From: Heliocidaris erythrogramma
Lineage: Eukaryota > Echinodermata > Echinoidea > Camarodonta > Echinometridae
Assembly (NCBI GenBank): GCA_025617745.1
Contig: CM046867.1
Coordinates: 26,528,705 to 26,592,704 of the forward strand
DNA length: 64,000 bases
Direction: 5' to 3'
Both the position numbers and the translations under genes were made by a program. Shown here one piece after another: positions 1 to 64,000 of the stretch. Numbering within the stretch: the first letter of the stretch is position 1; the number at the start of each line of letters is the position of its first letter. The notes beneath the pieces are model-generated. The model was not told where the DNA came from, did not search any database, and saw only the letters and a program-made list of their open reading frames with translations.

Positions 1-590
1 TTGTAAAAAAAAAATATGTGTATAATATTTGTTGACGTCAGGCACAAACAGGCCTACGCCCAGAGAGTCACACAAAGGCATAAAGTCCTCCCCAAGCGGA
101 CAACCTAAAAAGATGATGAGATAGAGTGAGCATGGACTGATAATAATAATAAATCATTTAAAAGCGCAGAAACTATTTCTATATATTCCACTGAGTTAAA
201 AAGCTCTTAAATGCCTTTGCTGCATAATGCTGATAATTGTGATGATTTTAATGGAGGTTTATTACCTAAATCAAATTCCATTTTGCATCACCCATGCAGT
301 TGGAATCCTTAGCTCACCCAGTTAGGCCTGGTACCCTCTTGCTGCTCCGTTCACCGACAATTTGAGGGACAAGCCCAGTCGGCACATCACTCACATGCAG
401 GAGGCCAGGAGCTCTAGCACTTAATGCCACCAGGCCCCAGATGGGCGGCCAACGAGACCGATTGGCAATAACAAAATAAGTTTATACATAATTATAAAGG
501 ATAAGAAACAAATCGCATATTCATATTTTACAATTTATATCACTCTATGTAATGAGCTAAAAAATACTTTTGTCACTGTAATTGTTATCT
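1..590. other. Unassigned leading segment
   Basis: No gene or clear repeat structure is visible. A GC-richer stretch near 320-450 differs in composition from the AT-rich satellite that follows but has no supportable reading frame. Confidence 0.5.
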
Positions 591-3500
591 GTCATACGAT
601 AGTTTAAAAAGAATTAAAAGATAAAAACGCATTTCATCCATTTCCGTGTGTACTGCATAAGACGGCCCGTATGCCGGTTACAGCCTTGGATTCAATTTAA
701 AACAGTAAGACCCAGACAAAAAGTTTCGGCATGTGACCTACATGAGAGTAAAGAGCAACTATTCAGCTTTCATCTCATATAAGTCATTATTTAGTTAAAA
801 TGTCATAGGATAGTTTAAAAAGCATTAAAAGATAAAAACGAATTCTGTACATTTCCGCTATATTGTGCGGATAAGACCTCCGGTATACTGTTTTGGGCTC
901 TGATTTCAATTTAAAACAGTAAGACCCAGACAAAAAGTTTCGGCATGTGACCTATATGAGAGTAAAGAGCAACTATTCAGCTTTCATCTCATATAAGCCA
1001 TTATTTAGTTAAAATGTCATACGATAGTTTTAAAAGCCCTGAAAGTTAAAAACGCATTTCGTCCATTTCCGCTATATTGTGCGGATAAGACCTCCGGTAT
1101 ACTGTTTTGGGCTCTGATTTCAATTTAAAACAGTAAGACCCAGACAAAAAGTTTCGGCATGTGACCTATATGAGAGTAAAGAACAACTATTCAGCTTTCA
1201 TCTCATATAAGCCATTATTTAGTTAAAATGTCATACGATAGTTTTAAAAGCCCTGAAAGTTAAAAACGCATTTCGTCCATTTCCGTGTGTACTGTGCGGA
1301 TATGACGGCCCGTATGCCGGTTACAGCCTTGGATTCAATTTAAAACAGTAAGACCCAGACAAAAAGTTTCGGCATGTGACCTATATGAGAGTAAAGAGCA
1401 ACTATTCAGCTTTAACCTCATATGAATCATTATTTAGTTAAAATGTCATACGATAGTTTTAAAAGCCCTGAAAGTTAAAAACGCATTTCGTCCATTTCCG
1501 TGTGTACTGTGCGGATAAGACCTCCCGTATGCCAGTTACAACCTTGGATTCAATTTAAAACAGTAAGACCCAGACAAAAAGTTTCGGCATGTGACCTACA
1601 TGAGAGTAAAGAGCAACTATTCAGCTTTCATCTCATATAAGTCATTATTTAGTTAAAATGTCATACGATAGTTTTAAAAGGCTTTAAAGGTAAAAACGGA
1701 TTTTGTACATTTCCGCTATATTGTGCGGATAAGACCCCCGGTATGACGTTTTGAGCCCTGATTTCAATTTAAAACAGTAAGACCCAGACAAAAAGTTTCG
1801 GCATGTGACCTACATGAGAGTAAAGAACAACTATTCAGCTTTCATCTCATATAAGTCATTATTTAGTTAAAATGTCATACGATAGTTTTAAAAGCCCTGA
1901 AAGTTAAAAACGCATTTCGTCCATTTCCGCTATATTGTGCGGATAAGACCTCCGGTATGATGTTTTGAGCCTTGATTTCAATTTAAAACAGTAAGACCCA
2001 GACAAAAAGTTTCGGCATGTGACCTATATGAGAGTAAAGAACAACTATTCAGCTTTCATCTCATATTAGCCATTATTTAGTTAAAATGTCATACGATAGT
2101 TTTAAAAGGCTTTAAATTTAAAAACAAATTCTGTACATTTCCGCTATATTGTGCGGATAAGACCTCCGGTATGACGTTTCGAGCCCTAATTTCAATTTAA
2201 AACAGTAAGACCCAGACAAAAAGTTTCGGCATGTGACCTATATGAGAGTAAAGAGCAACTATTCAGCTTTAATATCATATAAGTCATTATTTAGTTAAAA
2301 TGTCATACGATAGTTTTAAAAGCCCTGAAAGTTAAAAACGAATTCTGGACATTTCCGCTCTATTGTGCGGATAAGACCTCCGGTATGACGTTTCGAGCCC
2401 TAATTTCAATTTAAAACAGTAAGACCCAGACAAAAAGTTTCGGCATGTGACCTATATGAGAGTAAAGATCAACTATTCAGCTTTGATCTCATGTAGGTCA
2501 TTATTTAGTTAAAATGTCATACAATAGTTTTAAAAGCCCTGAAAGTTAAAAACGAATTCTGTACATTTCCGCTATATTATGCGGATAAGACCTCCGGTAT
2601 GAGGTTTCGAGCCCTAATTTCAATTTAAAACAGTAAGACCCAGACAAAAAGTTTCGGCATGTGACCTATATGAGAGTAAAGATCAACTATTCAGCTTTGA
2701 TCTCATGTAGGTCATTATTTAGTTAAAATGTCATACGATAGTTTTAAAAGCCCTGAAAGTTAAAAACGAATTCTGTACATTTCCGCTATATTATGCGGAT
2801 AAGACCTCCGGTATGAGGTTTCGAGCCCTAATTTCAATTTAAAACAGTAAGACCCAGACAAAAAGTTTCGGCATGTGACCTATATGAGATTAAAGATCAA
2901 CTATTCAGCTTTGATCTCATGTAGGTCATTATTTAGTTAAAATGTCATACGATAGTTTTAAAAGGCTTTAAAGTTAAAAACGAATTCTGGACATTTCCGC
3001 TCTATTGTGCGGATAAGACCTCCGGTATGACGTTTTCAGCCCTAACTTCACTTTAAAACAGTAAGACCCAGACAAAAAGTTTCGGCATGTGACCTATATG
3101 AGATTAAAGATCAACTATTCAGCTTTGATCTCATGTAGGTCATTATTTAGTTAAAATGTCATACGATAGTTTTAAAAGGCTTTAAAGTTAAAAACGAATT
3201 CTGTACATTTCCGCTATATTATGCGGATAAGACCTCCGGTATGACGTTTTAAGCCCTAATTTCACTTTAAAACAGTAAGACCCAGACAAAAAGTTTCGGC
3301 ATGTGACCTATATGAGAGTAAAGAGCAACTATCCAGCTTTCATCTCATATAAGTCATTGTTTAGTTAAAATGTCATACGATAGTTTAAAAAGCATTAAAA
3401 AATAAAAACGCATTTCGTCCATTTCCGCGTGTACTCTGCGGATAAGACCTCCCGTATGCCAGTTACAGCCTTGGATTAAACTTAAAACAGTAAGACCCAG

Positions 3501-3610
3501 ACAAAAAGTTTCGGCATGTAACCTACATGAGAGTAAATAGCAACTATTCAGCTTTCATCTCATATAGGTCATTGTTTAATTAAAATGTTATACGATAGTT
3601 TTAAAAGCAT
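590..3610 (+). repeat. Tandem array 1: about 14 units of 214-215 bp
   Basis: The marker GTTTCGGCATGTGACC recurs at 723, 937, 1151, 1366, 1581, 1795, 2009, 2223, 2437, 2651, 2865, 3079 and 3293, and as a variant at 3508. Spacing is 214 or 215 bp. Units differ mainly in the block after CATTTCCG, where a TATATTGTGCGG form and a TGTGTACTGTGCGG form alternate, which suggests subfamilies. The best conserved part reads TTTAAAACAGTAAGACCCAG followed by ACAAAAAGTTTCGGCATGTG. It aligns with TTTAAACAGTAAGATCCAG of arrays 2 and 3, so all three arrays share an ancestor. No coding signal is seen. Confidence 0.95.
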
Positions 3611-3639
3611 TCCAATCTAGTCTTTCATTCCCATTGACG

Positions 3640-3925
3640 TTATCGCCAACCGAGATCCGCAAAATTTTCTTTTTCCTTTTTGATTTGAGATTTTGACGAC
3701 ACTATAAACTCTTTTATTGGTCCGCTGGCTTCCCTTATTGGTCGCTGGCTTAATCGAGCTACCTTTGGCGACCACTCCAGCGACCACTCGGGGGCACCGA
3801 AGCGTGACGCGGCCGAGAACAATAGAAAATCGCTCTACGGTGTCCTCAAAAGAGACAAAACAAAACGAAAAAAATATTGACACCGTAAATCCTTTTCGTT
3901 ACCGGTCGGAAACTTCAATTCAGGT
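3640..3925 (+). promoter_or_regulatory. CCAAT-box-bearing promoter-like segment between arrays 1 and 2
   Basis: Unique sequence carrying two inverted CCAAT boxes (ATTGG at 3716 and 3738) inside repeated TTATTGGTC/GCTGGCTT words. It then becomes GC-rich and reaches a donor-like TTCAG/GTAGGAG near 3923. A similar block with ATTGGTCGC words and a donor-like site lies past array 3 at 14690-14832. This may be a promoter with a first exon or simply the flank of the repeat element. No TATA box or transcript evidence is available. Confidence 0.25.
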
Positions 3926-3984
3926 AGGAGGCTTAGTGAGGCGATGCAGAATCGTACTCCGGGATTAATGAGCGCGTGAAATAT

Positions 3985-6900
3985 TAAGCTTTATCATGGT
4001 AAATGCCACATACCGGAGCAAGATGTCTGGATCTTACTATTTTAACTTAGTCATTTAGACACCCCCTAAATAACCCGGCTTCCAACGAAGAGTAAGCATA
4101 ATGATTGCAAAATAAAGTGGTTAAATAAAAGCTCTCTCAAATTTCCATCGACATTTTTTATTCTTAGCTGATTAGCTTTCTGGTAATATATGCCACATAC
4201 CGGGGCAAGATGTCTGGATCTTACTGTTTAAACTTCAACACGGCACATATTCTGAAAATATTACACTTCGTATTCACAATAGAGCCAGTGCGGTATTACG
4301 GGGCTTCACGTTACTCAATAATGAGGTTCGGAAGAAAAAGTGAATAATAAATGCTCGCAAGACATTTCATATTCTTAGCTGATTACACCATGAAATAGAG
4401 GGGATATTCAGCTTTAGCATGGTGTAGGTGACTATGCTTAGCAAGTTGTCTGGATCTTACTGCTTAAACTTCAACAAGGCACATATTCTCGAAATAAAAA
4501 CGCTCGTATTGTATTATGGAGCTTCGTAACTCAATAATGAAGTGCTGAAGGAAGAGTGCTATAAATGTTCGCAAGACATTTTATATTCTTAGCTGATTAC
4601 AAAATGAAATAGAGGAGATATTCAGCTTTATCATGGTATAGGTCACTATGCTTAGCAAGTTGTCTGGATCTTACTGTTTAAACTTCAACACGGCACATAT
4701 TCTCAAAATATTACACTTCGTATGAACAATAGCGCCAGTGCGGTATTGCGGGGCTTCACGTTACTCAATAATGAAGTTCGGAAGAAAAAGTGTTATAAAC
4801 GTTCGCAAGACATTTCATATTCTTAGCTGATTACACCATGAAATAGGAGATATATTCAGCTTTATCATGGTATAGGTCACTATGCTTAGCAAGTTGTCTG
4901 GATCTTACTGTTTAAACTTCACCACGGCACATATTCTCCAAATATTACACTCCACATTTAAAACGTTCGTATTGTATTATGGAGCTTCGTAACTCAATAA
5001 TGAAGTGCTGAAGAAAAAGTGCTATAAACGTTCGCAAGACATTTCATATTCTTAGCTGATTACACCATGAAATAGGAGATATATTCAGCTTTATCATGGT
5101 ATAGGTCACTATGCTTAGCAAGTTGTCTGGATCTTACTGTTTAAACTTCACCACGGGCACATATTCTCCAAATATTACACTCCACATTTAAAACGTTCGT
5201 ATTGTATTATGGAGCTTCGTAACTCAATAATGAAGTGCTGAAGAAAAAGTGCTATAAATGTTCGCAAGACCTTTTATATTTTTAGCTGATTACACCATGA
5301 AATAGAGGAGATATTCAGCTTTATTATGGTATAGGTCACTATGCTTAGCAAGTTGTCTGGATCTTACTGTTTAAACTTCAACACGGCACATATTCTCGAT
5401 ATTATTACACTCCGCATTAAAGCGCTCGTATTGTATTATGGAGCTTCGTAACTCAATAAAGAAGTTCTGCAGAAAAAGTGTTATAAATGTTCGCAAGACA
5501 TTTTATATTTTTAGCTGATCACACCATGAAATAGAGGAGATATTCAGCTTTATTATGGTATAGGTCACTATGCTTAGCAAGTTGTCTGGATCTTACTGTT
5601 TAAACTTCAACACGGCATATATTCTCGACATTATTACACTTCGCATGAACAATATAGCGCCGGTGCGATATTCTATGCAGCTTCACGTAACTCAATAATG
5701 GAGTTCTGCAGAAAAGGTATTATAAATGTTCGCAAGACATTTCATATTCTTAGCTGTTTATACCATGAAAAAGAGGAAATATTCAGCTTTCTCATGGTAT
5801 AGGTCACTATGCTTAGCAAGTTGTCTGGATCTTACTGTTTAAACTTCAACACGGCATATATTCTCGAAATATTACGCTCCGCATTAGAGCGCTCGTATTG
5901 TATTATGGAGCTTCGTAACTCAATAATGAAGTTCTGCAGAAAAAGTGTTATAAATGTTCGCAAGACATTTCATATTCTTAGCTCTTTACACCAAGAAAAA
6001 GAGGAGATATTCAGCTTTCTCATGGTATAGGTCACTATGCTTAGCAAGCTGTCTAGATCTTACTGTTTAAACTTCAACACGGCACATATTCTCAAAATAT
6101 TACACTTCGTATGAACAATAGCGCCAGTGCGGTATTGCGGGGCTTCACGTGACTCAATAATGGAGTTCTGCAGAAAAGGTATTATAAATGTTCGCAAGAC
6201 ATTTCATATTCTTAGCTGTTTATACCATGAAAAAGAGGAAATATTCAGCTTTCTCATGGTATAGGTCACTATGCTTAGCAAGTTGTCTGGATCTTACTGT
6301 TTAAACTTCAACACGGCACATATTCTCGATATTATTACACTCCGCATTAAAGCGCTCGTATTGTATTATGGAGCTTCGTAACTCAATAAAGAAGTTCTGC
6401 AGAAAAAGTGTTATAAATGTTCGCAAGACATTTTATATTTTTAGCTGATTACACCATGAAATAGAAGAGATATTCAGCTTTATTATGGTATAGGTCACTA
6501 TGCTTAGCAAGTTGTCTGGATCTTACTGTTTAAACTTCAACACGGCATATATTCTCGACATTATTACACTTCGCATGAACAATATAGCGCCGGTGCGATA
6601 TTCTATGCAGCTTCACGTAACTCAATAATGGAGTTCTGCAGAAAAGGTATTATAAATGTTCGCAAGACATTTCATATTCTTAGCTGTTTATACCATGAAA
6701 AAGAGGAAATATTCAGCTTTCTCATGGTATAGGTCACTATGCTTAGCAAGTTGTCTGGATCTTACTGTTTAAACTTAAACACGGCATATCGTGTGTTGAG
6801 AGCCAGAAGGGCGTTAACTCTGTGTTAAAACATATGAGTTAACGCCCTTCTGGCTCTCAACACACGATATATTCTCGATATTATTACGCTTCGCATGAAC

Positions 6901-7246
6901 AATATAGCGCCAGTGCAATATGCAGGTTCACGTAACTCAATAATGAAGTTCTGCAGAAAAGGTGTTATAAATATTCGCAAGACATTTCATATTCTTAGCT
7001 GATTACACCATGAAATAGGAGATATATTCAGCTTTATCATGGTATAGGTCACTATGCTTAGCAAGTTGTCTGGATCTTACTGTTTAAACTTCAACACGGC
7101 ACATATTCTCGATATTATTACACTCCGCATTAAAGCGCTCATATTGTATTATGGAGCTTCGTAACTCAATAAAGAAGTTCTGCAGAAAAAGTGTTATAAA
7201 TGTTCGCAAGACATTTCATATTCTTAGCTGATTACACCATGAAATA
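3985..7246 (-). repeat. Tandem array 2: about 14 units of roughly 230 bp, inverted relative to array 3
   Basis: GTCTGGATCTTACTGTTTAA recurs about 14 times, from near 4025 to 7069, mostly 228-240 bp apart; the first units are shorter or more diverged. Two unit types intermix: one reads TATTATGGAGCTTCGTAACT, the other GGGGCTTCACGTTACTC or GCAGCTTCACGTAACTC with a 9-bp length difference. Some units hold an open frame of 73 codons on the plus strand (for example 5809-6030). The right edge ends in GATTACACCATGAAATAG, the reverse complement of the left edge of array 3, so the arms pair right up to the spacer. One unit carries a hairpin insertion at 6786-6870. Confidence 0.95.
6786..6870. mobile_element. 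Palindromic MITE-like insertion (35-bp perfect arms, 15-bp loop)
   Basis: The arms 6786-6820 and 6836-6870 are perfect reverse complements, separated by 15 bases. The element interrupts one array-2 unit between ACGGC and ATTCTC. Comparison with neighbouring units shows it is an insertion, with either a 4-bp ATAT or a 2-bp TA target duplication; the palindrome makes the two indistinguishable. There is no coding capacity. A degraded relative with the same TGTTGAGAG...CTCTCAACA ends lies at 31823-31873. Confidence 0.85.
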
Positions 7247-7667
7247 GATGAGAGGCGGTGGAACGTCAGGCTCGGACAATGGAAGTGGTGGTGATGGAGG
7301 GGGGGGGGGGGGGTTGTAGAGCCCAGAAATGTAAAAATGTACCATAAATGTAAGAATAACCACGGTTTCCTGACCATTAAAATCCCTAAAATATCGAAAG
7401 ATCCTAAATTTACCAAAAATGTAAAAACATGTCAACTGCAAAAGTAAAAATTAAACTTAGTGGTTTACTATTGTTTTCCCTTCATATGATCAGTTTACTG
7501 TTTACAGGGGCGGGGGAGGGGGTGGGGTCGAGTAGCTGACCAAAATCTTCAACGGCAGGAAAAATCACACATAGTCGCAATAGAACAACAATTTTTAAAA
7601 TTTATCAGTCTCAAGATGGTGCTTCATATATAACTAAAATTTGAACGTAATTTCTACTCTTGATTCT

Positions 7668-8850
7668 AGGACAACTATCCCCTGGAAAACTACCCCGCAC
7701 CAGTGGCGTATCTACCGGGGGGGCAGAGGGGGCACGTTACCCGGGCGGCACTTGAATGAGGCGCAAAAAACGCAAAAAAGAGAAAGAAATGGGGGAAAAT
7801 AATACAAGAAAAGTATGGTCTTTCAGGGTTATTTGCGCCGCGGTCAATAACAAAATGCGTAAGATATGGTGTTTTATAGGGTTTGAAATGCAAAAATTTT
7901 CTAAAGCTCGGTCCCTTTGTTCCCTCGCATAATATTTTTCAGGATCCTGCCATTTAAAGCCACGCCAATGGCGTTTTAAAAGTGTTAACCATTAATTGAC
8001 TCTAGTTGCTTTGCCCCCCCCCCCCTCCCCCCGCCGCATAAGGCAGGAGCTTGTTAAATTGCGGGACCCGGATGGGATATAAGTGAATAAAAAGCACTTT
8101 CAAAGTATAGAACATTCGAAAGAAATCGTAATTTTGCCTTGCTATTGCCTTGCTATATTCCTCAAACATATTTCTTCAGGATTTTCATTGATTTTGCACC
8201 CCCAATAAGGAATATTCAAAATATAAAAAAAATCTATAGTTAGGTCGATGTATTCCCTTGGACTTTTTATCTAAGGTTAAAATACATAAGAAATGTCAAT
8301 TTAAGGGGTAAAAAAAAAGAACTAACAACCCCGGGTTATGTTCACCAAAACTCATTTTCACGTAGTGCCATCATCTCTAACCTAATAACGCTCATCAGTC
8401 TGAGTTTGGGCATGGGTGGGGGGGGGGGGGGGGGGTGGGGTGTGCAGATTTGACAGTTTGCCCCGGGCGCAGGAAGACCTGGATACGCCACTGCCCCGGA
8501 CAACAAACCCCCCTGGACCACTATCCCATAGAACAATTATCCCCAGGACAACTACCCCCAGGACAGCTACCCCAGGATAATTACCCCCCTCCCCCGGACA
8601 ATTACCCCAGGAAAAATTACATCCCATAAAATGACAATTACACCGATACCCCCCCCCCCCCGAGCAATACTTTAGTCCCCCCCCCCCGATAACTACCCCT
8701 TGGACAATTATCCCCCGGACAACTACAACCTGGACAATTATTCCCCCGGACAACCCCAGAATCCGGGGGTAGTTGTCCTGGGGATAATTGTCCTGAGGGG
8801 GTAGTTGTCCAGGGGAAGTTGTCCGGGGGTAGTTGTCCGGGGGTATTTAT
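7668..8850. repeat. Foldback array of about 15-bp units (GGACAACTACCCCCA type)
   Basis: Units of about 15 bp read GGACAACTACCCCCA or GGACAATTATCCCCC from 7668 to 8750, interrupted by the insertion at 7701-8493. They are followed from about 8760 to 8850 by the reverse complement (GTAGTTGTCCTGGGG), so the region can fold into a long hairpin. This matches what is known of sea urchin foldback (TU) transposons, whose outer inverted repeats are built of short tandem units. A direct comparison with TU sequence was not possible, so the family name is a suggestion. Confidence 0.75.
7701..8493. mobile_element. hAT-like non-autonomous element with target duplication
   Basis: The left end is CAGTGGCGTATCTAC and the right end, read inward, is CAGTGGCGTATCCAG. 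The flanks CCCCGCAC and CCCCGGAC form an 8-bp target duplication with one mismatch. The CAGTG start and 8-bp duplication are characteristic of the hAT superfamily. The 793-bp body has no transposase frame. It sits inside the 15-bp foldback array, so it is younger. A relative lacking a clear right end is at 59763-59990, sharing the GGGCGGCACTTG and AAAGCTCGGT blocks. Confidence 0.75.
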
Positions 8851-9365
8851 TTACGCGACTTTTAATGATTAAATATGTAATGGTTGCAGTAAAATTACAC
8901 GCCTGAAACCTGCATGTTATCGTTTCAATTAGTGGTAATCAAAGAAAACACATAACTACGCTATATACGGTACAAGTATAAAATAATAAAAGAAATTAAA
9001 ATGGAATAAAAATATAAAATGAAATGAAATGATATAAAATAAAATAAAGTAACATCCGAAATCCGAGGGGTGTGGATTGTAAATATATTTTCAGCAGAAC
9101 AAACAAACAAAATTAATTTTAAAACACTTTCTAAAAATGACTCAGAACGAAATGAACAATGTTCGTCATTTTTTGTGACTGTGGTATGGGTCAATTTTAT
9201 CAGTCACAAAAGTTACAGAAGAATGCCTTAAGTTCGATTTCAATTCGACAAATGACACACATTATGTGGGGGTATAGGGTGCGTCATTAACATTGGCACG
9301 TATAATTTTCTTGTAACAAAAGGTGCCCCTCCCCACTTCCATTGTCCGAGCCCGACGTTCCGCCG

Positions 9366-9604
9366 CAGTGGCGTATCCAGGGGGTGGCGCAACAGGCGCG
9401 CGCCCCTATTGGCCGTCGTTAAAAAAAAACTATCAAAAAAAAAACGTTTTTCATTAAATAGGCTTCAAAATTGGTCACATATAGGATTTTTTTGCATCTC
9501 AGTCCTTCTTCAGAAGCAAAAATTTTCCAAAGGGACCCCTCCCCAAGGACAGCGAGAATAATGCCTGGTGCCCCCCCTATTGGGAAATCATGGATACGCC
9601 CCTG
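9366..9604. mobile_element. Short hAT-like MITE
   Basis: It begins CAGTGGCGTATCCAGG and ends TGGATACGCCCCTG, giving 13-bp near-perfect inverted ends over 239 bp. It abuts the right end of the spacer element. CGCCG flanks both sides, but a full 8-bp duplication is not visible, so the insertion site may have been altered. It carries no gene. Confidence 0.65.
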
Positions 9605-9917
9605 CGCCGCATTTGTATGCATGAAAATAAAATCTGAAATATCTTCAAATATACAAATCAATATAGTTTATGCATGAACTATGGAGCATTAACCTGTCTA
9701 ACCACTTTCAATCAAAATGCAAAGAGGGAAAACACTTCCGACGCGAAGTGGGACCTGCAAAACGATTTTTTTCTGGATATCACCATTGGTTCGATAGCCT
9801 TTGCCCCCCCCCCCCCCAGCAAAGGTCAAAATAAATCACTTTGTGTCTGTATCTGTGTGTGCGGGGGTGTAACTAGACTATGTGATCCTGTGATTTTGTG
9901 TGTCATCCTCCCTGTGC
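9605..9917. other. Unique segment between the spacer element and array 3
   Basis: AT-rich sequence with a poly-C run near 9805 and a TGTGTG-rich patch. No gene or clear repeat is seen. Confidence 0.4.
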
Positions 9918-12900
9918 AAGCTGAATATCTCCTCTATTTCATGGTGTAATCAGCTAAGAATATGAAATGTCTTGCGAACATTTATAACACTTTTTCTGCA
10001 GAACTTCTTTATTGAGTTACGAAGCTCCATAATACAATACGAGCGCTTTAATGCGGAGTGTAATAATATCGAGAATATATGCCGTGTTGAAGTTTAAACA
10101 GTAAGATCCAGACAACTTGCTAAGCATAGTGACCTATACCATGAGAAAGCTGAATATTTCCTCTTTTTCATGGTATAAACAGCTAAGAATATGAAATGTC
10201 TTGCGAACATTTATAACACTTTTTCTTCCGAACTTCATTATTGAGTAACGTGAAGCCCCGCAATACCGCACTGGCGCTATTGTTCATACGAAGTGTAATA
10301 TTTTGAGAATATGTGCCGTGTTGAAGTTTAAACAGTAAGATCCAGACAACTTGCTAAGCATAGTGACCTATACCATAATAAAGCTGAATATCTCCTCTAT
10401 TTCATGGTGTAATCAGCTAAGAATATGAAATGTCTTGCGAACATTTATAACACTTTTTCTGCAGAACTTCTTTATTGAGTTACGAAGCTCCATAATACTA
10501 TAGGAACGTTTTAAATGTGGAGTGTAATATTTGGAGAATATGTGCCGTGGTGAAGTTTAAACAGTAAGATCCAGACAACTTGCTAAGCATAGTGACCTAT
10601 ACCATGATAAAGCTGAATATATCTCCTATTTCATGTTGTAATCAGCTAAGAATATGAAATGTCTTGCGAACGTTTATAACACTTTTTCTTCCGAACTTCA
10701 TTATTGAGTAACGTGAAGCCCCGCAATACCGCACTGGCGCTATTGTTCATACGAAGTGTAATATTTTGAGAATATGTGCCGTGTTGAAGTTTAAACAGTA
10801 AGATCCAGACAACTTGCTAAGCATAGTGACCTATACCATGATAAAGCTGAATATCTCCTCTTTTTCTTGGTGTAAAGAGCTAAGAATATGAAATGTCTTG
10901 CGAATATTTATAACACCTTTTCTGCAGAACTTCATTATTGAGTCACGTGAACCTGCATATTGCACTGGCGCTATATTGTTCATGCGAAGCGTAATAATAT
11001 CGAGAATATATGCCGTGTTTAAGTTTAAACAGTAAGATCCAGACAACTTGCTAAGCATAGTGACCTATACCATGAGAAAGCTGAATATTTCCTCTTTTTC
11101 ATGGTATAAACAGCTAAGAATATGAAATGTCTTGCGAACATTTATAATACCTTTTCTGCAGAACTCCATTATTGAGTCACGTGAAGCCCCGCAATACCGC
11201 ACTGGCGCTATTGTTCATACGAAGTGTAATATTTTGAGAATATGTGCCGTGTTGAAGTTTAAACAGTAAGATCTAGACAGCTTGCTAAGCATAGTGACCT
11301 ATACCATGAAAAAGCTGAATATCTCCTCTTTTTCTTGGTGTAAAGAGCTAAGAATATGAAATGTCTTGCGAACATTTATAACACTTTTTCTGCAGAACTT
11401 CATTATTGAGTTACGAAGCTCCATAATACAATACGAGCGCTCTAATGCGGAGCGTAATATTTCGAGAATATATGCCGTGTTGAAGTTTAAACAGTAAGAT
11501 CCAGACAACTTGCTAAGCATAGTGACCTATACCATGAGAAAGCTGAATATTTCCTCTTTTTCATGGTATAAACAGCTAAGAATATGAAATGTCTTGCGAA
11601 CATTTATAATACCTTTTCTCCAGAACTCCATTATTGAGTTACGTGAAGCTGCATAGAATATCGCACCGGCGCTATATTGTTCATGCGAAGTGTAATAATG
11701 TCGAGAATATATGCCGTGTTGAAGTTTAAACAGTAAGATCCAGACAACTTGCTAAGCATAGTGACCTATACCATGAGAAAGTGAATATCTCCTCTTTTTC
11801 TTGGTGTAAGAAGCTAAGAATATGAAATGTCTTGCGAATATTTATAACACTTTTTCTGCAGTACTTCATTATCGAGTTACGTGAATTCCTCACTGGCGCT
11901 AATGTTCATACGAAGTGTAATATGTCGAGAATATATGCCGTGTTGAAGTTTAAACAGTAAGATCCAGACAACTTGCTAAGCATAGTGACCTATACCATGA
12001 TAAAGCTGAATATCTCCTCTTTTTCTTGGTGTAAGAAGCTAAGAATATGAAATGTCTTGCGAATATTTATAACACTTTTTCTGCAGAACTTCATTATTGA
12101 GTTACGAAGCTCCATAATACAATACGAGCGCTTTAATGCGGAGTGTAATATGTCGAGAATATGTACCGTGTTGAAGTTTAAACAGTAAGATCCACACAAC
12201 TTGCTAAGCATAGTGACCTATACCATAATAAAGCTGAATATTTCCTCTTTTTCATGGTATAAACAGCTAAGAATATGAAATGTCTTGCGAACATTTATAA
12301 CACCTTTTCTCCAGAACTCCATTATTGAGTTACGTGAAGCTGCATAGAATATTGCGCTGGCGCTATTGTTCATGCGAAGTGTAATAATATCGAGAATATA
12401 TGCCGTGTTGAAGTTTAAACAGTAAGATCTAGACAACTTGCTAAGCATAGTGACCTATACCATGAGAAAGCTGAATATCTCCTCTTTTTCTTGGTGTAAA
12501 GAGCTAAGAATATGAAATATCTTGCGAACATTTATAACACTTTTTCTGCAGAACTTCATTATTGAGTTACGAAGCTCCATAATACAATACGAGCGCTCTA
12601 ATGCGGAGCGTAATATTTCGAGAATATATGCCGTGTTGAAGTTTAAACAGTAAGATCCAGACAACTTGCTAAGCATAGTGACCTATACCATGAGAAAGCT
12701 GAATATTTCCTCTTTTTCATGGTATAAACAGCTAAGAATATGAAATGTCTTGCGAACATTTATAACACCTTTTCTGCAGAACTCCATTATTGAGTTACGT
12801 GAAGCTGCATATAATATTGCGCTGGCGCTATTGTTCATGCGAAGCGTAATAATATCGAGAATATATGCCGTGTTGAAGTTTAAACAGTAAGATCCAGACA

Positions 12901-14425
12901 ACTTGCTAAGCATAGTGACCTATACCATGATAAAGCTGAATATCCCCTCTTTTTCATGGTGTAAAGACCTAAGAATATAAAGTGTCTTGCGAATATTTAT
13001 AACACCTTTTCTGCAGAACTTCATTATTGAGTTACGTGAACCTGCATAGAATATTGCACTGGCGCTATATTATTCATGCGAAGCGTAATAATATCGAGAA
13101 TATATGCCGTGTTGAAGTTTAAACAGTAAGATCCAGACAACTTGCTAAGCATAGTGACCTATACCATGATAAAGCTGAATATCCCCTCTTTTTCATGGTA
13201 TAAACAGCTAAGAATATGAAATGTCTTGCGAACATTTATAACACCTTTTCTGCAGAACTCCATTCTTGAGTTACGTGAAGCTGCATAGAATATTGCGCTG
13301 GCGCTATATTGTTCATGCGAAACGTAATAATATCGAGAATATATGCCGTGTTGAAGTTTAAACAGTAAGATACAGACAACTTGCTAAGCATAGTGACCTA
13401 TACCATGAGAAAGCTGAATATCTCCTCTTTTTCATGGTGTAAAGACCTAAGAATATAAAGTGTCTTGCGAATATTTATAACACCTTTTCTGCAGAACTTC
13501 ATTATTGAGTTACGTGAACCTGCATAGAATATTGCACTGGCGCTATATTATTCATGCGAAGCGTAATAATATCGAGAATATATGCCGTGTTGAAGTTTAA
13601 ACAGTAAGATCCAGACAACTTGCTAAGCATAGTGACCTATACCATGATAAAGCTGAATATCCCCTCTTTTTCATGGTATAAACAGCTAAGAATATGAAAT
13701 GTCTTGCGAACATTTATAACACCTTTTCTGCAGAACTCCATTCTTGAGTTACGTGAAGCTGCATAGAATATTGCACTGGAGCTATATTGTTCATGCGAAG
13801 CGTAATAATATCGAGAATATATGCCGTGTTGAAGTTTAAACAGTAAGATCCAGACAACTTGCTAAGCATAGTGACCTATACCATGAGAAAGCTGAATATC
13901 TCCTCTTTTTCATGGTATAAACAGCTAAGAATATGAAATGTCTTGCGAACATTTATAATACTTTTTCTCCAGAACTCCATTATTGAGTTACGTGAAGCTG
14001 CATAGAATATCGCACCGGCGCTATATTGTTCATGCGAAGTGTAATAATGTCGAGAATATATGCCGTGTTGAAGTTTAAACAGTAAGATCCAGACAATTTG
14101 CTAAGCATAGTGACCTATACCATGAGAAAGCTGAATATCTCCTCTTTTTCTTGGTGTAAAGAGCTAAGAATATGAAATGTCTTGCGAATATTTATAACAC
14201 TTTTTCTGCAGTACTTCATTATCGAGTTACGTGAATTCCTCACTGGCGCTAATGTTCATACGAAGTGTAATATGTCGAGAATATATGCCGTGTTGAGGTT
14301 TAAACAGTAAGATCCAGACAACTTGCTAAGCATAGCGACCTATACCATAATAAAGCTAAATATCTCTTCTATTTCATGGTATAAACAGCTAAGAATATGA
14401 AATGTCTTGCGAACATCTGTAACAC
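9918..14425 (+). repeat. Tandem array 3: about 19 units of roughly 233 bp
   Basis: CAGTAAGATCCAGACAACTT recurs about 19 times, from near 10100 to 14305, at 226-240 bp. The unit is the reverse complement of array 2 and holds the same two subtypes. A longer-range pattern is visible: the units near 12960-13400 and 13430-13870 repeat as a block of about 470 bp, which points to recent two-unit homogenisation. Open frames of 73-76 codons on the minus strand start at the same place in many units, for example 11299-11520, 11990-12211, 12218-12448, 12455-12676 and 12683-12913. The array decays into unique DNA at about 14425. Confidence 0.95.
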
Positions 14426-14689
14426 TTGTAATACTAGCTTGATTCATTTTGAATTGAGCGATGTTCTTCGCCTGAAGAACGGTATTCGAATTCTCTCATG
14501 AAAGCAATAAATTCCGAATTATTGGTCTGAAATTTTAATAGTTTGGCCCATGCTATTTAAGATGCAACGAAGACTATTTTTAGACCAATTTTCACCCTCT
14601 ACAGATTCCAAATTTAGTAAATGAATGGTATTACATGATCTTTTTAATTTAGAAATATTTTTCTGTTTTCTGTTGGACGTTTCGGCGAC

Positions 14690-14832
14690 ACCCTAATTGG
14701 TCGCTGAACTTGTGGTCGCCAGATTCAAGGAGCGGCTGGCTTATTGGTCGCCAGTTTCAAGGAGCGATGCTGTTTGCCTTTTCGACCGACGGTCTCTTCT
14801 AAGTGATTGCTTTATTACCTGGAAGTGCTCAG
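14690..14832 (+). promoter_or_regulatory. CCAAT-box-bearing promoter-like segment right of array 3
   Basis: Two inverted CCAAT boxes (ATTGG near 14696 and 14742) sit in GGTCGC-rich words resembling those at 3716-3760. They are followed by a donor-like GCTCAG/GTATGT at about 14832. It could be a promoter and untranslated first exon, or one of a pair of sequences marking the outer edges of the inverted satellite. No downstream coding exon could be linked. Confidence 0.25.
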
Positions 14833-15230
14833 GTATGTGCTTTGAGTAATACTGAATTCTGATTTTTTTATATTAAATTTTGAAGTTGTCGGTACAATAT
14901 AAAAAAATGCTGGTAGACTAACACGGTACCGACAGGTATGCAAGTCTCTGAGATGGGAGCGAGTGTCGGATAGGTAGGCCTAATAAAGATAGACGGCTTC
15001 AGTCCCACATGCTTCAGTTTTTGTTGTAGGCTAATCGAAATTCATTCATAATGATTAATGTTACCTGTTAGTACATGTTTACAACTAAATACAACTAGTG
15101 ATTTCAGGTTTTCGGCCTTATCGCTGACGAAGTCGGAGGGGTATAGTAGACTAGTAGGCTGCTGTCTGTCCGTCTTTCTAAATTCTGGCCGTCCGTCCGT
15201 CCGGTCCGTAACAAATCTTATGTTATGAAC
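14833..15230. other. Unassigned AT-rich segment
   Basis: No gene or clear repeat is seen. A GTCCGTCCGTCCGG patch at about 15190-15205 leads into the next tandem repeat. Confidence 0.4.
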
Positions 15231-16290
15231 ACTGCCACTGCCTTTTCCTTTCGATAACTTTAGAGTTTAGTAATGTTTGACAGATTTTAATAAAATTTGA
15301 TATGAAGGTACATGGTATCAATATACAGCCGAAGTTTGATTTCAGAGTATGTAGGTCAAAGGTCAAAGCTCATAGGCATAGCTCATTAAATACGCGAAAA
15401 TGGCTAATGTCTAAACTCTAATGACAATATCCGAAAATGTGGTTTCTGTTCGATAACTACCACTACATCATACATGTATGATGGATTTTAATGAAATTTG
15501 ATATGAAGGTACGTGGTATAAAAATACAGCCTAAGTTCAATTTCGGAGTATGTAGGTCAAAGGTGATACTGATAGCTCATTAAATATGCAAAAATAGCTA
15601 ATTATTTATGCGAAAAATGTGGTTTCCCTTCAATAACTTTAGTAATGTTTGACAGATTTTAATGAATATTTGAAATTTGGTATGAAGGTAGACTACATGG
15701 TATCAAAATACAGTCTAATTGGGTGTTGCAAGAAAGTTGTGATTGATTGCAAGTTACAACTGATGGGTACTGACCAATCAAAATCATTGTTGCAAGCGCA
15801 TCTTCTTGAATGGGCAGACCCTGAACCATTCAGAATGGTTGTTCTAATTTGCTTTACAATTTGCAATTGATTGCAACTTTCTTGCAACACCTCATAAGTT
15901 TGATTTCTGAGTATGTAGGTCAAAGTTCAAAGCCATTAAATACATGTATGTGAAAATAGCTAGTTACAGTACGTGTATATACATGTATCTGAAAATGTGG
16001 TTTCCGTTCAGTAATTTTAGTAATGTTAGATGTTCAATGAAATTTGGTAAGAAGGTACATGGTATGAAGATATAGGCCTAGCCTAAGTTTGATCTTCGAG
16101 TATGTAGGTTAAAGGTCAAAGTTCACAGTTCATGAAATATGCAAAATAGCTATTATATGTGAAAATGTGGTTTCTGTTCGATAACCTCAGTAATGTTGAG
16201 TATTTAACTTGTAAGTCAAAGGTCACAGCTCATTAAATATGCAAAAATTGCTAATTATGTACATGAGAAAGTTATTTTCAGATATTCTCA
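15230..16290 (+). repeat. Tandem repeat, about 5 units of 180-200 bp with AGGTCA motifs
   Basis: The marker GAAGGTAC..GGTAT recurs at 15304, 15505, 15684 and 16051; the last interval is lengthened by the MITE at 15719-15894. Each unit carries a GTAGGTCAAAGGTCAAAG block. The copy at 15353-15365 is a perfect AGGTCA-A-AGGTCA direct repeat (DR1), while others are mutated. Units also share CATTAAATATGCAAAAATAG and GTGGTTTCCGTTCGATAAC. The head resembles the element at 20747-21483, which shares the AGGTCAAAGGTCA block. Confidence 0.85.
15719..15894. mobile_element. MITE with GGTGTTGCAAGAAAG ends
   Basis: Inverted ends GGTGTTGCAAGAAAGTTG and CAACTTTCTTGCAACACC enclose about 135 bp. The ends extend further inward (TGATTGATTGCAA against TTGCAATTGATTG), for about 30 bp in total. 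It interrupts a unit of the surrounding tandem repeat, so it is younger than that array. The flanks suggest a TAA duplication, which would fit the PIF/Harbinger superfamily, but the edge is ambiguous. Confidence 0.75.
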
Positions 16291-17139
16291 TGGGTCATTC
16301 AATAAAGTAGTAAAATTTCTGTACATCCAATCCCCAGGTATTAATAACTTCCTTGCCTGGTAATATAATTGTATAGTTTAATGTACTGTAGGTAACTTGC
16401 TCTGCAGTATATCAGGCCATTTGTACCTGGCGAGGGGATGCTACGCTTTGCGTTGCCCTTGTTAGCAGTAGTACAGCATTAGGGGGCAGCAGTTAAATGT
16501 TTTCACCGTGACCATAGTGGTTTGGGAGCACAAGGTTATATTATAGATTTGTAAATTGGATGAGTTATGCACCTCCAATGCACGCAGAAGGTAACAGACG
16601 AGTTTAAAGAGTTTAGGGTATTCTGAAAATTTTGGTAGCAGTTAGAAAGATAAAAGACCCAATAGGTATCTTAAGTCCTCCATTTTTTAATGACACAACA
16701 CTCTTTTGTTGCATTTTTCATGTAAAATGTTGCCTGTTCAATCGCAAGGATGATGTGTTTGATTAAATTAGAATTACCTTATCCATTTTGATACAAAGGA
16801 GCAGTCTTAGTGTTGGTTTTCTACATTTTGTGGATGTTTGAAAATGCAAGAAAGTCAAATTATCGCAAGGTTTTCTGATTTCATTTTATAGTGGCTCGCG
16901 CAGGTAGCGGTTCACTACACATTTTCCTCTGTTGAAGTTGAAGCAGGTATACACAATGTACACACAATGAGACTAAAAAGAGGAGGAGTATATTTTGACG
17001 ACGCTGGACTTATGCGCTAAGTGAGCTTTCAGAATACCGATTTGGAGGTCTATTAGCGGTCAAGTAAATACGGGACATTAGAGGAAAGTTAAAAGGAAAG
17101 TTAAGTGGGCTTTCAGAATAATGCCCCAGGTAATCAGGT
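16291..17139. other. Unassigned segment with a dispersed-repeat fragment
   Basis: About 16465-16580 (GTAGTACAGCA, ACCATAGTGG, TTGGATGAGT) matches parts of 17275-17360 and 23290-23360, so a degraded dispersed repeat is present. The rest shows no gene. GGTATTCTGAAA near 16618 and TTTCAGAATACC near 17030 form a short inverted pair that may mark another old element. Confidence 0.4.
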
Positions 17140-17310
17140 TAACCATATATTCAGGAAATTTGGAATTTAAGCATCAAATTTTTCCTTTATATTTTTGATA
17201 AGACCAATTGATCTCTGTGTGTGCCTCCCTCTTTGTGTGGAGAGAGGAAACATGCAGTCGTTTATTGTTGTATACAGTAGACTAGTGACAGTAGTACAGC
17301 AGTTCCCACC
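17140..17310 (+). repeat. Repeat copy 1 of a pair 690 bp apart
   Basis: Aligns with 17820-17975 through AAGCATCAAATTTT, GATAAGACCAA, TGATCTC, GTGTGGAGAGAGGA and GTTTATTGTTGTAT. It is a diverged direct duplication without coding potential. Confidence 0.7.
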
Positions 17311-17416
17311 GTTTAGGAGTAAAAGGTTATACTATAACCGCGTACATTGGATGAGTGTTCCCCCACTTTATACCAAGCATCTTGCATGCATGCGTGTATG
17401 TGCAAAGAAACAAGTA

Positions 17417-17592
17417 CAGTTAACCTTGCATAACTAGAAGTCGCATAAGTCGAACTTTCTCTAAGTCGAATCAATTTTTTTGACCAAACTATGCAAAATA
17501 TATTGTGTTATTTACATTTCCTGAGTCGAATTTTGTATAAGTCGAACTACTCTTTGTGGTCCCAACAGATTTGACTTATGCAAAGTTGACTG
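17417..17592. mobile_element. Tigger/pogo-like MITE with TA duplication
   Basis: The ends CAGTTAACCTTGCATAA and TTATGCAAAGTTGACTG are inverted repeats flanked on both sides by TA. Internal AAGTCGAA words are subterminal repeats in both orientations. CAGT...ACTG ends with a TA target site are typical of the pogo/Tigger branch of Tc1/mariner. The 176-bp element has no transposase. Confidence 0.7.
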
Positions 17593-17699
17593 TAGTTTCC
17601 TAAACCACGACATAGCCTATTATTGCCAGTCTATCATTGTAGGTCGGAAAGGACCAACAGTTAGTGATTACACTTATATTCTACACTGCTACACAAATA

Positions 17700-17830
17700 A
17701 TATGTGGCCATTGGACATCAAAAATATGACTCTCAAAAGGTGAAAGTTAGAATCTCCCTTACCTGCAAGTTGTCTGGGATGGGAAAATCCCTCTTCTTTG
17801 GTGACCAGCTAAACCATAAATTTAGCAAAT
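17700..17830 (+). repeat. Dispersed repeat shared with 44925-45045
   Basis: Shares ATTGGACATCAAAA, GTTAGAATCTC, CTGCAAGTTGTCTGGGA and GTGACCAGCT, in order, with 44925-45045. It has no coding potential and the family is unknown. Confidence 0.65.
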
Positions 17831-17975
17831 TTGTAATTTTAAGCATCAAATTTTGCCCCTGTGATATTTGCTTGATAAGACCAAGTGATCTCATTGTGTG
17901 CCGCCCTCTGTGTGTGGAGAGAGGATATCTGCATTTGTTTATTGTTGTATGCAGTAGTACAGCAGTAAGGGTCAA
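17820..17975 (+). repeat. Repeat copy 2 of a pair 690 bp apart
   Basis: Direct diverged copy of 17140-17310, as described there. It follows immediately on the dispersed repeat at 17700-17830. Confidence 0.7.
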
Positions 17976-18261
17976 CAGTTATAGTCCAGTCATTTTACGG
18001 AATTGACCTCCCAGTTATAGCATATATAGAAAGTTATAAGAAATCTGAGTGGTGGAAAGTGTTAAAAAATACCTCAAATCAATAATTATTTTTTCATTTT
18101 TCTATGAGCACCAACAGCCAACTATACACATACAGCCCTGGAAAAATTACTAGACCTACCTCTTTTAAAGATGTATGTGGGAAGTGTTGGTTACATCAGT
18201 AATTGAACTTTCAAATTGATTTCTACTAGCTAAATTATAATGATTTGATGACTACTCCGTA

Positions 18262-18800
18262 AAACAATTACCCCCTACAATAAATAACCCCTTAGACAAT
18301 TACCCCCAGGGTAATTACCTCTCGGGACAATAACCCCCGCCCCCAGATAATTATCCCCAAAGGACAATTAGATCTAAATGCATGCACCCCCAAATGGATG
18401 GATACTTCAGATTAACTATAACAGAAGGAAAATATCCTAGAGGATAATTGTCGTGGGGATATTCTCCATGGGCAGGAAGGTTTTGAAAGAAATGTTCCGA
18501 CAGTAATGGTCTCTGGGATAATCGTCCAGGAGGTATGACTGATTGTCTGGTTAAGCCATGTTCACTTCTCTAGAGGCAGTTCAATTTTCTATTGTCTTCA
18601 ATTTTTATGTCACCTCAAATTTTCTCAGTAGAATCATAATCAGGCCATAATGCTTACACCAAGACAAGTAACGCTTGAAATTCACCCTCTCAGACATTTA
18701 TTGTCTATTTTGTGTCAAAAACCCTTTCTCATAGGAAAATGGGGGGGGGGGGGTAATTTCTGGGGAAATTTGTCCGGGGGCAGTCCTAGGGATAATTGTC
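18262..18800. repeat. Second foldback array of about 15-20-bp GGACAATTACCCCC units
   Basis: The left part (18262-18370) holds ACAATTACCCCC and AATTATCCCC words in direct orientation. The right part (about 18440-18800) holds the complements (GGATAATTGTC, GGGATAATCGTCC, AATTTGTCCGGGGG), with unique DNA between. It is the same unit family as 7668-8850 but more decayed, and it includes a poly-G run near 18740. This is an independent foldback insertion of the same kind. Confidence 0.65.
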
Positions 18801-18957
18801 ACAAAGGGAATTGAATGTAAATGGGAGTACATGTAGTATTCAATTAATAATGAATGAGCTGTTAATAATCACTTTCCTAGTTCCATAGACAATGGACTGA
18901 ACACTACCCATATGCCTCCAAATGCAGCTGGGCTAATAATTTTTTCCAATGCTGTAG

Positions 18958-19075
18958 ATTGGCCAACCTGGTTTCAGCTGGACACTCTATGACGCACATT
19001 CTTTGTTGTGTGCTTGCCTAACAAAGCAACGCATGCCGTATTGTGTCCAATTTACACCAAGCTACATGTATGTTT
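18958..19075 (+). repeat. Dispersed repeat, inverted copy at 23090-23185
   Basis: GCTGGACACTCT, CGCAC, TTCTTTGTTG, GTGCTTGCC and AACAAAGCAACG occur here in the same order as in the reverse complement of 23090-23185. Confidence 0.65.
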
Positions 19076-19455
19076 ATACCAATGACTCTGGCTTGACAGG
19101 GTGCCCTCTGAATAAAACAAATAATTACATTTCAGAATACATGTATATATGTAAAATGAAAAAAAATAATTAGGATAAGAGCATAGAAGAGAGAGAGAGA
19201 GAGAAAGAGAAGAAAGAGTGGGGAAAGCACTAACATATTTGAAAGGGGCAAGGGTGTCAGTTTGCCCCCTGTAATTTTCCGGCCAATAGAAAAATGAAAG
19301 TGACTTTTCATGGAAGTGAAATTATTGCAAGTTAAATAATCATCATACATCAGTTTGAAGTATGAGGTGACCAATGAGGCTTTGGTGACCAATTGGAAAA
19401 TTGATTTATTTTCTTTGAATACTAAACGTGCTCTTTGATATGAGTCTAATATTGT
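19076..19455. other. Unassigned segment with (GA)n-rich patch
   Basis: A GAGAGA-rich simple-sequence patch lies at about 19186-19215. No gene is seen. Confidence 0.4.
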
Positions 19456-19555
19456 AATTGAATATGGCAGCTAATTACGTATCTTTAGTGTGGGCAAAGA
19501 TCCAAAAGGACGGGATCTTCCTTTTACATGTTTTAACCAGTGATTATGCATGTAC

Positions 19556-20440
19556 CTCGAGTCCAAAGAAGGTGGAAGTCTTCCACCAGCCTGCACCCCG
19601 GGAGGAGTACCGCCCCCCTCACATCACCATTGGCGAGACTGAGTTGAAAGCAGTTCACCAGTTTACCTACATGTACCTGGGGTGCACCATCACATCAGAT
19701 GCCAAGATCGACAGGGTAGTAGACAGCAGACTGGCCAAGGCAAACAGCGCTTTTGGCAGACTCTACAACAGAGTCTGAAACAATAGGCACCTGAAGAAGG
19801 GCACCAAGATCAGCGTCTACTCTATAGAGCCGTTGTACTCCCCACCCTGATGCACGGCTCTGAGTCATGGTAACATACCGTCACCACCAACGACTCCTTG
19901 AGCGTTTCCACCAGCGCTGTCTCCGCACCATCCTCAACATACTTTGGAGCGACTATGTCACAAACGTTGAGGTTCTCGGCCAGGCGGAGATCACCAGCAT
20001 TGAGGCCATGTTGCTGAAGTCACAGCTAAGATGGGCGGGGCACGTCTCCAGAATGGAGGACCACCGCCTGCCCAAGATAGCCCTGTACGGTGAACTCTCC
20101 ACTGGTCACCGTGACAGAGGGGCACCGAAGAAACGTTACAAAGACTCCCTCAAAATGTCACTCGATGCCTGCCACATTGACCACCGCCAGTGGTCAACAC
20201 TTGCAAATGACCGGCAGGCCTGGCACCACACCGTTCACCAGGCAGTCTCTTCCTTTGAGGACTCCCGCAGGGCCAACCTGAGGGAGAAACGCTGCAGGAG
20301 GAAGGACCGGGTAGCCTCGGCAGCAGTACCAGACCAGACCTTTGATTGCAGTCGCTGTGGCCGGACTTGCCTGTCGTGCATCGGCCTTGTCAGCCACCAG
20401 CGTGCCTGCAATCGACGTGGACAGCCCCCTTCATAGATCT
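19556..20440 (+). mobile_element. 5'-truncated LINE, C-terminal end of ORF2 (broken)
   Basis: Only the region after the reverse transcriptase active site of a non-LTR retrotransposon remains. The first piece (to about 19778) reads FTYMYLGCTITSDAKID and SRLAKANSAFGRLYNRV, the thumb region. The second (19867-20436) holds FHQRCLRTILNILW, LRWAGHVSRMEDHRLPK and a terminal zinc finger, CSRCGRTCLSCIGLVSH. A frame change and stop codons near 19778-19867 separate the two pieces. No YxDD motif or endonuclease is present. The GC-rich codon use contrasts with the AT-rich surroundings. I cannot place the clade with confidence. Confidence 0.85.
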
Positions 20441-20745
20441 TCGTTCGCGAAGCTAAGCCAAGAGAGAGATGCATGTACATGTATATTAGCTGAAGGGGGT
20501 AAATTGCTTCTTGTATAATAAGCAAATGGCTTTTAATAATGAAAATGAGCAAGCAGTGTTTTCCTGTGAAAGAAACCATGTTGATTCGCCATTGGAAAAT
20601 AAAAAGGAAAATAATTTGTTTGTAATTATATGTGAGTAAGAATCTAGCACCTGCCATTGTACAGTGTATTTCCATTAAGAAATCTTATAGTAGGCCTACC
20701 ATAATGATTCGTTTTAATAGTGTATTTGCAATCGTGCTTTCACCT
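20441..20745. other. Unassigned AT-rich segment
   Basis: No gene or clear repeat is seen. Confidence 0.4.
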
Positions 20746-20746
20746 T

Positions 20747-21483
20747 TTTATGCCTCCGCCCACCGAAAGTGGTGCCAGAGGCAGCATGTTTTCGGGTTGT
20801 CCGTCCGTCCCGCTTTCTCGTTCTAGCGATAACTCAAGAATCACATGAGGTATGAACTTCAAATTTGATGCTAGTATGTATCACCATGGGAAGACGATCT
20901 GATTAGATTTTGGGGTACGTAGGTCAAAGGTCAAGGTCACAGGCCAATTTCTGAAATTTCAAGTGTTAGCCTTGTTCTAGCGATAACTCAAGAACCATTT
21001 GAGTTATGAACTTCAAACTTGGTGCTAGTTTGTATCACCATAGGAAGACGATCTGATTACCGGTAGATTTTGGGGTACGTATGTCAAAGGTCAAGGTCAC
21101 AGGCCAAGGTCACAGGCCAATTTCTGAAATTTCAGGTGTTAGCCTCGTTCTAGCAATAACTCAAGAACCATTTGAGGTATGAACTTCAAACTTGGTGCTA
21201 GTATGTATCACCATAGGAAGACGTTCTGATTAGATTTTGGGATATGTAGGTCAAAGGTCAAAGTTCATAGAGGTCATTATACAGGTGTATGTGAAATTTA
21301 TGGGTTTTTTTAACCTTTGTTATCATATCTCAACTACATGTATTTGGTATTCATGACTAGGAGGAGATAAAGTAATCAGGTTTTGGGGTTATAAGCTTTT
21401 TATTCTGGTTCAATCAAAATTTAAAACAAATCAACATCAATATGCGATATATTTTTGATCTGGCAAGGGCGGAGGCATAAATT
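20747..21483. mobile_element. TIR element filled with AGGTCA-bearing tandem repeats
   Basis: The ends TTTTATGCCTCCGCCC and GGGCGGAGGCATAAA are inverted repeats. Inside are a GTCCGTCCGTCC tract and three units of about 155-170 bp starting TTCTAGCGATAACTCAAGAA, each ending in AGGTCAAAGGTCA. The first copy (20921-20939) carries three AGGTCA half-sites. The element has no coding capacity. The plan of short TIRs around an internal tandem repeat is shared with 60055-60527, though the sequences are unrelated. Confidence 0.8.
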
Positions 21484-22000
21484 TCGACTGCGCAGTCGAG
21501 AATTCATCTAGTTCATATTTCCTTCCGCCCCTACCCCATCTCTCTTTCTTTCTCCCAAAAAATACCAACCCTCTCTCTCCCTCTCCTATTTTTGCCGTGT
21601 TGGGGGGGGGGGATGCCATAAAGAGCTACTGTCTGAGAGAATCAGGCAGGGATGGGAAGATGTGGGTCAGCAAACTGGATTCATATTTTAAAGTTTGATC
21701 AGAAGCCTTGAAACCGCTCCATTCCCATCAGTAATTTTACCACCCCACCCCAAAACATGCCCTCTGTAGCCTATTTTTACACTCTTGATTACAAAAAACA
21801 CCCAAATTTACATAAATGTTTCACCTAGGAAAAATGGCCTGATCTCTTTGAAATTTTAGCCACAAACCATCTTTACCTTGCTTGTGCTTCTGATATAGAA
21901 TTAGATAATGAATTATTATAATACTAAATGGTGATATGGTGATATTTTTACTTGGAAAATTATCATTTCATAGATTTTGGAGAGATTTGAAAAAAAATAA
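21484..22000. other. Unassigned segment with pyrimidine-rich patch and poly-G run
   Basis: A CTCTCTCT/CCCC patch lies at about 21520-21590 and a poly-G run at about 21602. No gene is seen. Confidence 0.4.
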
Positions 22001-23090
22001 AAGAAATGGCCCAACTTTTTATGAGCTAATATTTGTTCAGGAAATGTCTTTACTTGTCCACTATTGATTTATGATTTCAAAAGTGTGGAGCATCTTACAC
22101 TTTTTATGCACATGTCTGTTAAAACTGACACTTTTTCAACTTCGGACTAATTTCTGAAAAAGGTTTTCAAAGCTAATTTTGACAAACAAAATATTAAGTG
22201 ACCCAATGAGTTTTCAAATAATACTTCGGCTTGTTGGGTCTTCAGAGAGCTACATGTATGTTCGATATCTGAATTTTAGAATTGATTGATACTTTTGGTA
22301 TTTACATGTATGTCAAAATGTCCTTACAGTATGCCAATTTTCTCATTTTTGAAATTTGCAAGAAAAAGACAATAACTTTAACATTAATTTGTTGTAAGCT
22401 AATATCAATGACCTAAGCTTTTTTTAATCAATACTTCATCGCAGAGGGCTTTCATAGTGATACTTCTGATAACTGATGTCAAAAGTGTCGAATAATGTGT
22501 ACTTATTATGCAAAAATATACTAGATATATGCCATTTTACACATTTTTAGAAAAATTGAAAGAAAAAACGTTACTTGATAGATAAATACATATTGGGCTG
22601 ATATTAATGACCTAAGTTATGTTTGAATAATATTTGGTCACAGAGTGCCTTCGTAGTGGTACTTTTGATAACAGATTTTAAAAGTGTGGGGTAATGTGTA
22701 ATTGTTATGTAAAAATACACCCAAGATATGCCGTTTTTCACATTTTTGTGAAATATCGAAACCTAACTTTATAATAGGCTAATGTCAATGACCTAACCTA
22801 TTTTTAATAAATATTTGGTCATATAGTGCCTTAATATTGCTAATTTCAATGTCCAATTTCTCGAGTATGTTGAGTAATATGTAATTAATATGTAAAATAA
22901 ACCTAAAAATATTAATTTTCCCCCATTTTTGAAAAATTGAAAGAAAGAAAATAATAGTGGGTTCTTGTATAGCGCACATTCTGTCAGACTTGACACTCCT
23001 GGTGCTCCACAAAACACGTTAATCTAATAATCTTAAATTCATCTCACGCTAAAATCAATGACCTGGAATATATTTTGACTTAATACTTTG
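22000..23090 (+). repeat. Degenerate tandem repeat, about 5 units of 180-190 bp
   Basis: ATGACCTAA or a variant recurs near 22410, 22606, 22787 and 23057, and more diverged near 22200. It is followed each time by an AATAATACTTNG block and, in most units, AAAAGTGT, ATATGCCATTTT and CACATTTTT. Units are strongly diverged, so the array is old. Confidence 0.7.
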
Positions 23091-23185
23091 TAGCTTACGT
23101 TGCTTTGTTCGGCAAGCACGCAACAAAGAAAGTGCGCCAGAGTGTGTCCAGCTTCCCAATCCATGTGTATTGTTGGCTCTGTTGG
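23090..23185 (-). repeat. Inverted copy of the dispersed repeat at 18958-19075
   Basis: The reverse complement shares the GCTGGACACACTCTGG, TTCTTTGTTGCGTGCTTGCC and AACAAAGCAACG blocks with 18958-19075. Confidence 0.65.
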
Positions 23186-24476
23186 TGATTGACAAAGTGC
23201 ATTTATAAGATAATAAAACAGTTGAAATAATTTCTGTTGCAATTGGTGGGAGGTTCATGCCTTTTTTTTTCATGAAAGGACTGTACTATTACGTGTTTTC
23301 GCCATGACCATATTGGTTGAGCAGTTCGATTTTCGTACATTAGATGAGTGGCAGTTCATTGAGGTGGAAAGAAGTCACCATGCACGCAATAAACTGCTAC
23401 TAACTGTGCGGAGGGAATGGGTGGGGTGGGAGGGACTTGTTTCCCGATAACCATGATAACGCCCTGTTTTCTCCCCTCCTGCAAATCTTAAGGTCCTAAC
23501 TATACATTTTCTACATCTACGTGTCAAGGATAGAACTTTTGGCTATGTTGTGAAAATCAGCAGAACCCATCACTCAGGTTTAGATCCCACAACTAACCAG
23601 AAATTTTGGCACTAGAGCCCACCCAAATTTAAAATTTGTCAAATTTATCTCTAAATTGATATTGTATACATACAAGAAAGTATATAGATTTTCATCTAAT
23701 GCCACCCTGTACTAAAAATGTGCTGCCTATAACCCTGCTGTAGACATGGCACAGAACTTTTACTCTAGGGTTATTAAACTCAAAGATAGATGTGGGTTGG
23801 TGGGGTCATCAGACGAAGTATGCCAGCAGATGTTCTAAATTTTGTCCGTCAAGCAAAGAGGTTCCAAATACGAGCCATATGCATTAAAAAAAAGTCATCA
23901 GTTTATGTGATTTGCTGACAGGGTTCTAAAAATCCTGTAAGTTTTGAGGAGGAGGGGTGGGGGTAGAGTCGGGGAGATGTCATATCCCCACCCCCTTCCT
24001 CTAGAGATGCCCCTTGAGGCTTAGTATCAGCAAACTGCACGATTAACTATTATGTAGATTAAGTTTCTCTTAACCTTAAAATTTAGCAGGCAAGCTTTCA
24101 TCAACTCCTGTGTTTGTTTGGTAGAAGTTTATACATGTACATGTTATGATTTTCACCAAGTTCCCCAACCAGTGGAAGTTTTCAGTATCATGCATGATTT
24201 CCCTTTTTGCACTCCATATACATGTACATGTAAGTAGGGATAAGTTGTATGTGTAGGCCCATTCGCTTAACAATAAATTTTGTGAAGTCAGGAGGTGGGG
24301 CCAGATGGTTCACCCATTTGCCTTCCTCCCCTGGCTTCTCGGTAGGAGCTTATAATTTGAGTACATGTATGATTCATCAATAAAATGAAATAAAATATTA
24401 CAAAAAATTATTTAGGCCTTAGCAATAATGAGCTACATGTATCTGGTAATAGTATGTACTTTTTTCTTTACCCCAG
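23186..24476. other. Upstream region of RAB30, unassigned
   Basis: Contains a fragment of the dispersed repeat near 23290-23360 and several TACATGTA words. It ends in a strong polypyrimidine tract and acceptor AG at 24475-24476. RAB30 therefore has at least one untranslated exon farther upstream, which I could not locate. Confidence 0.4.
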
Positions 24477-24531
24477 ATCATCAGTCGTAGATTGTTTTCT
24501 GTTGTAACTTTGCTGAAGATCATCCTAAGTC

Positions 24532-27500
24532 ATGGAGGACTACAAGTATCTCTTTAAAGTTGTTCTCATCGGTAATGCTGGAGTTGGCAAAACATGCCTT
24601 GTCAGACGATTTACACAGGTAAGGCCTGATGGGTTATATTGGGATCAATTCCCGAACCCATCAGTCTCAGATGATATGGAAATCTTTTTCAGTTCAGAAT
24701 GTTCCAATGAATAGGTAACCCAACTTTGAAAATTTGATTGGATAGGCTATGTTTATCAGCAATAGAATTTATATCATAGTATGATTTCTATGTTTATGTA
24801 GAATAAGTTATTCAGATTTCCAGACTCTAGCTTCATGTGACACTAAAAAGAAAAATGCCCTAAATGTTCAGGACAATAGTGTTCAGTGATGCTTGACCGT
24901 GAAAACCATAAAGATATTGTAATCTTTCAGATAATATGAATTTAAATGTTCTAAAACATAGTGTACCCATATCAATTTTTTTTGTAAGTTGGGTTATATT
25001 TTTTTGAATGCCGAGTATTTTGGAACTTTATTACATTGCCACTAAATGCTGATGCTTGTAAATAAAACAAGCACAATCGTCACTTTACAATTTGTGTCAG
25101 TCATTGAGTGAAATGTTCTTGAAATAAAATATTAATACTTCCTTTGTCGAGGGGTTTTGCTTTTTATGAGATTTTACCAAATTTTAAAGGTATTTTCTTT
25201 TCAATTTCTTGATGCTCTTAACCATGGCTCATATATTGTGTACAAAAGAAGTATGAAATTTCATGATTTTCTGGTGATACCAAATACTTCTTACTAAAGT
25301 GTATGTGTTTAAACTATTATAAATAGAAATGAATTTTTGTTTTGTTCTTTATTCTGCTCTCAGTTTGTCTGCTAAATTATTTAAAGTTAAACTGAGAAAA
25401 GACCATTATCCAATGCTCCCAGGTTTTTGATCTGTGCACACAATTCTTTGGATTGTTGATTGTTACGTTTCAGGGCTTATTTCCTCCTGGACAAGGTGCT
25501 ACTATAGGGGTTGATTTCATGATCAAGACAATAGAAATTGGTGGTGAAAAAGTCAAGGTAAGTATGAAGAAATTAGGCCTACTTATTCAGAAGATATGTT
25601 ATGCAGGGTGGCCCAAAAAGAACACAGACCTGAGTTCTGCAATTTCAAAGACATCATTGACACATTGTCAGTGGTTTTTATTTTATTGGGTAGAAAATTC
25701 TTTCATAAGTAAAATGACACCAGGATCATCAATTTTGGGTAAGGTGTTTTTGGTTTTACAACTATTCTTGTGAGGCAATGTTGTTTTCAAAATTTGCTAC
25801 TTTCGCAACTGTTATCATGCTTGAAGCAGTGAGAAATTTGTGCATGACGGATTCCCTTACAATCAGCTGTGTTGACAAATACGTGACTGCTCTCGCTCTG
25901 AAAACAAAGACAACATGAATGAAATGGAGATTGTATTGGAAGCTGTCATCCGCAAATTTCTCGCTGCTTCAAGCATGACAAAGGTTGCAAAAGTAGCAAA
26001 TGTTGAAAACTACACTGTCTCACAATAATAGCAGTGGAATCAAAACACCTTACCCAAAATTGCTGATCATGGTGTCATTTTACTCAAAAAAGAAATTTAT
26101 ACCCAGTAAAACAAAAATTAATGAATTTTTGTTAATGATGTCATTAACCCCGTTCCTCCCGGCACCTACTCACTCCTGATGACGGACAGTCAACCTGTCC
26201 GAAACGTCGAGTCTTCTTCACTCTCAGCCTTCTCATCTGGTTTACAGTCCTTTTCAGGACTTCACACTTTCAAGAAAGATTACTTCTACACTCTCTGGAT
26301 TTCTATCTCACCTTTCCTTTTCTTCTCCTCTCAACTTTTCTCCACTTTCTTCTTCTTACTTAATTGTCCATTTCAGGTCTAACCACATGGTGAACCGTAA
26401 ACCTTCTCCACGATGCCATTGAAATCGCAGATCTCAAGTGTTGCATTCTTTTTGGATCGCCCTATATATTACATGCAACCTAATGATCTGTGTGTTTTAC
26501 TTTACAAAAGGAGAGATTGGAAGTTCAAATATTGGAATTGAGCTCAGCCAGTTATCCCACTAAACGCATTTCATGCCTGCTGCCAATATTAGGCTCTACT
26601 GGATGGATAATTTTTTACGAAATTCGTTTAAAACAAAAACCTTGGTTTTTCAGACTTAATAGTGGGTGTGACTGGTCATACATGAAGGATTAATTATTTC
26701 TTGCAAATTACAATGCAGTAGACTGCCTATACTGTTATCAGGTCAATGAAAGGACTTGGAATAAATAGCAATGATTATGAACATATTTTATTATCACATC
26801 TGTTGTTTTCTTTGTGAGGGAAGCTACATTATGCAAGAAATATCACAAAAAATTTTCACACCATATAGGAGTACATACATGTATGATGTACTGACATTTA
26901 TCGGAGAAGTAGGATTAAACAATTTATTGCTGCATTTATATCAGTCTTCCTCATTTATTGGTTTTCATCATGCAAATACCATTTCTTTTGATCTTTCTTG
27001 CTATTAGTTACAAATATGGGATACAGCTGGTCAAGAAAGGTTTCGTTCTATCACTCAGAGCTATTATCATAGTGCAGATGCACTTGTTCTTGTCTTTGAT
27101 GTCACTTCAAAAGAAAGCTTCAATGCACTACCAAGTTGGCTAAGGGAGGTGGAGCAGTATGCAAGTCCTAAGGTCATATCAGTGTTAGTAGGTAAGTAAG
27201 CCTTTTCTTATATATCATATCCAGGGCTCTCGCCAGTGCATAAGTTGCAACCACACAAAAAAAAGAAGAAACCAGTCCTTAATAACCTTTTGTGGTAGGA
27301 CTCAAGCATAGGGGAAGAGGGGGGGGGGGGGGGGAGTATGCCAGGAGCAAATTTCTCCCTAACAAGGGAGGTATTTGTGTCAGTTCATACTTGGAATCTG
27401 CAAATATACTTTGATCCTTCCTGATGATGCAAGACCTTATTTCTTCACTCACTTTGGACCAAGGTTTAAAAAAATCCTGCAGAGAATCCTGACATAGATT

Positions 27501-28066
27501 CTTAGATCATTGGTTTTCAGGTGTATGAAGGGCAGAACTTTATAATGCTATTTGTATATTTTACCTGAAAGGTGTAACCCTTATCTTAAAAAAGAAAAAG
27601 CCCATGAAGTTTGATAACAGCAGCTCAAAAGGCTTTGGAATTAGCACTACTTATATATGACCAAAAATCAAATTTGTGACAGAATAACAAATAGGTCAGT
27701 TTAATAATTAATAAGACCTTATTTGATTAGTAAGTTGGGTATAGAAATTTATCAGCTACTCAATTAAATTGCAGAAAAAGATAGATGTATCTAAATTATT
27801 TTTTTTGTATTGGTTCTATGTCAGGTAATAAAATTGACCTAGGTAAAGATCGGGAGGTGAATGAAGAAGATGGGCAAAGCTTTGCAGATTCCCACTCCAT
27901 GCGTTTCCTGGAGACTTCAGCCAAAGAGTCTGACAATGTGGATCGCCTCTTCCTGGACATTGCAGTTGAATTAACCAATAATGTTAGAAATGGTGAGATC
28001 AGACATGATGACCATGAAGATATCATCAAAGACACTACATCCGTCTCCACATGTTGTAAAGGCTGA
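24532..28066 (+). CDS. RAB30: Rab30 small GTPase, four coding exons, 198 aa
   Basis: Coding exons are 24532-24618, 25474-25557, 27008-27191 and 27825-28066, all with GT/AG introns and consistent phases. The 198-residue product matches vertebrate RAB30 (203 residues) almost throughout. P-loop GNAGVGKT is at 14-21, switch I with effector threonine in ATIGVDF at 38-44, WDTAGQE at 61-67 with catalytic Gln66, NKID at 120-123 and ETSAK at 148-152. The tail ends TCCKG: two cysteines near the end, the geranylgeranylation site, as in the CC-containing end of human RAB30. The family cycles between GDP and GTP on Golgi membranes and acts in Golgi organisation and trafficking. The ATG at 24532 is chosen because MEDY matches the family start. 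The 5' UTR part of this exon begins after the acceptor at 24476. Intron 2 carries a foldback element and a retroelement tail remnant. The open frames beyond exons 1 and 2 are intron read-through. Confidence 0.97.
25605..26150. mobile_element. Long-armed foldback element in RAB30 intron 2
   Basis: The left arm (about 25650-25860) and right arm (about 25945-26150) are reverse complements over roughly 200 bp. Examples are AAAATGACACCAGGATCATC with its counterpart near 26065, and GCTTGAAGCAGTGAGAAATT with its counterpart near 25960. A loop of about 90 bp lies between. The leftmost GGGTGGCCCAAAAAG may be the true terminus, with the matching right end lost. No transposase is present. It lies wholly within the intron and does not touch the splice sites. 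Confidence 0.8.
26165..26215 (+). other. Hammerhead-like motif in a retroelement tail remnant
   Basis: CTGATGA is followed by GGACAG, a short loop, CTGTCC and then GAAACGTC. This is the order of the hammerhead core: CUGANGA, stem II, GAAA. One extra C lies between the core and stem II. Hammerhead motifs are known in Penelope-like elements, and the pyrimidine-rich DNA after it (to about 26380) could be their tail. No coding part of such an element is present here. Confidence 0.4.
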
Positions 28067-28644
28067 CTGTTCTGATGATATTGCAAAAGCATCCCATTTA
28101 TCTCTACATGTTTATATTGTTGAACTCTCTGATGGCATCATTAAAGACACTACATGAACATCAGTCTGTGGTGGAAATTTCTGATGATATCAAATTCACT
28201 GCACCTGCATATTGTTGAACTCTGATGATATCATTAAAAAACTCAAAGGCAGTTCATTAACCTAAATTTGAAATTTCTGTCAAATATATTACATCAGTCC
28301 TTTAATGATATCACCAAAGATTTCACTACTCCAGTCTGTACATGCTGTAAAGGTTGACCTCTCTGATGATATCCCAAAGACACTACTTCAGTCTGTACAG
28401 GTTTACCTCTCTGTTGATATCATCAAAGCCACTACTCCAGTCTGTACATGCTGTGAAGGTTGACCTCTCTGATGATATCACCAAAGACACTACTCCAGTC
28501 TGTACATGCTGTAAAGGTCTACCTCTCTGATGATATCATCAAAGACTGTACTCCAATATGTACATACTTAAAAGGTTGACTTCTCTGATATAATCATCAT
28601 TGACACTACTCCAGTCTGTATGTGATGGGAATGTTAACTTCCTG
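28016..28644 (+). repeat. 58-bp tandem repeat derived from the RAB30 C-terminal codons
   Basis: About 11 units, the first being the last 17 codons of RAB30 plus 7 bases. Units at 28413-28470, 28471-28528, 28529-28586 and 28587-28644 are exactly 58 bp. Those from 28074 to about 28304 are more decayed. Each begins GATGATATCA and the better ones read as DDI-KDTTPVCTCCKG followed by TGA, echoing the real EDIIKDTTSVSTCCKG end. All copies after the first lie beyond the stop codon at 28064-28066. Confidence 0.9.
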
Positions 28645-31600
28645 CTGTGTCACACTGATGGTAATTTTAATTGTTTTCTTCTTCAAGGTTAAGCTGTATG
28701 AGTTTCAACGTATGCAAGTACAAGTATATGCATTGAAATGCCCCACCACATTTACTTTTGTCCCATTACTTGTATGTTTAGCACTACACACCTTTGGATT
28801 TGAGTTTTTGTATTCAGTCAACAAAATAGTCCTAGTATTGTGAAAATATGCAATATATGTTATGCAAAATAGTTATGAGACTCATTGAAAAGGGAAGTGA
28901 TTGATCATTTAATGTAACTCGACATATTCCGGCTTATTGCTAATTCACATGTACTTCAATCGATAGTTCATCTCGTTGTAAAAGATAAAGTCGAGTTCTG
29001 ATCATGCAAATACATTGTGAAAGAAACTCTTTCAAAGCAAGTGGGAAAGGTTGGTCATGTCTACATAAGGATTGGTGTCTAATGTGAGGTTTTGGAATCA
29101 TCAAAATGATAAGAAATTGACCCCATCTCGCTGAAAAGCACATTCACAGTGCATACAGAAATGGGTATATGGTCATGTGTCAGTTATGAGGGCATTTGAG
29201 GAGCAATCCTTTTCAGGGGACATTTCTACTATGATGTTCTTCCAAACTTGCATAAGAGAAATGAGAAAGCTCATAAATTATTTTTTACCTTTCCCAGAAC
29301 TCAACCTTATCTTTAAGGTTCTTATTGTAGTTCTGATATTAAATGCTAGATATTTCCTTCACAGGGGAATCAATTTTAGTAGTGGGAATTACATAGAACA
29401 GATTGTGAATTACAAAACAAACTCTATCAAACAGAGAGAATATATTGTATTTGATTTTGTCTTGCCATGTTAAAAAAAGTATTATTTCAGCTATACTGCC
29501 TGTAAAATGTGCAATTATTACTGCAATTCTTTTGTGCTCATCTTCAAAAAGTATATTTACTGTAAATACACATATACTGCCAAGTCTATATCAATTTTAT
29601 TTAGAACAGCATCTGTGAATCTGCTAGAGAAAGAGAAACAAAGGACAATCAACCCCATTTCAATCAATGCTACCAAAATAGCAGACTATCTGCTGATAAT
29701 GTAAAAAAACAAGACAGGTAGTATGAAACATTTGAAAAGAATAATAAAAGGTCTTGTGTCCTTTGTAACCAGATATAAAATCTGCAATAATACCACATGA
29801 TGTTAATGGATTAGGTTAATGGGCTGTGAACAAGTGATAAAAACTACAAGATATAAAGGTTTGTGTTCCAGAAAAGGACAGTTTGATTCTGGGACCGCCC
29901 ACTCCTGGCAAGACCGACAGGTCAGTCTTGTGGGCTGTCAGTCTCGTTAACCCTCAGGTAACTTTTCATCAGGACCATGAGACCAACATTGTTGGTCTTG
30001 TCGGTTTCTCTCGCTTTCGTGGGCTGTCTTTTTCTGGGCTTTAGCTTTTTGATTGCCATGACATCATTCACCATTTTGTGTAACTAACATTTAACCAATT
30101 TGCTTGAAACACCTATTCAAAGTGCAATTTTTTTTTATTAAACAAGGTCTTGCCTTAGTTGCAACAGTTTAACAACTGCCAGTTTTTTTTTCCTTTTGTG
30201 TTTTATATTTATCACTTATCTTGAAATACAGTGTTCAACCTGTGGAAATTATTCCCTTCAGTGATTTGGACCAAAAAGCAACAAGAAATGTCATTCTTTA
30301 AATATAATGCTTTGATGTCCAAGTATTTTATCCTCATCATTTATATCTTGGACTTCTTGTTTATGTTGTGTTTGTTATGATTAACATAAAACAATTGATT
30401 GATTAATGGAAACTGTAAACATTCCTCTTGTAATTTTTTTTTTAAAATATCAATAATTTTGCAATTTCTTCATCTTTTAGAGAATACAGACTCAATATAA
30501 TTCTTGCCTTGAGGCGTGTTTACAATGCTTGTCAGTACCTGATACAATTTTTCCAATATCAGTGTGTTTTTAAACTGTTTTTTCCTTCCATGGAGCCAAG
30601 TACAAACTGGACACACTACTGGTAAATGTTTCTCAGATTTGAATGTATTTGATCCTTTATACTGGTACCCTGCAAAGGTACACAATAGTCTCATTTAATT
30701 ATCTTGTATTTTATCATGTGTAACAAGAAAATATTTGAACACTGTTAAGTTTTAAATATTTTGGTATCTCCCTCCTTTCTTTTTTATTTGTGCAAATATA
30801 TGAGGAATAGTTGGATGATATCATTGTAAGAGATCAATTTGTTTTTAATACTATGTCCTTTGGCATATGAAAAAAACATATTATTCTAAGTACTTTTGAT
30901 AACATGTTTATAGAAAAGGCAGTCTAAATATACTTTAATAGAAGAGGTTTGCATGATACGTGTTGTAAACAGTAAACCTACACTCTTGCTCTATGCCTCT
31001 TTAATAAACTGTTGTATGATGTATGTTTATTTTTAATTATTTGGAATTAATTTCAGGATCTGCAGCAAGTCACAAGAGAGCATATTGCACATCATTTAAC
31101 AATGTCATTTGTGACTTTGGGGCACAAAAAGTACAGGTATCAGAATGTTATTCCTGAGTGTGATAGTGTTGATTCGTTTTAAGCATACATATTTATTGCC
31201 ATTTCTCAAACTTTATTTACCCATTTCTAACAGAGGTATGCTGGTTGAGTTGTGATAGAAATGGACATTTGCAGACATTGTGAATGTTTAGAGGTGATGT
31301 GTTCAGATAGGTGTATAGGTAGGTAGTGATCAGTGACTGTATAGGATGTTCAAGACACCATACACTTATACTATGCAATTATAGGGTGTCATAATGTGTT
31401 CAAGTCCAAGTCCGTACTTAGAACAGATATTTGTAGTTTCTCTAGCAAGTAGATTTTGGTGGATAGGTCAAATTTATATTGCTGTGGATGTATACTAAAA
31501 AAAAGAAACATAATCTGTGCAAGTGATATGAAGTTTTTATGAAATTGTAATAGAATTGATTTTTTTTTTTTTTAGAAATCTACATTGATTTTTGAAATGA

Positions 31601-31822
31601 TAGGCTAAATCGTTGCAAATGAATAAATATAAAATTGTTATGCTTAGCTCTGTTAGCAATTGTGCTGCCTAACCTGCCATCAACAGGCTTTATTAAGGCC
31701 AAGTGAATCAGATAAGAGCCCGTACATTTTCCATAACCTCCACAACCACTACATGTATTTTCAAATTGTTGCAGTTTGCTTCCGCTCTCATCTCTTTGAT
31801 ATCTTTGAGTGGTAATATTGTT
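28645..31822 (+). other. Probable long 3' UTR of RAB30 and downstream DNA
   Basis: AT-rich single-copy-looking DNA with no supportable gene. Candidate poly(A) signals (AATAAA) occur, for example near 31005 and 31615, but none can be chosen from sequence alone. RAB30 of vertebrates has a long 3' UTR, so much of this may be transcribed. Confidence 0.4.
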
Positions 31823-31873
31823 TGTTGAGAGGAAGAAGGGCATACAGAGTTTATACCTTTCTGGCTCTCAACA
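31823..31873. mobile_element. Degraded relative of the hairpin insertion at 6786-6870
   Basis: The ends TGTTGAGAG and CTCTCAACA are inverted, and the inner AGAAGGG and CCTTTCTGG match the arms of the 6786-6870 palindrome. The arms are shorter and imperfect. Confidence 0.6.
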
Positions 31874-34800
31874 GATTAATATCCTCTTTTATTTTTTTAC
31901 TTCCACATGCACCAAAGACACATTCTTTGATGATTTAACTATTATTGTCTATGCAATATATTTTGATAAATTTTCATCCAGCTTAGTAATGTAGAAATAA
32001 AGTTATTTTTGTGGTACACTTGTATTTAGATTATTGTTTTTGAAATTTACTTGTACCTTCATTTGTAAAAAGTTCTGCGCTTGTCATTATAAAGGTATAT
32101 ATTTAGAGTTGGCTGACATAGGCCTTATTCACACTTGCAAACTGGGTTCTCTTTGTAGGATTATAATCCTTGATATGAAACCTCTTATATGAGTGGGAGC
32201 ACACTGTGGCACCTGTGAGTACTCTACTGTTATTTGTTAGTGTGAGTGGGATTATAGTATGGTAAGAAATACTACAACAAAAGATGATTATGAAATGTCT
32301 TGCTATTTGTACAAATGTGAAAATGTGTTGCTACTTTCAGCAATATCTGAAAGTATGACTCATTGGATATTATGTAAATGTGTGCTTGTAGTTGTACATT
32401 CATTGTTACACTGTGGTACACCTCCCTCTCTGTCGGGATGTACGTGTATTCTTCTATTAGAGTATTAGAATTTATTTTTGTGTCCCAAACATTAAGTATA
32501 TGTTAGTGGTAAAGTAGTGTTTTATAATCTAGATGTAGCGGTGACTATTAATGTTATTTCTATATGCCTTATATTGCTAGTATACCCTTTTAATATTCAT
32601 ATGTAACAATGTATGACAGAAATGTTCATGCAGCAGCAATTCTTTAGCAATGTCTGGTAGATGTGAAGGAAACGAAGGAACAAAACATTTTCATACCTTT
32701 TTGTGCATTTATGGATGTTTTGTGTTCATTTGGCAAGAAAGATGTGCAATGATGCAGAGGATAATATCACCGGACCAGACTATAGATAAATAGCTCAAAG
32801 TCACTCTTTTCACCTTTGGCAAGGTATGTACGTGCAATTCTGATTTTTTACCAAGCTTCAAATATGTTGGTTTCAAAATGTAACAAGTATATGTTTCAAT
32901 CGCAGCCTTTCTATTTTTCTAATAGTAAGAAAAGTCGATGCAAAGCTTTTCCTGAATGTATGCTTTCAAATGTTCTTTCCTATCTTTGTTTTGATTTTGT
33001 TTGTTTTGATGTTGATGATACTAACATGCCCATGCATACAGCACAACTGAAAATTTAGAATGATAGGCCTTTTGCTTATTGTAGGAACCTGAATGTTTTT
33101 TTTATACTTAGTATGCGACTGCAGAGGGTCTAACATAAGAATAAAAGACCAGCATTTTTCAGTTTTGAAGGTTATTTGCCAGCATGAGATTATGTCACTC
33201 AAGATTCTTCACAAACTGTAAGATGGTTGTACAAATTGGAGCTACTCTTCCATGAATGATGTTGCTGTAGATTCTTTTAGTTATTCATGTCGGTGTGATT
33301 TAGATTTATCCAGTATGTGACTATACATGTGGCTCACATGACTGTAAGAAGGTTGTTGAAGCCTATCCTCTAGTTTGGAGGTACTCCTGTAATATCTTGC
33401 TAGATTACTCATATTCAGCTCATGTCTGTATGATTTATATTTAACCATCACAAAATTTGTTGCCTATACGACAGAGGTAAAATCTACCTATATGCATAAC
33501 ATCAACTATTGTGAATAATGGGAGGTATACTGCCAAACCCCAATTTATCATGTGCATGAAACGTTTGTGATTGATCAGAGTGATTCAGATTTGCAAAAGT
33601 TTCATGTTATGCCAGTTTCTAGTTTTACAGTGTGCAAGGATTGGAAATACAGGAAGACACTGCAACAAGATACATGTATATTTGTTTTCTTCCTTTGATG
33701 TTTTGTCAGACCTTGTTATCCCGACTATTTGACTTCAATGAAAATGAATTAATATAGTTTGCCATGCAATCCTGAAGGAAAAGAGGAGAAAGGGGCAAAA
33801 CCCATGCTCTCATTTAAGACCATCTTTGCTACAAATTTAGCAATTTTTTTGATTACCTAATTTGGTACTGAAGGTCATTTTAAAGACTATTTTTAAATCG
33901 TTAATTAGTTAAGCCTAGAATAGATGAGAGTCCACATTGAAAACATGCACCGGGCTTACAGGTTGAAAGGAAATAATATTTCCAATATTTTACTTCATAT
34001 TCCTTGTAACATTATTCTTGCCATAGTGAGAATAGTCCTTATCGCACTTAACTGTACTCCACTTTCGTGCAATCAATACCATAACTTTTGGTCATCCCAA
34101 GTTCAACATGATTGATTAATAGTGATATAAGTTATTTTTGTTTGTAAGGTGCTATTTTGCTGAAGTTCTGAGTATTATGTTTGATTTGTACCTTCGTATT
34201 TCTTTCTCAAATTCAGTGAAAAGTGAATAGTGTTCTAATAATCTAAATATGACATGTAGCTAATGTAACTATGTGTGTATTATACAAAAAAATTGTGAAT
34301 TATGTACTTGTAAATGAAAAAAAGAAATCAAATACATATAGCTGAAAATTGTAATACAATGTGTACAATATGGCATGATTGTGTATAAAGTGTTAACATT
34401 CATCTTTATTCTGTGACAGTTGGAGAAAGTGCAGAATTCTTTAAGATTGCACAATTACCTCAAGTTTTAAATCATCAATATGAAAAATGGGTCAATTTTA
34501 TCTCTTCAGTGATGAAATTAATTTAAATAGCATTAGGACCTAACAATTAGGAACATTATAACCAAACAATTAGGACAACACATTTTGTCACATTATAAAC
34601 ATATTTCCTTCCTTATTTCCATGTTCATGGAACTACAATAATGCAAAATGTGTGTATATTGCAGGGTTGAAAAAAGAAATCAGGTTTACGTGATTTAAAT
34701 CGATTTATAGATAGCCCTAAATGTTGTTACTATACAAAATAAATACATCAACACTCACTTGGATGAGTTTTGTCAGCCCAAAAATGATTTTTGAGAGATT

Positions 34801-35745
34801 TTTTCATGTCACATGAACAAAATCGATTTTTAAAATGTATTTGGCTTTGTGTTTTTACTTGAATTAATAATTTTCTTCTAAAAATCATGGTGATTTGGCT
34901 TTGTTTTTTACTTGAATTAATAATGTTCTTTTTAAAATCATGGCGATTTAACCCTTTAGATTCAGAGCCATAATAATATACCAGATGCATGAGTAGAAAG
35001 ATCAAACAAATTCTGCATACACTTCCCATTTTTGTTGCATGGCCATATTTCGTTTGATGCCAGGCATTTCAAAAAGGATATTAAGCTTGAAAATCCTTAA
35101 ATTGGCAACACATTGAGCGGTTCAAAATAATTTTTGGTCAAGATTTTGTCAACTTTTCGACAAAGTTCGGGACTATGTACGTTGTTTTCAAAGACATTAC
35201 ATTTTATTAAACCATGTAGCATTAAAAGAAAAATATTTTTTGTTGCCAATTTGAAGAATAAAATGTGATCAATTTAGCCTTTACTCAGGCAATCCAACCT
35301 TGCTAATAGATGATTTTGTGTGAAAGCAGAAATATAAGAAAAACAGAATGGTGAAAGTTTGAAAGAAATCGGACAAGGAATAAGAAAGTTATGGATGTTT
35401 GAAAAATGAGATCACTACATCTATGCGAATCTCAAATTGGCAATTTAGTGAGTCGATTGTGACCATCGATGATTGTGACATAAATGCGGACAACTCTCCC
35501 GTTTGTCGTTCACAAAAATATTTGCGGTCTTCTTTACCATCGGCCGGGGCAGTACGCAAAATATATTATAGATAGCATATTGTTAGGTCCTCATGAAAGA
35601 AAAAGATATCGAGTGACATTTTTTAAAATGAAATTTCAGTTATTGTTGTGTGTTTGAGCAAATGGGGGAGTTGTCCGCCACGACAGTGACATTACCTATT
35701 CGGAATTCCCATATGTATATAGTGATTACACCTTTAAAAAATTGA
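31874..35745. other. AT-rich intergenic DNA
   Basis: No gene is seen. A tandem duplication of about 66 bp (TTACTTGAATTAATAAT copies near 34857 and 34909) is present. A short inverted pair with GCGGACAACTC words near 35475 and 35670 suggests an old MITE-like element of about 240 bp. Confidence 0.4.
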
Positions 35746-35747
35746 TA

Positions 35748-36715
35748 TACGTTTTAGAGCAAATTTGAGAGAAAGATAACGGCTCTTAAAACTGAAAACT
35801 TAGTTGGACACCCTGACTGCTTTTCAGTTATTTGGACGCCCTGGCTGCTTTCCAGTTATTTGGAAGCAATACTGCTCTGTATGTAACAGGGGTGGGTGCA
35901 GGGAGGGGGGGGGGTCCCCCTTCCCGAGCGAAGGGCGAAAGTTATAGATCGACGCCCTGACTGCTTTTCAGTTATTTGGACGCAATACTACTCTGTATGT
36001 GACAGGGGTTGGTGCCAGGAGGGGGGGGGGGGGCAGGTGCGGATACAGGATTTTCAGAAAGGGGGCGCACACTGAGGGACCCTCCGTTTGACGAAGCCAA
36101 ACGGCCATCTAGGGGTCCGGGGGCATACTTTGTCAGACAAAACAGGTGGGGGGGGGGGGGGCACACGCCCCTTGCGCGAAAGCTCCGACATTTTAGCAAA
36201 TTTGAGTGAAAGATAACAGCTCGTAGCAAACAATGTTTAGGCGGAAAGTTATAGTTCGACGCCCCGACTGCTTTTCAATTACCTGGACGCAATATTGCAC
36301 TGTATGTAATAGGGGTGGGTGCAGGGAGGGGGATTCCTCCTTCCCGCGCAAAGTTATTTCGACGCAATACTGCATGTGACAGGAGTTGGTGCAGGGAGGG
36401 GGGGGGGTTCCCCCTTTCCCGAGCGAAGCGCGAAAGCTCTGACGTTTTAGCAAATTTGAGAGAAAGATAACGGCTCCTAGCAAACAATTTTTCTAGGCGG
36501 AAATTTATAGTTAGACGCCCAGACATGCTTTTCAATTATTTGGACGCAACATTTCACTGTATGTAACAGGGGTGGGTGCGGGGAGAGGAGAGTTATTTCC
36601 CCCCTTTGACGTTTTAGCAAATTTTGTTTGTAGCCCCTTTTTAGGCCTTTTTCTCTCACTTCTCCCGCTTTTTCGCTCTCGCTTTTTTTTTAGTGGCTGA
36701 ATAGGGGGGGGGGGG
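35748..36715 (+). repeat. Left arm of an inverted pair of tandem arrays (GACTGCTTTTCA units)
   Basis: Units of roughly 180-260 bp contain GACTGCTTTTCAGTTATTTG, GACGCAATACTGC, GTATGTAACAGGGGTGGGTG, a poly-G run, GCGAAAGCTC, and AGCAAATTTGAGAGAAAGAT. The units are at about 35815, 35959, 36267 and 36530. An insertion of about 135 bp starting CAGGTGCGGATACAGG (about 36034-36172) interrupts one unit. The arm continues inward to TTTTTAGGCCTTTTTCTCTC and GTGGCTGAATAGGGG, which are mirrored at 37325-37380. Confidence 0.8.
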
Positions 36716-37319
36716 CATGGCCCCCATGTGCCCCCCTGTATTCATGCGAGTACTGTGTGTAGAAATCATTCCTCTTTCACCAAACCCATTTCACTCCGAT
36801 AAAAACCATTATTTTCACTCTGAAACAAAATATGTTCCTCTTTTTTCTCGGCCTAAAGGTGGCGCTATAGCCAGCTAGCTGAGGTGAGGTGAGGGGGGGG
36901 GGCACACGTGCTGGGGGCGGCGCAATCGAATCCTGTCCGAAATTCCGAACGCGAAGTTGACATTACTCCCCATCCTCAGGAGCATCGCAAGAACATTTTG
37001 AAGGGAGGGGGGAGGGGGGGGGTGTGACACCCAAATTTGCCGACAAAAATGCAACCCTAATCCCCCACAAATACGAATAAAAGAAAATCGCAAATGTAAA
37101 GATCTTAATAATACGGGTCCATTTTCGCGAGGAGGGGGCTTACGCCTTTTGCCCGAATATCAACTTTTCAAATTCTAAATGTTTTTGAGTGAGCGAAGCG
37201 AGCGAGCAAATTTAAAAAAAATCGTAGTGAAATTGTACAGAAGGGGGGGCTGCCTTTTTCCCGAATATCAACTTTCAATGTCTAAATGTTACATACGCAC
37301 ATAGGCGTAGCCAGGGGGT
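36716..37319. other. Spacer of the 35.7-37.9 kb inverted arrays
   Basis: Unique DNA with poly-G runs and a two-fold direct repeat of about 120 bp (CCCGAATATCAACTTT near 37153 and 37260). GAGTGAGCGAAGCGAGCGAG lies at 37187. It ends near CATAGGCGTAGCCAGGGGG, a common transposon-end word. No gene is seen. Confidence 0.45.
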
Positions 37320-37948
37320 ACAGGGGGGCCCCTTATTCAGCCCCTTTAAAAGCGGGGGAAGTGAGAGAAAAAAGCCTAAAAGGCGCTACAAGTCGTTATC
37401 TTTCTCTCTAAATTTGCTAAAACGTCAAAGTTTTCCCCCGGAGGGAAATAACTCACCTCCCTGCATCCACCCCTGTTACATACAGTACAGTATTGCATCC
37501 AAATAACTGAAAAGCATCCGGGGCGTTGAACTAATTTTCCGCCTAAAAGAAGGTGCTACAAGCCTTTATCTTTTCCTCAAATTTGCTATAAAACGTAAAA
37601 GCTTTCGCGATTCGCGCGAGAAGGGGGAAACTGCCCCCCCCCCCTCCCTGCATGTATACAGTGCAGTATTGCGTCCAAATAATTCAAAAGCAGCCCGGGC
37701 GTCGAACTAAAGTTTCCGCTTAAATTTTTGTTTGTTACGAGCCGTAATCTTTCTCTGAAATTTGCTAAAACCTCAGAGCTTTCGCGCGGGAAAGGGGGAA
37801 ACTCCCCCCCCCCCCCTACACCCATCCCTGATACATAAAGTGCAGTATTGCATCCAAATAATTAAAAAGCAGTCCGGACATCGAACTAACTTTCCGTCCT
37901 AAAAAAGGTGCTACGAACCGTTATCTTGCTCTCAAATTTGATATAAAA
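37320..37948 (-). repeat. Right arm of the inverted pair of tandem arrays
   Basis: Reverse-complement units with TATTGCATCCAAATAA, AAAAGCAGTCCGG, TTATCTTTCTCT and AAATTTGCTAAAACGTC at about 175-bp spacing (37510, 37687, 37863). The arm stops abruptly at about 37948, where LINE sequence begins. Confidence 0.8.
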
Positions 37949-40900
37949 TCAATTTTTACAATCCATGTAAGAAATTCAATGAATTTATTTTAAAAGAATT
38001 ATTAAAGTTTGTAAATGAAAGAGATAAGATAATAATCACAGGGGACTTTAATGCACATAGTCCATTGTGGGGAAGCGAGAAAGTGGACAGTAATGGCCAC
38101 GCAGTGGAACACTTTTTAAATAAAAATAATCTGCTTGTCTTAAATGATAAAACAGGTACAAGGATGGACCCTTACTCTGGTAAACTTTCACATTTAGACT
38201 TAACTATCTCCTCACCAATCTTGGCAGGTAGGGCTTCATGGAAAGTTTTGAATAATTCCTTTGGTAGTGATCATTTTCCCATACATATTGAAATTCAACC
38301 AGGAAAGAAAGACGCACCATATAAAAATAATGTGAAAAATATAGATGAGGAACGATTTTCTTTTAAGAATTTTAATTGGGCCAAGTTCTCAGATAAATGC
38401 AATGATATCCTGGATGAAAGTTCAATCTTTACAGAGGCAGATGTTAATAAATCTTATGAATCATCATCCCAGTATAGCTTCGTATGTGAGCTGCATCAGG
38501 GATTATTTCTACAAGGTACAAGGTATCATTAACTACTTGAAAATATGTATTAGGGAAGTGATTCCAAAAACAAAAGAAATATAGAAAGGAATCCAGTTCC
38601 ATGGTGGAACAAAGAATGTTCTAATAAAATAAAAGAAAGAAATAGACTCAGTAACAAACTGAAAAGAGAATTCACTTTTGAAGCAATAGATGAGTTTAAG
38701 AAGAAGAAAGCGGAAGCTCAGCGAGTCCTCCGTCTAGCGGAAAGGGAATACTGGCAGGCTTTTTGCAAAAGACTTGACAGGAATCTAAAAATATGTCTAC
38801 ATTGGTTGAAAACGGACAGGACATTATATCAACCCAAGAGAAAACAGAAGCCCTTGGTAAATTTTTCCAATCCTTGGGACTGAGAAATAAAGAAGCAACC
38901 CTTAAAACAATCCTGACAAGAACGGAAAATTGTCCTTTCTGAAGAGACCATGTGATTAACGAAAAATTTTCAATGTATGAACTCGAAAAGGCTGTTAAAA
39001 CCTCCAAACGCACCACGGTGCCAGGGAAGGACAATATTCCATATGGTCTATGGAAATATGTCCGAGAGAGCTAAAAACACTATGTTACATATTATTAATG
39101 AAATATGGGAAACTGGAAATATTCCACGTCCTCTAAACATTCCATATTGGTTCCAAAGTCTTAAAACTGGTAAGGATTCTAAAAATGTAACTTCTTACAG
39201 ACCAATATCTCTCATGTCATGTTTTGCGAAAATTATTGAGCGTAATAATGATCAATGACAGATTACAATGGTACATAGAAAAGAATAATAATTATTGCCT
39301 TATTTCTTGAGTGGGTTTAGAAAAGGGCGTAGTTCCACTGACAATATTGTTCTCCTGGAGAATGACATTCAAAAGAGTATTAATTGTTGTGAGCATACGT
39401 TGGTAGTCTTTTTGGATGTTGAAAAGGCCTACGATAGTCTGTGGGTCGAAGGATTGTTATTTAAACTCTTTCATTGTGGTATACAAGGAAGGATGTACAA
39501 TTATTTGCGTGAATACCTAACAGAACGTACTTTTCAAGTAAGAATCTTAGATACAGAATCAAGCACAGACAAAATGCATAACGGTTTACCTCAAGGTAGT
39601 GTTTTGAGCCTCTCCTCTAATGTGATGATGAGGGACATTCCAACAGACCCAGACGTAACAATATCTATGTATGTAGACGACTGTGCAATATGGACGTAGT
39701 AAACTTGATATAATTGGATTGAAAATCCAATCTTATTTGGATAGATTATCCTCTTGGTTCAAAGAATGGGGTTTTAAACTCTCAAATGAGAAAACTGTAC
39801 CTGTATTATTCACGAAAAGTACATACATTTCTCAACCAGTATTGAACTTGGAAGGGAATATAACATATAAACCGTCTCACCGTTTTTTAGGAATTTTATT
39901 TGATAGCAAATTGACCTGGCACTCTCATACAGAAAATGTACTGTACAAGATGTAAACGAAAACTAAACATAATATTATTACGTAGTTTGACAGGAATAAA
40001 ATGGGGAAGCTTATCAAAATCCCTTCTAATTGTTTACGGAGCACTTATCAGATCTCTTCTGGACTACGGGTGCCAAGCATAATGATAGTGCAGCTGAAAC
40101 TACCAAAAAGATCTTAGATTCTGTGCAATATCAAGCTCTTAGGATATGTGCGGGGTGTCTCCCGTTAACCTCTTTGAGTTCTTTACAGGTTGAAATGGGG
40201 GAACTACCTCTAGACCTAAGAAGACAATAATTGTTATCTAGCAAGTACAGACAAAGTATTGAGATAAATTTTAATGCACTGGTAAGTCATATAGAACCAT
40301 GCTGGCAATTTGAATACCTAAAAGACAAATGTGTTTGAAACCTTACAGTATACAGTGTAAGATGGGAAAAGAAATTATCGAAATACTTAGTCCTTCTGTC
40401 CCCCCCCCCCCCCCCCATGGTTATTCTGTCCACTATTCTGAAATAGTAGACTCGTGTGCAAAAACTGCTCTGTCAAAAAATATTGAAATATATAACAAAA
40501 TAACACTTTCAGAAAAAAAAAAAATTATAGTTCAGAGTTCCAAAGTACTCTGGCAAGAAAGATGGAATCAATCAAATTACAGTTTAAAAGAGCTGCAGTC
40601 ATCAATTACATCCACTTACACTTGTAACCTACGGTAGACAACAATAAATAATACTCCATCGTCTTCGAGTTGGAGTGATAGGTCTCAACCATGATCTATT
40701 AAGACTAGGTATTCATCCAACTGGTTTCTGCGACAGATGTCAACAGGTTGAAACTGTCGGCCATTACCTTATAGATTGCCCAAAATATATTATCGAGAGA
40801 GCGATGCTCCTGTGTGAACTGAATGAAACCAATGAAAGAAAACTATCTGTGTATTTGAAAAGTAGTGATCCCCAAATACAAAGGGCTATTACACGTTTCG

Positions 40901-41336
40901 TTCTGCGAACGAAGCGTTTTTCGGGGAAGGTAGGCTTTAACCCTCCTTTCTCAGTAAAGAAGAACTATACTAGTATTGTGTATTTTATGTATAGGTCTGA
41001 GTTTCAATGCGTAATGTATTTTCTTCTTTTGTGTATATTATAAGAGTTATGTCTTAATGTTTAAATGATGCACACAATTAATGATGTGCATTTAGAAGCC
41101 CCCTTTTCTACTAACTTAGCCCACAAGTGTTTTCATCTTATTAATTGTAATCAGTAAGCACAACTATAAAGTGACGAGGCTTGTGGCTGTAATACGTAGC
41201 AATATACCAGCGTCATGCAAAATTGTATTTTGTATTAAAATTACAACAACTATAATGTCATTGGTAACAATAGTCAAATTTGACTGATTGCCGATACCAT
41301 ACAACGAAAGAAGAAGAAGAAGCTGAATAAACTTGG
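37949..41336 (+). mobile_element. Broken I-type LINE: endonuclease, reverse transcriptase, zinc end
   Basis: 5'-truncated non-LTR retrotransposon in several frames. The endonuclease end (to 38532) has NPCKKF, GDFNAHSPLWGS and SDHFPI. The reverse transcriptase (about 39000-39955) has SYRPISLMSC, SGFRKGRSSTDN, LDVEKAYDSLW, LPQGSVLS and active-site YVDD, then GILFDSKLTW. The C-terminus (40675-40930) has GIHPTGFCDRCQQ...HYLIDC, a zinc-binding motif. I-clade elements carry RNase H between these; here only a trace of its end (SEIVDSCAKTALSK) survives, next to a poly-C run at about 40400-40416. At least seven frame changes or stops are spread over the copy, so it is dead. A GAAGAAGAAGAAGCTGAATA tail lies at about 41309-41330. 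Confidence 0.9.
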
Positions 41337-41369
41337 GTAGAGACTATTTGAGCACCAAGTTCGACCACA

Positions 41370-42345
41370 TTAAAGGGATACGCCACTTGGTCTTGGTGCT
41401 CACGAAACATGTACTAAACCCTACGAGGATTGTAGGATTAGGAATGATTATCTTCTGTTTAAAATGAACTTTATTTACGTCTCAATATTGTCTTTAACAT
41501 CTATCTATCTAGACACTGACTTTGATTTGCATTGACTATAATCCTGATGACTGTTTTCGAAACAAAATCGAGCATTGGTGCTCATTATAGTGCCTTGGTG
41601 CTCACGAAACGTGTGCTAAACCCTCCGAGTCCGAGGATTGTAGGCCTGATTATCTTTAAAAAATTGCTTTTAGTGAACTTTATTTGCATCTAAATGTTCT
41701 CTTTAACATCACTGCATCTAAACACTGACTTTGATTTGCATTTATTATAAACTTGATGACTGTTTTCAAACAAAATCGCGCATTGGAGCCCATTATACCG
41801 CCTTGGTGCTCAGGTAACGTGTGCTAAACCATATACGGGGAATGTAGGAATCATTATCTTGATTTTTTTTTGCTTTAAATGAACGTCATTTACGTGTCAT
41901 ATGTTGTCTTTAACATCACTGCATCTAAACACTGACTTTGATTTGCATTGGTTATATCATAATCTTGATAACTGTTTTCAAACAAAACCGCGCATTGGTG
42001 CTCATATAGTGCCTTGGTGCTCATGAAACGTGTGCTAAACCCTACGAAACCCTACGGTCGGGGCATTGTAATTTTCTCACATTTCTTTATGATATATTCA
42101 ATTTACTTCAATCCTATCAATTATGATATTTACCTACGAGGATTGTATGATTATCTTGAAAATTTTGTTTCAAATGAACTTTATTTACGTATCAATATTG
42201 TCTTTAACATCTATTCATCTATACACTGGCTTTGACTTTCATTTATTACAATCTTGATGACTGTTTAAAAATGATTAGGAATGATTATTTTGAAAATTCT
42301 GTTTAAAATGAACTTTATTTTCGTCTCAGTATTGTCTGCAACATT
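41370..42345 (+). repeat. Tandem repeat, about 5 units of roughly 208 bp
   Basis: CTTGGTGCTCA recurs at 41391, 41594, 41802 and 42013, followed by a CGAAACGTGTGCTAAACCC block, AATGAACTTTATTTACG, TCTTTAACATC and CACTGACTTTGATTTGCATT. A fifth partial unit runs to about 42345. The array begins just past the LINE tail and ends at the next LINE fragment. Confidence 0.85.
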
Positions 42346-42349
42346 GATT

Positions 42350-43530
42350 GATTTTATTTCTGTGTTCAATAGCATGATACAAAATATAGTAATACATATA
42401 TTACAGATTTAAAAAGAATATATATAAACATATTGTCAGACATTAACAATTTACTTCTTGAATACAAAGAAAATATGTATACAATATGGGAAATTAACAT
42501 TTTACAATTAACAGGATTTGTGAACGCAGGAGACCGTCATCATGAGCGATTTGCTTGATGTAGATGGCGGCCTCAAAGTAAAAAAAGCGACATAGAACTT
42601 TTTAAAAAATGAGAAAAGAGGTCATGAGGACGTGCAAAGCAAGTGCAAGTGCAGTGCATTGCAAGTGCATTAGCGATGGGGTCAAGATGTATTCACGAGT
42701 TGCTGTATTGATCAATAATCAGTAAAATACTATAATTTTACATGTAGATGGTCAATGTGGTGGATTTGAGTATAAGGATATTAGATTACTCTTCATAGTC
42801 GCTTTAAAAGAGTATTGTGGAGCACATTAACTGCTGTGGGTAGATTATTCCACAAGTCAGGGCCATGGTGTCTTATTGATTTATGCGTTATTAATAATCA
42901 GATGAAAATGTTCTAAATACGGGTAGGGTGTGTGTGAATTGTACTGTTTAGATTAAATAAATTTTGAAATGAGGAAGGACCGGGAAGATGGTTATTTTTA
43001 TATTTAAACATAAAAACTGCAACTTGAAATATATTTAAATCAGTGACCTTCAATGTTTTAAGCTTGAAATATAGTGGATCAGAATTAGAAAAGTAAGACG
43101 ATCCTGTACAAATACGAAGTGCCCGCTTTTGTAGGGAAAGAATGGGGTTGAGTTTGGTATACCACAGTAGCCCAAACAATATTAGAATATGTTATATATC
43201 AATGCGTTATACAATAAAAAGAAAGTCGTTCGTGGCAAGATAAATTTTAACTTGTAAATGATTCCCCCACCTCGGGAAATGCATAATATAATATGATTAA
43301 TGTGATCGTTCCATGTTAAATTTTCATCAATAGGAACTTAGAACTCTTCTTTTGTTCGACGGAAATGTTATCAATCTTAATATTAATAGGAGTATTAGCT
43401 ATACATGGATATTGTGTTTGAAATGCATAAATTGAGTTTTTTTAATATTGACAGAAAGGTTATTGCACTTAACCATTTCGAAACTTTAAGTAATTCAACA
43501 TTTAAAGTATTTTCCAATGATTTTCTAGGT
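42350..43530 (-). mobile_element. CR1/L2-like LINE fragment (broken)
   Basis: On the minus strand, the C-terminal reverse transcriptase region can be followed in pieces from about 43530 to 42913: KKTQFMHFKHN, SKFL, ENLTWNDHINHI, LYNALIYNI, then LNPILSLQKRALRICTGSSY and NLFNLNSTIHTHPTR. A 3' UTR follows, ending near 42350 in ATTGAACACAGAAATAAAAT. Several frame changes separate the pieces and the active site is absent. The pattern resembles CR1/L2-type elements. Confidence 0.75.
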
Positions 43531-43587
43531 TCTTATGAGAATAAAAAATGTTAGTGTCGTCTGTATATATATATATATATATATATA

Positions 43588-43645
43588 TAACATTTAACAA
43601 ATTCATAGTGACGAAGCTTCGTCACTATGAATTTGTTAAATGTTA
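43588..43645. repeat. 58-bp perfect palindrome beside (AT)n
   Basis: Every base of 43588-43616 pairs with 43617-43645 without a loop, centred on AAGCTT. An (AT)n run precedes it and another TA-rich run follows at 43681-43700. It may be a loopless MITE or a cruciform-prone site. Confidence 0.9.
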
Positions 43646-45285
43646 ATTATCTTTAAGTTTTGTAGTACCAATCGTCTGTTTGTATATATATATATATTTA
43701 ATATATTGTACCTATATACTCCGATGTCGCTTACAAACTGAGCCCTAAAGTCCACAAAAGAACCATATAGACCTACCTATAGCTCAGAGAGGCTTATAAT
43801 AGATTCCGATCCCCTACTGATATCAGCACAATGAGACGCATGTGGAGCACAATTCTCTAAGTTATACAAGAATGAGCAGTGCCCTTAAATCATAACAGGA
43901 AGGACAATTTTTTTTCTATTTTTTTTTTCAAATCTCGCTCGCTACGCTCGCTCGCATTTACCATTGCCTTCTTATCATATTAGGATAACTGCTCTAATTC
44001 AAAATATCTTCAATATGAATAATAAGACCCATTCCACTCAACTGCAAAGTAGTTTTCTTTTTTTTTTAATCTAGAACCATGTTAAGACATAAACAATAAT
44101 GTGTCAAAAATGATAGTGTATTAATCAGAATGTAGCGGTATACTAATGTCTCAGCTCAAAGTGACATTTTCCGCCCCTTTTTCACCATTTTAGGTGCCCT
44201 TTTCCCCCAAAGTACCCATTTCTGTTGGTGCCCCCCTCCACTTTGAAAGACGCTCCGCCGCCCCTCCTATCACCCACACCGGGAGTTCTTTGCTCTTTTT
44301 ATTTATATATTGTGACATTGCATACAATAATTATCTTTTGATGAACATTTAAGAGTGCATATGGACGTCTATTAACGTCTATTTTTTACAAGTAATATAA
44401 TTTGATAATGCTGAACTCACTTTGCTTTTCAGACTGGTGATAGAATCTTAATTACATTCAAATGATTCTAATGCTTAGTAAAGTTTTGCAACCATGGGCC
44501 TATTTCTATCTGCCAACCTCAAAACACAAATAAATCAGACATAAGGATTTTGTGGTTTACAACGTGGAAAATAATCCAGTGGATCCAAATTTCTACATAT
44601 CCATCATGAAAATTATAGTGTCCAAAACATAGTATGCTGAGGCAGGCTACTAAAATAAGGCAATTTTTAACACGTTTATTTTGTCATTTAGTATGCATGA
44701 ATGTGTAAAATTATTTGACTCTATAAATTCATTATGCAATACACACTTGCTAGAGAAAATCAGCGCAATCCGTATTAGCGACACACCTGTCTAATCGCTA
44801 CTTTCGTAAATTCATCCTCAAATTAGCAACGCAGAATCAGTCTTTTTCGGATAGCGTATTTCTACGTGATTCCGCCCAGGAGGATGGATCAGCGCACGGC
44901 CGGCTGCGCTGCACAACAATGATCTGTGACAATTGGACATCAAAATAAGAGATTAACCAGGTAAAGAATCAGGTTAGAATCTCACTTAGCTGCAAGTTGT
45001 CTGGGAAAGTCACTCTTCTTGAAATTAGTGACCAGCTGAGGCTGAGGGTGGTTGATGGAAATAGAGGAGTCCTCTTCGGAGTCTTGTCAAGTCTTGCGCC
45101 TCGCATAAGTAAGATAGATATTAGAAAGAATGTACCAGTGTACCGTAACTGAGTGTGAGCATGAGCATGGTGAGTGGCTTGTTTGAGCTATATGGGGGAT
45201 GGGGAGAAGTATTACTATTGAGTGGTCATGGTGGTGTGCCGCAAGGCAGTGTTTTTTTTTAAATCTTTGTTAACATCTCCCAGAT
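43646..45285. other. Unassigned segment with dispersed-repeat pieces
   Basis: About 44185-44275 (CCACTTTGAAAGACGCTCCG) resembles the end of the repeat near 52850. About 44925-45045 is a copy of the repeat at 17700-17830. GCTCGCTACGCTCGCTCGC lies near 43928. No gene is seen. Confidence 0.45.
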
Positions 45286-45289
45286 GTAG

Positions 45290-45842
45290 TTAGTTAGCCG
45301 GCAAACCAACAAAATAGGGGATTTTTTCCAAGCTAATATAACTTTATAAGGCCAACCAATTGTTCACCCCGTTCAAATTAACAACAACTCAACAGTCGTG
45401 ACAGTCATGACAGTCAGGCCCAACACTACAGTCACATACACATTTTCACATAGGGCCTACCAATTCCTCTCTATTCTTGATTATTTGATGTCAAAAATGT
45501 CCATTTTAAGCAAGAAATATCGATCGGCAAAGTCACCAGTTTCCTTAATGTGCAGTGAATAACTGAGCGGTGCATGCTCAGTACACAGCACGGCTGCAAT
45601 GAATACCTTATATTGACATAAGGAAATGGGTGACATTGTTTTGCCAATATTTCTTGCGTAAAATTGACATTTTTTACATCAAATAATCAAGAATCGAGAG
45701 GAATTGGTATGTGAAAATGTGTATGTGACTGTTGCCTTGGCATTGGGCCTGACTGTTGTTAATTTGAACAATTGGTTGGCCTATTATTAGCTTGGACAAA
45801 ATCCGGCCCCTATTTTGTGGGTTTGCCAGCCAGCTCCAGTTA
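45290..45842. mobile_element. Foldback element with arms of about 200-240 bp
   Basis: The left arm (45290-45530) contains GGCAAACCAACAAAATAGGG, GGCCAACCAATTGTTC, CCAATTCCTCTC and GATTATTTGATGTCAAAAAT. The right arm (about 45640-45842) contains their reverse complements in mirrored order. A loop of about 110 bp lies between. No coding capacity is seen. Confidence 0.8.
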
Positions 45843-45937
45843 GCCTAAGTCAAATATGTTCGCTGATGATAAGAAATTGTATACGGTACTGACTACTTCT
45901 TCTTCTTGCTTGTTCTTCCCCCGATATTCGAGGATCA

Positions 45938-46860
45938 GCGGTTACCCGCAGGTTGACAATTGAGTTGCAGAAGCTTCTCAAGATGAATATGGTGAATTTT
46001 GAGGATGTATCTGAGGCAGTGGGTCGTTACGGTAGCAGAAAGAGTAGAAGACAGGTGGGAGGAGGGTAATAAGATATTAGTGGCGAAGATCATAGGATCA
46101 GCAGTGGTAAAAGCCTGGGAGACTGTGGCAGGGGGATTTAGTGACAAAACTTGATGAATGGGAGCAGTCCGCTGGGAGTGCAGGGATGGGCAGGTTGCAA
46201 GAAAGTGGATGGAACTTTCATCCTCTATTGAACAGAGTCTGCATGTGGCACAGGGAGATTTTCCTATGGTTTTCAGTCTGTGTTGTGTTGGATACGTGCC
46301 AGTCAGAAGTTGGGAGCGAAGTCTTGATGCAATTCGGAGGTGTGAAGGTAGAGCAGGTGGAAACAATCTGCTAGGGTTTGGGAAAGTTGAACAATGCTTC
46401 CAGAAGGCAAGAGTATGTTTTTCCCGAATGGCTACAACCAGGTCAGCGGCACAGCCTTTTCCAGGTGAGGTAGTTGATATTCGTGAAGCCGGACAGTATG
46501 GAGGGTAGGCTAAATTTGATAATCAACTGCTTCCAGTAAGAGATAGAGGGTATGTCAGCTGTAAGCGCATTCAGGAGGATCCTGTGCTCATACCTATCGC
46601 TGGGTAGAGTAAACAATTGCCCAAGAGTCAACAGGGTATGAAGATCAACTTGCAGAGAGAGAGGGATAATCCCGGTCAGAAGGAAGACTGCCTCATTCGC
46701 CGCACTTTTGGGAAGACCAAGGAACCTTTGGCTATTATAGATAATATGCCCAGTAGTCCTAAAATTGGCAAGAATCCTACATAGGATATCCAAAAAAACA
46801 GCAGAACGGAGGTATAGGCTAGATAGGATTTGTATGGAGCGGAGGTATAAAGCGGCTTAA
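45938..46860 (-). mobile_element. LINE ORF2 C-terminal fragment (broken)
   Basis: On the minus strand, 46793-46443 encodes ILANFRTTGHIIYNSQRFLG, LLTGIIPLSLQVDLHTLL and HRILLNALTADIPSISYW. A second frame, 46366-45935, encodes LRSQLLTGTYPTQHRL and a zinc-like CATCRLC...HFLATCPSLH. Together these are the end of a non-LTR retrotransposon ORF2, probably CR1-like. A frame change lies between the two pieces at about 46370-46440. Reverse transcriptase motifs are missing, so this is a 5'-truncated copy. Confidence 0.8.
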
Positions 46861-46904
46861 TAAACTAAGTAATAGATCTAGTGCAGCAAGGTCATTTGCT
46901 GTCA

Positions 46905-47015
46905 ATTGCTCGTGGTCTAGTGGTAAAGGCGTCTGGTCAGACTGTCTGGAGTATTCTCTTTCTACACTGCACTCGCGTTTAAGGTCCCGGGTTCGAATCC
47001 CGCTCTTTCTTGCTG
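46905..47015 (+). other. tRNA-like sequence with pol III A and B boxes
   Basis: A-box TGGTCTAGTGG is at 46913-46923 and B-box GGTTCGAATCC at 46990-47000, both matching consensus. The spacing is longer than in an ordinary tRNA, and the acceptor arms (GCTCG side against TCTTTCT side) do not pair. It is more likely a tRNA-derived SINE head or tRNA pseudogene than a working tRNA. Confidence 0.55.
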
Positions 47016-47944
47016 ATAATTTTTTCAGTTATGAATCGATAACGATAGCGTTTATTCCGTTATAAATAACTGAATTTCAACAATGAAAACCAAGAAACTT
47101 GACTAATTATTCACTTGTTCAGGCGGATGTAATGGCGGCTGGGCATAATAACGACTTTGGCCGAACCTTTTAAATAGTGAGGCCTGTGCAGAGTCTAGTT
47201 TATCCCTGGATCTCTTTGTGACTCTTACTTAGGACAGCGATTCCATAGAGCATTCTAGGAGTACAATAGGTGGTCCATAACTTGGCAATGGTTGAAGGCC
47301 AGAAGTCGTTTCTAGAAGCTGAACCACCTAACAAGGCAAAAATGGTGTTGTATCCCTTGGAAATGATGTTCGGGGCAGGGTCTTGAGGGCATGATGACTT
47401 GGTAACCCCAAGATGGGGATGCTGAGTTACTTCCTTAACCTACTACTGTAGTGTGGTAGTCTGTAGTAGGCCTACTGTCATGACTGTTTACTGCAGCAGC
47501 CGAACATGCCGAACGCGTAGCGTTCGGGCTGCGATCAGCAGTCCTTTGAAAGGTTGGGTGCCTCTTAAATCCAAGCTCTTATGTCAAATTTATACCATGA
47601 AATATGACATAACTTCATTTGAGGTCTTTACGGTACTTACAATACTTTCCGAATAACTGTCGTCTTTCTTTTCGATGAGGATGATATAAAAAAGGCCTAT
47701 TAATTGCCCGGCTCCTGTACTAAAAATTTTCGTAGGCCGATGTATAGTTTGCAATACGCATGCGCGTCAGTATATTTTTTACATACGTTGGAATTTTCGC
47801 TCGCGAGAGACGAGAGGGAGGATTACAATTGAGTGAAAAAAAGTGACATTTGATTGATTCTATACATTTCTGAGGAAGAGCTGATCTGCGGAAGGTCTGT
47901 TTAGGTAAGCGGCATCACATATACATGTATGATACTTTAATTTA
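47016..47944. other. Unassigned segment
   Basis: No gene is seen. A hairpin CCGAACGCGTAGCGTTCGG is present near 47509. GC-richer DNA with TACGCATGCGCG lies near 47755. Confidence 0.4.
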
Positions 47945-48475
47945 AAAAATATGTCCCTACGATACAAAATTGAGGCAGTCCAACGACGTGCGGCAAGATT
48001 CGTTCTTCATAGGTACCACCACACAGAAAGTGTCTCTTCCATGATCCAAGAGCTTAAGTGGACCTCATTAGAGAAACGCAGACGTGATGCCTGTCTTGCC
48101 CTCCTGTACAAGATTCGACATGGACTCGTTGGACTAAACGCAGACCAGTTCCTCACTCCTATGGCACACAGTAACACCAGACAATACCACCCAAATAAAC
48201 TCAAGCCGATTACCACCCGTACCCAGCTGTACCACACCTCCTTCTTCCCGAGGACCATTGCGGTATGGAACTCACTCCTTCCTGAAATCCTGGTTTCTGC
48301 TACGTTAGGAACCTTCCAGGGAGCGCTTTCGACTCAGGGCCACTAGAGGCCAAGATCGGTTTTTACTCGCACATTGTACATACAAGCACCAATTGACCGC
48401 ACTGCACGCAGGCACCTTGCCGGACATGAGGTAACCCTCCTTGACGTAATATCCTGACTGATGGATCCTGTCGAG
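47945..48475 (+). mobile_element. LINE reverse transcriptase C-terminal fragment
   Basis: The open frame 47951-48346 encodes IEAVQRRAARFVLHRYHH, MIQELKWTSLEKRRRDACLA, LYKIRHGLV and SFFPRTIAVWNSLLPEIL. This is the conserved region after the reverse transcriptase thumb in many LINEs. There is no active site and no start; it is a 5'-truncated copy with one intact frame. A GAAGTAGAAGTAGAAG tail follows at about 48480. Confidence 0.85.
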
Positions 48476-48859
48476 TACTGAAGTAGAAGTAGAAGACTAT
48501 ACATTGTCATTTGCCCATGTAAATTGTAGGACCCACGGAATAGTAGTGGTTTCACTCAGGACGCTATAGTACTGTGTACATCATTATATGCTGTACGTAG
48601 CCAGGATCACTCATAGGCTTTAACATGTAGCTACAATATACTTTTTAGACAGTGTGTAGAATCTAGGCAGTCGTACACCTAACGTCCATGCGCATTGAGT
48701 CGCCACCCGACGGCCTTAAACTTCCTATACTGCTAAATTAAACTTTATTCTTGCCAAAATCCTGATTTAATATGAAAACATCCCCTAAAATATATCGAAA
48801 ACATGATTCATGAAAATGCTCCATTATAAAGCGAATGATGTCACTATATACGTACTTCC

Positions 48860-49340
48860 GGGATGGCGACTCAATAGGTGGCTGCTGTTGAGTTGCGCCC
48901 ATCGATCTCTACCAGTAGTTACAAATCCAATACTGCGCGCATGCGCACACCACACAGGCATGACAGGCGCGTCGTACATACACACAACACGTGTGCCAGA
49001 TCTACGGTTAGCAGGACATGGAAAATGCCCTGAAATAACACTTTCCTGATAACTCTTGCGACCGACAGGTTCTTCACCACAGCATCTCCTCCTAGGGAAA
49101 CTTTGGGAATGTTTCTTTTCGATTTGTCATTACTATTTATTTCAAAAAACTTAAAAATATAGGATAAGAAATTCGCGAGTACTCACCAGTGTTTGTGTAT
49201 CCATGCCTCCTCTTGTCATGCAGATTTAAAATGGCGGCTGCGTGCGATGGCACGTGCGCACGTACTTACACTGCGTCACTGCTTCTCATCTGTGCGCGGC
49301 CATTTTGTCATTTGCATACCGGTATGCGCGTGTTGGCTCA
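48860..49340. promoter_or_regulatory. CpG-rich promoter-like region
   Basis: GC- and CpG-rich compared with the surroundings, with GCGCATGCGCAC-type words (NRF1-like) near 48936 and AAAATGGCGGC (YY1-like) at about 49227. On the minus strand a candidate first exon has ATGGATACACAAACACTG followed by donor GTGAGT near 49189. No second exon could be joined. It may serve a minus-strand gene or the gene starting near 53 kb. Confidence 0.3.
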
Positions 49341-49670
49341 TCACACAGCTGATCAAAAATATTGAAAATGAAAAGAAATGGTATGGAAAAATCAACCAAA
49401 CAAAATTTATATCCCCCGATAGGTAATCTGAATCTCATGTTTATTCATCTACTGAATATGTATCTTCTGCTTCTTTCAAAATGATGTGATAAAATCTTAC
49501 GTAGCTGCATAAAAATTCATACAAATATACTCTTAAAATGTTGAAATAATTACGTAATTTACAGAAAAAATGGTAGGTATTGGAATTTGGCCCAAAATTT
49601 TAAAACTGCAGTTTTTTAGAATGAATGAATCATTATTTAAAATATACAAATAATTTCTTGGTACTACAAA

Positions 49671-50049
49671 ATTTCAATATAGCACGTAAAAGAGACATGA
49701 TAACAAAGCTTTTCGACCTGCACTCATCAGGTTATCACGCAGGTATATAACAAATTACTCGAAATCAACTATATTATACTCGATGAACCCGGACGCAACC
49801 CGTACGCCGTAATTTCAGAACAATCGCAAAGCTTGGACGAACTCCTTTTGTCTGCACAGAAGGGGTTCGTGCGATTGAATGTTGGCGGCTTCCAGAAAGC
49901 GTAAATGCGCTGCGCTTCTGGCCCGGGACATAATTGAGAATTGATCGTCGGCATAGCTTTGTGCGCAAGCTGGATTGTTCAGCAAATGGAGACCAATCGC
50001 TGAATCGCATTTGGCTATCTTTGGTCTGTTAGCGTGCATTTCAGATTTG
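49671..50049 (-). mobile_element. Penelope-like element, short 5'-truncated copy (broken)
   Basis: Nearly the same sequence as 53855-54205, in the same orientation: the end of the GIY-YIG endonuclease region and the 3' tail. It stops at CAGATTTG and is followed by unrelated AT-rich DNA. The tail keeps CTGATGA...GAAA on the minus strand, the order of a hammerhead core. It is a fossil fragment without a functional frame. Confidence 0.85.
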
Positions 50050-50540
50050 TATATATGTATTTAAATATCTTTAGCTTCCTATTTTAGACCTCTATATATA
50101 TATATACATTTTATTTTATAACCGCTATGTTATTTTAAACCTTTAGGTGACTCTTGAGTCCTAGGGTTAGGGTTTAGCGTTAGGGTTAAATTTGGGTGGC
50201 TGTCGCAAAAAAAAGTCTTTTCCATGCCGTTTTTCCGAAGATTCATAATTATTATTAGGTTGTTACTTTGAAGGTTCAATAATCCTAAAAAATGAGGGGT
50301 CTACCAGGTTCATCATGAAATGAAATGGGGTGGTTCGTATTTCCAAAAATGTAATAGAACCCTGCATTTTTGAATTACAAACCTTCAGAATAATGAACCT
50401 TATTACATTCTCGGAATGGTGAACCTTTTTTCTTTTTCGTAAATACGAGCCCCAGATCTATTTCAAATTTCATTTTTGGAATTTTGAACCCTTTTTCATT
50501 TTTGGAATCATGAACCTGCTTCAGATAAACAGACCTTTGA
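50050..50540. other. Spacer with TA-rich run and GAACC words
   Basis: (TA)n lies near 50095 and a short TTAGGG-like patch at about 50163-50188. From about 50370, loosely spaced ATGAACCTT words look like the ancestral form of the following minisatellite. Confidence 0.5.
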
Positions 50541-51456
50541 AATAATGAACCTTAGGTTGGAGTTATGAACCTTAGGTTGAAGTTATGAACCTTAGGTTGG
50601 AGTTATGAACCTTAGGTTGGAGTTATGAACCTTAGGTTGAAGTTATGAACCTTAGGTTGAAGTTATGAACCTTAGGTTGGAGTTATGAACCTTAGGTTGG
50701 AGTTATGAACCTTAGGTTGAAGTTATGAACCTTAGGTTGGAGTTATGAACCTTAGGTTGGAGTTATGAACCTTAGGTTGGAGTTATGAACCTTAGGTTGG
50801 AGTTATGAACCTTAGGTTGGAGTTATGAACCTTAGGTTGGAGTTATGAACCTTAGGTTGAAGTTATGAACCTTAGGTTGGAGTTATGAACCTTAGGTTGG
50901 AGTTATGAACCTTAGGTTGGAGTTATGAACCTTAGGTTGGAGTTATGAACCTTAGGTTGGATTTATGAACCTTAGGTTGGAGTTATGAACCTTAGGTTGG
51001 AGTTATGAACCTTAGGTTGGAGTTATGAACCTTAGGTTGGAGTTATGGACCTTAGGTTGGAGTTATGGACCTTAGGTTGGAGTTATGGACCTTAGGTTGG
51101 AGTTATGGACCTTAGGTTGGAGTTATGGACCTTAGGTTGGAGTTATGGACCTTAGGTTGGAGTTATGGACCTTAGGTTGGAGTTATGAACCTTAGGTTGG
51201 AGTTATGAACCTTAGGTTGGAGTTATGAACCTTAGGTTGGAGTTATGAACCTTAGGTTGGAGTTATGAACCTTAGGTTGGAGTTATGAACCTTAGGTTGG
51301 AGTTATGAACCTTAGGTTGGAGTTATGAACCTTAGGTTGGAGTTATGGACCTTAGGTTGGAGTTATGGACCTTAGGTTGGAGTTATGGACCTTAGGTTGG
51401 AGTTATGGACCTTAGGTTGGAGTTATGGACCTTAGGTTGGAGTTATGGACCTTAGG
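50541..51456 (+). repeat. 20-bp minisatellite, about 46 units
   Basis: The unit is AGTTATGAACCTTAGGTTGG, repeated with almost no length change. Two positions vary: GG/GA at the end, and GAAC/GGAC in the middle. GGAC units form one block of seven (from 51041) and one of six (from 51341), separated by eight GAAC units. The flanks (50370-50540 and 51456-51570) hold degenerate GAATTATGAACCCT words, so the array grew inside an older repeat. Confidence 0.97.
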
Positions 51457-51570
51457 AGTAATGCAACAAATGTTCGGAATTATGAACCCCCTATTATGGA
51501 AAATTTGTGTTTTGGAATTATGAACCCTCTGAATTACGAACCCTCAGAAAAACAAACTTTCGGAAAAACG

Positions 51571-53044
51571 ATTGAGTGCTCCTGGCTGGGTATCCAGACA
51601 AGTGATTTTCAAACAGAAATTTGAACACTTTTACATTTTAGATTTAATCAATCTTTTTCCAAAGATAATGTTAATAGTATTCTTTTAAAAGGCGAATATT
51701 CACAGAAATTAGTGTTACTTGATGCATGTTTTTTGTGAATTTCAACAATAAACACATATTTGAGCTCAGTGTCTGGACACACAACCCCCCATCCTATATG
51801 TAGGACGTGCAGGGATCTCCCCTGGGAGAAGGTAGCTTTGAAGGCTCTATGGTGCATGGAAGAGTTGCTGGCAGATCTAACGTTGAATTAAAGCTAATGC
51901 TAATCGTGGAGAGTAGCATGAACATTTTATTCTGCCAAAGATAGCGTGAACTTTTTATTCTGCCAAAGAGAGTAGCGAGGAGGGGGTTTGATTTTTAATC
52001 TTCAATGAATCTCCATGGAGCCTTCTAAAATACAAGTGACCATGGTTGGCATGGTGACTCACTATTCCGTATGCACACTGTCCAGGTCATGGTTTATGGC
52101 TAGAGCGGGGAATTCTCTCTAACACTTCCCTGGCTAGAGTACCCAAGTCTGTACAGTGCCCTTGTCTGCGCACACGCCTATGGTGCATTTCTGATGAAAC
52201 AAAACATGCAATGAAGGCAAAGTTTTCATCTTTATTATAGCGATAGATATTCATGCAAAAAGCAAGTCAAAATATCACAAACCTTAAAATGTTGTCATTC
52301 ACGTCAAAACTCTTGAAGTGCATGTAAAATGAATGAGTGTGCATACTTGGGCACCATTGATTTTTCTTTGTTGAAATAACATGGCTGCCATTTCTTTTGA
52401 AAATGACATTGCTGTTGCTCTAATCTTGATGAGATTCTTTGCACACTTTCATGTACTCATTAGAATATCAGGAATAATTTAAAATTAAGCATTGGAGGAA
52501 TATTATAGAAATTTTTTGTTCAAAGCAAGACATAGGGCTCCCCATCATACTTTTATGTTGAATTTCATGACAAATATTCATTAAGTTGAAATAGATCTAT
52601 CATCTAACCACCATGAAAATTCCTGAAATATTGCATGCAACTTATTAAATTTAGATCTACATGTACATGTAGGTCTACATGTACATGTAGATCTAGATCT
52701 ACAGTTCCAGATCTACTCTCTGGATACAGGGACCGCGGAACCGGGGGGGCTGGAGCCCTCCACTTTTTTCAGTAAACACGTGCAAACGTATGGCAGCGCA
52801 AAAATGTGGTATACATGTACACGCAGCCCCCCCCCCCCCCCCCCCCCCCCACTTTCCAAGACGTTCTGCCGCGCCTGGGATACCCAACATGTCTGGACAC
52901 ACAATGTGTTCGTATATGAGATTCATGCAATACCTTGGCTGAAAGAATGGATAGAGTAAACAGTTTAACATGAAAATAAATAAATAAATAAATGTGTTAC
53001 AAGTTTTAATTTAATCTTTTGCAATCTTGATTTCTCTTCATCAG
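51571..53044. other. Upstream region of the 53-kb gene
   Basis: No coding exon is recognised. A repeat fragment at about 52729-52877 starts GGGACCGCGGAACCGGGGGG, contains a long poly-C run and ends ACGTTCTGCCGCGCCTGGG. TACATGTA words are clustered at 52660-52695. A TTTCTCTTCATCAG acceptor ends the segment. Confidence 0.45.
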
Positions 53045-53083
53045 GTACAGAAAAGGTTAATATACACTGTAGTAAGACAACCA

Positions 53084-56000
53084 ATGATGGATTTCATTGC
53101 CGTATTCCAAGGTCTACTGATATTATCTACAGTACAAGTAAGTTAATGACACATTATTGTTCATATGCTTACTAGACTGTCAACCTTTAAATCTGGAAAT
53201 GATTAACAGATACCAAAGATATCTATAGTCAAGACATACAATCAATGGACACCATGGACACCATGCAGGTATTCACATGTAACATGTTATCGGGTACAGA
53301 GAGTGAACTTCATTTTTATGACCGACCAACTTCAGACAAACCATAAGGAAAACTCATCATCATGAATTCCTAACCCAAATCGTGACTAAATGTCTCCAGT
53401 CTCTCACAACAAGGTCAGAGTAATTTCCAAGTGGGCCACAAGTTTTGCTGGTTTTATTTTTCTGTGCTCTACTGTATATTACATAGGCCTATGTAATCAC
53501 TGTCTCATCAATTATCATATTGGAGATTTACTAAGGAAATAAAAACATATATTCTACATTGTATTCTTTGCAGCTTGCTACATGTCCTCCTCCTACCCGG
53601 TTTCGTAAATGGCGTGTTCTCCCAAACCCAAATGAAGGTGGCACATGTGGAAGAACTCCAGAGTTAGGGTAAGTTAAGTCCATTTTCTGGAAACTTCTCA
53701 TCCAGTAGGCAATCAAATAGTCTTTGTTATCAATGTAGTAAATTTGAATTTTATTTCAATACTCTATTGTCTTTGAAATGGATGGTACGATTTGCAAAAT
53801 AAAAGTATTTAAATATTTCTTTTCTTATGAGGGACCAGTCTCGAACAATAACACTATTTCAATATGGCACGAAAAAGAGATAGCGAAGCTTTTCGACCTG
53901 CACTCATCAGGTTATCACGCAGGTATATAACAAATTACTCGAAATCAACTATATTAATACACTCAATGAACCCGGACGCCGTAATTTCAGAACAAAGCTT
54001 GGACTAACTCTTTTTGTCTGCACAGAAGGGGTTCGTGCGATTGAATGTAGGCGGCTTCCAGAAAGCGTAAATGCGCTGCACTTCTGGCCCAGGACATAAT
54101 TGAGAATTGATCGTCGGCATAGCTGGATTGTTCAGCAAATGGAGACCAATCGCTGAATCGCATTTGGCTATCTTTGGTCTGTTAGCGTGCATTTCAGATT
54201 TGCAGGCACGGATGGGCTGCGTGCGCTGATTGCTTGTACGGTTCCGAATAGTCGAGGGGACGTGTTTAATGCGTTCAGCCAACCGCTGAGAAGTACGGCC
54301 CACGTACCTGGCATCGCACCGGCACTGAAATTGGTAAATAACATTACTCAAGTGGGGGTGGGTAGTACATCCTTGCTAGTTGACGTGTCCAAACCGCGTA
54401 ATAGCAACGTGACACTGTGTGTTTGATCTGACTGGCATATTTGTCAGATACCTTTGCCCCTCCATGGTAGTTTGAGATACATGAGGCATTTGGCAGGTCC
54501 AGATCTGGTGTCAGATTTGGATTGTGCCTCCAGCGTCCGTGTTATGGTGCGAGATATAACATGCTCAGGGTAACCATTGTCAAGGAGAATAGTTTTGATT
54601 TTCGCAATTTCGGGAGCTAATTTGCACTCGGAGCAAATCCTAAGGGCGCGGCACACTAAGTTTCTAATGAGCCCAATCTTGTATGAAGTTGCACTGTACG
54701 AGTCCCATCTCATGAATTTGGGCTTGTGATAGACGGAAGTGATAAATTTCCCATCATTTCTCTCCACGAGAACGTCGAGAAATGGGAGCGCATTGGACAG
54801 TTCAATTTCACATGTGAATTTTAGCGCGGGATTGGCCCGGTTCATTTGTGTAAGGAAAACCTCACACGTTGCGCGGTTGTCAAAAATTGTAAACGTATCA
54901 TCAACATACCAACAATACACACGCGGGACTATATTAAGATCGGTGGTGTTCTGTAGCAGGTGCGTTTCATGAAAGCCAACAAAAATGTTAGCGAGCGCGG
55001 GGCCTAATGGGGATCCCATAGCCACACCATCTATCTGTGAATACATCGTATCATTGAAACTAAACTCAACCGCGCGAGTGGCCAAGTTCATGAGATCAAT
55101 GAGTACGGGCTCAGGAACAGGTGGCGAATCTAAGTCGTCATGATAGAGATAAGAAACACAGATGTCAATAGCTTCTTTCAGTGGTACGTTGGTATTAGGC
55201 TAGAGATATCAAAGGGTTTCTTTACTTGATTATCAAGCAAAATGTATATTTTTGCATAAAATATTTAAAGGAGAATTAACCCCTGAGTACAAATTTACTT
55301 ATATTGAAAGGTGTAATATATTCCTACTTATTGGCCTAAATCATTTTCTAATAAGATATCAGAAAAGGGTATAAATAAAGATATTCCAACACCCGGTATC
55401 GTCTCCTACTCATTTACATGGGGGTTGCCATTTTCTTGCTGATTTGGATTTGTACATGAACCATTGAGAAATGTTCCGGTCAGGAAGATATTTTGAATCC
55501 AAGACCTAAATTGCTTTTCTTCATTACCTAAAATCCCATATGTGACGAAAAATATAAAGTGGGTGTTTACATGATTTATAAAAATTAAATCTTTATAATG
55601 ATACTTTTAAATTGTCTGGTTTTGCTTAACAAAAATCTATTTTCTTGGGTTTGCCAAACAGAGCAGTATGCAGCATGCATTCTGACTTTTCAAGTCCCAT
55701 TATCCGAAAGCAGGTGAATGCATAGTTTGCTGCTATAGATGCTCAGGGAAGAAGCATCCATAAAATTTGAATTAATTTGCTCCGTCCATTGCGTCACAGT
55801 ATCTAGAAAATAGATTTATATTAAGCGAATATTGATTTTCAACAGAAATATATAAGGAAATCTTCAGTTTAAAAATAAATTGACATATCTATTCTATATT
55901 TTTAATCTCAAATGGGTTTTTAATTTTGAAAAAGGCAATTGGGCATTTGGATTAAGAAAATCTTCTTGTACACATAAAAAAATGGCAGCCCCCATGTATT

Positions 56001-58082
56001 GCTAGCAGACGATACATATTGCTAGCAGATGATAAATTTTGCTCAGAAAATCTTGATTCGTATCGATCTCGTATATTTTGACGCGAAGCCATATAGTCTA
56101 ACAAGTAGGAATAAATAACACCTTTCAACACTATCGTCTTTATTGTTTGAGGTTAATTCTCCTTTAAGAAAAAAATTAAGATTTACATGGAAATAACAAT
56201 GGATTTTTTTTTCTTTGTGCGATTTTCGAGGTTTGTGCAGAATTTTATGGCGGTCAGTTCCCCCTCCCCAGCCAGAGATTCCTGATTTTTTTTTTTTTCA
56301 GGAAAAAAATTTAAGCGATACCTTTTTTGTACAAATAAAGAAATTAATTCTTTGGAGTTGTTACATGTCATTAAATTCAGAATAACAAGAGTGCATTGAG
56401 TTTGTGTTTTATTGGGGGGGGGGGGGGCACTTGAAAGAACTTATTCTCCTCATATATTATGACATGTGTAAAATGTTTATAATGTCTTGTCATTCTATCT
56501 GAGGATGGGTAAGAACAGCCAAGGGCAAAGTCTCCCCAATAATATAATGTAAATCTATTTCCTTCGCCATAATATAAACAGAATACTGTGATAAATTTGG
56601 TTCAGGGCTTATAAAAAGATGTTCCCCAAGCAACATTGATCAACTGAGAAAATTGCCATGGCAGTTGGTGTGTTGTCTATTTCTACATGTAACTGTAATT
56701 TGTCTTGTTATTACTACTAATAATTACCTTTCCCTGTTTCATACAGAGAATGCTGTACATGTTCCCTTTCCCCTGTTTCATACAGAGAATGCTGTACATG
56801 TTCCCTTTCCCCTGTTTCATACAGAGAATGCTGTACATGTTCCCTTTCCCCTGTTTCATACAGAGAATGCTGTACATGTTCCCTTTGCAATGTTGTTCAA
56901 CAAAGATACATGTACACTGAAATATTAGTTGCTGTGTTCTCTACAGGTATTTCTAATCATAATTCATTTTATTACTACTTGTACTGTACATTTGCTTCCT
57001 TCTCTCCCCCTGTTTTACACAGAGAATACTGCGACAAATTTGGTTCATTGCTAATAAAAAGATGTTCCCCGTGCAACCTATCTCAACTGAGGAACAATGC
57101 TATATCCTTCCCAGAGGAGTGTGCCAACTTACCATGTCCTTACCGATGCCCAGAAGAGATCAGTGATACGGTATCACCAGCCCCAAGCACCAGTTGTGAT
57201 TTAACAACAACTTCTTTGACCACACTAGGTACCGGTATGTACAGAGAAACCTGTATAAATAAACCTGTGTATAAAGACCCCTCATGGGAGACAAGAGAAA
57301 TGGTCTAAATAGGCAGGTGATCTTTAAATACCAGTTTGTTTGATACCCATTTCAGTGAGAAACTCTATTCAAGAGTTCTAAACTCTTGTCTTTAATTGGA
57401 TTGGATTAGATGGCTTGATGTGATAGAACTTGTACCCCACACATTCAATTACATGTAGCATGAAGTATTTTAGAAGATTTATTTATTGTATTGGCATTCT
57501 AATCAAGTAATCTGTACATCAGGGCCCCGTTTCATAAAAATTTGTTATCAATAACAACTGCCTCATTTCTATGACAAATTCACTCTCAGCCAATCAGATT
57601 CAAGGATTTCAGTAGCTTATAACAATTATTGTAACTTGTTATGGATAAAAAGTTTTATTATATGGGGCCCTGTTCTCAGACCACCTTAAATATGATTTCA
57701 TTAACATTTTTCCTTCATTTATTATTATTGTTTTTATTTCCATCCACTGTTTTGTGTCATTTTATCTTAAAATCAACGTGCTTAATCTTCTGAGATTGCT
57801 GATATATAGATCTGTGAGTCGATTACTAACAATATCTCATTTTTAATGACATAAAGTGTCTTGATGTCATATTTATACTTTGTATACATGTATTATTATA
57901 ATGAGCATGTGGACTTCATATTTAATTGATTTTTTTTGTTTGTTTTTGTTACTCTTCAGATTCAACAACTGATTTGCCATCAACATACAGATATATTTCT
58001 GCAACACTAACATCAGCTCCAACACGGGCATCATCTGAGACTACCTCAAGCTTTCAGACTAAAAGGCCATCAAATATATCTG
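53084..58082 (+). CDS. Unrecognised secreted or membrane protein with Cys-rich and Ser/Thr-rich regions (partial)
   Basis: Four exons join with consistent phases: 53045-53137 (start ATG 53084), 53574-53668, 57023-57234 and 57960-58082, all with GT/AG borders. The first 161 residues are visible and the gene runs on past 58082. Residues 1-20 form a hydrophobic signal peptide (MDFIAVFQGLLILSTVQLA). Residues 22-108 carry nine cysteines (22, 43, 53, 64, 67, 83, 88, 92, 108) with CPPPTRFRKWRVLP, GGTCG and KRCSPC motifs. From about 97 on it is Ser/Thr/Pro-rich like a mucin stalk. I do not recognise the family; a TNFR-like or thrombospondin-like extracellular domain is possible but not shown. The exon-1 acceptor implies an untranslated exon upstream. 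Intron 2 holds transposons, a decayed duplicate exon and a splice-acceptor minisatellite. Confidence 0.65.
53855..55240 (-). mobile_element. Penelope-like retroelement, 5'-truncated and broken
   Basis: Fossil Penelope-like element on the minus strand, inside intron 2 of the 53-kb gene. Parts in order are reverse transcriptase (about 55200-54444, with AMGSPLGPALANIF and YVDDTFTIF), GIY-YIG endonuclease (54351-54004, with VIYQFQCRCDARYVGRT), and the 3' tail to 53855. Reverse transcriptase followed by GIY-YIG defines the family. The 5' part is missing and there are a few breaks. The tail holds a CTGATGA...GAAA order like the hammerhead motifs known in this family. Its high identity to the 49671-50049 fragment suggests both are fairly recent. 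Confidence 0.9.
55269..56163. mobile_element. TTAA-flanked DNA element (895 bp)
   Basis: The ends AGGAGAATTAACC and GGTTAATTCTCCT are flanked on both sides by TTAA (55265-55268 and 56164-56167). Subterminal blocks GAAAGGTGT and TTCCTACTT are mirrored as AAGTAGGAA and ACACCTTTC. TTAA target sites are typical of Kolobok and piggyBac elements. The internal DNA has no transposase. It inserted beside the Penelope-like element in the same intron. Confidence 0.8.
56581..56664 (+). pseudogene. Decayed duplicate of exon 3 of the 53-kb gene
   Basis: Encodes EYCDKFGSGLIKRCSPSN then IDQLRKLPWQ, against EYCDKFGSLLIKRCSPCN then LSQLRNN in the true exon at 57023. The acceptor region reads AAACAG/AATAC instead of CACAG/AGAATAC, which shifts the frame if used, and one cysteine is lost. 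The exon end is not conserved. It is a relic of tandem exon duplication, about 440 bp upstream of the working exon. Confidence 0.75.
56730..56900 (+). repeat. 39-bp minisatellite of splice acceptors (4 units)
   Basis: The unit joins a polypyrimidine tract (CCCTTTCCCCTGTTTC), ATACAG and AGAATGCTGTACATGTT. AG dinucleotides sit at 56746, 56785, 56824 and 56863. The unit matches the acceptor and first codons of exon 3 (CCCCCTGTTTTACACAG/A GAATACTG). Each unit is 13 codons with no stop in the exon frame, and the frame stays open to the true exon at 57023. Confidence 0.95.
57520..57672. mobile_element. MITE with CAGGGCCCC ends
   Basis: It begins CAGGGCCCCGTTTCATAAAA and ends TATTATATGGGGCCCTG, an inverted pair over 153 bp, within intron 3 of the 53-kb gene. 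The inner block CTCTCAGCCAATCAGATTCA also occurs at about 60820-60850. No target duplication is visible. Confidence 0.7.
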
Positions 58083-58290
58083 GTATGTACACCTCATTTT
58101 CTCGTCCTTAGATTACAAACAAAAGACAAAATGACATTGCATGTTACTTACCATGAAAGCAGAAAATTAGAGAAAAATTTATAAATTGTTAAAAATTTCA
58201 ACAAAATCAGACAAATCATAAGAAAATTAAGCTATTTTTAAGTGTTTGAAAGGGGTTGTTCTTATGCTTTTATTTAGACATTCTTGCATA

Positions 58291-58939
58291 GACCTGACGC
58301 CTCAAAACCTACAATAAGTCGCCAAAATTATTTTTTTTGTTTTATACATTTTCTGAAAGTAAAGATTCTCAGCTTTCCAATGGTATATCACTTGCCTAGT
58401 TTACTCGATGATAACGCCTTTAAAGATCACATTTAGAATCGGTATGTAACCAGCAAACTCCTATTCAGGGAAAATGGCCGTTTAAGTTCGGAACAAAAGA
58501 GTGCTAAACCTTCGCTCTCTGTGCGCGCCCAAGTAAAACTGGGTATTCAAATGGCCATAGCAACCGATATGAAGGGATTATCAGATTAGGCTGAATTTTG
58601 GCAAGCTGCTCCAGGAGGACCTATTCATTACTCACTCCAAAAATCAATTTAATACCTTTAGAGGTAAAGTAGTAATTTGGCATTGAATGAAAGTATTACA
58701 AAAGCTCTCCAAACATTCATTAGCTCTACAGGTGAAAAAAGGAGTCATTTTAAAATGCCCCAAAAACATATTTCTAAGTCGAATTACGACTCACAAACTT
58801 GAGACATGATAGAATGATAATGAAACTGCCCATTTCTATCAAAAACAGAAAATCGACCGATCCAAGCAAATTTACTATTTTGGGCTGTTTGCTACGTTGT
58901 GGTCCGTGCGACTTATTGTAGGTTTTGAGGCGGCGGGTC
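58291..58939. mobile_element. TIR element, 649 bp
   Basis: Inverted ends of about 32 bp: GACCTGACGCCTCAAAACCT then ACAATAAGTCGC on the left, mirrored by GCGACTTATTGT and AGGTTTTGAGGCGGCGGGTC on the right. ATA flanks both sides, a possible 3-bp duplication. There is no coding capacity and the superfamily is unclear. Confidence 0.75.
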
Positions 58940-59762
58940 ATATATGTACTTGTGCAGAGTTTGGCTGTTCTTTTATTTTATTTTGTTAAAGCTAAAAGTG
59001 TTAGAGAGATGATATCATATGCATTCCATTTGTTCTTCCTTTATAGTCGTATCCATTTTTTTATCACCCAATGAAATTGAATAAAGGTGGTGTTTTCCTA
59101 AAAATATATTTTACAAATTCTGGTTAGTCTCATTGAGGCCTGTATGGCATCCGCGTCCATGAAAACGAGGAAAAGGGTTGTTTTTTTTCAACACCAGACG
59201 GGTAACCCGGGTATCTCGTTTAGGGTATCAAAACAGGAAAATTCTGAACAAAGGGTATCAAATTCACGAGTGATGAGAAAAAAATCCTCGAAAAGGGTAG
59301 AAAATTTAAATTTGACAGTTTTCAGGAGCCTGTCAGGAGCCCAACAAACAGCTACATGATTTATGCTTAATAATGTGTCAATAATCTTGAGAATCTTCAT
59401 TATTAGTCGTTGGTTTGGTCTATTTTCTGCAGGATTGGGCTTTTTTCACTCAAATTCCATGAAATATTTCTGTTTTTATGCAGCTTTTCGCCCCAGTTTT
59501 GGCGAGATTTTCACGGTTTTGGTGTTTTGTGCTATGGTTTTGTGAACGAACATACGATGGCCTACAGATTTCATATTATCCTTCTGCCGTCCACAAACTG
59601 GTTAAGTTATTTGACTTTACTTGACCTTCTTTTCATTAAAAAAAACATTTTGGGATGCTCTGAAATGCAAGTTTTATAGACAGATTTTTGTAAAAGTCCC
59701 TGGAGTGGGAGGGGAATACACCCTCCCCCGCTCGCTCGGTCGCTTCGCTAGGGCGATTCGCT
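58940..59762. other. Unassigned segment downstream of the 53-kb gene's visible exons
   Basis: No reliable exon is seen. A polypyrimidine acceptor at about 59045 followed by a short frame ending in TAA was considered for a last exon but is too weak to call. CGCTCGCTCGGTCGCTTCGC lies near 59730. Confidence 0.4.
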
Positions 59763-59990
59763 CAGTGGCTTATCTAAGGGGGCAAAGGGCACTTGCCCTG
59801 GGCGGCACTTGGAGGGGGCGTAAAAATATGCAAAGGAGAGAAAGAAAATAAGGGAAATGAAGAATCTGCAGGGTAAATGAACTAGAAATCTAGTTTTTGA
59901 AGGTTTGAAATGCTAAAATTTTCCAAAGCTCGGTTGCTTTGCTCCCTCGCATAATTATTTTCTTTCAAGATCTTGTAATTTCACGCCCCA
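59763..59990 (+). mobile_element. hAT-like element fragment, relative of 7701-8493
   Basis: It begins CAGTGGCTTATCTAAGGGGG and shares GGGCGGCACTTG, AGAGAAAGAAA, TTTGAAATGC, AAAGCTCGGT and CCCTCGCATAAT, in order, with the 7701 element. The right end is missing. Confidence 0.7.
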
Positions 59991-60054
59991 AGTAGGCCTC
60001 AACGGTCGGGCCTGTTTCACAAACAACTAGAAATATCACTGAAGATGATGATTA

Positions 60055-60527
60055 ATACCCCCGCCCCGTGACAACAGCCTTTCTTGACTTTTGGTGGAAA
60101 ACTGAGGAAGTAGTTCGATCCACAAGATTTTTCCCTGATTTACTGCCATAGATATACCGTTTCCATGGCAACGCAGCTTCCGACACATCAAAAAAATATG
60201 TTGTACACATCTTCCCAGTAAGACCAATGTGTGTACCAAATTTCATTACTTTCGGTCAAAAACTGAGGAAGTAGTTCGATCCACAAGGTGTTTCCTTGAT
60301 TTTCTGCCATAAATATGCCGTTACCATGGCAACGCAGATTCCGACTGATCCGAAAAATATGTCTTGCACATCTTCCCATCAAGACCAATGGTGTGTACCA
60401 AATTTCATGACTTTTGGTCAAAAACTGAGGAAGTAGTTCGATCCGCAAGATTTGCAACGGACCGACCGACCGCCCAACCGTCGACTGATTCCTATATACC
60501 CCCTTCAACTTCGTTTGGCGGGGGTAT
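60055..60527. mobile_element. TIR element with internal 155-bp tandem repeats
   Basis: The ends ATACCCCCGCC and GGCGGGGGTAT enclose about three units containing CATCTTCCCA, AAGACCAATG, TGTGTACCAAATTTCAT, AAAACTGAGGAAGTAGTTCG and CCATGGCAACGCAG. A CGACCGACCG tract lies near the right end. The organisation matches 20747-21483: short TIRs, a short GTCC- or GACC-type tract, and an internal tandem repeat. Confidence 0.8.
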
Positions 60528-60804
60528 AAAAATGACTAAGGCTAAATTGCAGTGCATATCATAGCGATCTCAGCCAGTGAATGATTTTCTCAATTTTGAT
60601 GAATTAACTAGGCATAAACAGTCGCGGCTTGGAGAAATGAGGAGCAATATTTTTTTTTTAATGGTTATGTCTGAAAAGAATCGAAGGCAATGCATTCATG
60701 AACCCTCTACCGTTCTTCGCGTGTAGTCCCACGTATAGCGGTGCATGCAGGATGGTTTCAACTCGAGTGTACGCTAAACAAGGGGCGTGTCTTGTCAGTG
60801 ATTG

Positions 60805-60870
60805 TTACCGACAAATTTGCTCTCAGCCAATCATATTGCAAGGATTTCAGTATTTTTTCACGTTAAGTCT
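60805..60870 (+). repeat. Fragment of the 57520-57672 MITE
   Basis: Shares GACAAATT, GCTCTCAGCCAATCA and CAAGGATTTCAGTA with the core of the MITE at 57520-57672. The ends are absent. Confidence 0.6.
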
Positions 60871-62299
60871 TCAATATTTTATGGCAGTTTTACACAAAAC
60901 TACTAACTGCGCAAACTTGAAACTGCCCAGGGAGTGAGACTGGAGTTTAAAGTTTAGCAATATGTTATTTGTTTGCATATTCATTTCGTCCCAGACTTGT
61001 GTCGGGAAAATAAAAAAAAAACCTCTTTTCTCGGCCCACTGAAACAGAAAAATACTCGTATCTCCAAAAATACTCAAACGTTTTCAGTGAAAATTAATAT
61101 GAAGCATAATATCATCATTTCCTATCTACTCTGGAATTTTCATTATATTTAAGGCCCGAATGAGGGAGATACAAGAATGTGAATTTTCGAGGAATTCTGC
61201 TCCTCGCTCACTGTGATGTAGTGGCAAACCACTCTCCCATTTATTCTAACACACAAAACGGCTTCGATAGCCGTTAGGAATTCAAAAGCTTTGACGACCT
61301 TACAAAGAAGTTAATTGGGGTGTGGAGCCGCGCCTGTAAAAAGGAACATAAATATCTTGTAATGGAGCTGTGAGCTCAGGGTGGAGCTCATCAACACTTT
61401 TAAGGGTTCTTTAAAAACAGGGATCTGGTACACATGGGCCCTAAAGCCTAAACATTGGACCTCAGAATTGTTTAACCTGGAACCCCCAAAATGTTAAGTT
61501 TAAACAGAGGGCCTATGCATACAGAGACTAAAAATTTCAATACAGACTCCCTCAGAAAAAATATATTAGGGTGGAACCATGTGTTGTAGTAGACCAGCCA
61601 AACATCCAAAAAGGCTCTAGAAAAAGATTCGACGGCATTTTGGGGTAATGCTCGGCATCCATGCTTAAAGTCTTGCAAAAATACTGACGAATAACGTACG
61701 GGCGGATGCCACGCGCATTTTTGCCTAAAAATGCCATTTTTGGCTCAAAATTTGAAAGAATGCCAAAAATCACAATTTTTAATTTTTTGACCTAATATGT
61801 AATACCTGATTAAGACTTTTCAAGTGATATCAGATTTATTTTGAGTTTCAAGTTATAAACCCTATTAATATACAATTGAATGTTGGATATTACACACACA
61901 TGTATGGCGTAATGAAACATAAAACTGTGATTTACTCAAAATAATAGGTTGTAAAAACTACCAATATTTCATAGTTTTTTACCCAACGTAAATTTGTCAT
62001 TTTAAACACTTTTTCTTGATTAAACATATCATATATATTGTCATGTCACACACAGAAAAGAAATTATCCGATAAGGTGATAGATAACTCATTTTATGTTA
62101 TCCCAAATTGAACGATGTGTTTTTACTGGATGCGCATTTTGACTGAAAAACACTATTTGAAGGTACATCTAGAGTGTATATGTACATAAGGCAATTATCC
62201 CATGTTTATCAGTATAGTCTATGGGCCAAAAACGGAAATGTCTCCATCCCCCTTAAAAATAATCTTAAATAATTTTTTTTTTGCTGTTAGATGGGACCA
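60871..62299. other. Unassigned AT-rich segment
   Basis: No gene is seen. Diverged blocks toward the end may belong to the tandem repeat that follows. Confidence 0.4.
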
Positions 62300-63000
62300 T
62301 TAACTATCAGAATATGCTTCTTTGCCCTAAAATAAGAGGTGGGCGTGGCCACAAAGGCTATTACCATGGCAACGGATCAAAAACAGTAGAATTTAAGAAA
62401 ATGTCATGTATTCGTGATTAAGAAAGGACAAAAACATATTGTAACATTTTAAATTAATGTATCAAAAGTTTCTCATTTGATAAAAACTCAAATAAGAGTT
62501 ACAAAAGGTGTCCATCGTGTTTGAAAATGGCTGTTTCCATGGAAACAGTAAGAACAAAACTGATATTTGAGTAAAATCCCTTGATGCTACCCTAACAAGA
62601 GGTAAGTATTGATATTGACCATTATTATTTTCTCTTTTACAGGACACTCACTTATAACTTATTTTCGTAAATGGGTGATAGATGTGACTACTACATGTGT
62701 AGGCCATTACCATGGTAACAAATATATTATTGTATTGTATTTCTAGCATAATACTATGGTTGTTTTCAACATGAAATAATGGTAAACATCTAATAACCTT
62801 TGCCGTCTGTTTGATTATATTAAACATTTTAGTTAATTGGAGTAGAGCTAAATTTGATTTATAAAAACTGTTTCCATGGAAACAGAATGTTAATGAAGAT
62901 GAAATCTTTCAAAGAAAGAAATGTGACCTACCAATACAAAATAAACTGAATTTGAACAATATCAAATGAATCTTATATTATTTTTCACCGTAGCTATCAG
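62300..63000 (+). repeat. Degenerate tandem repeat, about 175 bp, with CCATGG palindromes
   Basis: TTACCATGGCAAC (about 62352), GTTTCCATGGAAAC (about 62523), TTACCATGGTAAC (about 62705) and GTTTCCATGGAAAC (about 62870) are spaced about 165-182 bp apart. Near-matching text around them (CTATCAGAAT, CCCTAA..AGAGGT) supports four old units. Each palindrome resembles an RFX X-box. Confidence 0.6.
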
Positions 63001-63020
63001 AATCAGCTTGCTTGTCTTAA

Positions 63021-63602
63021 AGGCCAAGTCCACCCAAATAATGAGTTGAGTGGAATCAGTAGAGTTAAATTAAATAAACGAAACAGTAAAAAAATATCAA
63101 AATCGGATAAAAATAAGAAATTTACGGCATTTTGAAGTTTTGCATTGTTTCGTAAAACAGTGATATGCATAACATGGGCTGTATGCAAATTAGTGATCCG
63201 CTGATGTCATGAGCTCACTTTTCCTTTCGTATTTTATTACATGAAATTTCAAATATTTCATTTTTTTCATAGATGTTTATAAAGATTTTCTTCATTGTAT
63301 CACAATAAGTTATAATAATGATGATCGTACACATTCTACGAGGAGTCAAACTTTGTTTTACATTCTTGGAGAAGGAAACTGAAATATTTGAAATTTCATA
63401 TAATAAAATACAAGAGGAAAAGTGAGCTTATGGCATTATCGGCTCAATAATAAATTTGCATACAGCCCATGTTATGCATATCATTGTTTCATGAAACAAT
63501 ACAAAACATTAACATTAATATTTTAACCTTTTTTGTTTAATTTAATTTTATTGATTTAACTCAGTTTTTTTTTTTTTTGGGGGGGGGAGGTGAACTTGGC
63601 CT
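63021..63602. mobile_element. TTAA-flanked foldback MITE (582 bp)
   Basis: The ends AGGCCAAGTCCACC and GGTGAACTTGGCCT are flanked by TTAA (63017-63020 and 63603-63606). The arms are long: blocks such as GCATAACATGGGCTGTATGC and GAAATTTCAAATATTTC are mirrored on the right. A poly-T then poly-G run lies near the right end. It has the same AGG...CCT and TTAA signature as 55269-56163, probably the same superfamily, and no transposase. Confidence 0.85.
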
Positions 63603-63606
63603 TTAA

Positions 63607-64000
63607 AGTTGGTTGCGGATGTGTTCCTCATGGACGTTGTCATGGTTAATAATAAGTTACACATCACGAAACTATTGGAATTTGAAAATTATCACACTTT
63701 CCTAATTGAACAACATGCAAGCAAATGTCCATTCTTAATATATATATATATATTCTGAGCTTTCAATTCAAATCTTTCTAGATATTAGAAAGAAGTGTTT
63801 CGACTAAACAGTGTCAAAATTGTTGCTCGCTCACAAACTTTAAAAACTGTAAAGCTGATTTTGAGATATACAGAATATTACCACCCATCCCATCAAAATT
63901 ACGTCTGCATAGCTTTCATCATTTGGTCGACCACTCGGAAGTCGGTCTCGCCAAGGTATATTGATAATGAAATAAATCATATTGAATATGTAAGAAAACT
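63607..64000. other. Unassigned trailing segment
   Basis: Contains a short (TA)n run near 63740. No gene is seen. Confidence 0.4.

Follow-up and report, generated by a model that had tools for sequence, protein, structure and literature searches.

A minisatellite behind the Rab30 stop codon, very probably seeded by the end of the gene's own reading frame

Directly behind the stop codon of a Rab30 gene in the sea urchin Heliocidaris erythrogramma stands a tandem array, running from 28015 to approximately 28643 of the window (the whole 64,000-nucleotide stretch analysed here, C15:26528705-26592704), the first unit of which is the coding end of Rab30 itself (its last 16 codons) and which continues with nine or ten further units. 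Very probably the feature is a 3′-UTR minisatellite that was seeded by the end of the Rab30 frame and that changes by slippage or unequal exchange, probably neutrally.

The gene lies on the + strand and was rebuilt from four coding exons: the coding part of exon 1 (24532..24618, from its translation and splice sites), exon 2 (25474..25557) and exon 3 (27008..27191), both from the exon reconstruction and the latter with a Pfam Ras match, and the coding part of the last exon (27825..28066), with the TGA stop codon at 28064-28066. The resulting frame of 597 bases including the stop encodes 198 residues ending in HDDHEDIIKDTTSVSTCCKG, and its exon pieces are matched by Pfam Ras. Among the best 60 of 922 matches of the whole protein to solved structures, the Rab-30 chain 2ew1 comes first (288.2 bits, E 2.9e-85) and is followed by Rab-43 chains at 197.1-197.5 bits, which puts the protein nearer to Rab30 than to the other Rabs of known structure. 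The naming of the gene as RAB30 in the earlier note is thus borne out, both by this difference (288.2 against 197.5 bits) and by the rebuilt exons.

When 27801-29200 is scanned with a 58-base consensus, ten units are recovered, the coding copy and nine others, from 28015 to 28641, with scores of 33-104. For comparison, the best scores from 200 simulated first-order sequences of 1400 bases had a median of 25, a 95% point of 31, and a highest value of 39. The coding copy (28015..28072, + strand), which spans a single base, the final 16 codons, the stop and the 6 bases behind it, scores 76, far beyond the simulated range, so that the array is genuinely linked to the coding end. The six units from 28305 onward score 62-104 and three old units score 38, 42, and 33; two of the latter (33 and 38) fall inside the simulated range and have the register as their only support. 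Tandem Repeats Finder (TRF) reports a period of 58 over 28393-28620 (score 314) and over 28345-28564 (score 194). Cutting by register gives 11 segments including the coding one, with lengths, in order, of 58, 57, 48, 45, 80, 61, 48, 58, 58, 58, and 58 bp, and for ten of them none of 500 shuffles matches as well, while for the weakest, 28178-28222, one of 500 shuffles is equally good; the cuts were placed by eye, for the most part where a start resembles TGATGATATC, which makes these shuffle counts lean in favour of the segments. Head-to-tail units of this size lie within the range of approximately 10-100 bp that characterizes minisatellites. The description of a 58-bp unit repeated about ten times from within the last exon therefore holds for the array and for its start in coding sequence but not for a uniform length, 58 bp being merely the commonest value (the coding segment and four of the ten others) within a range of 45-80 bp. 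A two-unit query (28441-28556) run against the genome of 1.06 Gb in 26 contigs, with both first-look candidates scored and with simple repeats and very common words skipped, found no dispersed copies, all seven of its matches lying at the two Rab30 loci of the assembly. On this search, in which these two loci alone match, a dispersed or transposon origin of the unit was rejected.

The units fall into two groups on the + strand. Consensus scan, identities and register cuts mark 28073..28302 (segments 28073, 28130, 28178, and 28223) as proximal, old, and decayed, and TRF, alignment and identities mark 28303..28643 (segments 28303, 28364, 28412, 28470, 28528, and 28586) as distal and younger. Units 28305, 28364, 28412, and 28470 match one another at 85-96% and the coding copy at 79-82%, and units 28528 and 28586 are 72-84% identical to those four and 68% to each other. 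The two units nearest the stop, 28073 and 28130, share 45% with each other and 63% and 62%, respectively, with the coding copy; against the rest, unit 28073 reaches 45-72% and unit 28130 reaches 45-81%, the upper ends of these ranges stemming from 28223, of which a short part is aligned. The first 14 columns of the four old units match the consensus at 0.86 versus 0.65 elsewhere, a difference that counts against the favoured reading but is to be read with the fact that most unit starts were picked on that very motif. The homogeneous part of the array is thus its middle-to-distal block (28305-28527), with decay at both array ends, as would be expected where gains and losses of units occur mostly within an array. 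The earlier note had held that the copies resemble each other more than the coding copy and that the array was homogenised: the first holds for the four units of the homogeneous block and fails for those nearest the stop, and the second applies to that part only and not to the decayed units. Moreover, local duplication of neighbouring units would suffice to explain the homogeneity, which makes conversion unnecessary.

In the proposed course of events, an early tandem duplication would have copied approximately 58 bp, made up of 16 codons, the stop and a few bases, to a place directly behind the stop codon. As the first stop would have left the protein unchanged, the extra copies would have been free of selection, and later duplications and losses would have occurred mostly in the distal half, where replication slippage or unequal exchange between neighbouring units may have changed the length, made the middle homogeneous, and left the edges decayed. 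The coding end would accordingly be the parent of the array. The opposite direction, in which the array is the older and gave rise to the coding tail, has in its favour that Rab tails are variable, so that the tail sequence is silent on direction; Rab30 proteins, however, terminate in a double-cysteine prenylation motif, so that a working parent would be expected in the frame, and this reversed order is regarded as highly improbable.

DNA and protein searches find one further Rab30 locus, at C15:25.892-25.897 Mb, on the same strand and 661 kb distant. All four coding exons are identical between the loci, and both loci carry the same coding tail, though the array length differs. In a global alignment of window 27000-29308 with the second locus, 2.3 kb show no substitution outside the tracts of length change, the exceptions being one base beside a 7-bp insertion near 27738 and a few bases inside a complex indel at ~28268-28290 (net 17 bp), which lies in the proximal old units; a single C near 28373 is also extra at the second locus. 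The array of that locus is lengthened by a two-unit block of 107 bp, aligned after 28393 and composed of one 58-bp and one 49-bp unit, and the same scan counts 12 units there versus 10 in the window, an assembly error being possible in this count. Such variation in unit number, here between two loci of one assembly, is the mark of a minisatellite or VNTR. It also contradicts the absence of length variation that the earlier note had named as grounds for abandoning its reading. The unit of change may have been a two-unit block, made of a 58-bp unit and a shortened one of 48-49 bp, with the two loci differing by one such block. Since the extra block has bases absent from every unit of the window, a loss of 107 bp from the window is at least as likely as a gain at the second locus, and the shorter window array may be the derived state.

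It has to be noted that tandem repeats are prone to collapse in assembly, and the two lengths could on that account be an artefact, a collapsed or wrongly expanded repeat with no real variation behind it. The substitution-free flanks of 2.3 kb fit with this, as they would make the reads of the two loci hard to distinguish there. Against it, the extra block has strings lacking in the window array (AGAGG once and TTTGTAC twice), and it is therefore no mere recount of window units; furthermore, an array of 0.6-0.7 kb would be short for long reads, although the read type used may differ. An artefact is accordingly judged unlikely, and a real difference in array length is preferred.

The two loci lie in a common block (14763..38344 of the window, in the same orientation as C15:25.88-25.91 Mb, with an interrupted alignment), in which BLAST aligns 22,260 bases with 333 substitutions and 125 indel events; 50 of the 333 substitutions fall in two 500-base bins at 28000-28999, where the array gap was misplaced. 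Substitutions between the loci amount to 0-0.6% per 500 bases over the Rab30 coding exons and introns (24500-27999) and to 0.2-4.3% in the other 500-base bins outside the array; the low divergence at 24500-27999 is as after recent recombination or conversion, or as under constraint. Upstream, C15:25857940-25867739 matches 26.503-26.511 Mb at 86-95% (40 of 12397 candidates scored), which implies that collinearity resumes upstream of the window, the homology there being interrupted by satellites and inserts. For C15:25907940-25917739, with 6 of 6774 candidates scored and its own place not among these six, the matches are on other contigs and at C15:14.79 Mb, a result that carries no information on the surroundings of the window. 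Window 52000-60000 finds itself and 39 copies of a high-copy element, and as 40 of 17306 candidates were scored, this search is no proof of single copy.

From the sequence comparison, the two Rab30 loci would probably be retained alleles, with a true duplication as the alternative. False duplications are described as widespread in some assemblies (PMC9516828), and the Rab30 case resembles such false haplotype duplications in that a single assembly contains a nearly identical pair, whose members in this case share contig and orientation. It differs from them in that the edges of the Rab30 block lie inside contigs without N in the stretches covered. These edges, free of N runs in the 90 kb and 64 kb stretches concerned, speak against retained haplotypes; the only gap is one of 500 N at C15:25917785, which is ~11.6 kb beyond the end of the block. 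A false (haplotype) duplication nevertheless remains the likely nature of the second locus. Nine Rab-like locus pairs, that of Rab30 included, share contig and strand, lie 38-661 kb apart, and have scores within half a bit of each other, as counted by eye among 53 matches of the Rab protein search, on contigs C1, C4, C5, C10, C11, C15, and C21. In the one other pair compared (L021/L022), 3.2 kb align at 98.9% identity, 2 mismatches and 5 gaps being counted. Such same-contig Rab pairs suggest retained haplotypes, or tandem duplications. Importantly, the main conclusion is independent of whether the loci are alleles or paralogues, because the array length differs while the coding tail is constant.

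The repeat copies show no sign of coding constraint. The statement in the earlier note that several copies still read DDI-KDTTPVCTCCKG-stop proved too strong: that exact reading is found in none of the ten non-coding window segments, and a CCxG-stop is read by two of them (28303 and 28412), the former as NDITKDFTTPVCTCCKG-stop with one inserted codon and the latter as VDIIKATTPVCTCCEG-stop. Segment 28470 reads DDITKDTTPVCTCCKG, which keeps TPVCTCCKG with an altered stop and three more codons read, the double cysteine is gone in segments 28528 and 28586, and the remaining five have no CC-x-G at the corresponding place. A CCxG-stop is present in 3 of the 12 non-coding segments at the second locus. 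In the six young window units, 17 of the 18 gap-free codons that differ from the consensus are non-synonymous (114 of 144 for random single changes), and the 24 base changes are spread over codon positions 1, 2, and 3 as 7, 11, and 6, counts that treat as independent units that are not so. A coding cassette, with a frame kept under constraint, is thus not what is found, given these codon changes and the eight of ten segments without CCxG-stop. Pfam gives no family for the frames at 28272-28460 (in the array), 19864-20433, and 29135-29470, and for 28604-28840 it gives one match below cut-off, THEG4, at 16.5 bits against a cut-off of 27. A coding reserve was rejected on the codon changes and the unchanged coding tail.

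These readings bear on a suggestion of the earlier note, namely that the array may be a source of alternative tails. As considered here, deletion, conversion or alternative splicing would let a repeat copy take over from the coding one in frame and so yield tails of the TPVCTCC type. TPVCTCC is indeed kept in three window segments (28303, 28412, and 28470), and a donor-like ATG|GTGAGA (GT at 27993) is in phase with CTCCAG acceptor-like sites before 28335, 28441, and 28499, the first two of which would yield ...VRN-VCTCCKG-stop and ...VRN-VCTCCEG-stop, while with the putative acceptor before 28499 the reading would extend through LPL before a stop; there are four such CTCCAG sites at the second locus versus three in the window. 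However, the phase match would have a probability of roughly one in three of arising by chance, and this for all sites of the family together, the pyrimidine tract at the acceptor-like sites is poor as judged by eye, and a fourth CTCCAG, at 28609, has no cysteine codons behind it. Together with the codon changes in the young units, the segments that lack CCxG-stop and the same coding tail at both loci, this leaves the suggestion unsupported, and such a reservoir is scarcely to be expected. A more specific version, a bank of prenylation tails in which the weak donor at 27993 is spliced to the CTCCAG sites, so that the 24-residue GEIRHDDHEDIIKDTTSVSTCCKG is replaced by VCTCCKG or VCTCCEG and the number of acceptors is set by the array length, is extremely unlikely.

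The array probably lies within a 3′ UTR of ~1.7 kb, as predicted from motifs in the sequence. The first AATAAA after the stop codon, at 29743..29748 on the + strand and with GT-rich sequence behind it, is the likely polyadenylation signal in a motif scan, and its use would place the array inside the 3′ UTR. The same scan finds two ATTAAA within the array, at 28140 and 28233, through which some transcripts could end earlier.

A position in the mRNA would allow the array to act as an RNA element, as the earlier note had also proposed; the GATATC near-palindrome and the hairpins of the units might then serve stability, localisation or protein binding. Consistent with this, the predicted folding of the array RNA surpasses that of all 20 shuffles (z -2.72), and a consensus unit repeated six times outdoes 197 of 200 control arrays built from shuffled units. 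The pairs of the unit hairpins are kept in 80.7% of cells across units versus 30-64% when the 3′ side is slid by 1-3 columns, a figure favoured by the derivation of the structure from the consensus. In 28070-28644, GATATC occurs 7 times and TGATGATATC occurs 5 times, against simulation averages of 0.153 and 0.001, although repetition alone could give such an excess. On the other hand, the 80.7% is no better than the mean of 82.2% for shuffled partners, none of the 15 hairpin pairs is altered on both sides, and RNAalifold, given 8 units (7 of the 11 window segments plus one of the two additional units at the second locus), predicts no structure common to them, so that the covariation by which a structured RNA would keep a common structure is missing. 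Rfam likewise gives no family in 27800-29900, its one match there being below the gathering score and outside the array, and the full 14-base palindrome occurs once only in the window array. The proposal of an RNA element is consequently unsupported despite the better folding, and such a function is very unlikely; the GATATC near-palindrome may account for the folding signal of the array.

The array is an ordinary minisatellite akin to known 3′-UTR VNTRs, with the twist that its units would be copies of a coding end together with its stop. 3′-UTR VNTRs such as the 40-bp VNTR of SLC6A3/DAT1 (PMC4472402, PMC8502797) are like it in having units of tens of bases behind the stop in variable number; unlike the SLC6A3/DAT1 units, those of Rab30, known from sequence alone, would repeat the end of the reading frame with its stop. 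The CEL gene, an example of a coding VNTR (PMC8692231, PMC5352176), shares with it length-changing repeats in the 3′ part of the gene; the CEL repeats are translated, whereas at Rab30 the first stop ends translation and the copies are unconstrained. In the portion of the PMC literature consulted, which is mostly without subscription papers, no earlier description of a stop-codon-spanning Rab30 array was found. The Rab30 array offers a small and clear example of a minisatellite that would have been born from the end of a coding sequence, with the first stop shielding the protein while the copies change freely. It also cautions that frame-like readings in repeat copies need not imply function and that near-identical gene pairs in an assembly may be alleles. 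Were alternative tails made after all, they would be a route by which a Rab gene could change its membrane anchor.

Other repeats lie in the surroundings of the gene. A 214-bp satellite occupies 590-3608 (14.1 copies, 92% matches), and two satellite arrays with units of ~229-239 bp in TRF lie at 4205-6786 and 9918-14427; the consensuses of these two look reverse complementary by eye, and the arrays would thus face each other around 6.8-9.9 kb. A 190-codon open frame at 19864-20433, likewise without a Pfam family, resembles the end of a LINE-type reverse transcriptase. At 50545-51456 there is a 20-bp minisatellite (45.6 copies, 98% matches), and the ~900-bp element at 55265-56168, which has at least 39 copies elsewhere on many contigs at 98-100% identity (40 of 17306 candidates scored), is probably a recently active mobile element.
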